DNA of 34,099 nucleotides from assembly GCA_028281535.1 (NCBI GenBank), contig JANQJS010000005.1, positions 1-34,099 on the forward strand. The letters are read 5' to 3'. The stretch is from Sedimentisphaerales bacterium (GTDB taxonomy: Bacteria > Planctomycetota > Phycisphaerae > Sedimentisphaerales > SM23-30). The notes under the pieces were generated by a model. It saw only the letters and a program-made list of their open reading frames with translations. It was not told the DNA's origin and did no database searches. Below are positions 1 through 34,099 of this stretch, in pieces (position 1 is the stretch's first letter; each line of letters opens with the position of its first letter). A program made the translations under genes and the position numbers.

Positions 1-144
1 TTCAAAACACAACCCGTAACCGTTATTCGAAAAGCGGCTGTTGCAGGTGGAATGAGAACTTTACTGGATGATGGTAAAGATAAAATCCTGCAGGGCATGA
101 CGACGTTGGAAGAAGTTGCAAAGATTGCTCAAGCAGGCGAATAA
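1..144 (+). CDS. GspE/PilB-type secretion ATPase, C-terminal end (partial)
   Basis: Only the last 47 codons and the TAA stop lie in the window; the start is outside. The peptide has the pattern typical of the extreme C-terminus of GspE/PilB hexameric ATPases: an arginine helix (VIRKAAVAGGMRTL), then DDGKDKILQGMTTLEEV. The same pattern ends the intact PilB-like protein at 1396-3144 (MKKGLRTLRESGILG...TTIEEVV). It would power assembly of a type IV pilus or type II secretion pseudopilus at the inner membrane. pilT follows 37 bp later on the same strand, so the two are probably co-transcribed. The cluster therefore encodes at least three ATPases of this family. The subfamily cannot be fixed without the missing N-terminal part. 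Confidence 0.8.
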   Translation, partial: FKTQPVTVIRKAAVAGGMRTLLDDGKDKILQGMTTLEEVAKIAQAGE

Positions 145-181
145 AAAGTAATTAGATTAAAATAAATATAAGGTATTTTGT

Positions 182-1297
182 ATGGCAACAGTGCATATTG
201 ATCGTGTTTTAGAAACTTGTATTAAACAGGGCGGAGCGGATATTCACTTGGTAGTTGGCCGACCTCCTGTGTTACGTTTACATGGCGGATTGCGTAGTCT
301 GGAAACAAAAGTACTAGAGCCAGATGATACCGTTGCTTTGATGAAAAGTATCACGCCTGACAGAAATCAACAAGAGCTTCAAGAAATTGGATCGACGGAC
401 TTTGGTTTTGGGTTTGGCGACAAAGGGCGTTTTCGTGTATCTGTGTTTCGCCAAAAAGGTGACTTGAGTCTTGTGTTGCGTTTGATTCCAAACGAATTAC
501 TTTCTTTTGATCAAATTGGTTTGCCTAAGCAGATTGCAGCTTTGTGTCATCGGCCTCAAGGATTGTTCTTGGTGACAGGGCCAACAGGTTCCGGTAAAAC
601 AACAACCCTTGCTTCGATGATCAATTACATTAATGAAAATCTGGATCACCATATTATTACTGTAGAAGATCCAATTGAATATTATCATACGCATAAAAAA
701 TCTATCGTCAATCAGCGTAGTGTTGGTGGCGATGTGCCTACTTTTGCCGAAGCTTTACGACGTGCATTGCGTCAGGATCCTGACTGCATTTTGGTCGGTG
801 AGTTGCGTGACTTGGAGACTATGGAATCAGCGGTTCGTGCCGCGGAAACCGGTCACTTAGTTTTTGGAACAGTGCATACCACGGGTGCTCAAGGAACGGT
901 TACTCGTATTGTCGATCAGTTCCCACCTAATCAACAGGAGCAAATGCGTGTTCAGCTATCAACAAACTTGATTGCTGTTTTGAGTCAGGCATTATGTAAG
1001 AAAAAAGGTGGTAAGGGGCGTGTTGCAGCATATGAATTTATGATGACAACCCCTGCGATTTCCAACCTGATTCGTGAAAATAAAACCTATCGTATCAACT
1101 CAGCGATTCAGACAGGTAAAAAATATGGCATGCAGTTAATGGATGACCATCTTTGGGAGTTGTTTACAACCGAAAAGATTGATTATCAGGAAATGATAAA
1201 CAAGGCACGTATGCCCGATGAAATGGAGAAAAAAGCCAAAGAATTTAATAGTAGTTTGGTAAAACCCATTGATGATGATCCCTTAGGGGGACATTAA
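182..1297 (+). CDS. pilT: PilT-type retraction ATPase
   Basis: A 371-residue protein, close to the usual PilT length. It should hydrolyse ATP at the cytoplasmic face of the inner membrane to depolymerise the pilus. Visible motifs are the Walker A loop GPTGSGKT (133-140), the Asp box VEDPIE (161-166), the Walker B segment ILVGELRD (203-210), and the histidine-containing AETGHLVFGTVHT segment (221-233) typical of PilT. The N-terminal part carries the PAS-like domain seen in PilT (GADIHLVVGRPP near 18-29). There is no tetracysteine zinc motif, which separates it from the PilB-like neighbour. The ATG start follows an AAGG ribosome site. Retraction ATPases are absent from classical type II secretion, so its place here favours a true type IV pilus or a hybrid machine. 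Confidence 0.93.
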   Translation: MATVHIDRVLETCIKQGGADIHLVVGRPPVLRLHGGLRSLETKVLEPDDTVALMKSITPDRNQQELQEIGSTDFGFGFGDKGRFRVSVFRQKGDLSLVLRLIPNELLSFDQIGLPKQIAALCHRPQGLFLVTGPTGSGKTTTLASMINYINENLDHHIITVEDPIEYYHTHKKSIVNQRSVGGDVPTFAEALRRALRQDPDCILVGELRDLETMESAVRAAETGHLVFGTVHTTGAQGTVTRIVDQFPPNQQEQMRVQLSTNLIAVLSQALCKKKGGKGRVAAYEFMMTTPAISNLIRENKTYRINSAIQTGKKYGMQLMDDHLWELFTTEKIDYQEMINKARMPDEMEKKAKEFNSSLVKPIDDDPLGGH

Positions 1298-1342
1298 TTA
1301 AGGCCTCCGTAAGTCTTTTAGATACAAGAAAATAAGGCTTTG

Positions 1343-1370
1343 TGGTCAATTATAAAATGTGGCGTATAAT
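1343..1370 (+). promoter_or_regulatory. Putative sigma70-type promoter of the pilB-pilC segment
   Basis: TGGTCA at 1343-1348 and TATAAT at 1365-1370, 16 bp apart, end 25 bp before the pilB ATG. The same TGTGGTCA box and CGTATAATCT core recur at 6985-7013 and 10464-10492, each ahead of another gene of this cluster, which supports a real shared promoter type. Confidence 0.6.
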
Positions 1371-1395
1371 CTTGTAGTAATTTAAGGAAAGTATA

Positions 1396-3144
1396 ATGCC
1401 AGAATATCCTCCAATTAAACAATTGAAAGGCCGCCCTCTAGGTCGTGTTTTGATTAAGATGGGCAAAGTGACCCGAGAAAAGGTTCACAAAGCATTGAGT
1501 ATGCAAAAAGAATCTGCTCAGTCTACGCCTGTTGGTCAGATTTTAATTGAATTGGGGTTTATTACTGAAACAGATTTGAACCTTGCATTGGCTTTTCAGA
1601 TGGGCATGGCCTACATCGATCTCAACGATTTAGATATTGACGATGATGTGATCTCGCAAATTACAGCGCAGATGGCCATGACGTATCGCCTTCTGCCCGT
1701 AGATTATGATAAATCAAAAAATCAATTAACCATTGTTCTTGATTCTACAGAAAATTTCAGAGCCGTCGATGATTTGCGTACCTTGCTAGGATACAACATC
1801 GATGCGATGATTACAGAGCGTGAATCACTTGAAAAAGGACTCACCCGATATTACAGTACGGAAAACGAAAGTATCAATGAGTTGATCGGCGAATTGACGG
1901 ATGATGATTTTCTAGAAGAATTCAAAGGTCGTGATGAGTCAATTGACTTAACCGATTTGAAGGAATTAGCAGATTCCAATCCTGTAAAAAAATTATTAAA
2001 CCTGGTGCTACTGCAAGCCATTCGCGACAAAGCTTCCGATATTCATTTTGAACCATTTGAGGATGAATTCAAAATGCGTTATCGTGTGGATGGTGTGCTC
2101 TATGAAATGGTGCCGCCGCCTCGACACATTGCTGTGGCGATTAGTTCGCGTATCAAGGTTATGGCAGACCTAGATATCGCTGAGCGTCGTTTGCCTCAGG
2201 ATGGACGTATCCCATTGGTCGTGCAAGGCAACCAGGTGGATCTTCGTGTTTCCGTTTTGCCGACACTTTATGGTGAAAGTGTCGTACTTCGTGTTCTTGA
2301 TAGGACCCAAGTTGAGTTGGATATTGATCGATTGGGTATGCGGACCGAAGATGCGGATACTTTCCGTCGCCTGATCAATAAGCCAAATGGTATCGTGATT
2401 GTGACAGGCCCAACAGGTAGTGGTAAAACGACTACGCTTTATTCAGCATTGAATGAGTTGAATTCAATTGAGCGAAAATTAATCACAACCGAAGATCCGG
2501 TTGAATATGATATTGATGGCATTATTCAGTGTCAGATCCGATCTGAAATTGGACTGACGTTTGCCAGTTGTCTGCGTAGTATTTTGCGTCAGGATCCAGA
2601 TATTGTACTCGTCGGTGAGATTCGTGACTTGGAGACAGCGAAAATTGCTGTTGAAGCATCGCTAACAGGTCACTTGGTATTTAGTACGCTTCACACCAAC
2701 GATTCGCCTTCATCGATTGCTCGTTTGATCGATTTAGGTCTGGAATCCTTTTTGATTACCGCGACGTTGGAAGGAATTGTTGGTCAGCGTCTGGTTCGTA
2801 AAATTTGTGAAAATTGCAAAACAACCTTCCAGCCATCCGAAGAAGCACTCTTTGAGCTTGAGTTGACTCCGGAAAGTACTGCCGGAAGGGATTTCTATTA
2901 TGGCAAAGGCTGCGATTATTGTAACAATACCGGCTATCGAGGCCGAATGGGTATATATGAAATGATGACCATGGACGATGAACTTCGCGAATTGGTCATG
3001 GCAAATGCGTCGACGAACGCGTTGCGTGCTGCCGCGATGAAAAAAGGGTTAAGGACGTTGCGTGAGTCTGGCATATTAGGAATTTATGATGGAATTACCA
3101 CCATCGAGGAAGTTGTGAAAGAAACCGTTCTGTCGGAGGCATAA
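1396..3144 (+). CDS. pilB: PilB/GspE-type assembly ATPase
   Basis: A 582-residue protein of the PilB/GspE family that would drive pilin polymerisation from the cytoplasm. The N-terminal part (about 10-150) resembles the MshEN/GspE_N domain, with GRVLIKMGKVT and GQILIELGFIT as paired repeats. The motor has Walker A GPTGSGKT (338-345), the Asp box TEDPVEYD, Walker B IVLVGEIRD (403-411), and LTGHLVFSTLHTND. A zinc-binding tetracysteine is complete: C471 and C474 (CENC), C506 and C509 (CDYC), followed by GYRGRMGIYE, a hallmark of the PilB/GspE branch. The start has a good ribosome site (AAGGAAAG). It is followed by the platform-protein gene. I cannot say from sequence alone whether it serves a pilus, a type II system, or both. 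Confidence 0.93.
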   Translation: MPEYPPIKQLKGRPLGRVLIKMGKVTREKVHKALSMQKESAQSTPVGQILIELGFITETDLNLALAFQMGMAYIDLNDLDIDDDVISQITAQMAMTYRLLPVDYDKSKNQLTIVLDSTENFRAVDDLRTLLGYNIDAMITERESLEKGLTRYYSTENESINELIGELTDDDFLEEFKGRDESIDLTDLKELADSNPVKKLLNLVLLQAIRDKASDIHFEPFEDEFKMRYRVDGVLYEMVPPPRHIAVAISSRIKVMADLDIAERRLPQDGRIPLVVQGNQVDLRVSVLPTLYGESVVLRVLDRTQVELDIDRLGMRTEDADTFRRLINKPNGIVIVTGPTGSGKTTTLYSALNELNSIERKLITTEDPVEYDIDGIIQCQIRSEIGLTFASCLRSILRQDPDIVLVGEIRDLETAKIAVEASLTGHLVFSTLHTNDSPSSIARLIDLGLESFLITATLEGIVGQRLVRKICENCKTTFQPSEEALFELELTPESTAGRDFYYGKGCDYCNNTGYRGRMGIYEMMTMDDELRELVMANASTNALRAAAMKKGLRTLRESGILGIYDGITTIEEVVKETVLSEA

Positions 3145-3198
3145 CCGGCAGATGTCTAGTTGTCTGTGAGGGACCTGAGAAACTAAAGAGGTGATGAA

Positions 3199-4449
3199 AT
3201 GCCAAGTTATCAATACGAAGCAATGAATGCACAAGGTCAGGAGATCAAAGATGAGATCGAAGCTCTCAGTACGGAAGAAGCGATCAGCAAGATCCGTAAC
3301 ATGGGCTATTTCCCGACCAAAATAAAGGAACGTGGAGCTGTTCGTCGTGGCGGCAAGAAGGGCAAGGAGGAGATTCCTGGTAAGCCTAAAAAACCTCGCG
3401 GCACAAATGGTAAGGTCAAAGTCAAAAAATTGACCCAGTTCACCCGTCAGCTCAGTACGCTGCAAGATGCGGGGCTGCCGATTTTGCGTTCGTTAAATAT
3501 TCTCGAGCAGCAGCAAAAGCCAGGTACGCTCAAAGCCGTATCGGGTGCAGTCTCTGCTGAAGTGGAAGCCGGGGCGACGTTATCTGAAGCCATGGCCAAA
3601 TACCCAAAAACGTTTAATAATTTATATACCAACATGGTGGCTGCCGGTGAGGCGGGTGGTGTGTTGGATTTGATTTTGAGTCGTCTTGCAGACTTCATGG
3701 AAAAAACCCAGAAGCTCAAGAGCAAAGTCAAAGGTGCCATGATCTACCCGATTGCGGTCTTGTTGATTGCGTTTTTGATCGTGATGGGAATTATGACCTT
3801 CGTTATTCCAAAATTTGAGGAGGTCTTCAAGGATTTCGATGTTGAGTTACCTGGCGTGACACAATTTTTGATTAATGCCTCTGCCTGGATTACCAAAGAG
3901 TGGGGGTGGCTATATATTATAGCGACGCCGATTATGATTATGATTATATTAAAGCTGATACGGCTCAGTAAGATGGGTGCCTATATTTTAGATTCGATCT
4001 ATGTGAAGCTCCCGATTCTTGGTCCGCTGATTTCGAAGACATCGATTGCTCGATTTACGCGAACATTGGGAACGTTGATCTCGGCGGGTGTACCGATTTT
4101 GGATGCGATTAATATTACCAGTAATACGACTGGGAATATGAAATATAAGAAGGCACTCGACTTGGTGCACGAGAGTATCCGCCGCGGTGAGACATTTTCG
4201 GAGCCGTTGCGTAAGACCAAGGTGTGTGATTCACTGGTAACAAATATGATTGACGTGGGTGAGGAGACGGGAGATCTCGACAAGATGTTGGCCAAGATCG
4301 CCGACAATTACGATGAAGAAGTCGATGTCGCTGTGGGCGCATTGATGAGCCTGCTGGAACCGATTTTGGTTATTTCACTAGGTCTCATTTGCGGATTCAT
4401 CGTAATCGCACTTTTTATGCCCATGATTTCGTTGATTGAATCGTTGTAA
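3199..4449 (+). CDS. pilC: PilC/GspF-type inner-membrane platform protein
   Basis: A 416-residue protein of the T2SSF family, which couples the cytoplasmic ATPases to pilin assembly in the inner membrane. The N-terminus (YQYEAMNAQGQEIKDEIEA) is the usual GspF/PilC opening. A basic Lys/Gly/Pro-rich linker (45-76) leads into two T2SSF domains. The first contains FTRQLSTLQDAGLPILRSL (81-99) and the second FTRTLGTLISAGVPILDAI, the diagnostic duplicated motif. Three membrane segments are visible at about 180-203, 236-254 and 386-412. The start follows an AGAGGTGATGAA ribosome site. It lies 54 bp after pilB and 35 bp before the first pseudopilin gene. Confidence 0.93.
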   Translation: MPSYQYEAMNAQGQEIKDEIEALSTEEAISKIRNMGYFPTKIKERGAVRRGGKKGKEEIPGKPKKPRGTNGKVKVKKLTQFTRQLSTLQDAGLPILRSLNILEQQQKPGTLKAVSGAVSAEVEAGATLSEAMAKYPKTFNNLYTNMVAAGEAGGVLDLILSRLADFMEKTQKLKSKVKGAMIYPIAVLLIAFLIVMGIMTFVIPKFEEVFKDFDVELPGVTQFLINASAWITKEWGWLYIIATPIMIMIILKLIRLSKMGAYILDSIYVKLPILGPLISKTSIARFTRTLGTLISAGVPILDAINITSNTTGNMKYKKALDLVHESIRRGETFSEPLRKTKVCDSLVTNMIDVGEETGDLDKMLAKIADNYDEEVDVAVGALMSLLEPILVISLGLICGFIVIALFMPMISLIESL

Positions 4450-4484
4450 GAAATTATCGCATTAAAATATTATGGAGAATTAAA

Positions 4485-5438
4485 GTGATATCTAAATATA
4501 GGAAAACTGGATTTACTCTTGTTGAGCTCTTAGTGGTCATTGGCATCATAGCGATATTGTTCTCTATCGGTGTGCCAGTCATGTCTAAGGTTAAACAAAA
4601 AAGCAGGGTCATGAAAGATCGTGTTGCAATAAATTCTATTTCGCAAGGATTGGAAGCTTTCCGAAGTGATTTAGGATTTTACCCCTCATCCAGTCAGTTT
4701 CCTGAGCAAGCTAGTAACATAGTGCTTGATCCATTAAATATCGTCACTGACACCAATTTTATTAGTCCACCTCCCATTGATCAAGGTGCCCATAAACTTT
4801 ATGAAGCATTGGTTGGGTTAGATGGGCTCGGTTATCAGAAAGATCATTTTTATGGAGTTGAAGATGGGACTCAGGGGACTGGATTGCCTCTAGGAACGCC
4901 ATTTGAAATGGATAAAACAGGTACTGTTCCAGTTGAATCAAAACGTAAAAGTTTATATGTAACTTTAGATGATTTGGCTGTTGGAACTATGCAAGAATGC
5001 CATATAGGAAGTTCTACATTTACTGTTAATAAAAATAAAAACCCTATGTTTGTAAGTACAGCGGGGAGCGAAGAACCAAAACCAATCTTGTATTACAAAG
5101 CAAATCCCAATGGAAGGCAAATGATGGTTGGCGGCCAGCATCCAGGCGTTTTAGGCATTTATAATTACAATGATAATGCAAGAATTACGCAAGATACAAA
5201 TGGTAATGGTATCCTCCATCCTGTTTTTGATATTGATAATGGGGCGACGGTCAGGGAGTTTGAAATTTATATTTGGAACTCTGAAACGGGTGTGGATATA
5301 AATAATAATAATCCAAATCTTGAAGCGAAATTCTCCAGCTTGCAAGCCAGGCCGTATAATCCCGATTCTTATATTTTAATTAATGCGGGTGTCGATGGCC
5401 AATATGGTACTGAAGATGATATAACAAATTTCAAGTGA
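4485..5438 (+). CDS. GspG-like pseudopilin
   Basis: A 317-residue type IV prepilin-like protein with a GTG start behind a GGAG site. The leader MISKYRKTG is short and basic. Cleavage by a prepilin peptidase is expected after G9, giving an N-terminal Phe and Glu at +5 (FTLVE), followed by one hydrophobic helix (about 13-32). Near the C-terminus NAGVDGQYGTEDDI resembles the calcium-site region of GspG major pseudopilins. It is longer than a typical GspG (about 140 residues), as planctomycete pseudopilins often are. It is the first of two similar genes after pilC. I infer a structural role in the fibre; major versus minor status is uncertain. Confidence 0.85.
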   Translation: MISKYRKTGFTLVELLVVIGIIAILFSIGVPVMSKVKQKSRVMKDRVAINSISQGLEAFRSDLGFYPSSSQFPEQASNIVLDPLNIVTDTNFISPPPIDQGAHKLYEALVGLDGLGYQKDHFYGVEDGTQGTGLPLGTPFEMDKTGTVPVESKRKSLYVTLDDLAVGTMQECHIGSSTFTVNKNKNPMFVSTAGSEEPKPILYYKANPNGRQMMVGGQHPGVLGIYNYNDNARITQDTNGNGILHPVFDIDNGATVREFEIYIWNSETGVDINNNNPNLEAKFSSLQARPYNPDSYILINAGVDGQYGTEDDITNFK

Positions 5439-5480
5439 TAGATTTATTATATAACAGATAAAAGTTTTAGGATATATCCA

Positions 5481-6131
5481 ATGAAAAAGGGATTTACTTT
5501 AATAGAACTTGTGATGGCAATTGGAATTGTTACGGTTATTGGAATTGCTTTGATGGTCGTTGGTAGGAACATTTCTGAAAGGTCAAAAATTAGAACAACT
5601 AAAAGTGTTATTAGTTTGCTTTCAACAACATTGGAAGAGTATAAAGCTGCAAAAGGCGCTACTTTTGTTGGATATCCAGTTGAGCCGAAACCAATAAACA
5701 ATACAGATACCGTTGATTTTATAAAATTAACGACTAGCTTAGCGGATTTACAAAATCAATTTACTTTTAATAGTGTCCTAAGTAATAAAGGACGTCATGA
5801 AACAATTGTTTGGGGGGATCAATTTGATCCTGTTGCCGGACGTTGGGCTTTAACCTCTATTGAAATATTTTATGTTGTTTTAAATGATATTCCTTCATGT
5901 AGGGAAATGTTAAGAAAAATACCTGATAGTATGTTGCTGAATGCAGATAATGATTATGTTGATCGTATAGAAGGAAAAGTGCCGCTTATGGAAATTAATG
6001 ATATGTGGGGAAATCCATTATGGTATCAAAGTCAAGGGGTCGGTGCTGGTAGTAGTTTTCCAGTTATTATTTCAGCGGGGCCAGATGAGATATTTTTTTC
6101 AGCAGACGATATAATATCGACAGAAATTTAG
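5481..6131 (+). CDS. GspG-like pseudopilin
   Basis: A 216-residue prepilin-like protein. The leader MKKG is minimal, with predicted cleavage after G4 and mature start FTLIELVMAIGIV, including the conserved Glu+5. One hydrophobic N-terminal helix is followed by a soluble domain. The C-terminal stretch IISAGPDEIFFSADDI matches the GspG-type 'SAGPDG...DDI' ending. It begins 42 bp after the previous pseudopilin gene, with an AGGA site, and ends 39 bp before the dockerin-like gene, so it is probably in the same operon. Sequence similarity to its upstream neighbour is confined to the helix and the C-terminal motif. Its exact position in the fibre is not deducible. Confidence 0.82.
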   Translation: MKKGFTLIELVMAIGIVTVIGIALMVVGRNISERSKIRTTKSVISLLSTTLEEYKAAKGATFVGYPVEPKPINNTDTVDFIKLTTSLADLQNQFTFNSVLSNKGRHETIVWGDQFDPVAGRWALTSIEIFYVVLNDIPSCREMLRKIPDSMLLNADNDYVDRIEGKVPLMEINDMWGNPLWYQSQGVGAGSSFPVIISAGPDEIFFSADDIISTEI

Positions 6132-6170
6132 TTTATTAAGAGATCTTATTCTAAGGAGGAATATAGGAGA

Positions 6171-6884
6171 ATGAATTTGTTTAAAAGTATGAAAGTATAT
6201 TTGTGTTGCCTTTTTGTAATGTGTATTTCAATTAATAGTGCAGATGGTTTTCAAAATTGGGAAATCCAAGAGTTATATACCAATGTAGATGGTTCTATAC
6301 AATATGTCGAACTCTATACTAGTTTCTCTGTACAAGCATTTATAAATGGTAAGAGTATCAATTCAAGCTATGAAAGTGGTTTAAATAATTTTACGTTTTC
6401 GGGGAACGCACCATTTAATACGATTAATCGGCATTTGCTTATTGCGACTCAAGGCTTTGCTGATTTAGATGGTGCTCCTGTGCCAGATTATATCCTTGCT
6501 GATGATTTCCTTTTTATTCCAACAGAGAGTGGAGATCCTAATGGGGCAAGTGTAGATTTTCTTGGAGCAGATATGGTATCTTATTTGGAAATTCCTGTTG
6601 ATGGGTTTAACTCTCTGCACTTTGATATTGCTGGGAATTCTACCGAATCTGTTAACACGCCAACAAATTATAATGGCGATACTTTTACAATAATTCCTGC
6701 TTGTCTGTTTACTGCTCTTGCAGGTGATTTTAATAATGATTGTATGGTAGATATTTTAGACTATGAATTATTAGTAGATGGCTGGCTGGGTACCTATTAT
6801 ATGGACGATTTTGGCATTCTCTCAAACAGCTGGCTTGTTGACTGCCTGGCTACACCAGAGGATCCTTTATGTCTGGGGATGTAA
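6171..6884 (+). CDS. Secreted protein with dockerin-like C-terminus
   Basis: A 237-residue protein of unknown function. A signal peptide is clear (basic MNLFKSMK, hydrophobic core, cleavage likely near SADG at 23-26). The body begins WEIQELYTNVDGSIQYVELY (30-49), a pattern I recall from secreted proteins of this kind but cannot assign. Residues 185-206 contain GDFNNDCMVDILDYELLVDG followed by WL, a dockerin type I-like Ca2+ loop with Asp/Asn ligands, and a weaker second copy follows (MDDFGILSNSWL, 211-222). Cysteines 191, 224 and 233 could form a disulphide. It has a strong ribosome site (AAGGAGGA). It sits inside the pseudopilin cluster, so it may be a substrate or accessory of the machine; this is inference. 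Confidence 0.8.
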   Translation: MNLFKSMKVYLCCLFVMCISINSADGFQNWEIQELYTNVDGSIQYVELYTSFSVQAFINGKSINSSYESGLNNFTFSGNAPFNTINRHLLIATQGFADLDGAPVPDYILADDFLFIPTESGDPNGASVDFLGADMVSYLEIPVDGFNSLHFDIAGNSTESVNTPTNYNGDTFTIIPACLFTALAGDFNNDCMVDILDYELLVDGWLGTYYMDDFGILSNSWLVDCLATPEDPLCLGM

Positions 6885-6980
6885 TCTAGGTAATATTTCT
6901 GACGCTAATTTATTCTGCATCAAACCAGCTTTTTTGTTTGATCAGGGTGGGTAACTAATTTTACAAAAAGAGTTTATATG

Positions 6981-7013
6981 TATGTGGTCAATTATCAACC
7001 ACATACGTATAAT
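6981..7013 (+). promoter_or_regulatory. Putative promoter with inverted repeat, upstream of the GspH-like gene
   Basis: TGGTCA at 6985-6990 and TATAAT at 7008-7013 are 17 bp apart and match the promoters at 1343 and 10464. Here the -35 region also forms a perfect inverted repeat: TATGTGGT (6981-6988) and ACCACATA (6998-7005) around a 9-bp spacer. This could be an operator; the repeat is not kept in the other two copies. The 177-bp gap between 6884 and 7062 shows that the minor pseudopilin genes have their own transcription start. Confidence 0.6.
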
Positions 7014-7061
7014 CTTATAGTTCAAAAAACGAACGAGTAATTAGTTCAAAGGCGACTATAA

Positions 7062-7889
7062 ATGCTTAAATACCATAAAAAACGACGAAAATCAGGTGTT
7101 ACACTACTGGAATTGACGATCGTGATATCGATTATTGTGTTAGTGACCGCATTTTCTGTTCCAAATATAAGTGCAATGATGAAGACCCACAGAGTAAATT
7201 CTGCCAAAACCATGATTCGTACTTTTATTGGTAGAGCTCAGGCCCATGCTCAGCTTACAGGAAGATTAGCTGGCGTTCGGTTTCAATTTGATCGAGATGG
7301 GTGGGAAGATGGACGCCAATATATGGTTTTGATTGAAAAGCCAGTGGGTGTATTTACAGCAGAATTTAATGCGGTTGCTGATGAGAGGCCTATTGCACTA
7401 CCTGAAGGAATAGGGGTTATTTCAACGGTTTCGGATGATTTGGATAATGATTTTGATAACTATTACCAAACAGATAACAGTGGTATTCATGATGCCACTA
7501 CATTTTCTTTTGTGTTTGCCCCGTCCGGGCGTTTGGTATTTAGATTGGTTCGTTTGAAAAGTCGAAATGTATTGGGTCCTAATTTTGATCAGGTGATGAA
7601 TATTGAAATAAATGTCGATCAGTCAGGTCGGCCAAATAATATCACCAATATTCCAGTGAATTCCGGGCTGTTATATGATGATGGGGATCATCAAGTTTCT
7701 GGAAATTGGGTTGAGCCTGTGCCTTGGTGTCGACCAGAACCAAGCACTGGTGGATTTATTATTTATGAAGTAGAAAAAATGAAATCGATTGATAGTCCAC
7801 TATTGCGTTATGAACAGTATGTTGAACGAGATTTAAATGAACTTCTTGTTAATGCCTATACTGGTGAAATAATAGAAAGTGAGGACTAG
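7062..7889 (+). CDS. GspH-like minor pseudopilin
   Basis: A 275-residue prepilin-like protein. The leader is basic (MLKYHKKRRKSG, cleavage after G12) and the mature protein starts VTLLELTIVISIIVLV with Glu+5. The region AFSVPNISAMMKTHRVNSAK continues the helix and resembles GspH (AxPxl...R). The following segment, RLAGVRFQFD...YMVLIEKP and APSGRLVF, has the beta-strand character of the GspH C-terminal domain. It is the first gene after a separate promoter and begins the order H-I-J-K typical of type II secretion minor pseudopilins. The next start is only 2 bp beyond its stop. Confidence 0.82.
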   Translation: MLKYHKKRRKSGVTLLELTIVISIIVLVTAFSVPNISAMMKTHRVNSAKTMIRTFIGRAQAHAQLTGRLAGVRFQFDRDGWEDGRQYMVLIEKPVGVFTAEFNAVADERPIALPEGIGVISTVSDDLDNDFDNYYQTDNSGIHDATTFSFVFAPSGRLVFRLVRLKSRNVLGPNFDQVMNIEINVDQSGRPNNITNIPVNSGLLYDDGDHQVSGNWVEPVPWCRPEPSTGGFIIYEVEKMKSIDSPLLRYEQYVERDLNELLVNAYTGEIIESED

Positions 7890-7891
7890 TC

Positions 7892-9109
7892 ATGTCTAAG
7901 TCTAAACAAGTGGGTCTTTATTATTTTAAATCTCGAAATAAAATCAACGGTTTTTCACTGGTTGAAATTATGTTTTCTGTCTTAGTGCTAACGTTGGGTT
8001 TGATTTTTGTTGCGATACAGTTCCCTGTTGGGATTGCAAATTCACAAAGAATGAAAGATGCGACTTTAAATATAATCAATTCCAACAATGCTAGTATTCA
8101 GACAGAGCTGCAGTTTAAAGCTTTGCCAGCGCCAACGAGTTTTGTTGTGGATTATATTAATACAGGAGCATTGCTCATTGAAGATGGCAATGTGCATATG
8201 TTAATTAAACCTAATGTTGTAAATAACCCACCGAATAATACGAATAACAGGGACCCAATTGTATTGGATGATCCAGAAGATAATTTACTGCTAGGGCCAT
8301 TGTTGTCACAGGATTATAACATAATATCCGCACTTGGCTTTGCTCCGTTTATTACGACATTACCTGCTTTACCTACTGATCTTTTGTCAGGAGGTAGTTT
8401 AGGTAATATTGTATCACCGCCAGTGAGTGCAAGTGACTCAGACGTGTTGGAGTTAGCAAAGCTCCAGGCAATTCAGGATCGAGGGTTAACGATTAATGAA
8501 TTGATATTTGCCGTAGCGAAAAATAGAAAAGAAAATTGGTGTGCATTGTATCTAAGCAATACTTCGACGGTAAATAAATATCGATATTACTATTTCTCAT
8601 TAAAAAATACTAATAAAGGTTTGAGGTATATTGGGCAGCAGTTTAGCGCAGCGACTGGTGATCCAACACCTGATACTGCTATTAATCATCTGCGACATTT
8701 TCCTGTGCCATGGCGTATTGATTTAAACTTTTATGATACCGTTGGCAATACAGAAAGAAATTATATAGGTACAGGTACTCAGACAGTGCCTGAATTTACT
8801 GCTCCTGATACTTTTGAGCTAACAACAGCGGGTTTTTATGACAAAATAATAGTTGAAGATTCCATACTTATAGATGCTGATTTTAATCTTGGTCTTGGCT
8901 GGGTTAATAATGGCTATGTTTACAAAGTCAAAGAAGTTGTTCGAAAAGAAACCTCTGGTGTTGCCAAAGTGTTTGTTAAGTTAGATAGTCCTTTGCGAGA
9001 CAATTTAAATTTTATTTGGATATTTCCTCCTGCCTATGATATTGCACAAGGTGTGTTTTCCACACAGCAACCTGTAATTAATGTCGTGGAAAAAACTGTT
9101 CAATACTAA
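7892..9109 (+). CDS. GspI/PilV-like minor pseudopilin
   Basis: A 405-residue prepilin-like protein. The leader is long for the class (20 residues, MSKSKQVGLYYFKSRNKING), and cleavage would leave FSLVEIMFSVLVLTLGLIFV with Glu+5. That helix sequence resembles the GspI/PilV type (FSLvEvllAl.iL..gl). The rest, about 360 residues, is much larger than classical GspI and I recognise no domain in it. Start choice: ATG 2 bp after the GspH-like stop, with GAGGA in the preceding codons. Place in the order supports the GspI assignment more than the soluble part does. Confidence 0.75.
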   Translation: MSKSKQVGLYYFKSRNKINGFSLVEIMFSVLVLTLGLIFVAIQFPVGIANSQRMKDATLNIINSNNASIQTELQFKALPAPTSFVVDYINTGALLIEDGNVHMLIKPNVVNNPPNNTNNRDPIVLDDPEDNLLLGPLLSQDYNIISALGFAPFITTLPALPTDLLSGGSLGNIVSPPVSASDSDVLELAKLQAIQDRGLTINELIFAVAKNRKENWCALYLSNTSTVNKYRYYYFSLKNTNKGLRYIGQQFSAATGDPTPDTAINHLRHFPVPWRIDLNFYDTVGNTERNYIGTGTQTVPEFTAPDTFELTTAGFYDKIIVEDSILIDADFNLGLGWVNNGYVYKVKEVVRKETSGVAKVFVKLDSPLRDNLNFIWIFPPAYDIAQGVFSTQQPVINVVEKTVQY

Positions 9110-9119
9110 TTCCTTATTA

Positions 9120-10436
9120 ATGATGAATATAAAACTTAGAAAAACTGGCGTAACTTTAGTCGAAATGGTTGTGGCTCTTGCGATCATGCTTGGCATGCTA
9201 TTAGCTGCCAGCCTGGTGTTTAAAAGTTCAACTCAAGCTGCCGGTAAAGCGATGGCTAGAAATGATATGATGCAACAGTTGTTTGTGATGAAGCGACAAT
9301 TAGATAGCGATTTTATCGGGTTTGAAAGAAACTCTCCATTTGCAGTTATTTTTGAAAGTTCCGTTGCTGATAGTAATAGCACTGCAACGTTTTACGATAC
9401 GGATCCATCTGTTGGTACAGATCTATTTGAACGTAATGATCGCATTGTGTTTTATTCTAATGGATCATTTGATACTTGGGGTGATACAATTGCTCCTGGG
9501 AGTATTGGACGAATATTTTATGGCCAAACCAGTGATAATGAAGCTTTGACAGTGGGAGATCTTTCGCGATTAGATACGTATGAAAACTTTTCGGCAGCTT
9601 ATAATGTTTATCCAAGACGTGTATTAAGTCGCAGGATGAAAGTATTTTCAGTTGATACATCAAGTTTTAATTTTGTGAGTAATATAAATGCATTGAATGC
9701 CGTTGATAGTGCACTTTATGATTTGAATAGTATTTTTGTTCCACAATTACCACAGAATATTTCTGTATTTCCCGCTGGTGCTTCAGATTGGAGCGATCCT
9801 GCTGTTGTTGATTTTCAAGAATACTATAATTACTTTTTTGATGAAAACCAAAATATATCATTTATTCGACGGCCAAATATTTTTAATTCGGAAGTGAATT
9901 TTGGAAATCGTGCTGTTCAACGTTTATTTATGCTCCCTGATGTTACCAATTTTAAAATTGAGTTATGGTTTCCTGGTGCACGTGATTGGTTTCCAAATGT
10001 TAATGATTTAAGCTTAATCCAAACGATTAATGGTTTAAATGGCGAAGTTCCAACAGATGCCGTTTCTATGGTTAATTATAGCAATTTAGAAGAATACAAA
10101 TTTGGATTTTATTGGAATGCCCCATTTGATGCTACTTTTGATCAAGGTGGTACAACTAAGAGGAAAAACTTCTTTACTCCAAATATTTTAAATGGAACGG
10201 GGTATGATACAGGTCGAATCGAATGGCGAAGTGAGACTGCTATTACTGAATTAGTTAATGCAACGGGTGTCAATGGCATTGATTTAGATGGCGACGGGAC
10301 GGAAGAAACTTTCACTTTGGGGTGGACTTCCAGTTGGCCGTTGGCTATACGATTTACATTTACCTTACATGATAAAGATCGTAGACATTTTCCAGAGGGT
10401 GAAACGTTTAGTTATATACTTAACTTGCCACAATAA
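9120..10436 (+). CDS. GspJ-like minor pseudopilin
   Basis: A prepilin-like protein of 438 residues from the ATG at 9120. An in-frame ATG at 9081 would give 13 more residues and overlap the previous gene by 29 bp. I prefer 9120 or the adjacent 9123 because the leader MMNIKLRKTG then has the usual length and charge; neither start has a strong ribosome site, so translational coupling is likely. Cleavage after G10 gives VTLVEMVVALAIMLGMLLAA with Glu+5. The helix followed by a run like KAMARNDMMQQLFVMKRQLD resembles GspJ, where an Arg-rich helix ('R..a...l..dl') follows. The large soluble domain has no motif I recognise. Confidence 0.78.
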   Translation: MMNIKLRKTGVTLVEMVVALAIMLGMLLAASLVFKSSTQAAGKAMARNDMMQQLFVMKRQLDSDFIGFERNSPFAVIFESSVADSNSTATFYDTDPSVGTDLFERNDRIVFYSNGSFDTWGDTIAPGSIGRIFYGQTSDNEALTVGDLSRLDTYENFSAAYNVYPRRVLSRRMKVFSVDTSSFNFVSNINALNAVDSALYDLNSIFVPQLPQNISVFPAGASDWSDPAVVDFQEYYNYFFDENQNISFIRRPNIFNSEVNFGNRAVQRLFMLPDVTNFKIELWFPGARDWFPNVNDLSLIQTINGLNGEVPTDAVSMVNYSNLEEYKFGFYWNAPFDATFDQGGTTKRKNFFTPNILNGTGYDTGRIEWRSETAITELVNATGVNGIDLDGDGTEETFTLGWTSSWPLAIRFTFTLHDKDRRHFPEGETFSYILNLPQ

Positions 10437-10463
10437 AACAACTTAAAAAAATATTTCTGGTTG

Positions 10464-10492
10464 TGGTCATTATAAAAACACCTGCGTATAAT
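10464..10492 (+). promoter_or_regulatory. Putative promoter of the GspK-like gene
   Basis: TGGTCA at 10464-10469 and TATAAT at 10487-10492, 17 bp apart, form the third member of the promoter type seen at 1343 and 6985. The leader that follows is about 65 nt and contains a small perfect hairpin, CAGGTA-TT-TACCTG, at 10532-10545, just ahead of the AGGAG site. Confidence 0.6.
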
Positions 10493-10563
10493 CTAATAGG
10501 AAAGCAAGAATACACGCTGGGGGCACGACAGCAGGTATTTACCTGAAATTAGGAGTTCAATCC

Positions 10564-13500
10564 ATGATTTACACCAATAGATCCAGACGCGGAACAGCAT
10601 TGTTGATGTCAATTATTTTGACATCCTTACTATTTGTCATAGGTTTGTCATTTTTGCTAAGTAGTCAACATGACAAGCAGTCTATTGCTACGCTTGCAAC
10701 GAGTAATAGTGTTGGTGGTAGCGGCGGTGGCGGTGACGGTGCTCTAGGGGCTGTTATCGTACAAATAAGTAATGTTTTGGTGGAAGATCTTTTCGGGCGA
10801 TTACCTTCAGGTAGTTTAGATAATAAATTGTTAGATGGAGCGGGAGATTTTACGGGTGGAATTCCGAATGAAGAGCAAGATGAAAATTGGGATTACCCTG
10901 GACCAGATGATCCCTGGTTAGCTTCTTTGGAACCTGAGCTGTATGATGATGGTGCAGGTACAAGCTATTTATTTTGGCGGCAGATTACAGATCTTTGGAA
11001 TGACCAGTTTAATATTTCAAGTGCGACGGGTATTTTGAGTGGATTGCCTCATTACGATCCTGCAGATCGACTTGATGGTTCTCAGTGGAATGGTAGTAAT
11101 CCAGCTCACCTTGTTACTGGTTTAGAAATTAGTGATGTAGAACCACGTATTATAAGCGATACGGAAGGCACTGAAACCATTGTAGAAGGTGGCGATTGGC
11201 TGGTTCCTGATGATGTTTGTAAATGGGGTGGTAGAGCTGATGCCGATGGAGATGGTGTGGTTGATGCCCGTTGGGCCCGGATTCCAAATATCACGGGTGA
11301 TGGTGGTGTCAATTTATATGCTGCTGTCAGAATAATTGATAACAGCGGTATGATTAATGCTAATACTGCTTACCGTAATCCTGAAAGAAAAACCAATGGT
11401 GCTACTGGGCCAGCTCTTGTGACAACTGGTGGGCCCCAGTGGGATGGCTCACGATTGTCGCATATCAATTTTGAAGATGTTATCAATTCAAATACGGATG
11501 ATGATGAAATTGGTTTGGATCAGCCACGTGGTAATACGATCCAAAATGCAAAGTATGGAAATATTATTAATGTGCCTTTAAAATCTGATTATGATAAAGA
11601 TACCAAATATGAAAATGATGTTGCCACACGTTTAAAAAACCCAAAAGTCTATTTACGAGCCGCACCAGATCCTTCTGAAACTTATAATCCCTTCTATATT
11701 ACTGATGAATTAATTCTTCGGTATCGATATTTTCTAAACGCACCTTTGATTGGGCGAATAGGTATTACATTAGATGACGATGCGTTTTACACATGGCCAA
11801 GAACCTTTTCACCTGCTCCAGGTGTTAATGGTAAAGATTTGCCCTATGTAATTGGTGAAAGTGTTGATAACTGGTTCGATAAAGTGACTTCTGGGCCAAC
11901 TTTATTGAACTCTAATAGCGGTTGGCTACCCGTTGCTGGGGCTACTCTTGGCACTTATAATCGTCGCGTGTTTACAACCACATATAGTTATTCACGAGTC
12001 TTGATACCTAATTTATCAACAGATCCTGGTGGACTAAATTGGGATGAATTTTCAAACATGCTCGATATTAGTGGTCCTGGTTTCGAAAAAATGCCAGATA
12101 CTTTAGTGATGAAAGATACATTAACTGGTTGGGAAGACTGGTCTCGATGGAATGACACTGATAATTCAAAATGGCTATATCGTCCAGTTAGTGTGAATGA
12201 CATTGATGATGGAATTTCGAGTGTAAACGATCCAACGATTGAACAATTGGCTGCGGCGATTTGGCTAGGTTTACCTGATACCACAACATATATTGATACA
12301 CTACCAGAAGTTACTAATATGTTTTTAGATACCGCATCAGGGCATGACTCTCGTTCTTTGTTGGCTTTCCAGATGGCAGTAAACTTAGTTGACTATATTG
12401 ATACGGATTTTGAAGTTACCAAATTAACATTAAATAATGGGAATATTATTTATGGTTATGAAGGTGGAAACCCTGGATTGAATATTACTCGGGTAGCGAC
12501 TTCAATTAATGATACAGGAGGTACTCATTATGCTATCCAGCTATATAATCATAGTAGTTTACCTATAAATTTAAGTAACTGGCGTGTAGAAGTTCGAGCA
12601 CCTTCTGGCTCTTCGATTTATGATATCCCCGTTGGAGTTATCTCTGAACTTCCAGCTGGAGAATCATTGGTTTTAATTGATTCTGATACAACATCTTCAG
12701 ATGTAGGATTTACTTTAGGTGAATTTGGTTCGATCCCAAAATTAACAGCTGATGCGTTTGTTGGTGCTACGGCATTTAAATTTGATCCTAATGATACGAT
12801 AGTTGTTTTGGGGCCAACTGAAAATAATGATAATGATTACCCATTTGATTCTATTATTTTTGATCCCAGCTTTAGTGCTTCTACGCCGTCAAATTCGAAT
12901 ACTCGTAGAGTTTACAACTTAAATGACCGTACTGGTAATCTTATTGGTTCTGGTGATTATCAACGTTTGGCTTTGAATGTAGATCCCACATTTAATACAA
13001 CATTTGATGATAGTGGGGTTGGAGTGTTAGATAACCCAGGTGATAGCTCTATTCCAAGCACAACAATAGCTATACAAACGGAACCAAGAGATTCTGGAGA
13101 ATTGTATACGGTTGGCGAACTTTATAATGTTCTATTAGTTGGTGCAAAAGATCTTTTAAGTGGCAAAGTTGATTATATAAGTGAAACAGAAAGTTGGTAT
13201 CGATTAAGTTCTATTTCAGGCACTAATTGGGGGCGATTAGATGCTGCTCTTGATGTGACTGGTGTAAAACCTTATCAATATGCATCACATTTTATTTCAA
13301 CATTTAATCCATTTAATGATTTTGTAGATAATGACGGAAACGGAAGAAGCGACAGTCCTGAAAAAGATGAAGTTGATAATGATAATGATGCCTACGACAG
13401 TAATGGTGATGGAATCATAGATATCAATGATGATAAATTTGATGGAAACGATCAAGTGAACCCGATTCCTGCTGATGATGAATCTTTTGCGAATTATGGT

Positions 13501-14088
13501 GAACTTAATGAGTTGGCAATCCCAGGCAGAATTAACATTAATACTGCTCCTTGGTTTGTTATTGCTCAATTGCCGTGGGTTACTGATCCTACTCTTGGAC
13601 AAACAAATGCAGATAGATATAAATTAGCCCATTCTATTACCGCTTATAGAGATCAAGTGAATTTACGAGATTCGTTTGATACTATTTCAGGCCCTGATTT
13701 TTCTATTCGGCCTGGGAATAAAGGTTTTGTTAATGTTGCAGAGCTTCTGGAAGTAACGCCTCCGATACCAACTGTTGATGATTATTATGATATCCGTAAA
13801 TTAGGTACGAATACTACTAGTGATGATTCCAGTGCAAATTCACCCATGTTTTATAATACAGTTGCAGATACGATTGCTGATGATAATTTGGAACGTGATA
13901 TTATTTATCAAAGGGTTAGCAATTTAGCTACTGTCCGAAGTGATACGTTTACGGCTTATATTGCAGTTCGTGCTGGTGAATTAGGTAATATTAATAGGTA
14001 TATTGTATTATTTGATCGAAGTAATGTCTTTAAGCCTACGGATTCACCTAGAAAAGTAGCCGTATTCCCTGTGCCTAATCCTCTATAA
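10564..14088 (+). CDS. Very large GspK-like minor pseudopilin
   Basis: A 1174-residue protein, three to four times longer than classical GspK (about 320). The N-terminus MIYTNRSRRG precedes TALLMSIILTSLLFVIGLSF. Cleavage after G10 fits, and Glu+5 is missing (TALLM), as is normal for the tip pseudopilin GspK. The GspK signature GRININTAP lies at 988-996, followed by a helix-hairpin-helix-like region (WFVIAQLPWV, then RDSFDTISGPDFS and KGFVNVAELLEV). Between about 922 and 960 is an Asp/Asn-rich stretch (DNDGNGRSD, then DSNGDGIIDIND) that looks like calcium-binding loops. A lamin-tail-like beta region (IQLYNHSSLPINLSNWRVEV, near 659-678) is possible. It has its own promoter; the next gene, mtfA, converges with only 2 bp between the two stop codons. 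Confidence 0.8.
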   Translation: MIYTNRSRRGTALLMSIILTSLLFVIGLSFLLSSQHDKQSIATLATSNSVGGSGGGGDGALGAVIVQISNVLVEDLFGRLPSGSLDNKLLDGAGDFTGGIPNEEQDENWDYPGPDDPWLASLEPELYDDGAGTSYLFWRQITDLWNDQFNISSATGILSGLPHYDPADRLDGSQWNGSNPAHLVTGLEISDVEPRIISDTEGTETIVEGGDWLVPDDVCKWGGRADADGDGVVDARWARIPNITGDGGVNLYAAVRIIDNSGMINANTAYRNPERKTNGATGPALVTTGGPQWDGSRLSHINFEDVINSNTDDDEIGLDQPRGNTIQNAKYGNIINVPLKSDYDKDTKYENDVATRLKNPKVYLRAAPDPSETYNPFYITDELILRYRYFLNAPLIGRIGITLDDDAFYTWPRTFSPAPGVNGKDLPYVIGESVDNWFDKVTSGPTLLNSNSGWLPVAGATLGTYNRRVFTTTYSYSRVLIPNLSTDPGGLNWDEFSNMLDISGPGFEKMPDTLVMKDTLTGWEDWSRWNDTDNSKWLYRPVSVNDIDDGISSVNDPTIEQLAAAIWLGLPDTTTYIDTLPEVTNMFLDTASGHDSRSLLAFQMAVNLVDYIDTDFEVTKLTLNNGNIIYGYEGGNPGLNITRVATSINDTGGTHYAIQLYNHSSLPINLSNWRVEVRAPSGSSIYDIPVGVISELPAGESLVLIDSDTTSSDVGFTLGEFGSIPKLTADAFVGATAFKFDPNDTIVVLGPTENNDNDYPFDSIIFDPSFSASTPSNSNTRRVYNLNDRTGNLIGSGDYQRLALNVDPTFNTTFDDSGVGVLDNPGDSSIPSTTIAIQTEPRDSGELYTVGELYNVLLVGAKDLLSGKVDYISETESWYRLSSISGTNWGRLDAALDVTGVKPYQYASHFISTFNPFNDFVDNDGNGRSDSPEKDEVDNDNDAYDSNGDGIIDINDDKFDGNDQVNPIPADDESFANYGELNELAIPGRININTAPWFVIAQLPWVTDPTLGQTNADRYKLAHSITAYRDQVNLRDSFDTISGPDFSIRPGNKGFVNVAELLEVTPPIPTVDDYYDIRKLGTNTTSDDSSANSPMFYNTVADTIADDNLERDIIYQRVSNLATVRSDTFTAYIAVRAGELGNINRYIVLFDRSNVFKPTDSPRKVAVFPVPNPL

Positions 14089-14090
14089 AA

Positions 14091-14957
14091 TTAATCTTTC
14101 TTGCGTCTTTTGTATTTGGGTTTTGGCGATTGGCTGGTTGAGTCTTTGTCCCAGTTGATGGGATCGAGCTTGTAATACTCCTTGAGTTCGTCATATAGTT
14201 CCGGATGTTTGCGTTGCATTTGTTTGGGTTTTTCTAGAAACGCTTCCGTGGCTACGGCAAAGAATTCCGCCGGGTGCGTGGCACCATATTTTCGCAATAC
14301 ACTACGCTTGCCCGCTTCAGTTTTCTCGATCAGTGTTTGATATTCCTCGCCCAGCACCTGTGCCCATGCGGTATAGCAGCTATTATGCTCCAGAATTGGA
14401 GCACCGTCCGCGATGCCATCTTCCTGATCCAGCCGATGTGAAAATTCGTGAAAGACCACATTCTTGCCATCCCGCAAATTTTTCGCACCACCTGTGACGC
14501 TATTCCACGCCAGGACCACCGGGCCATTCTGCCACGACTCCCCGGCACGAAATTCATTGTCGCCCGCCTGGTAAATCGATGGGTATACGTAGATTGTTTT
14601 TAGTTTTGGGTAATAGTTTGTCGCTCTATTAAGCAGGAGCATGCATGCCTGACATGCAATCGTAACGCGAACTTCGTCAGTGATTTCCTGGCCGCCACAA
14701 CCTTCAAATCGCTTCTCCGCGAGAAAAATTTGTATCAATCCGGCCAGTTGAGATTTTAAGGGATCTGGTAATTTGAAGTAAATGGGAACATTGTTTTCAA
14801 GAATTTTTTCCCATTGTAGTGGCAAAGGTGTTGCAAGCAGTTTGGCACGCCGTTTTTTACGGGCAACATTTCGCCAAATAAAAGCAAAAAGTGACAGGCC
14901 GCCAGCCAAGCATACGATAAGAAAATTTAATTCATTCATAATCAGACTTTCATTCAA
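14091..14957 (-). CDS. mtfA: MtfA-family zinc metallopeptidase
   Basis: A 288-residue protein resembling E. coli MtfA (peptidase family M90). The zinc motif is HEFSH at 170-174 and the third ligand is probably E231 in HPAEFFAV; E. coli has HEVAH and PAECFAV. Flanking landmarks are also kept: SWQNGPVVLAWNSV (141-154), RLDQEDG (175-181), and a Cys/Leu-rich helix before IYVYPS. Unlike E. coli MtfA it starts with a membrane segment (about 11-27) and a basic stretch (RNVARKKRRAK), so it is probably anchored to the inner membrane. The start is TTG with GGTGG upstream; an internal ATG at 14939 is the alternative but has a poor ribosome site. In E. coli MtfA binds the glucose regulator Mlc; no such partner is visible here, so the role is open. 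Confidence 0.88.
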   Translation of the reverse strand: MNESLIMNELNFLIVCLAGGLSLFAFIWRNVARKKRRAKLLATPLPLQWEKILENNVPIYFKLPDPLKSQLAGLIQIFLAEKRFEGCGGQEITDEVRVTIACQACMLLLNRATNYYPKLKTIYVYPSIYQAGDNEFRAGESWQNGPVVLAWNSVTGGAKNLRDGKNVVFHEFSHRLDQEDGIADGAPILEHNSCYTAWAQVLGEEYQTLIEKTEAGKRSVLRKYGATHPAEFFAVATEAFLEKPKQMQRKHPELYDELKEYYKLDPINWDKDSTSQSPKPKYKRRKKD

Positions 14958-14976
14958 TTGTTTTCCACCAACAATT
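14956..14976 (-). promoter_or_regulatory. Hairpin presenting the mtfA ribosome site in its loop
   Basis: On the minus strand AATTGTT and AACAATT form a perfect 7-bp stem around the loop GGTGGAA. The loop is the Shine-Dalgarno-like sequence and the 3' arm runs into the TTG start codon. This could tune translation. Confidence 0.35.
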
Positions 14977-14980
14977 ATTT

Positions 14981-15009
14981 AGTGTAACACATCGATAGAA
15001 AATAGTCTA
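14981..15009 (-). promoter_or_regulatory. Possible mtfA promoter
   Basis: Reading the minus strand, TAGACT (15009-15004) and TACACT (14986-14981) are 17 bp apart and lie about 25 bp before the mtfA start. The boxes are only moderate matches. The rest of the 279-bp gap up to 15236 shows no gene; it has a weak inverted repeat ACTTAAT/ATTAAGT (15193-15229) after the CHAT gene stop, which may help end that transcript. Confidence 0.35.
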
Positions 15010-15236
15010 ATGGATTAGAAATACAAACAGTTAATTAAATTTCCTTCGAGTTATTGAACTTCACGACGGACGATATGTAAAAACGCTTATTCCTGGTGAT
15101 ATCACGAAAATACTTTAATCGATCTTTTGTTGCTAATGAACAATATATATAGAGAAACGCCATATCATTTCTGTTTCTATCGTACATAAAATACTTAATG
15201 GCGTACCGTGGTCATTTAGATTATTAAGTGCTCCAA

Positions 15237-18200
15237 TTAAGTAATTTTAATTTTGAATTTCCAGCTACCATAGTGGATGTAGTCTGCCCAATCGATGGTG
15301 GCCATTGTTGGATGATTGTCCTTGAGTTTAAAAACGGCCTTTCTTCCTTTCACAACCGCGTCACCGATAGTGGCGCCCTGCATTAGTTTTGTGTAAAAAG
15401 TTTCGCCGAATAGTAACGCTGCGGCATCGCCTACAGGCCAGTAAGTACCAATGAAATTTGCTACTCCGCCGCGGAGCATCGATTCAGCTATACTCGCATT
15501 TGTCTCGAGCATGTCAGCTGAGTTTACACTTATAGATTTTACTTTCTTGCCTGCCACTAATTTTCGGACACGGCCTGATTCACAAGCATTAAAGGATATG
15601 AGTGAAGGTAACGCTGTGATATCTGAAAGGTGTTTACCGCGGAGCACCTGATTGTTGGCACAGATTAAGCCGCAGGAAGCGCGATCATCTGGATCGAAAT
15701 ATGCGTGCCCTGCAAAGTGAACTATGTCGTAATTCTCGGATTCAAAAGCCATTTGTATAGCAGGGAGGGTTGCCTTGTCGCCTCGTAATTCGACTAGATC
15801 TGTTGATGGGAATTTCGCCATGATTGCCTTCATGCGATCACCTTCTTGTTCTGCGCCTATCAAGTCTTTTGTTGGATTGGTAATTAGCAGTATCCTGAGT
15901 TTCTCATCACGTTGGCGTTGGTTCATCCACCGTGCCATAGACATGTCGGATAAGTCGAGCTTACGACTTAGACCGGACAATGCCAATGCTCTATTTTTGA
16001 TATAAATTGTTTCCCAGGGGATTCGTGAGGCTTGTAGGTCATGAATGATGACCAGATGCCGCTCACTTCTCCGGGAAAGAATCTGGTGGATTGTTTCGGG
16101 CAAAACCATCTTAGCCAGGGTATTGCCGAATTGACAAAGATCGTCTGGTTTGTCATTGATTAACAGCTTGAGATGGTTATTCAGTGTGCTGGGATTGATC
16201 TCAGCAATGTCCGTGATAATTGTGGCTTTACCATCGGCAGTTAGTAATGAACATTGTAAGGTCTTTTCGTTGAGAGTTCTTACTATGAGGTAATCAGGAT
16301 CCTTTTCGAGTGTGAGGTCTCGTGGTATTGTTCTGATTGGTGTGTGTAGCGTGGACAGAGGAATCTCATCGAGCGTGACTTCGACTTCATCGAACAAAGG
16401 TGTCATTGCCAAGTGGAGAATCTCCTGTTTTAGTAAGCGATATTGTTCGCTGTCGTATTCGCACAGTGTAATAGTGTGGACTCGCTGATTGTTTTCGACA
16501 TCTTTCATTCCGCGAAAGAATCCAGTGATTATCATCTTTAGAGCTGATCCCATCTTGATACCTGATCCGGTACCGAAAATGACAGTTGCAAAATCTTCCA
16601 CGTTTGTCATTGCCATCGAACGTGCTATATTTTCCGCGACGAGTTCAAGGCTGTTGAGAGTAAAGGTATCATAGCTTCCCAGGCCGGCTAGGATGACCAT
16701 ATCTGTGGAGAGCGCATGTCGTCCAGTTGGAACGATGAATAGTTCGCCTCGATCTCCACTAAACATACGCCTTTCAGTCATCAGACCGATTGCATTATTG
16801 AGGTGTTCGTTGATGGCGGCGGCAGGACCGGTAGGCGTTACATCTTTAAAAACACCAAGGACGATGGCTCGAGAATTGAAAGCGGCGATATCACCGTTTG
16901 CAATTTGGATATTGAGGCGATGCTGGCGTCGTCGACCGACGATGATCGACTCTTGACTAAATTCCTGGGTGATCTGGGTCTGAGGGGCGGTAATGCTTTT
17001 AGGTAATCCCAACGGTGCGGCAAACTCCTGTATAAGAGAGCGTACCTCAGCTTGGCTGAGCCGTTCGGCAGATCGCCCCTGGAGTGGATCTACCCTAAAT
17101 TCAGACTCGGGCACAATCTTTGTGCTACTTCGATGGGGTGTCCAGCTTGTGGTAAGTTCATCAGTCTGGCCGGTTTCGATCAGGTCGATTACGGACCGTA
17201 TCACGCGAGTATTATTTGGCAGGCTGCCATGTTTTTCCTCGACGTAATATGTATCTACACCGGGGAGCCTGGCGAAATCAAGTGGTACCGTTCCGTCTCC
17301 TGCTAGGCCATATGTATATTCGTAGTCATCTCCATCACGGCGGCAAGATATAATAGTTTCCTGATTGATCCCAGCGATAAGTTTGAAGCGTGAATCCCCC
17401 GGGGCTAGTTGAGATTCAAGATCTGCGGCATCTTTTAATAGGTTTGGACGGACACGTGGTGAAGAGGGCCAGTTTTTGGCATCAAAAAAGTCAATATCGG
17501 GAAAGACCGACCGAGCCGGAAGCATTTCACATAATCCGGGGAAACTGTTGAATATATTGGAGCTTAGTTCTTCCGGATTATGTTTCTGGTCGAGCCTGGC
17601 AAGCGTTTGAATAATGGAGTGAGTGCCTCGTAAGGCAAGCACCGGAGAGAAAGAGCCGTAGTTGGGTGTCCCCATCATCAGGAGTTGGCGGACCAAATGA
17701 CCTTGGTTTTTCTCCTCTAGTATTTTGATCGCGGCACGGCTGACTAGGCCTCCCATACTATGGGCGACAAGGTGGATCCCACGTTTATTGTGCTTGGATT
17801 GAGTAGATTCTTTGATGATTTTATTGGCTAGATCCGATCCTGCATGCCCAATCGGTTTGCGCCAATCGAAGGGATAGAAACTGACGTCATATCCTGCTAT
17901 TCGCAAGTTCAGCTTTAGTCGGAGATAGGCAAATAGAATAACGCCAATTGGTATAATTTTTGAGTTTTCAGATTTTATCGCGAGTTTTTTCAGGTTGCCA
18001 GTGATAACATCAATGAAGTCTAACCAAATACAATCATCGAAGAAAAATTTGCGTTTTTTCCCTAGTTTAGAACCCATGATTCCGGGTAGTAGCAACACTC
18101 TAGCCTTCATCGCGCGAGTACGTTGAGAATCTCTAGCCAAGGTAGTCAGTTCTTCATATTGTGCTTCGCCAAAGTAGGCTTCGAGTAAATCGCGATCTTC

Positions 18201-18410
18201 ACCACTAATCAGGGCCTGCTCGACGCTTTCATCCCTGAGATCGAAGGCGGAACCAGAAATATCACCTCGACTCACGATTCCGAATGGACTGGTGGAGGGG
18301 ACATCTGCAGCTAGATCATTAAGATTAGCAGAACGGGATCGGGAGGAGCGATTTCTTTTGACACTGTCTTGTTTTTTGCTTGATTGTCGAATTGTTTTTT
18401 TCTTAGCCAT
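15237..18410 (-). CDS. LCAT-type hydrolase / M17_N-like / CHAT protease fusion
   Basis: A 1057-residue, three-part protein. (1) After a basic, Ser/Lys-rich N-terminus, residues 103-415 look like the lecithin:cholesterol acyltransferase branch of alpha/beta hydrolases: LLLPGIMGSKL (106-116), nucleophile S218 in AHSMGG, acid D372 in GDGTVPL, and H394 in KHGSL. (2) Residues 498-640 resemble the N-terminal macro-like domain of leucyl aminopeptidase (M17_N): GDIAAFNSRAIVLGVF, GDRGELFIVPTG, ILAGLGSYDTFTLNSL; no M17 catalytic domain follows. (3) Residues 785-1057 are a CHAT caspase-like protease with H902 in DIVHFAGHA and C943 in ISFNACESG, plus GTYWPVGD (988-995). All catalytic residues appear intact. 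The SIR2-family gene lies 100 bp upstream on the same strand. No signal peptide is visible, so a cytoplasmic role is expected. An abortive-infection effector is my inference. Confidence 0.88.
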   Translation of the reverse strand: MAKKKTIRQSSKKQDSVKRNRSSRSRSANLNDLAADVPSTSPFGIVSRGDISGSAFDLRDESVEQALISGEDRDLLEAYFGEAQYEELTTLARDSQRTRAMKARVLLLPGIMGSKLGKKRKFFFDDCIWLDFIDVITGNLKKLAIKSENSKIIPIGVILFAYLRLKLNLRIAGYDVSFYPFDWRKPIGHAGSDLANKIIKESTQSKHNKRGIHLVAHSMGGLVSRAAIKILEEKNQGHLVRQLLMMGTPNYGSFSPVLALRGTHSIIQTLARLDQKHNPEELSSNIFNSFPGLCEMLPARSVFPDIDFFDAKNWPSSPRVRPNLLKDAADLESQLAPGDSRFKLIAGINQETIISCRRDGDDYEYTYGLAGDGTVPLDFARLPGVDTYYVEEKHGSLPNNTRVIRSVIDLIETGQTDELTTSWTPHRSSTKIVPESEFRVDPLQGRSAERLSQAEVRSLIQEFAAPLGLPKSITAPQTQITQEFSQESIIVGRRRQHRLNIQIANGDIAAFNSRAIVLGVFKDVTPTGPAAAINEHLNNAIGLMTERRMFSGDRGELFIVPTGRHALSTDMVILAGLGSYDTFTLNSLELVAENIARSMAMTNVEDFATVIFGTGSGIKMGSALKMIITGFFRGMKDVENNQRVHTITLCEYDSEQYRLLKQEILHLAMTPLFDEVEVTLDEIPLSTLHTPIRTIPRDLTLEKDPDYLIVRTLNEKTLQCSLLTADGKATIITDIAEINPSTLNNHLKLLINDKPDDLCQFGNTLAKMVLPETIHQILSRRSERHLVIIHDLQASRIPWETIYIKNRALALSGLSRKLDLSDMSMARWMNQRQRDEKLRILLITNPTKDLIGAEQEGDRMKAIMAKFPSTDLVELRGDKATLPAIQMAFESENYDIVHFAGHAYFDPDDRASCGLICANNQVLRGKHLSDITALPSLISFNACESGRVRKLVAGKKVKSISVNSADMLETNASIAESMLRGGVANFIGTYWPVGDAAALLFGETFYTKLMQGATIGDAVVKGRKAVFKLKDNHPTMATIDWADYIHYGSWKFKIKIT

Positions 18411-18510
18411 TTTTTTATCCTTTTTATTGATTCGAATCTCACCGGGGTACTAAGGAGTTGGAGTCATCAGTTGCCCAGCTAGTTAGAATTAAAGCAATAC
18501 ACGGTATAAA

Positions 18511-19638
18511 TTATCGTGTCAATTCATGAAGGATATCGGGTATTTCATGGTGATCGTCGTACCAGATGCAGTAAATACCAAGTTGCTCAAGAACTCGGTA
18601 TTGCTCAATTTCATCAACCTTCTGTACTGCTCTGAGGATTCCCAGAATCTCATTAACGTATTGTGGGCCCTTAACCATTGGAGGTGGTATAGAACGCGTC
18701 TGCTTCCGAGAAGTTTTACGGCCAACGACTTGGCTTTTCGCTCGCGACTTAACACCGCTGCTCTGGAAACGCTCAATGTACTCGCGGGCTTTTTGATCGA
18801 TCGCATCGACTTCGCGTTGGCTAGTTTCGTAACGTTTAGGCCGCATCATTAAAGCATAGTTACATGTTTTACCGGGTGTACGCATCACAGCGTCAAGCAA
18901 TCGACGCATATTTCTATCTGAGAGAGATAGACCTACCATTAAGCCGACTGTAGTGCTAAAGCAGTTGATTTGGACCAGATTAGACCATGAGTAGGGGGCT
19001 GACGCTGCTAAGTTATACTGATCTTCAGTAAACACAATTTCACTCCCGCCGGAACCCGTTCCTTCAGCAGGTACGAAACCATGCACGTGATAGATTGGCA
19101 ACAAATTTTCTGGCAGGGATGTATTATTCCAGATGGGTTGGTATTGTTTATTGTTGACCACATGTTCCAGGAGGTAGTCATAATTGTAGGTGACCACAGC
19201 GTTTAGGCCTTGGTTGGAGTTGGTCTTTTTACATAACTTAGCTACGGCCTTAAGTGTACTGTTACCTCTCCTTATCATATGTGGATCTGGGATTTCGATC
19301 CCTTCTTCATTAATCCAGGGATATAACGTGCTACGCAGCTGCTCAAGGAAATCATTTTGGTCTGGATAAAGATTCCGCAAACGACGTGCTGTGATATCTA
19401 GAGTTTCGCCAGATTGCTTGAGGTGATACTCAGCGATAGCGTATAGGTAGTTCGGGAAAGGCCTCCAACCATCGAGTTCTTTTCTGCTGATCGCATCGTA
19501 ATACATCGCAGCCACAAGTTGCTCCCATGTTGGCAGACCGCTGGCAACAGAGACACCAGCGCCCAAGTATAGCGTGAGCTGTTTCTTGCTCCACGCTTTT
19601 CTCATTTCATGTATTGCTTGCTCACGTATATTCGTCAT
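18511..19638 (-). CDS. SIR2-family NAD-binding protein
   Basis: A 375-residue protein of the SIR2_2-like type found in many anti-phage systems. Motifs in order: LTLYLGAGVSVASGLPTW (21-38; NAD-binding GAGVS), TYNYDYLLE (150-158; Asn and Asp of the nicotinamide pocket), YHVHGF (183-188; likely catalytic H186), FTEDQYN (203-209), and GLSLSDRNMRRLL (236-248). The zinc-ribbon cysteines of true deacetylase sirtuins are absent, so NAD hydrolysis or ADP-ribose signalling is more likely than deacetylation. The C-terminal third has a basic linker (about 297-317) and an unknown tail. There is no transmembrane segment. It is the first gene of a two-gene unit with the CHAT fusion; the ribosome site is weak (GGTG). 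It was called from motifs only. Confidence 0.88.
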   Translation of the reverse strand: MTNIREQAIHEMRKAWSKKQLTLYLGAGVSVASGLPTWEQLVAAMYYDAISRKELDGWRPFPNYLYAIAEYHLKQSGETLDITARRLRNLYPDQNDFLEQLRSTLYPWINEEGIEIPDPHMIRRGNSTLKAVAKLCKKTNSNQGLNAVVTYNYDYLLEHVVNNKQYQPIWNNTSLPENLLPIYHVHGFVPAEGTGSGGSEIVFTEDQYNLAASAPYSWSNLVQINCFSTTVGLMVGLSLSDRNMRRLLDAVMRTPGKTCNYALMMRPKRYETSQREVDAIDQKAREYIERFQSSGVKSRAKSQVVGRKTSRKQTRSIPPPMVKGPQYVNEILGILRAVQKVDEIEQYRVLEQLGIYCIWYDDHHEIPDILHELTR

Positions 19639-20272
19639 ATCTGCACCAACCTGACTTCTATTGGCTACTGTAAATCCAGTTCAGGGCCGATCAGTTTCAA
19701 AGAAATCCAACATAATATAATTAGATTTTGAAAATCACTATATCACATCACGGATAAATTGTGTTTGGTGTTTTATTTACAATCGAACTGCCCCTTTATT
19801 GTGTTGCTATGAAAAATTCTAATGATTGTTGTTTAATGAGTCTGACAAGAATTAAATTCGAAAAAAATTATGGATCCGTTTAATCCTTCTATAAATGAAT
19901 CTCAAACCCTAATTATAAACTACAGAAATATTACAAAACAACTTAGTATGTAGCTTAATGAATATTATGTGAGGACCCTTGTTTTGTTTATACCCTTATT
20001 TTTTATATAGAAAAAACAACTTAATCTCTGCTTGTGTGTCTATCTAAGTTACTTCTTCTGGATTAATTGGAAGTGTGTACCTTGGTGCATAATCGTCAAC
20101 TGTGAATCGTATACTGCTCCAACCAAATTTGATATCAAAAAATTTGACATATTGTAAGCATGCTCAATTTTTCTATTAACTACTGACCGTATATTTTCGT
20201 TAATAGCGACGATCTGTTGATTTGGGTTCAGGATGTTAATCTTGTACTTTCCATGAACCTTTAAGTATTTAA
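19639..20272. other. 634-bp region without an intact gene
   Basis: AT-rich stretch between the SIR2 gene start and the 3' end of the initiator tRNA gene. I see only very short open frames (for example 27 codons from 19870, plus strand, with no ribosome site) and, next to the tRNA, the possible remnant described separately. A palindrome, GATTTTGAAAATC (19725-19737), lies about 90 bp upstream of the SIR2 start and may belong to its promoter, but no convincing -35/-10 pair was found. No integrase gene or direct repeat of the tRNA end was found. Confidence 0.5.
20049..20270 (-). pseudogene. Possible 73-codon gene remnant abutting the tRNA 3' end
   Basis: On the minus strand an uninterrupted frame begins immediately after the tRNA and runs 73 codons to a TAA (20051-20049). 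It has no ATG, GTG or TTG near its beginning; the first ATG is more than halfway through. The reading (for example GKYKINILNPNQQIVAIN) has a normal protein-like composition, unlike typical noise. It could be the C-terminal end of a gene truncated when DNA inserted at the tRNA, or a chance frame in AT-rich DNA. I recognise no family. Confidence 0.25.
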
Positions 20273-20346
<74 letters not shown>

Positions 20347-20641
20347 ATGTTATTTGTTTCGCGGATCTGGTTTCGGCTAACCAAAACCAAATATAAGAAG
20401 GCCATACTACTGATATTTGTCTATGCGTCAAGAGGAAATCACTAAAAAAATGTGTTTTAAAGCAATAATTACCATAAGTTTAGATAAAAAACCGTTTCGG
20501 TGGGGGATTTTGCTTTTTTCAGCCTTGTTGAGCCAGAATCCGCTTGCAAAATGGGCGAACCTGACCTACATTTTTTGCGTAAGAATTGGTACGTTCAGTT
20601 AATAATTTTCAATCTAAATGATAATTGGAGAGGTGATTTTC

Positions 20642-21115
20642 ATGCAAAAATCTAAGTTAATCTTCACTGTTTTGGCCCTGTTTTCGCTCGGAATTGTGGG
20701 GTCCGCTTTATTGACAAATCAACCAAGTGTACACGCATCTGAAGGTGATAAAAAAGCCGATGGCAAAAAATCGCTTCATGACAATATGGAAGAAATGGGA
20801 TCGTACTTTAAGAAGGTTCGTAAGGGGGTTGCAGACCCTGCCAAAAATAAAGCGACATTAGAAGCACTAGCCGTCGTTCAAGCCCATTCAATCGATGCCA
20901 AAGATGAAAGGCCTCATATTGTTTCACATGCCGGCCCGGGCCAACGCAAGGATTTGGTCAAAGCCTATCGCAAGAGCATGATCGAAATGAACATAGAACT
21001 ATTGAAATTGGAATTACTGATTCTGGATGGTAAAAATGAAGAAGCCGTCGCAAAGACCAAAGAAATTGGTAAGCTGATCAAAAAAGGTCATAACAAATTC
21101 CAGGATGATCATTAG
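20642..21115 (+). CDS. Exported cytochrome b562-like protein
   Basis: A 157-residue protein from the ATG at 20642, chosen because GGAGAGG lies 8 nt upstream; an earlier in-frame ATG (20618) has no such site. A signal peptide is clear (MQKSKLIF, hydrophobic core, cleavage near VHASEG). The mature part is an all-helical domain with the cytochrome b562 pattern: KSLHDNMEEMG near its start (M49) and KKGHNKFQ at the end (H150), the positions of the Met and His haem ligands in cytochrome b562. The mid-helix YRKSMIEMNIELLKLELL also fits. There is no CXXCH motif, so any haem would be non-covalent. A similar gene follows 1 bp later. Electron transfer or haem binding in the periplasm is likely but unproven; apo four-helix proteins of this fold also exist. 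Confidence 0.78.
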   Translation: MQKSKLIFTVLALFSLGIVGSALLTNQPSVHASEGDKKADGKKSLHDNMEEMGSYFKKVRKGVADPAKNKATLEALAVVQAHSIDAKDERPHIVSHAGPGQRKDLVKAYRKSMIEMNIELLKLELLILDGKNEEAVAKTKEIGKLIKKGHNKFQDDH

Positions 21116-21116
21116 A

Positions 21117-21587
21117 ATGAAGCGGTTTTTTTTACCTAGTATCCTAGTGCTTTTATTTGCTTTTTTATGTGTGCTAACATCGCAGGTGCCTGCCCAAACA
21201 GGGGTGCTTGCTGAAGATGGTACGCCGAGAAAATCTATCAAATCACATATGCGAAATATGAAATATGGTTTACGCAAATGTTTTCTTGCTTTAGAGGCTG
21301 AGTCTCAAGATCAAAAAGTTATGCTAAAACAATTATATTTTGTGCAAAGATCGGCAATTTTGGCTAAGAATTATAGCCCACGAAAAGTGAATCGGCTTGC
21401 TGAAGAAAAAAGAGAGGTTTTTTTAAAGGGTTATCGTAAAGCTATGATTCAATTCAATTTGGAATTATTAGAATTAGAAAAACTGATCCTGGAAGAAAAC
21501 TATTCAGAAGCAAAGGTGAAATATAAAAACATTAAAGCATTGATGGAGCCTGAACATAAAAAATATCGCTTTGGTAGCGACTATTAA
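21117..21587 (+). CDS. Exported cytochrome b562-like protein, second copy
   Basis: A 156-residue paralogue of the previous gene, starting at the ATG at 21117 (1 bp after the preceding stop; a start at 21105 would add four residues and overlap). A signal peptide is evident: MKRFFLPS, a hydrophobic core, and cleavage near VPAQTG. The domain keeps M45 (KSHMRNM) and H147 (EPEHKKYR) where cytochrome b562 has its Met and His ligands, and it repeats YRKAMIQFNLELLELEKLIL of the first copy. The two copies diverge in the middle. The very tight spacing implies coupled translation and possibly a heterodimer. A terminator follows at 21614. Confidence 0.78.
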   Translation: MKRFFLPSILVLLFAFLCVLTSQVPAQTGVLAEDGTPRKSIKSHMRNMKYGLRKCFLALEAESQDQKVMLKQLYFVQRSAILAKNYSPRKVNRLAEEKREVFLKGYRKAMIQFNLELLELEKLILEENYSEAKVKYKNIKALMEPEHKKYRFGSDY

Positions 21588-21613
21588 TTTATTTATATTT
21601 ACAAGCAGTCATC

Positions 21614-21648
21614 AAGGTCATTTAGTTTTAGCTAAATGGCCTTTTTTA
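21614..21648 (+). terminator. Rho-independent terminator after the cytochrome b562-like pair
   Basis: AAGGTCATTTAG (21614-21625) pairs with CTAAATGGCCTT (21632-21643), 12 bp with one G-U, around a 6-nt loop, followed by a T run. It overlaps the stop of the convergent phosphatase gene. Confidence 0.85.
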
Positions 21649-23547
21649 ATTTCTACGCAGTGCCATGACGGTAATGTCATCTGATTGTTGGTCATTTTCA
21701 TATTCAATGATTTTACTAACGATATTGTTACAATATTCTTTGGGGCATTTGCAATGGCATTGACTGAGTAGCTCTTGCAAGCCTTCGATACCCACCATTT
21801 CACCATCGGGGTCATGAGCTTCTGAGATACCATCCGTAAAGAGGAATAAGGTTTCTTCTTGGTTTAGTGTTTCTGTGTTTTGATCCCAGGTCATATCAGG
21901 GAAAATCCCTAACAGTGTTCCAGTCGTTTCCCCGAATTCAACACTGCTGCCATCAGGTTTAACTGCCAGTGGTGGTGGGTGGCCGGCGTTGGCATAAACG
22001 ATATTACCTGTTTTAATGTTATAGTAGCCAAAAAACATTGTGACGAATAATTTTTCATTATCTTGCGTCAGTGTATCATTGGCTATATTCAATACTTCAG
22101 AAGGTGTATGTTTATTTAATGCTAAGTTTCGAATGATGGTTCGTGTAATTGCCATGAACATCGCAGCAGGGACACCTTTGCCTGATACATCTGCCATGAC
22201 GATTGCCATACGCTCATCATCGACCAGGAAGAAATCATAATAATCACCAGCCACTTGTTTTGCAGGCTCAAACATGGCAAATAAATCAAATGAATCAAAT
22301 TGTGGAAAAGGTGGAAACGATCTAGGCAGAAGCGATGTTTGAATTTCCCGAGCGACACGTAATTCGCTTTCAACGGCTTCGCGTGCAGCGGTTTGTTCGG
22401 TTAATTGATTGACATAGCATTTCAGGTCTTTAACCATTTTGTTAAAACCACATGAAAGTTGACCGAGTTCATCGTTGCTTCTGACACCTTCAATCGTGGT
22501 GTCGAGATTGCCTGTTGCCAATTCATGCACCCCTTCAGCAAGTTTAGAAATGGGGCGTGTCATCACAAATGAAATGATGAGTAGGCAGGCAATAATCAGT
22601 ACTAATGCGATAAGCATTAAATAGACATTTTCTTTTAACCTTAAATAAATAGGCTCCATAAGGGCTTTTTCAGGGTATGCAATGCTTAAGGCCCAGCCAG
22701 TAGATTGAATGGGGGTGTAATAAATTAAACTGGGATCTTTTACAGGAAAATTTTCAACTCTCTCATATCCTTCTTTGCCGGTCATTATTTTGTTTAATAT
22801 ATGAAGCATGTCAGGCTTATTTGATTGAGCTAGTTTGTCTTTTGCAGATTTCATAATCTCATCTTTGAAAGGTGTTGTGATATACTTCCCTTCAGAGCTA
22901 ATGATGACAAATCCACCACCTGCAAGTTCCTTATCGCGATCGATCAGATTTTGTAGAGGTGTTAGCGGGATGTCGATCGTTGCTACACCCCAAAATTTGT
23001 CATCCAGATAAAAGGGAACAGAATAGGTACACATGAGAATATTACCCGCGCCTTCATCAAAATAAGGTTCTGTCCAGACGCCGGTGTTTGCCTTTTTCGG
23101 TGCAGCATACCATTCCCAATTGCGATAATCATAAGCATCAACGGATAAATCCATTGTTTTAATTTTACTCTCATTTTCAAATGCATAAGGAGCAAATAAA
23201 TTTTTATTGACCGAATAGGCTCTTGGTTCAAAGGCGATACAGCTACCATAGATCAGATCATTTTGTTGAACATTTTTTTTGATGATCTGATATAACTCAT
23301 CTTCCGTGATTTCCATGTTGTCGGTTAAATAGCTTGCCGTTGAACTGGCGACTTGGGCGACCGTGCTAAAATCCTTTTCCAGACGTGTGGCATAATAACC
23401 GGTCATCAATTTTAAATGATTGCGCAAACGTTCGTTTGCATAATTAATCAGAGATTGATATTCAATCCAAATAAAGGTGCTGTAAATGATCAGCAAAGGT
23501 AGGCCAATCGACAGGATTAATTTCCAACGAATGGGAATTCTCATCAT
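21646..23547 (-). CDS. dCache-HAMP-SpoIIE (RsbU-like) phosphatase
   Basis: A membrane-bound PP2C-type serine phosphatase of 633 residues from the ATG at 23547. A TTG three codons upstream (23556) is possible; I prefer ATG because GGA lies 8 nt before it. Order: a TM segment near the N-terminus (LILSIGLPLLIIYSTFIW), a periplasmic double-Cache sensor with the usual YRNWEWYAAPKKANTGVWTE region, a second TM segment (LMLIALVLIIACLLIISFV), a HAMP domain starting TRPISKLAEGV, a short coiled coil (REAVESELRVAREIQTSLLP), and the phosphatase. Metal-site motifs are present: VAGDYYDFFLVDD, VMADVSGKGVPAAMFMA, NAGHPPPL, and LFLFTDGISEA. Such enzymes usually dephosphorylate an anti-anti-sigma factor in response to a small ligand; no partner is in the window. 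It lies 21 bp after trmB. Confidence 0.92.
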   Translation of the reverse strand: MMRIPIRWKLILSIGLPLLIIYSTFIWIEYQSLINYANERLRNHLKLMTGYYATRLEKDFSTVAQVASSTASYLTDNMEITEDELYQIIKKNVQQNDLIYGSCIAFEPRAYSVNKNLFAPYAFENESKIKTMDLSVDAYDYRNWEWYAAPKKANTGVWTEPYFDEGAGNILMCTYSVPFYLDDKFWGVATIDIPLTPLQNLIDRDKELAGGGFVIISSEGKYITTPFKDEIMKSAKDKLAQSNKPDMLHILNKIMTGKEGYERVENFPVKDPSLIYYTPIQSTGWALSIAYPEKALMEPIYLRLKENVYLMLIALVLIIACLLIISFVMTRPISKLAEGVHELATGNLDTTIEGVRSNDELGQLSCGFNKMVKDLKCYVNQLTEQTAAREAVESELRVAREIQTSLLPRSFPPFPQFDSFDLFAMFEPAKQVAGDYYDFFLVDDERMAIVMADVSGKGVPAAMFMAITRTIIRNLALNKHTPSEVLNIANDTLTQDNEKLFVTMFFGYYNIKTGNIVYANAGHPPPLAVKPDGSSVEFGETTGTLLGIFPDMTWDQNTETLNQEETLFLFTDGISEAHDPDGEMVGIEGLQELLSQCHCKCPKEYCNNIVSKIIEYENDQQSDDITVMALRRN

Positions 23548-23568
23548 CACGTCCAATCAAAGTTATTA

Positions 23569-24204
23569 TTATTGCGGAGCGTCAATCTTCTCAAATGCTA
23601 GTGTATAGATCTTTCGTCCTTCGACAAGGTATTTTCTTTCGAAATTTGTACCAACGGTTTCACCTTCGCCAGCAGATTCAGGGGAAACAAAGTCGATTGG
23701 CTTGAATCGTTCTTTGATCTCTTGGATATTTTCAAATTTATCGACCATCCATTTATAATAGCCCTCATGGTCTGTCGCTATGCGAATTTGACTCTGGGGC
23801 TTTAAGCATCGATGACATTCGAGCAGGTTTTCTTTATTAATATAGCGTCTCTTGTGGTGCTTTCGTTTTGGCCATGGATCAGGAAAGTAAATATGGAACA
23901 TATCGATCGACTCGCTCTGGACACAATCCTGGATGAATTTTGATGCATCTGTGTGTAATAAGCGGACATTTCCTATGCCCCAGCGGCAAATACGCTCGAC
24001 AGCGTACCGATAATATTTTAGAGCATATTCAATTCCAAAATAATTAATATCACTATGCATGCGGGCTTGTTGTAGTAAAAAAGTGCCCCTTCCTGAACCA
24101 ATTTCTAAATGAATGGGATTGTTCTGGCTGAAATAAATCTGTAAGTCATTGTTAGGTATGGTATTATCAATATTGATAGCCACGTCTTCAAATTGTAACG
24201 ACAA
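23569..24204 (-). CDS. trmB: tRNA (guanine-N7)-methyltransferase TrmB
   Basis: A 211-residue enzyme that would methylate G46 in tRNA using S-adenosylmethionine. The SAM loop LEIGSGRG is at 33-40 and the family signature YFPDPWPKRKHHKRR at 106-120. The segments LLHTDASKF (82-90) and RIATDHEGYYKWM complete the fold. The start is TTG with GAGGTG 5 nt upstream; no ATG is available. Length is normal for the family. It is the first gene of the operon with the phosphatase and probably uses a promoter in the divergent intergenic region up to 24395. Confidence 0.95.
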   Translation of the reverse strand: MSLQFEDVAINIDNTIPNNDLQIYFSQNNPIHLEIGSGRGTFLLQQARMHSDINYFGIEYALKYYRYAVERICRWGIGNVRLLHTDASKFIQDCVQSESIDMFHIYFPDPWPKRKHHKRRYINKENLLECHRCLKPQSQIRIATDHEGYYKWMVDKFENIQEIKERFKPIDFVSPESAGEGETVGTNFERKYLVEGRKIYTLAFEKIDAPQ

Positions 24205-24217
24205 ATGTGCACCTCGC

Positions 24218-24247
24218 TTGTTTTTTCTTAAAATTGTGACATATAAT
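24218..24247 (+). promoter_or_regulatory. Possible promoter of the isochorismatase-like gene
   Basis: TTGTTT (24218-24223) and TATAAT (24242-24247), 18 bp apart, in the divergent gap between trmB and the isochorismatase-like gene. The leader would be about 140 nt. The -35 is a moderate match. Confidence 0.4.
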
Positions 24248-24394
24248 AGGATATAAGTTAAATACTTTCAAGCGATTGTGAATAAGGTCAAAATCCGGTA
24301 AAGCGGCCCCGCATAAACGTCGATCCGGATGATATCAGTACTATTTAAATCATTTATTTATCAATTGTTAAGTTTTAACGCGAGAGAGAAAATC

Positions 24395-25048
24395 ATGAAA
24401 TTTTGGCCTCGAAAAATTCGTCGTTTCATTCTGGATATTGATACACAACTCGATTTAGTCGCTCAGAATGAAGATTGGAAGCATTCGGCTGTGATTCAAA
24501 ACATGAAGCACCTCATGGCATGGTCTCGCTCAAATCAAATCAATGTAATTTCTACTGCCCTAGCCGTTCGGCATGAAGAAAATGGCAAGCCAGAGAGTGT
24601 TTGTATAGAAGGTACACAAGGTCAAAGTAAGATTCATTACACGACTCTGCCGTCTCGTATTGTGTTTGAAGCTGGCAAAAGCACAGATTTACCGGAAGAT
24701 TTATTAGAAAATTTTCAGCAGGTGATTTTTGAAAAACGTACGCATGATACATTTCTTCAACCACGTGCAGATCGATTTTTATCTAATTTAGACGCGGATG
24801 AATTTATTGTTATTGGTAGCAGTTTAGAGACCTCCATTTACAGCACCGTGATGGGGCTATTATCACGGAATAAAAAAGTTATAGTGGTTAATGATGCTGT
24901 TTTTGGTGATTCACCAGAAAGCAATGAGTTAACACTTCGAAAATTAGAAGCCAAAGGTGCACAATTAGTTGATACCGACACCATTATTGGTAAAAAGCAT
25001 GATGATGAAGATCAGGAAAAAATATCCATCCATTCACAGGTCAAATAA
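24395..25048 (+). CDS. Isochorismatase-like protein with Cys-to-Ser substitution
   Basis: A 217-residue protein. I choose the ATG at 24395 because GAGAGAGAA lies just upstream; an in-frame ATG at 24329 would add 22 residues. The fold is that of the isochorismatase/nicotinamidase family: D16 in ILDIDTQLD, K114 in IFEKRTHDTF, and the C-terminal FIVIGSSLETSIYSTVMGL and KKVIVVNDAVFG. In active enzymes the position after 'T-x-x' carries the catalytic Cys (TxxCV); here it is S147 (ETSI). Lacking the nucleophilic Cys, it may be inactive, may be a binding protein, or may use Ser. The segment at 85-110 replaces the usual metal-site region and shows no obvious metal ligands. Its stop is 1 bp from the stop of the convergent M56 gene. 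Confidence 0.75.
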   Translation: MKFWPRKIRRFILDIDTQLDLVAQNEDWKHSAVIQNMKHLMAWSRSNQINVISTALAVRHEENGKPESVCIEGTQGQSKIHYTTLPSRIVFEAGKSTDLPEDLLENFQQVIFEKRTHDTFLQPRADRFLSNLDADEFIVIGSSLETSIYSTVMGLLSRNKKVIVVNDAVFGDSPESNELTLRKLEAKGAQLVDTDTIIGKKHDDEDQEKISIHSQVK

Positions 25049-25049
25049 T

Positions 25050-27866
25050 TTATATATCATTCAACTCTTGTTGTATCTTTCTTTGCTCTAGCTTGTTCAT
25101 TTCTAATCTCGGTTGTATTACAGCTTCCCTCTTATGAAGAGATTCAATCTCAGTTTGATTTCGTTTAAACGTTTCATCTATTTGACTATGATGGAAGATT
25201 GAAACAATATGATTCATGATGACCTTTGCATCTTCCTCCTCGATATCTACTAGAACTAATTCTATCAGATTTGACTGATCGAGATGATGCGCTATGAAAT
25301 GAGATCGAATGTCTAGGATTGGGTTTTGATTGTTTTTATACCATTGGGTTTGTTGTAGTTCTTTTTGCCCTAGTACTTTATTCAAAAAAGCCGTGCTGAG
25401 TAATAATGTTTGCGCACTTTTCAATTCACGTTCGATAAAATCAACATTGTTTTGCTGGGATATATCAACGCGATATTTTAGTGTTAAAGATAACCTGGGT
25501 TGTAAATGATCAGAAATTTCATAAGAAGGTTTGGCAATTCGCTCAAATTTGAACCCCTGTGGGTTATTTCTGGAGATAGCTGAGAGCTTATTGATCTTTA
25601 GTTCGAGCTCAACTAACTCTGATTCTAATCTTTGTTGAGTTTGTTTTAATTCTTCTGTTTGATCGGCTAATTCTGAGGTCTGGTTGAGTTTTATAGTTAT
25701 TTTTTTAATTTCTGAATCAATACCTGATAAATAGTCATTTCCTTGGACATCTATTATGGTCATTTTATACCCTTTGATTTGATTATCCAATTCATTTTGT
25801 AGATGCTCAATCTCATCGTTTAATATCTCCACATCTATGATGTTCACTGATGCGGGTAATTTATTAAGTTGTTTAAGCTCTTTCTTTTTTGATTCAAGTT
25901 CCTTTGTGTAATACTCAATATTACCTTTGTATGAATATTGATATCTAATTTGTTCATTAATATATTCTGTACGTTTAGTTTGCCAGGTGTTTAATTCATT
26001 CAAAAGAGAGCGTATTTTCCAATGATCGTTTGTGGTTTGTTGATGGTAAGTAACCGGTGTTACTTTTGCTAAACTGGCGGCAGGAATGTCTGCTGAGCTC
26101 GTAAATAAAAACTCATTTTCAGACTCTTGTTCAATCTTCGATTTACTGTTTTCGGTTGTGCTGGATGAATCTGATTGTTGTACTATAACATTTTCAAACT
26201 GATAAATTCTATCACCAGGTAAAATGGATAGCGAATCATATTTTTTAATTTTTTCGTTATGAATCGCAAGGGGGGGGATAAATCCTGCTTCTGGGTCATA
26301 ATAACCTAAGCGAATCAAATTAAATTTCGAGTGGACATCTATCGACGTACCGGCAGCACCAACAATTTGACGTAAAGTAAAAATTTGTCCTTTCGATGGT
26401 TTAAATGGATTGAAGCCTGGCCTTTGGGGATTTTTGAAAATAAATGTGTCTGGTTTTGATACACGTGACCAAGTTTTATTGATAGAATGATCTTTGGTGT
26501 CACTAAACTGCAATTTGTTATCATCTATGTTTGAGATAAAGCCGGTATAAATTTTATTCTCACCATTTTCAGGTTGGTGGTTAGTAATAGTTAAAGTGCC
26601 ATCTTCGAGTTGCCATGTTCCTTTTCGGATCTGATTTACGTTTGATGCGTAAACCCATGTATGGTTTGAAAGAAAATGATGATAATATTCTGTTAAAAAT
26701 GATGATCCCCTCCATGTTCCAACTAGTTTTTCCTCCATGCTATTTAATGTTTCAGCTTTGGCCATAGGCAATAATACGATGGCAGCTAACATAATAGTGA
26801 CAGCACCTGCAATTCCTAATTTCATCGATTTGGGAATAGGCCGATGTGTCATATGCTTAATCCTTTGGGCCAGTGCTTTTTTCGATTCAGCAACACCCAT
26901 AAGTCGTAAGGATAATGCTGGGCTCGCTAAATTCATCTCAGCGATTTCGATTAATGTGTTGCGATAAGTAGGGGCCTGATCACCAAGAACAACCTGGACG
27001 CCTTCGTCAACGGCTTGTTCCCGAATATTGCGAAGGATTGCGTTGGAGATCCAAACCAGCGGGTGAAAGAAATAGACGATCTGGATGAGAGTTTGCAGGA
27101 AATTAATCGGTAGATCGTAGCGTTTAATATGCAATAGCTCATGAGTCAGTATGGCTACCTTTTGTTCTCGACTTAATTTATTGAGTAATGGTAGGGGCAG
27201 TAAAATCGTAGGATTATGCAGGCCGCAAACCGCAGGCGAGGATAGCTTAGAAGATATGCGAATTTTGATTCTTTGGGGTGTCAATTTAAGCGTTTGGCAA
27301 CATTGATCCAGTAGACTCTGCCATGAGTCATCTGCAAGTTGAGACTGACAGATCAAAGTATTAATGTGTTTTGCACGATTCACAAGGAGAATGAGCAGAG
27401 TAACTATGCCAAAAACCCACGTTATGAATATAATAGACTGCCAAGACAATGAAATGGAGGCTACTTGGCTTATGTTTTCTATGAGAGGTTCATTTAGTAT
27501 ACGCTCAGCGTGATTTAATGTCGCTGCGGTTGTCGAAGTATGAAGTGCTTGAGGAGAAATCGAATTACCTGGATCTTTCGTGTCAAAGTAAGCTGGAGAT
27601 TCAACCGTTGGGTGTTGCAATGCATCTCCTAACCAATGACCGATACTGATGGGGGACGTTATGTGCACAGGCAAAATCAACTTAACTAAAACCAATAGCC
27701 AAACAAAATATCGAACAATGGCTCGCGTGGTTCGGCATAGGACTAGATCAATCAAAAAGATGACACCTATTAATATCGAGGATTGAAGAAGCATATTCCA
27801 CATGTAAGTAATAAAAGTACTACTAAATTGATTTATTAGCAATATGTTCTGATTTAGCCAGTCCAT
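25050..27866 (-). CDS. M56 (BlaR1-like) sensor peptidase with SLBB/Wzz-like ectodomain
   Basis: A 938-residue membrane protein with a good ribosome site (AAGGAGAT). TM segments frame a BlaR1/MecR1-type zinc protease: HELLH at 242-246, E283 and D287 in REQAVDEG as expected third ligand and partner, and SSPAVCGLHNPTILLP (209-224). A TM segment at about 347-368 leads to the outer-face region. There a lipocalin-like domain (EEKLVGTWRGSSF...GTWQLEDGTLTITN) is followed by a segment like SLBB domains (FTLRQIVGAAGTSID...SILPGDRIYQFE), long coiled coils, and a Wzz-like part (LLLSTAFLNKVLGQKELQQT and SNLIELVLVDIEEEDAKVI). In BlaR1 homologues, signal binding outside activates the protease, which cleaves the BlaI-type repressor. 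The usual penicillin-binding sensor is absent. The SLBB/Wzz resemblance is by eye. Confidence 0.85.
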   Translation of the reverse strand: MDWLNQNILLINQFSSTFITYMWNMLLQSSILIGVIFLIDLVLCRTTRAIVRYFVWLLVLVKLILPVHITSPISIGHWLGDALQHPTVESPAYFDTKDPGNSISPQALHTSTTAATLNHAERILNEPLIENISQVASISLSWQSIIFITWVFGIVTLLILLVNRAKHINTLICQSQLADDSWQSLLDQCCQTLKLTPQRIKIRISSKLSSPAVCGLHNPTILLPLPLLNKLSREQKVAILTHELLHIKRYDLPINFLQTLIQIVYFFHPLVWISNAILRNIREQAVDEGVQVVLGDQAPTYRNTLIEIAEMNLASPALSLRLMGVAESKKALAQRIKHMTHRPIPKSMKLGIAGAVTIMLAAIVLLPMAKAETLNSMEEKLVGTWRGSSFLTEYYHHFLSNHTWVYASNVNQIRKGTWQLEDGTLTITNHQPENGENKIYTGFISNIDDNKLQFSDTKDHSINKTWSRVSKPDTFIFKNPQRPGFNPFKPSKGQIFTLRQIVGAAGTSIDVHSKFNLIRLGYYDPEAGFIPPLAIHNEKIKKYDSLSILPGDRIYQFENVIVQQSDSSSTTENSKSKIEQESENEFLFTSSADIPAASLAKVTPVTYHQQTTNDHWKIRSLLNELNTWQTKRTEYINEQIRYQYSYKGNIEYYTKELESKKKELKQLNKLPASVNIIDVEILNDEIEHLQNELDNQIKGYKMTIIDVQGNDYLSGIDSEIKKITIKLNQTSELADQTEELKQTQQRLESELVELELKINKLSAISRNNPQGFKFERIAKPSYEISDHLQPRLSLTLKYRVDISQQNNVDFIERELKSAQTLLLSTAFLNKVLGQKELQQTQWYKNNQNPILDIRSHFIAHHLDQSNLIELVLVDIEEEDAKVIMNHIVSIFHHSQIDETFKRNQTEIESLHKREAVIQPRLEMNKLEQRKIQQELNDI

Positions 27867-27974
27867 TATAAATCTCCTTTTCTTTTGACCGTTTTACGCA
27901 TTGAACCTATTCGGTTTTGATTAATATCTGCTATGCTGCCTACTCGCTCTCAAGTCATATAATTTATTAATTGA

Positions 27975-29282
27975 TTATTTGTTTAATAATTGATCTTTTT
28001 GAATTTGATAAATAGCCAATTTTCTTTCATGTGCTTTTATAAACCTTAGAGTTGAGTTTATCTGATTTACAAGGTCCTTTTTGCGTTCAGAAATTTTTTC
28101 CTCAATCATTGCTGAGACAATTATATCTAAAATCTTTTTGGTTTCATTTTCTGAGGTATGTTTCAAGGATAAAGTTAACGTCATGTTATTAGAATCTATG
28201 TTGAGCATTTTTTTGATAAGTTTTTCATGATTCTTTTTGTTTTTAGTCCAATTCAAAGACTGGAGATTACTTCTCTTTAGCAAGAGATTTAAAAAACGCT
28301 CACTTTTAAGATAGTTTTTATGATACTTGATGATGTAGTCATTGCGTTTTTGATGGGTTGAATATGAATTAATTGTGATGTCTGTTTGTGCTAAATATAA
28401 GTTTTTTTGGGACTTTATTGGCTTGAGTATTATGCCATCTGCGTCACGCGTGTATAATGAATGTAAGTTTTCCCTGTCTCGAATATAGTCATTTAATCGT
28501 TTTTGATTATTTCGTAATTTATTATTCGTTTCTTTTATTTGTTCTTCCAATAACTTCAGTTCTTCTGAGTGATCCAGGGGGGGCTCTTTAGACTCTGGTA
28601 ATAGGGATACATATAGATAGTCCTTTGGTTTTACAAAAATTTTATGTGCCAGAGATTCATCTTTGAGGTTGAGATTGTAAGGTTGAAAGGTGCCAGAATT
28701 TGATTGATGATAGTTTACTATCGTGACTTGAGGTGATCTCTCTTCAATATTAATCTCTGCCAAACTTAAAGCTTGATGGAGTGATAGCTTCTTATGAGGA
28801 TCTAACGGATAGGAATTTCCTAGAAAATTTTTATCATCATCTATAACGACAGTATATCCAGTAGGATGGATGCGGCGAAAGCGGTAAGATTTTTTGTCAC
28901 CAGTTGTACTAATAATCGTTTTTGAATGTTGACCGATGTCTTCAATGATAAAGGTATCCGTTTTATTTTCACTAGGTGTAATTCGTGTAAGGATATTACC
29001 CTTGAGTTGCCAGGTTCCCTGCTTTTCTGGACCAAGGTTTGCTTTAAAGCTCCAAGTGTTATCTTCGTGATAAGTATAATTATATAACACGAGAAATGAG
29101 CTTTTTTCCCAAGTACCTAGGATTTTTTTCTCTATGTTATTTAATGCTTCAGCGTTGGCGACAGGTAAAAATGTGTTCGTATTGATCATTAGGTAGATCG
29201 CAACGACCAAGCTCCATTGGGCTGTTATGGAAATAGGGCAGTTAATCATATGCCTTCTTCGATGGGGAAATAGTCTGTTCAT
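27975..29282 (-). CDS. Protease-less paralogue of the M56 ectodomain
   Basis: A 435-residue protein from the ATG at 29282, chosen because AGGAG lies 7 nt upstream; an upstream in-frame start would run into blaI. It has a basic N-terminus (MNRLFPHRRRHMINC), one TM or signal segment (about 20-40, ending VANAEA), and then the same layout as the C-terminal half of the M56 neighbour: NNIEKKILGTWEKSSF and GTWQLKGNILTRITP, an SLBB-like LSLHQALSLAEINIEE...FVKPKDYLYVSL, and a coiled coil plus Wzz-like LKSERFLNLLLKRSNLQSL. The M56 protease part is absent. Thus it could be a co-receptor or a decoy of the sensor. It lies between the repressor and the sensor gene, which favours one operon. The family is not known to me. 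Confidence 0.8.
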   Translation of the reverse strand: MNRLFPHRRRHMINCPISITAQWSLVVAIYLMINTNTFLPVANAEALNNIEKKILGTWEKSSFLVLYNYTYHEDNTWSFKANLGPEKQGTWQLKGNILTRITPSENKTDTFIIEDIGQHSKTIISTTGDKKSYRFRRIHPTGYTVVIDDDKNFLGNSYPLDPHKKLSLHQALSLAEINIEERSPQVTIVNYHQSNSGTFQPYNLNLKDESLAHKIFVKPKDYLYVSLLPESKEPPLDHSEELKLLEEQIKETNNKLRNNQKRLNDYIRDRENLHSLYTRDADGIILKPIKSQKNLYLAQTDITINSYSTHQKRNDYIIKYHKNYLKSERFLNLLLKRSNLQSLNWTKNKKNHEKLIKKMLNIDSNNMTLTLSLKHTSENETKKILDIIVSAMIEEKISERKKDLVNQINSTLRFIKAHERKLAIYQIQKDQLLNK

Positions 29283-29286
29283 TGAA

Positions 29287-29312
29287 AATCTCCTATATTT
29301 TTGACCGTTTAT
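29287..29312 (-). repeat. Leader sequence shared with the M56 gene
   Basis: The 26 nt before this gene carry AAACGGTC, then 8 nt, then AGGAGATT on the minus strand; the 27871-27894 region before the M56 gene carries the same two blocks at the same spacing. This is probably the trace of a duplication, or a shared translation or promoter signal. Confidence 0.5.
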
Positions 29313-29322
29313 CTGTATTGAC

Positions 29323-29715
29323 TTACTTGGGCTTTGATTTGTCAACCAGCTCTTTTAGTTGCTGCAATTCTTTTTTAGACCATTGCTCATTTTCGAGCAA
29401 AAATTGCATCATGGGAGTAAGGGCTCCATCGAAAGCTCGTTTAATCGTCTTTAAAATTTCACTTCGCTTAGCTTGGGACTCTGTAATATTGGCACTAAAT
29501 AGCTGTAAGTTTCGGATTTTACTAATTTTGAGTATCCCTTTTTTGACCATCCGATCCATCGTCGTTTTGACCGTGCTGTAAGCCCAATTTCGTTGTTGCT
29601 GTAGAGCCTCCTGGACGTTGCCAGCGGCGCAGGGTTGCTGCTGCCAGACAACTTTTAAAATATCCCATTCCGCATCAGTAATTTCAGAGTTTTCTTTTTT
29701 CTTAGATTCCGACAT
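29323..29715 (-). CDS. BlaI/MecI-family repressor
   Basis: A protein of 130 residues from the ATG at 29715 (a GTG two codons upstream, at 29721, is an alternative; GAGGTG serves as ribosome site). It matches the BlaI/MecI/CopY winged-helix family: EITDAEWDILKVVW at the start, the recognition region NWAYSTVKTTMDRMVKKGIL, then FSANITESQAKRSEILKTIKRAF and the C-terminal dimerisation helix. In the family such repressors are cleaved by the partner M56 protease, between the DNA-binding and dimerisation parts. Here the partner would be the M56 gene two places downstream. A palindromic operator lies 34 bp upstream, consistent with autoregulation. Confidence 0.92.
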   Translation of the reverse strand: MSESKKKENSEITDAEWDILKVVWQQQPCAAGNVQEALQQQRNWAYSTVKTTMDRMVKKGILKISKIRNLQLFSANITESQAKRSEILKTIKRAFDGALTPMMQFLLENEQWSKKELQQLKELVDKSKPK

Positions 29716-29748
29716 ATGCACCTCGAGTATAATTTATGTCTGTAGTAT

Positions 29749-29770
29749 ATATTCGACAGGTGTCGAATAT
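29749..29770 (-). promoter_or_regulatory. 22-bp palindrome, probable BlaI-type operator
   Basis: A perfect inverted repeat: ATATTCGACA, a GG spacer, then TGTCGAATAT. It starts 34 bp before the repressor ATG and overlaps the likely promoter spacer (TTGCAT upstream, TATACT downstream on the minus strand). Known BlaI/MecI operators have the core TACA...TGTA; this one has GACA...TGTC. Next to it is TGTAGTA (29741-29747), the half-site of classical BlaI operators. The divergent gene at 29889 may share the control. Confidence 0.7.
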
Positions 29771-29797
29771 GCAAGCAAAAAATAACAGAATCTTAAA

Positions 29798-29826
29798 TTT
29801 ACACTTACGCTAAGAAAGAGTACAAT
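29798..29826 (+). promoter_or_regulatory. Probable promoter of the PPIase genes
   Basis: TTTACA (29798-29803) and TACAAT (29821-29826), 17 bp apart, lie about 60 bp before the FKBP start. The -10 forms an inverted repeat with ATTGTA (TACAAT-gcaact-ATTGTA). Confidence 0.6.
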
Positions 29827-29888
29827 GCAACTATTGTAATGATTATTAGTTATCGTATTTTTGTGGGAATTATTTTAAGGAGAAATCA

Positions 29889-30623
29889 GTGAAGTTATTC
29901 AGAAAACAAAAGAAGCTTACCTATCTTGGACTAATACTGGCAGGGGTAGTGAGTTCAAGCTATTTTGCCATAGCTCAGGATGAGACAAAAGAAGAAAAAC
30001 CTGCGATCGAGTTTAAATCTGATGATGATAAAATCAGTTATATGATCGGTACACAAATTGGTCAAGGTATGAGAATGCAGGGTGAGGATCTTGATTTAGA
30101 TATTGTTTTTAAAGCCATTAAAACAGTTCTAGATGGAAAAACACCTGCCATGGATGAGGCTCAGCAGCAGAAGTTGGTTAAAGAGTATAGCGATATGATG
30201 GCCAAGAAAATGGAAGAAAAAGCGAATGCCGCTACCAAAGAAAATCGCGAAAAAAGCCTGGCCTTTCTAGAAGAGAACAAGAAGAAAGAAGGGGTTATTG
30301 AGTTGCCAAGTGGATTACAATACAAAGTAATCAAAGAGGGGGATGGTGCAACACCAACGAAAACAGATAGAGTTCTTGCACATTATCGAGGCACCCTTAT
30401 TGATGGCACCGAATTTGACAGTTCCTACAAACGCGGCGAACCTTTAGAAATTGGCGTTACTCAAGTGATCAAAGGTTGGACGGAAGCTTTATTGATGATG
30501 AAAGTTGGAGATAAATGGGAGCTATATATTCATCCAGATTTGGCTTATGGAGCTCGTGATAGCAGAACGATTCCTGGCAATTCAGCTTTAATATTTGAAA
30601 TGGAACTTATTGGCATTAAATAA
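29889..30623 (+). CDS. Exported FKBP-type prolyl isomerase (FkpA/Mip-like)
   Basis: A 244-residue protein starting at GTG with AAGGAGAA upstream. A signal peptide spans about 1-30 (basic start, YLGLILAGVVSSSYFAIAQ). An FKBP_N-type helical dimerisation domain follows (45-110; DDKISYMIGTQIGQGM and LDIVFKAIKTVLDGK). The C-terminal FKBP domain (141-244) has Y166, F176-D177, VIKGW (193-197), YIHPDLAYG (213-221) and IPGNSALIFEMELI, all standard active-site positions. It would fold proline-containing proteins in the periplasm. A cyclophilin with a similar N-terminal domain follows 52 bp later, so they probably form one operon and a chaperone pair. Length and layout match FkpA/Mip. Confidence 0.93.
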   Translation: MKLFRKQKKLTYLGLILAGVVSSSYFAIAQDETKEEKPAIEFKSDDDKISYMIGTQIGQGMRMQGEDLDLDIVFKAIKTVLDGKTPAMDEAQQQKLVKEYSDMMAKKMEEKANAATKENREKSLAFLEENKKKEGVIELPSGLQYKVIKEGDGATPTKTDRVLAHYRGTLIDGTEFDSSYKRGEPLEIGVTQVIKGWTEALLMMKVGDKWELYIHPDLAYGARDSRTIPGNSALIFEMELIGIK

Positions 30624-30675
30624 GGCCTGGATAAACGAATAAAATTAAATAATCCATTTTGGAGTTAAAAATAAA

Positions 30676-31575
30676 ATGAGAAAGTATTTTACAATTGTAT
30701 TAATGATAATGGTTGCGTCACAAGCGTCTTTGATGGCTCAAACGGACAGCAAAAAAGAGCAAGCAAAGTCTGATGCGAAACCAGAAATTGAATTTAAAAC
30801 AGATAGAGAAAAATATAGTTATGCGATAGGCCTCCGCTACGCTCAATTTCTCAAAACAATGGGATTAGAAATTAATCTAGACTTGTTACGTAGAGGGATA
30901 GAGGATTCATTAGCTGGTAAAGAGCCTGTCATTTCACGTGCTGAGCAGCAAAGCTTACTCCAGGCATTTCAAAAGAAAAGACAGGCCAAAGCTAGAGAAG
31001 AAATGGAAAAAAAGGAAAAAGAGAAATTAGGTGACAATGTTTGGAAAACCAAGCTGACGAAGCCTGAGATGATGACGTTTGACAAGAATAAAGATTACTT
31101 CTGGCTTTTAGATACCAACAAGGGATTAATTAAAATTAAACTCTGGCCAGATATTGCTCCGATGCACGTGACCAGTACCATCTACTTAACCAAGAAAACC
31201 TTTTATGATGGTTTGACCTTCCACCGGATTATTGAAGGATTCATGGCCCAAGGTGGCTGTCCTTATGGTAATGGCGGAGGTACCCCTGGATACCAGTATG
31301 ATGGCGAATATGATCCAAACGTCAAACATGACCGTCCTTATTTATTGAGTATGGCGAACACTGGCAGACCAACCACGGATGGTAGCCAATTCTTTTTGAC
31401 CTTTTCACCTCAACCAGGTTTAGATGGCAAACACACGATTTTTGGTGAAATCGTAGAAGGTTTTGATGTGATGACCAAATTAGAAGCAGCTGCAGGCCCC
31501 AAAAGCTCAGGTGTCCCAACTAAAGAAAAAATCATCATCAATAAAGCCACCATTGAAGAAGCGGCTAAAAAATAA
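30676..31575 (+). CDS. Cyclophilin-type prolyl isomerase with FKBP_N-like domain
   Basis: A 299-residue exported protein with a signal peptide (1-21, ending SLMAQ) and a GGAG site upstream. Residues 38-105 repeat the FKBP_N domain of the previous gene: KPEIEFKTDREKYSYAIGLR here against KPAIEFKSDDDKISYMIGTQ there. A charged Lys/Glu linker follows, and then a cyclophilin domain (about 134-298). Active-site motifs are present: FHRII (182-186, R184), QGGCPYGNGGGTPGY (192-206), and DGSQFFLTF (235-243). The domain normally found on FKBPs is thus joined to a cyclophilin, which is unusual. It may allow dimerisation, possibly with the FKBP neighbour. A terminator follows. Confidence 0.92.
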   Translation: MRKYFTIVLMIMVASQASLMAQTDSKKEQAKSDAKPEIEFKTDREKYSYAIGLRYAQFLKTMGLEINLDLLRRGIEDSLAGKEPVISRAEQQSLLQAFQKKRQAKAREEMEKKEKEKLGDNVWKTKLTKPEMMTFDKNKDYFWLLDTNKGLIKIKLWPDIAPMHVTSTIYLTKKTFYDGLTFHRIIEGFMAQGGCPYGNGGGTPGYQYDGEYDPNVKHDRPYLLSMANTGRPTTDGSQFFLTFSPQPGLDGKHTIFGEIVEGFDVMTKLEAAAGPKSSGVPTKEKIIINKATIEEAAKK

Positions 31576-31597
31576 GTATTAATTCAATTTAAATATT

Positions 31598-31636
31598 AAG
31601 CCCGGGTTATTATGTTTTTAATCCGGGCTTTTTTTA
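31598..31636 (+). terminator. Rho-independent terminator after the cyclophilin gene
   Basis: AAGCCCGGGTTA and TAATCCGGGCTT form a GC-rich stem with one G-U pair, followed by a long T run. It lies between two convergent transcription units. Confidence 0.9.
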
Positions 31637-31734
31637 TATATTTTCAATAATGAATGAGAATTACCACAAAATCTATTGTTTGCTAGCAAATCACTATTAT
31701 ATATACAACAGTGTGTAAAATTAGAATTAATAAG

Positions 31735-32667
31735 CTATCGATATTCTATTTGTTGGATTGCCTGTTCGAAATTTGGATAATTAAAATCAAAGCCAGCATC
31801 TAAAAGTTTTTGCGGAAGTACCTTTCTGCTTTTTAACACGAGTTCTGATTCCGTGCGAAGAATAAAGGTCCCAATTTCTAGCATCCATCGTGTTGCTCTA
31901 AGACCAATTGGGGATTTAAGAATTTTTCGTAAAGAATGCATCATGCTCTTGTTTGTAATTGGGTTTGGTGAAGCAATATTAAAGACTCCAGAAAACGCGT
32001 TCTTATTTATCAGGAGTTCGATGCTACGGCAGAAATCAAGCTCGTGGATCCAAGAAACAAACTGTTTGCCATGACCGATTTGGCCTCCTAAGCCCAGTTT
32101 GGTAAGTTGACGTAAAGTTGAGTATACACCACCAGGTTGGTTACCAAAAACCATTGCAGTTCGTAAGAGAATCTTCCGAGTTGCGGGCAGCCTAAATGAG
32201 GTAAACTCTTTTTCCCAAGCCTGTGCAACTTCAATTGAGAACGCATCTTTTGCTTCTTTACAGGCGCCGATGACTCCTGATTCATTATGAGCTTCATTAT
32301 ACGTATGTTTGTAAATCGTCGCTGTGCTAGAATTTAACCAAACAGTGGGTGGTCTTTTGCATCGTTGTATTGCTTGGCCTAAAATGCGAGTTGATAGTAG
32401 CCGTGAATTTAAAATCTTCTTTTGATTTTTACTATGGTAGCGACAATTTACGCTTTGGCCCGATAAATTAATGACTGCTGAGGCTCTTTCAAGTTGATCA
32501 CTCCATGGGCCGATAGATTTGCCATCCCAAAGAAAATGATTATCATCTAAGCATTTATCAGGAGATCGAGTTAAGACAATTACGGTTGCGTTTTGTGATT
32601 TAAACCAATTGGAAAGAGTTTTTCCTAAGAAACCTGTTCCTCCGGCTAGTATGATTTTTTGATCCAT
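31735..32667 (-). CDS. TIGR01777-type NAD-dependent epimerase (YfcH-like)
   Basis: A 310-residue protein of the extended short-chain dehydrogenase superfamily. The dinucleotide loop is ILAGGTGFLGKTL (6-18); the substrate region is INLSGQSVNCRYH; WLNSSTATIY replaces the classical YxxxK with an S-T-A-T-Y pattern normal for this subfamily. Downstream come RTAMVFG, the segment LGGQIGHGKQFVSWIH, which is the signature of the TIGR01777/YfcH group, and the DUF1731-like C-terminus (PIGLRATRWM...RKVLPQKLLDAGFDF). The substrate is unknown for the group. It begins 15 bp after the SRPBCC membrane gene, with an ATGGAG site, so they are an operon. In some bacteria these two parts are fused in one protein, which supports joint function. 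Confidence 0.92.
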   Translation of the reverse strand: MDQKIILAGGTGFLGKTLSNWFKSQNATVIVLTRSPDKCLDDNHFLWDGKSIGPWSDQLERASAVINLSGQSVNCRYHSKNQKKILNSRLLSTRILGQAIQRCKRPPTVWLNSSTATIYKHTYNEAHNESGVIGACKEAKDAFSIEVAQAWEKEFTSFRLPATRKILLRTAMVFGNQPGGVYSTLRQLTKLGLGGQIGHGKQFVSWIHELDFCRSIELLINKNAFSGVFNIASPNPITNKSMMHSLRKILKSPIGLRATRWMLEIGTFILRTESELVLKSRKVLPQKLLDAGFDFNYPNFEQAIQQIEYR

Positions 32668-32682
32668 TTTTTACTCCATCAT

Positions 32683-33690
32683 TTATTTCAAAGGGAATGA
32701 TTGCTGAATTGAATGGCTGGTGTTCTCGGCTGTTGTTTTTATATGGTTTAAAACCCGTTGATGTATTTTGTGAATAATGCTATCCCCCCATAGTTTCCAA
32801 TAAAATTGTGGCCATAAGTTTACCTGGTACCAGGTGGTTCCTTTTAATATTGTTCTATTTTTATCAATAGGAATTAACTTGAATTGCCCACGAATTGACT
32901 TGAAATATCCGTCTAGGTGGGGTGGGTGAATCTCATAAAAGCTTAACTCCGTCATCGGAACAGGTTGGTCAATTACATCGAAGTCGAGTTGGTAGGGGGC
33001 GTCCCAATTTGTGATTGGTTCGATAAACTCGCCTGTCGAAAAATGACAATATCTGATTAGTTGGCCATTTACATTTTCGATAGTTGCGTGGGTTGGGTAG
33101 GCTATACCTGCTTTAAATAACCATTCTTGGGGCGGATTTAATTCAGGAAATGTGACAACATTGTTCCATACAACTTGGCATGGCTTATTAATAATAATTT
33201 CTGTTGAGACAGGATAAGTAGTTGTTAACTTCGTTATTGACAGCTCAAAGCCTGATAATAGGGGGGTAAGCAAGATGAGTGATAGCGACAAAATACATCT
33301 ATGTTTGTTTTCAAGAATTCTTTTCCGAAACTGTTCGCCTAATAATGAACCAATTCCATATGAGATAACTAGGCCAAGAAGTGCACCCCCCAAATATATA
33401 GGGATGATCATTAGGAGGCAGATTAAACCTTCAAAACCTGATACAAACAATATCCCAAAGCAAGCAGCTAAAGTTATAAGCAGGAAAATGGATTTTAGTG
33501 CGAGCACAAAAGATTTAAATTTATGGGTAGGTGTGGGAGTGAGGATTCCTACTAGAATTCCTGTGATGCAAGGTGTCCACACAAAGAGGGTGAGACCATA
33601 ATGCTGGAACAAGTAGACTTGTGAGGCGATTAGAGCTGCGATAAGTCCAGCGATGGCTAGTAATATATAAAAGAGTTTCTTCGTAAACAT
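32683..33690 (-). CDS. Membrane protein with SRPBCC (polyketide cyclase-like) domain
   Basis: A 335-residue protein with an AAGGAGAT site. The N-terminal half has four or five hydrophobic segments (FYILLAIAGLIAALIASQVY; FVWTPCITGILVGIL; IFLLITLAACFGILFVSGF; LICLLMIIPIYLGGALLGLV; CILSLSLILLTPLLSGF). The C-terminal part (about 175-335) resembles the START/SRPBCC fold used to bind lipids or hydrophobic ligands: STEIIINKPCQVVWNNVVTF is the usual opening, then FSTGEFIEPITNWDAP and the terminal long helix WGDSIIHKIHQRVLNHIK. The ligand is not deducible. It leads the operon with the TIGR01777 epimerase and lies under a palindrome-covered promoter. Confidence 0.85.
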   Translation of the reverse strand: MFTKKLFYILLAIAGLIAALIASQVYLFQHYGLTLFVWTPCITGILVGILTPTPTHKFKSFVLALKSIFLLITLAACFGILFVSGFEGLICLLMIIPIYLGGALLGLVISYGIGSLLGEQFRKRILENKHRCILSLSLILLTPLLSGFELSITKLTTTYPVSTEIIINKPCQVVWNNVVTFPELNPPQEWLFKAGIAYPTHATIENVNGQLIRYCHFSTGEFIEPITNWDAPYQLDFDVIDQPVPMTELSFYEIHPPHLDGYFKSIRGQFKLIPIDKNRTILKGTTWYQVNLWPQFYWKLWGDSIIHKIHQRVLNHIKTTAENTSHSIQQSFPLK

Positions 33691-33732
33691 GTTTATCTCC
33701 TTAGACCGTGAATTCTGTATATTATTTATGTC

Positions 33733-33770
33733 CTATATTTTCAGTATATACTGAAAATATAGAAAGTCAA
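33733..33770 (-). promoter_or_regulatory. Promoter overlapped by a 30-bp perfect palindrome
   Basis: On the minus strand TTGACT (33770-33765) and TATACT (33748-33743) are 16 bp apart, a good sigma70 promoter 50 bp before the SRPBCC gene. A perfect 30-bp palindrome, 33733-33762 (half-site CTATATTTTCAGTA around TA), covers the -10 and most of the spacer. This is a typical repressor operator; AGTATA/TATACT half-sites are reported for PadR-like regulators, but no regulator is in the window. Confidence 0.75.
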
Positions 33771-33815
33771 GTGTGTCTAGAGATTTAATTAATAAATTGA
33801 AAGGGGAGTGCGCAT

Positions 33816-33849
33816 AAAAAAAGACCCATCCGAAGACAGGTCTTTTTTT
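33816..33849 (-). terminator. UUCG-loop terminator of the 16S rRNA transcript
   Basis: Minus strand: seven A, GACCTGTC, loop TTCG, GATGGGTC, seven T. The inner stem (two G-U pairs plus U-A and C-G) closes a C(UUCG)G tetraloop, which only exists on this strand, so the terminator faces away from 16S. It lies about 90 nt after the 16S 3' end. Confidence 0.85.
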
Positions 33850-33937
33850 TATATCAAGAAACAGTTGTATTACAACGAGATTGCGTTGACAATTTCACTT
33901 TAAGTTCCTCACGGATCCTAAAGGTCTAAATTATCCC

Positions 33938-34099
<162 letters not shown>

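Follow-up and report, generated by a model that had tools for sequence, protein, structure and literature searches.

A BlaI-M56 operon of a Sedimentisphaerales bacterium with a Wzz domain at the sensor position and a second, secreted-type copy of the ectodomain

BlaR1-type switches have, to our knowledge, been studied almost only as beta-lactam sensors, the sensor of BlaR1 itself being a copy of a penicillin-binding enzyme. An operon at 25050-29769 (- strand) of the window, by which we mean the whole stretch of 34,099 nucleotides of Sedimentisphaerales DNA analysed here, raises the question of what such a switch might detect when other domains stand in the place of this sensor. In the order of transcription, the operon consists of a palindrome, the repressor gene blaI, a gene termed here P0002 and the M56 protease gene P0001, the product of which is composed of an M56 core, a last transmembrane (TM) helix, a lipocalin-like barrel, an SLBB-like segment, a coiled coil and a Wzz domain. 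A sequence-only reading of this DNA had proposed a BlaI and M56 pair at 25050-29715, and a Pfam search confirmed both genes; P0002, which lies between the two and carries a second copy of the ectodomain, had gone unmentioned.

The predicted M56 core is complete and BlaR1-like, with every catalytic residue kept. It comprises residues 1-337 of P0001 (26856..27866, - strand), of which residues 22-337 match PF05569 (E 4.2e-42, 144.8 bits against a gathering cut-off of 31), and H242-E243-L-L-H246, D251, E283xxxD287, Y301 and R335 are invariant across an order-wide alignment of 32 M56 proteins. In type and spacing, these residues equal the catalytic set of Staphylococcus aureus BlaR1, namely His201-Glu-x-x-His205, Asp210, Glu242-x-x-x-Asp246, Tyr261 and Arg294 (PMC9834060). 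The hydrophobic stretches at residues 18-51, 46-76, 135-172, 260-278 (short) and 346-374 are consistent with four TM helices plus a re-entrant segment, and 26754..26831 (- strand) encodes the last helix (about residues 346-366) and the motif LPMAKA (366-371), which is the conserved junction. As had been proposed earlier, the penicillin-binding sensor is absent, in that Pfam and NCBIfam gave no match to a penicillin-binding, transpeptidase or beta-lactamase domain anywhere in P0001.

The winged-helix repressor gene blaI (29323..29715, - strand; PF03965, E 1.1e-28) probably starts with the ATG at 29715, which has GAGG ahead of it. The TPMMQ-F of its product (Q106-F107 when numbered from an upstream GTG) aligns with the position at which S. 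aureus BlaI is cleaved by BlaR1, between Asn101 and Phe102 (PMC9834060), and P1' of this putative site is Phe in 29 of the 36 BlaI homologues aligned. A candidate BlaI/CopY-type operator, TATTCGACA-CC-TGTCGAATA (29750..29769), precedes the blaI ATG by about 35 bp and is a perfect inverted repeat flanked by a -35-like TTGCAT and a -10-like TATATA/TATACT. The 16-mer core of the operator occurs a single time without mismatch in the 4.4-Mb genome, and sites resembling CTCTACAnnTGTAGAGTA occur in relatives about 30 bp ahead of their own BlaI genes; more generally, of 34 relatives and paralogues, 20 have ACAnnTGT at most 120 bp before BlaI (shuffles: mean 1.3, maximum 7, n=1000). Since the operator is unique in the genome and equivalent sites precede BlaI in the relatives, autorepression of the blaI-P0002-M56 operon is most likely. 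Those weaker genomic matches that were examined either fall within genes or are not followed by a gene start, and no near-match in the genome is located upstream of export genes; as such, a control of export genes by BlaI was rejected. Divergent from blaI are FKBP-type and cyclophilin-type peptidyl-prolyl isomerase genes (29889-31575, + strand), which have the candidate operator in the common intergenic region and could possibly be controlled by it; an FKBP gene beside BlaI was not found in the relatives.

The ectodomain, residues 372-938 of P0001, has no significant match in Pfam, and a sequence search of the PDB returned nothing convincing. Its first part, at about residues 372-470 (26457..26753, - strand), was confirmed through its modelled fold as a lipocalin-like barrel, as the sequence-only reading had anticipated: over model residues 1-100 (mean pLDDT about 78), AlphaFold2 places eight antiparallel strands and one helix, a fold for which VIA-align finds its best PDB match in 3hty (Z 11.7 over 89 residues) and further lipocalin-like folds with Z down to 10, and PF13648 gives a sub-threshold match (E 0.0014, 19.9 of 22.4 bits). 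An SLBB-like region had also been proposed, and here the results are divided. At about residues 493-558 (26193..26390, - strand), P0001 has the SLBB-like pattern TLRQIVGAAG...LPGDRIY, and hhalign against an OPX SLBB profile gives 76% and an end-to-end score of 27.6, as compared with a maximum of 15.4 in 300 column shuffles; however, no SLBB match (PF10531-type) was obtained in P0001 by HMM, including an HMM built on 44 SLBB rows taken from proteins of relatives, and the AlphaFold2 model is of low confidence over this segment. Because the stretch was picked by eye, we grade the support for an SLBB-like segment as moderate.

The C-terminal part of the ectodomain begins with a coiled coil at about residues 620-780 (25527..26009, - strand), modelled by AlphaFold2 as helices with a pLDDT of mostly 85-95, and ends with the periplasmic domain of a Wzz protein or polysaccharide co-polymerase (PCP) at about residues 782-938 (25053..25523, - strand). 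The presence of this Wzz domain, which had likewise been suspected, is well supported. Residues 805-936 score 50.1 bits with a profile of 14 PCP-type proteins from the order, which gave 7.9 bits for the best of 2000 shuffles and -1.8 for the reversed sequence, and a real PCP of the same genome, left out of the profile, scores 43.7 bits. The hhalign comparison gives 97.4%, and the domain is below detection with Pfam's own models. In the structural comparison of the coiled-coil and Wzz model, Foldseek returned mostly generic coiled coils, and the PCP KpsE (8tsi_F) matched model residues 170-283 (Z 8.2, 102 residues, 2.8 A), a predicted likeness that is weak alone and agrees with the sequence evidence. 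In PCPs, the Wzz domain lies between two TM helices, and PCP-2a proteins have a kinase as well. In P0001, there is no hydrophobic stretch after residue 374, so the PCP TM helices are absent, and the C-terminus (residue 938) falls within a long helix, with no PCP kinase. A circular permutation of the PCP domain, with the coiled coil before the Wzz core, was also considered, and is not claimed because neither a doubled PCP profile nor one restricted to the C-terminal PCP segment rose above shuffles.

When a profile of P0001 and P0002 was searched against 161 genomes of the order, it matched 16 places outside the own genome, the majority of which belong to proteins of about 730-765 aa that combine a Wzz domain with a kinase-like second half, and a class-wide search of 397 genomes yielded more proteins of this kind. 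Outside the own genome, the matches are PCP-type proteins or Wzz-like proteins without M56, and a Wzz-M56 fusion was found nowhere else in the 161 genomes of the order or the 397 of the class, the arrangement thus being known from one genome. In two relatives (L103, 1051-2031, - strand; L108, 1222-2112, - strand), small kinase-less Wzz-like proteins are encoded beside a carbon-nitrogen-hydrolase-like gene, with no M56 in the stretch examined.

The second copy of the sensor, P0002 (27975..29282, - strand), is a protein of 435 aa with a P0001-type ectodomain and no protease, in which a signal peptide is followed by lipocalin-like and SLBB-like parts, a short coiled coil and a Wzz-like part. Its likely start is the ATG at 29282, which has AGGAG ahead of it in an ORF that opens at 29345, and the predicted signal peptide ends in a signal-peptidase-like FLPVANA/EA (cleavage at the slash). 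The alignment of P0002 with P0001 (E 3e-18 to 5e-18 for the ectodomain) spans the last TM helix through the ectodomain, with the barrel as the best-conserved part, and the order PCP profile scores 25.2 bits at P0002 residues 340-431 (reading from 29345). In addition, the leader region of P0002 (29271..29339, - strand) is a copy of 27855-27922 at the start of the M56 gene, the 70 bp around the two starts being 75.7% identical (0 of 1000 shuffles as high), which we regard as the trace of a tandem duplication. The simplest history would be a tandem duplication of the M56 gene with subsequent loss of the protease core, whereby the former last TM helix of the duplicated gene would have become the signal peptide of P0002. 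The lipocalin-like, SLBB-like and Wzz parts have been kept in both proteins, which have only about a quarter of residues in common, and this suggests that these parts are in use. No relatives of P0002 were found in 12 other genomes of the family.

The exchange of the ectodomain itself is no peculiarity of this operon, as BlaI-M56 pairs with unrelated ectodomains are common in this order. The own genome contains seven such pairs, i.e. six further M56 genes, with beta-helix, CarboxypepD_reg, redoxin or TPR ectodomains in the paralogues, and a scan of the genome contigs gave only M56-core matches. The M56 cores of relatives are about 40-47% identical to P0001 and are followed by ectodomains unrelated in sequence, which contain Clp_N in L046, CarboxypepD_reg, laminin G, a weak SLBB and SecDF_P1_head in L047 (G008:C306, 2967 aa), a secretin in L048 (G048:C105), Clp_N and redoxin in L049, and SecDF_P1_head in L050 (G028:C179). 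The largest M56 fusion found is a 3606-aa open frame (L062 3150-13967, G042:C84) with an M56 core, Clp_N, HEAT, laminin G and redoxin. Similarity among the relatives ends directly after LPMAxA; an LPM-type motif is present in 27 of 35 relatives and paralogues, and the -3/-1 rule of signal peptidase is satisfied in 21. LPMAxA thus appears to be a fixed, signal-peptidase-like junction for module exchange after the last TM helix. The equivalent linker of S. aureus BlaR1 is cleaved at Gly331/Gln332 by the signal peptidase SpsB, a cleavage thought to serve turnover (PMC9834060). Overall, the pairs of the order (L046, L047, L048 and L050) resemble P0001 in the core, in the BlaI gene directly upstream, in the LPMAxA junction and, for most of them, in the type of operator, but differ from it in their unrelated ectodomains, and none was found with a second, protease-less copy. 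The earlier impression of a new layout agrees with the surveys of 161 and 397 genomes and with the open-access literature, in which no M56 or BlaR1 protein bearing Wzz or SLBB was found, but what is new is the way in which known parts are combined, namely Wzz/SLBB-like domains with M56.

Among known systems, the operon is closest in its parts to BlaR1-BlaI and MecR1-MecI of staphylococci and Bacillus licheniformis, with which it has in common the BlaI repressor, the M56 gluzincin catalytic residues, the TM layout with re-entrant segment, the x-F at the BlaI cleavage position, the ACAnnTGT palindrome before blaI and the signal-peptidase-like site after the last TM helix. However, P0001 is without the C-terminal penicillin-binding (class D beta-lactamase-like) SxxK domain, and in contrast to BlaR1-BlaI, the operon contains no beta-lactamase or PBP gene and encodes an additional, secreted copy of the sensor between its repressor and protease genes. 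Judged from its sequence, P0001 is therefore a variant of the BlaR1-type switch that stands outside the beta-lactam-sensing BlaR1 family, as the defining sensor is absent. With PCPs of the Wzc/GumC/Wzz type, P0001 shares the periplasmic Wzz domain and the coiled coil, but neither the PCP TM helices nor the tyrosine kinase, and the domain order differs in that the coiled coil comes first. Its moderately supported SLBB-like segment recalls Wza-type OPX export proteins, the Poly_export domain and outer-membrane part of which it lacks.

Given that BlaR1-like cores are joined to unrelated ectodomains at LPMAxA in the relatives, we favour a proteolytic switch of the BlaR1 type in which the sensor has been exchanged, the most likely target of which would be a polysaccharide-export machine, its polymer or a ligand of the barrel, and to this reading as a whole we assign a probability of roughly 0.45. 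BlaI dimers on the palindrome would hold the blaI-P0002-M56 operon low until a target is gained or lost by the ectodomain and the change is relayed via the last TM helix, upon which the activated protease would cut BlaI at Q-F and derepress the operon. The target would most probably be an envelope PCP/OPX export complex, its polymer, or a ligand in the lipocalin-like barrel. By analogy to the BlaR1 sensor, which copies a penicillin-binding enzyme, the Wzz part might be a copy of the machine part to which it docks. P0002, as a secreted and protease-less protein, could tune or terminate the signal in the role of a soluble competitor or partner, and the ectodomain of P0001 may be released through a signal-peptidase cut at LPMAKA/E, as in BlaR1.

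The stimulus is the weakest step of this mechanism, and polysaccharide export is the best single guess for it because of the Wzz domain. That P0001 senses polysaccharide or its export machine is plausible: the own genome encodes three real PCPs, two of which adjoin an SLBB export gene, and so possesses a machine open to such surveillance. Wzc contacts Wza through its helical arm in the Wza-Wzc machine, and the polymer is handled by a membrane-proximal domain (PMC12881504); a copy of Wzz could hence in principle bind either. The idea of a polysaccharide monitor, which the sequence-only reading had put forward, is a reasonable deduction from the Wzz domain but gains no direct support, as the perfect operator is found only at the own operon and export genes are absent from the 34-kb window. 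As the operator is absent near export genes, the output may be limited to the blaI-P0002-M56 operon itself. Furthermore, the relatives' ectodomains with Clp_N, redoxin and HEAT have no link to polysaccharide, which indicates that a borrowed domain need not name the stimulus.

A serious rival, which we regard as a real if tentative possibility, is that the sensor is unrelated to polysaccharide, the Wzz and SLBB-like parts being shuffled-in scaffold and the signal, be it a lipid, some small hydrophobic molecule or general envelope stress, being detected by the barrel as ligand site or by the coiled coil. The highly varied mosaics that make up the ectodomains of close relatives would be in line with this, as would the better conservation of the barrel between P0001 and P0002 and the lack of an operator at export genes; against it speaks that Wzz has been kept in both copies although about 75% of positions differ, so that it is probably used. 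It seems unlikely that the ectodomain is instead the output, in the sense that the operon is induced and a lipocalin/Wzz protein is shed (P0001) or secreted (P0002) to modify polysaccharide export or the periplasm. The conserved LPMAxA junction, the secreted copy P0002 and the restriction of the perfect operator to the blaI-P0002-M56 operon would suit such a role, yet the equivalent cleavage of BlaR1 is thought to serve turnover (PMC9834060) and the M56 core would need another sensor. An ordinary beta-lactam sensor with an overlooked penicillin-binding domain is highly improbable. The scores of the M56 core with blaR1_generic (130 bits) and MecR1 (63 bits) would speak for it, but they are far below the family cut-offs, the matches stop near residue 380, no transpeptidase or beta-lactamase match exists anywhere and the ectodomain is mostly accounted for by other domains.

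With the preferred reading of a BlaR1-type switch with a swapped sensor, the Wzz domain at the sensor position and the secreted second copy offer a testable case of such a switch rewired to other envelope signals, and of modular sensor exchange at one constant position behind the last membrane helix. Here we speculate, doubtful as this generalisation is, that the M56 switches of the order might be machine monitors, each watching its envelope machine of origin by mimicry of a periplasmic part (Wzz/SLBB, SecDF P1 head, secretin) that is attached to the conserved protease core at the fixed junction, with P0002 as a dedicated secreted antagonist.

Elsewhere in the window, type II secretion / type IV pilus ATPases, an F protein and a prepilin-like protein are encoded at 182-10436 (+ strand), followed by five ORFs without Pfam match. 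At 15237-19638 (- strand), a SIR2-domain protein with weak ThsA/SIR2 PADLOC matches adjoins a 1057-aa protein with lipase-like and CHAT protease domains, and the two could be a defence pair. Two cytochrome b562-like genes, adjacent and overlapping, are located at 20618-21587 (+ strand).

Follow-up and report, generated by a model that had tools for sequence, protein, structure and literature searches.

Most of what is known about M56 receptors comes from beta-lactam resistance, and in those systems one chain does everything. In the BlaR1/MecR1-BlaI/MecI systems, a BlaI-type repressor is found beside an M56 receptor that carries HExxH, a last membrane helix, and a C-terminal sensor on the outside. 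According to PMC9834060, BlaR1 forms a dimer whose chains exchange alpha9 together with the last membrane helix, alpha10, and Arg294' reaches into the active site of the partner chain. The same paper places the autocleavage loop at residues 271-289 and a cut by signal peptidase at Gly331. In the mec operon, an antirepressor, MecR2, binds MecI, according to PMC6925264.

Here, we describe a locus that, judged from its sequence, appears to be a known system (BlaI-M56) with a new element. The window, which is the whole stretch of 34,099 nt that was analyzed, carries on its minus strand a BlaI-type repressor gene, gene X, and an M56 (BlaR1-type) receptor gene, in this order (Table 1). The repressor and the receptor have the layout described above, but the locus differs from BlaR1/MecR1-BlaI/MecI in two respects. 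The receptor ectodomain consists of a probable lipocalin-like barrel and a Wzz/Wzc-type base domain, with no penicillin-binding sensor, and a protease-less paralogue of the receptor is encoded between the two genes. In the open-access literature searched, we found neither a protease-less partner like X in M56/BlaR1 systems nor a BlaR1 partner with domains of the barrel or base type.

Genes and candidate operator of the locus

The repressor belongs to the BlaI/MecI family (Penicillinase_R, 100.3 bits against a cut-off of 22.6). The 938-residue protein belongs to the M56 family (PF05569, 144.8 bits against a cut-off of 31) and carries HELLH. It falls outside the BlaR1 beta-lactam sensor equivalog, since NF000326 gives 130 bits against a cut-off of 400, and this match is confined to residues 26-380. 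Gene X has no Pfam or NCBIfam match at E<=1. Neither a PF05569 match nor, on reading of the sequence, an HExxH motif is present, which places X outside the M56 receptors proper and agrees with the initial annotation, where the missing HExxH had been pointed out. Position 29312, given there as the end of the feature, lies beyond gene X and includes its leader.

Upstream of the repressor gene, a perfect inverted repeat with arms of 10, a spacer of 2, and a location at -49..-28 of the BlaI start forms a candidate BlaI operator. A comparable palindrome near the start was seen at three of the six other BlaI promoters examined in this genome. These palindromes differ in sequence (TTGTACAAATGTACAA, TATACGACACAGTGTCGTATA, and TGTTACATTTGTAACA on contigs C53, C34, and C45, which are loci L054, L056, and L058), as if each BlaI repressor of this genome had its own operator. 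The promoters on C54 and C29 have no palindrome with arms >=6, and the one on C6 has a dissimilar palindrome. The repressor gene at L058 (4150-5185, G000:C45) is an orphan BlaI-type gene with two palindromes upstream and no M56 neighbor, and it is followed by an ECF-like sigma factor gene on reading.

Elsewhere in the window, positions 15237-18410 encode a protein of 1057 aa with a lipase-like N-terminus joined to a CHAT-like end (on reading). It adjoins a SIR2-like gene at 18511-19638, and the two are possibly a defence pair.

Table 1. Features of the BlaI-X-M56 locus, in positions of the window
Feature	Position	Strand	Basis or remark
M56 (BlaR1-type) receptor gene, 938 aa	25050..27866	-	Pfam PF05569, E 4.2e-42
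Polysaccharide co-polymerase base domain, M56 residues 805-917	25116..25454	-	58.6 bits, E 3.2e-17
Probable lipocalin-like barrel, M56 residues about 383-470	26457..26720	-	AlphaFold2 model and fold comparison
Codon of M56 Arg335, aligned with BlaR1 Arg294	26862..26864	-	Profile alignment to 8exp chain A
HELLH zinc site, M56 residues 242-246	27129..27143	-	Reading and alignment of M56 proteins
Shared leader before M56 gene	27864..27894	-	
Gene X, paralogue of the M56 receptor without its protease	27975..29282	-	435 aa, ATG start at 29282
Polysaccharide co-polymerase (Wzz/Wzc-type) base domain, X residues 316-410	28053..28337	-	32.7 bits, E 3.1e-9
Predicted lipocalin-like barrel, counterpart of the M56 domain, X residues 45-137	28872..29150	-	BLASTP; low-confidence model, beta strands 67-136
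M56-derived alpha9-like segment (RRRHM, R8 = M56 R335), membrane helix, and AxA-E end, X residues 8-45	29148..29261	-	
Shared leader before X, AAACGGTCAAAA-N4-AGGAGATTT-N2-AATG	29280..29310	-	Shine-Dalgarno and start included
BlaI gene 3' end and spacer	29311..29339	-	Weak match to 27895-27922 upstream of M56 gene
BlaI/MecI-type repressor gene, 132 aa	29323..29721	-	Pfam PF03965 Penicillinase_R, E 1.1e-28
Candidate BlaI operator, perfect 10-bp inverted repeat ATATTCGACA-GG-TGTCGAATAT	29749..29770	.	Upstream of repressor gene

Domains shared by X and the receptor

X and the receptor are similar in two stretches. BLASTP aligns residues 3-116 of X with residues 330-447 of the receptor (34% over 118 aa, E 3e-19) and, toward the C-terminus, residues 309-402 with 803-901 (30%, E 2e-4). 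The score of the N-terminal stretch was reached by 0 of 2000 shuffles of X, and the same holds for the C-terminal one. These alignments bear out the initial annotation, in which the 435-residue neighbor had been aligned with the M56 protein from the last TM segment onward. By itself, the middle part (X about 158-224) does not reach significance, with 102 of 2000 shuffles as good. An SLBB domain suspected by eye in this middle part is not supported; the SLBB profile gives 3.0 and 1.8 bits where shuffles reach 9.2, and Pfam gives no SLBB match at E<=10. Generic coiled coil as the source of the similarity, which the annotation had named as an outcome that would refute it, was rejected. The strongest stretches are the last helix with the barrel, which is the best-conserved part between the two proteins, and the base domain.

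The C-terminal stretch corresponds to the base domain that builds a periplasmic ring in Wzz and Wzc, as described in PMC8285477. Both proteins match a base-domain profile made from 15 co-polymerase frames, with X and the receptor left out. In 1,590 ORFs, not counting the two hits of the window, and in 1,000 shuffles, no score exceeded 7.4 bits. The profile carries some bias, since 13 of the 15 frames had been gathered by their resemblance to X or the receptor. A co-polymerase of the same genome that was found via Pfam matches the receptor (E 8e-5) and not X. When the genomes of the family were searched with the receptor ectodomain, nothing but long frames matching at a single place of the query was found besides X and one match restricted to the last membrane helix. 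Two such frames, found with X, read as co-polymerase/tyrosine-kinase proteins with Wzz and AAA_31; in one of them, the Wzz match exceeds its cut-off. X and the receptor share the periplasmic base domain with the Wzz/Wzc/GumC co-polymerases but differ from them in having neither the flanking pair of membrane helices nor the tyrosine-kinase domain. On reading, the base domain lies close to the end of both proteins, and no second membrane helix follows it. In a tree of base domains, X and M56 are not sisters and both branches are long; grouping the two together is not rejected (p-AU 0.165).

The barrel was recognized in a model. The region after the helix of the receptor (207 residues) was modeled with AlphaFold2 from a two-sequence alignment, with a pLDDT of about 68-88 over residues 1-100 and a mean of 59.4 over all 207. 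The model has eight strands between residues 15 and 102, and this eight-stranded barrel places the domain with the lipocalin-like folds. It reaches Z 12.2 to lipocalin-like 3hty_C and Z 11.1 at 2.1 A to TP0435 (4u3q_B). Foldseek listed none at E<=0.001, with the best match at 1.8e-3 and of the same fold, and Pfam Lipocalin_4 gives E 0.13. A barrel fold in the M56 receptor is therefore likely, as far as a two-row model can indicate. The model of X (pLDDT 43.5) is too poor for a fold search, and its strands and helices serve as rough support. In the other M56 proteins of the locus survey described below, no barrel was seen; their matches to the receptor ectodomain span 31-42 residues at the last helix. 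A barrel shared with the M56 protein of genome G093 (29% over 139 residues) was rejected on reading, since the likeness fades after the helix.

The barrel model also resembles chain B of the ToxR-ToxS structure 8alo (Z 10.2, 1.9 A over 90 residues). In ToxR-ToxS, a heterodimer of sensory domains, the gene of the partner likewise adjoins that of the receptor. It differs in that ToxR is a transcription factor with no protease, and the likeness in fold shows no common function.

Origin of gene X and its occurrence among genomes

The likeness of the two genes extends upstream of their coding frames. AAACGGTC-N8-AGGAGATT precedes both, as the initial annotation had stated. The leader octamer alone is unremarkable (2 found against 0.87 expected, and two present in 23 of 100 shuffles). 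The 31-base pattern listed in Table 1 occurs twice in the window and in 0 of 100 shuffles, even at <=3 mismatches. The aligned start regions of X and M56 (-70..+12) score 33, and the best of 1,595 other pairs, drawn from 57 start regions of the same genome, scores 18. On its own, the stretch upstream of AAACGGTC has a score of 12, which 4 of the 1,595 pairs also reach. The weak match between the M56 leader and the BlaI 3' end is only suggestive of a remnant of the duplication, whose unit may have begun there. Five other M56 leaders of this genome were read, and the shared leader is absent from them. The first four codons of X and M56 also align (ATGrACwGrCTA), so that the lost part would extend from about codon 5 to codon 334 in receptor numbering.

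The direction of the change can be read from the last helix. The first 46 residues of X (RRRHM...LPVANAE) were compared with this region in seven other M56 proteins, with the window's own left out, and 0 of 2000 block shuffles reached the summed score. The likeness of the receptor to other M56 proteins stops at this helix, so X inherited that part from an M56 gene; the M56-type sequence kept in X argues for the same derivation. Sequence comparison thus confirms X as a paralogue of the neighboring receptor in which the protease is gone and the ectodomain with its predicted membrane anchor is kept. Duplication followed by loss of the protease, which the initial annotation had proposed, is well supported by the M56-type last helix, the same domain order, the shared leader, and two domains that are not coiled coil.

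A profile of 13 M56 proteins matches S. aureus BlaR1 8exp (E 1.9e-15) and was also aligned to 8exs; unlike this profile, a phmmer search of the PDB with P0002 gave no match. The alignment puts R335 of the receptor on Arg294 (chain segment ILSHSFNG-KKSLLKRR). The scissile bond Ser283-Phe284 lies about ten residues before Arg294 and ahead of the start of X. The start of X therefore lies directly behind the autocleavage loop, and X corresponds to the swapped module plus the ectodomain, which is the receptor from residue 335 to its end. R335, I336, H338, P343, and P345 are invariant in the alignment of the 13 proteins, and X retains only R, H, and P of these five. In its composition of alpha9, alpha10, and a sensor, X resembles the C-terminal autocleavage fragment of BlaR1 (284-585 in PMC9834060). 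It differs from this fragment in being a separate, diverged gene and not a cleavage product.

X probably arose when the leader and the receptor gene were duplicated in tandem and about 330 codons were then lost, in frame, from the interior of the copy. This loss would have removed helices 1-8, the zinc site, and the autocleavage loop. The counterpart of the module swapped in BlaR1 (alpha9 and the last membrane helix) and the whole ectodomain, with barrel, middle part, coil, and base domain, would have remained.

Gene X has a narrow distribution. Searches at E<=0.001 gave no match to it, either in the order (160 other genomes) or in a phylum sample of 392 genomes (391 others, in part overlapping the order set), and the window's genome is the sole member of its genus among those searched. 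The initial annotation had set the absence of the same pair elsewhere against its own reading. On this point it was not borne out, as no X orthologue, and so no second X-M56 pair, was found in the genomes searched. At E<=0.01, a search with X in 58 relatives returned two co-polymerases. A scan of genome contigs with the full-length M56 protein yielded two distant M56 relatives.

The locus survey covered 109 loci (108 others and the window); it took the best-scoring M56 matches of the order first and is not a random sample. Of the 109 loci, 108 hold M56 proteins, 113 in all, and 104 of these proteins are encoded behind a BlaI gene of the same orientation. A gene between BlaI and M56 is found in one of the 104 pairs, that of the window. 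An extra gene suspected in a 491-base gap at L074 was rejected, since the receptor frame itself is broken there; at this locus (4252-10678, G004:C121), the assembly breaks the M56 gene that follows BlaI into two frames. Complete M56 genes stand in tandem at L104, L154, and L162.

A protease-less neighbor that shares the receptor ectodomain was seen at two surveyed loci, the window and L159 (G095). The L159 neighbor follows the M56 receptor, has a hydrophobic N-terminus, and shares 145 residues with the receptor ectodomain at 67.6%. Its architecture differs from that of X by an extra ChaN/Tiki-like part, which is below its cut-off. In G094, a relative of this neighbor (44% identity) is not preceded by an M56 gene in the stretch that was read. 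L159 (5774-10086, G095:C95) also contains a further matching stretch with four stops between or across the receptor and its neighbor, which resembles what a duplication might leave behind.

BlaI-M56 pairs are abundant in the order, with an M56 match in 112 of 159 genomes. The genome of the window has six further pairs, on contigs C6, C20, C29, C34, C53, and C54 (L052-L057). On reading, the ectodomains of these six are very different and include beta-helix-like parts, repeated carboxypeptidase-like domains, and a thioredoxin-like end.

Possible roles of X

We tentatively favor a reading in which X, as a duplicated and truncated receptor paralogue, co-assembles with M56 as a protease-less sensing subunit, a reading that is possible and by no means secure. 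We infer that BlaI, X, and M56 are co-expressed, that X is anchored in the membrane, and that it pairs with M56. All three genes would be expressed from one promoter with the candidate BlaI operator upstream of them, and the ectodomain of X would lie outside. The alpha9 segment and membrane helix of X would replace those of a second receptor chain, and contact between the base domains of X and M56 would add to the pairing. The mixed complex would hold two sensors and one protease. X would sense but could not cut BlaI, and it is therefore proposed to set the threshold or the ligand of the receptor. As the base domain is of the Wzz/Wzc type, the likely input would be the state of the exopolysaccharide machinery or an envelope glycan. 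The initial annotation had suggested a co-receptor or a dominant-negative partner. This role is plausible and is sharpened here to the swapped module of the BlaR1 dimer. The most specific form of the proposal is unlikely to hold in full: X would be a gene-encoded swap partner, contributing alpha9 with the Arg294-equivalent, the last helix, and a second sensor to a mixed M56 complex, and would tie BlaI release to the exopolysaccharide machinery via the shared Wzz/Wzc-type ring domain. X is comparable with MecR2 in being the third gene in a repressor-receptor operon and differs from it in resembling the outside part of the receptor. Its membrane-helix or signal segment and its periplasmic-type domain set speak against a cytosolic antirepressor role of the MecR2 type.

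The main rival is that X is released as a soluble periplasmic binding protein. Made under BlaI control, it would bind the receptor's own ligand and act as a decoy, ligand carrier, or effector after a cut behind AxA. The hydrophobic stretch ends in AxA-E in both proteins (VANA-E in X and MAKA-E in the receptor), which resembles a signal-peptidase site, and AxA is found at this place in 7 of the 13 M56 proteins compared (L076 by its ORF). Gly331, where BlaR1 is cut by signal peptidase according to PMC9834060, falls beside AxA-E of the receptor and X when the offset of 41 is extended beyond the aligned part. X might thus be released from the membrane through this site, and the short basic segment at its start could be no more than the n-region of a signal peptide. 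The L159 gene, with its hydrophobic N-terminus, shared ectodomain, and own extra part, also fits such a protein. However, X keeps the cytosolic segment and the last-helix pattern of M56, which are superfluous for a plain exported protein, and we regard release as rather unlikely.

Less probable still is a purely dominant-negative subunit that fills the swap interface and the base-domain ring, senses nothing, and damps the system. The loss of the protease and the retention of the interface parts would suit it, but the sensor part seems to matter, given that the last helix and barrel are best conserved and that X is open over 435 codons.

It is also improbable, and more so, that X is a decaying or neutral duplicate of one lineage without a present function. 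The lack of orthologues in the other genomes searched and the single case in 104 BlaI-M56 pairs are in line with decay. Against it, the 435 codons are open at about 30% identity to the paralogue, and the leaders are still strongly alike. Over the N-terminal 121 codons, dS is 1.49 and dN 0.57; these figures average over X and the M56 gene and are compatible with a recent loss of function, and synonymous sites in the base domain are saturated. Since the frame stayed open despite the divergence, X was retained as a protein for most of that time. Very unlikely is an older, separate X whose ectodomain the receptor captured through fusion: the neighbor-gene remnants with stop codons at L159 look like such a capture, but X bears the M56-type last-helix sequence and the receptor's leader.

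For the M56 family, the favored reading of X as a co-assembling, protease-less sensing subunit bears on two points. The cut in the receptor seems to coincide exactly with the edge of the swapped module, and this offers a direct way to ask whether that module works in trans and by what means the dimer governs the protease. In addition, control of the BlaI type would here be linked to a domain of the exopolysaccharide machinery.
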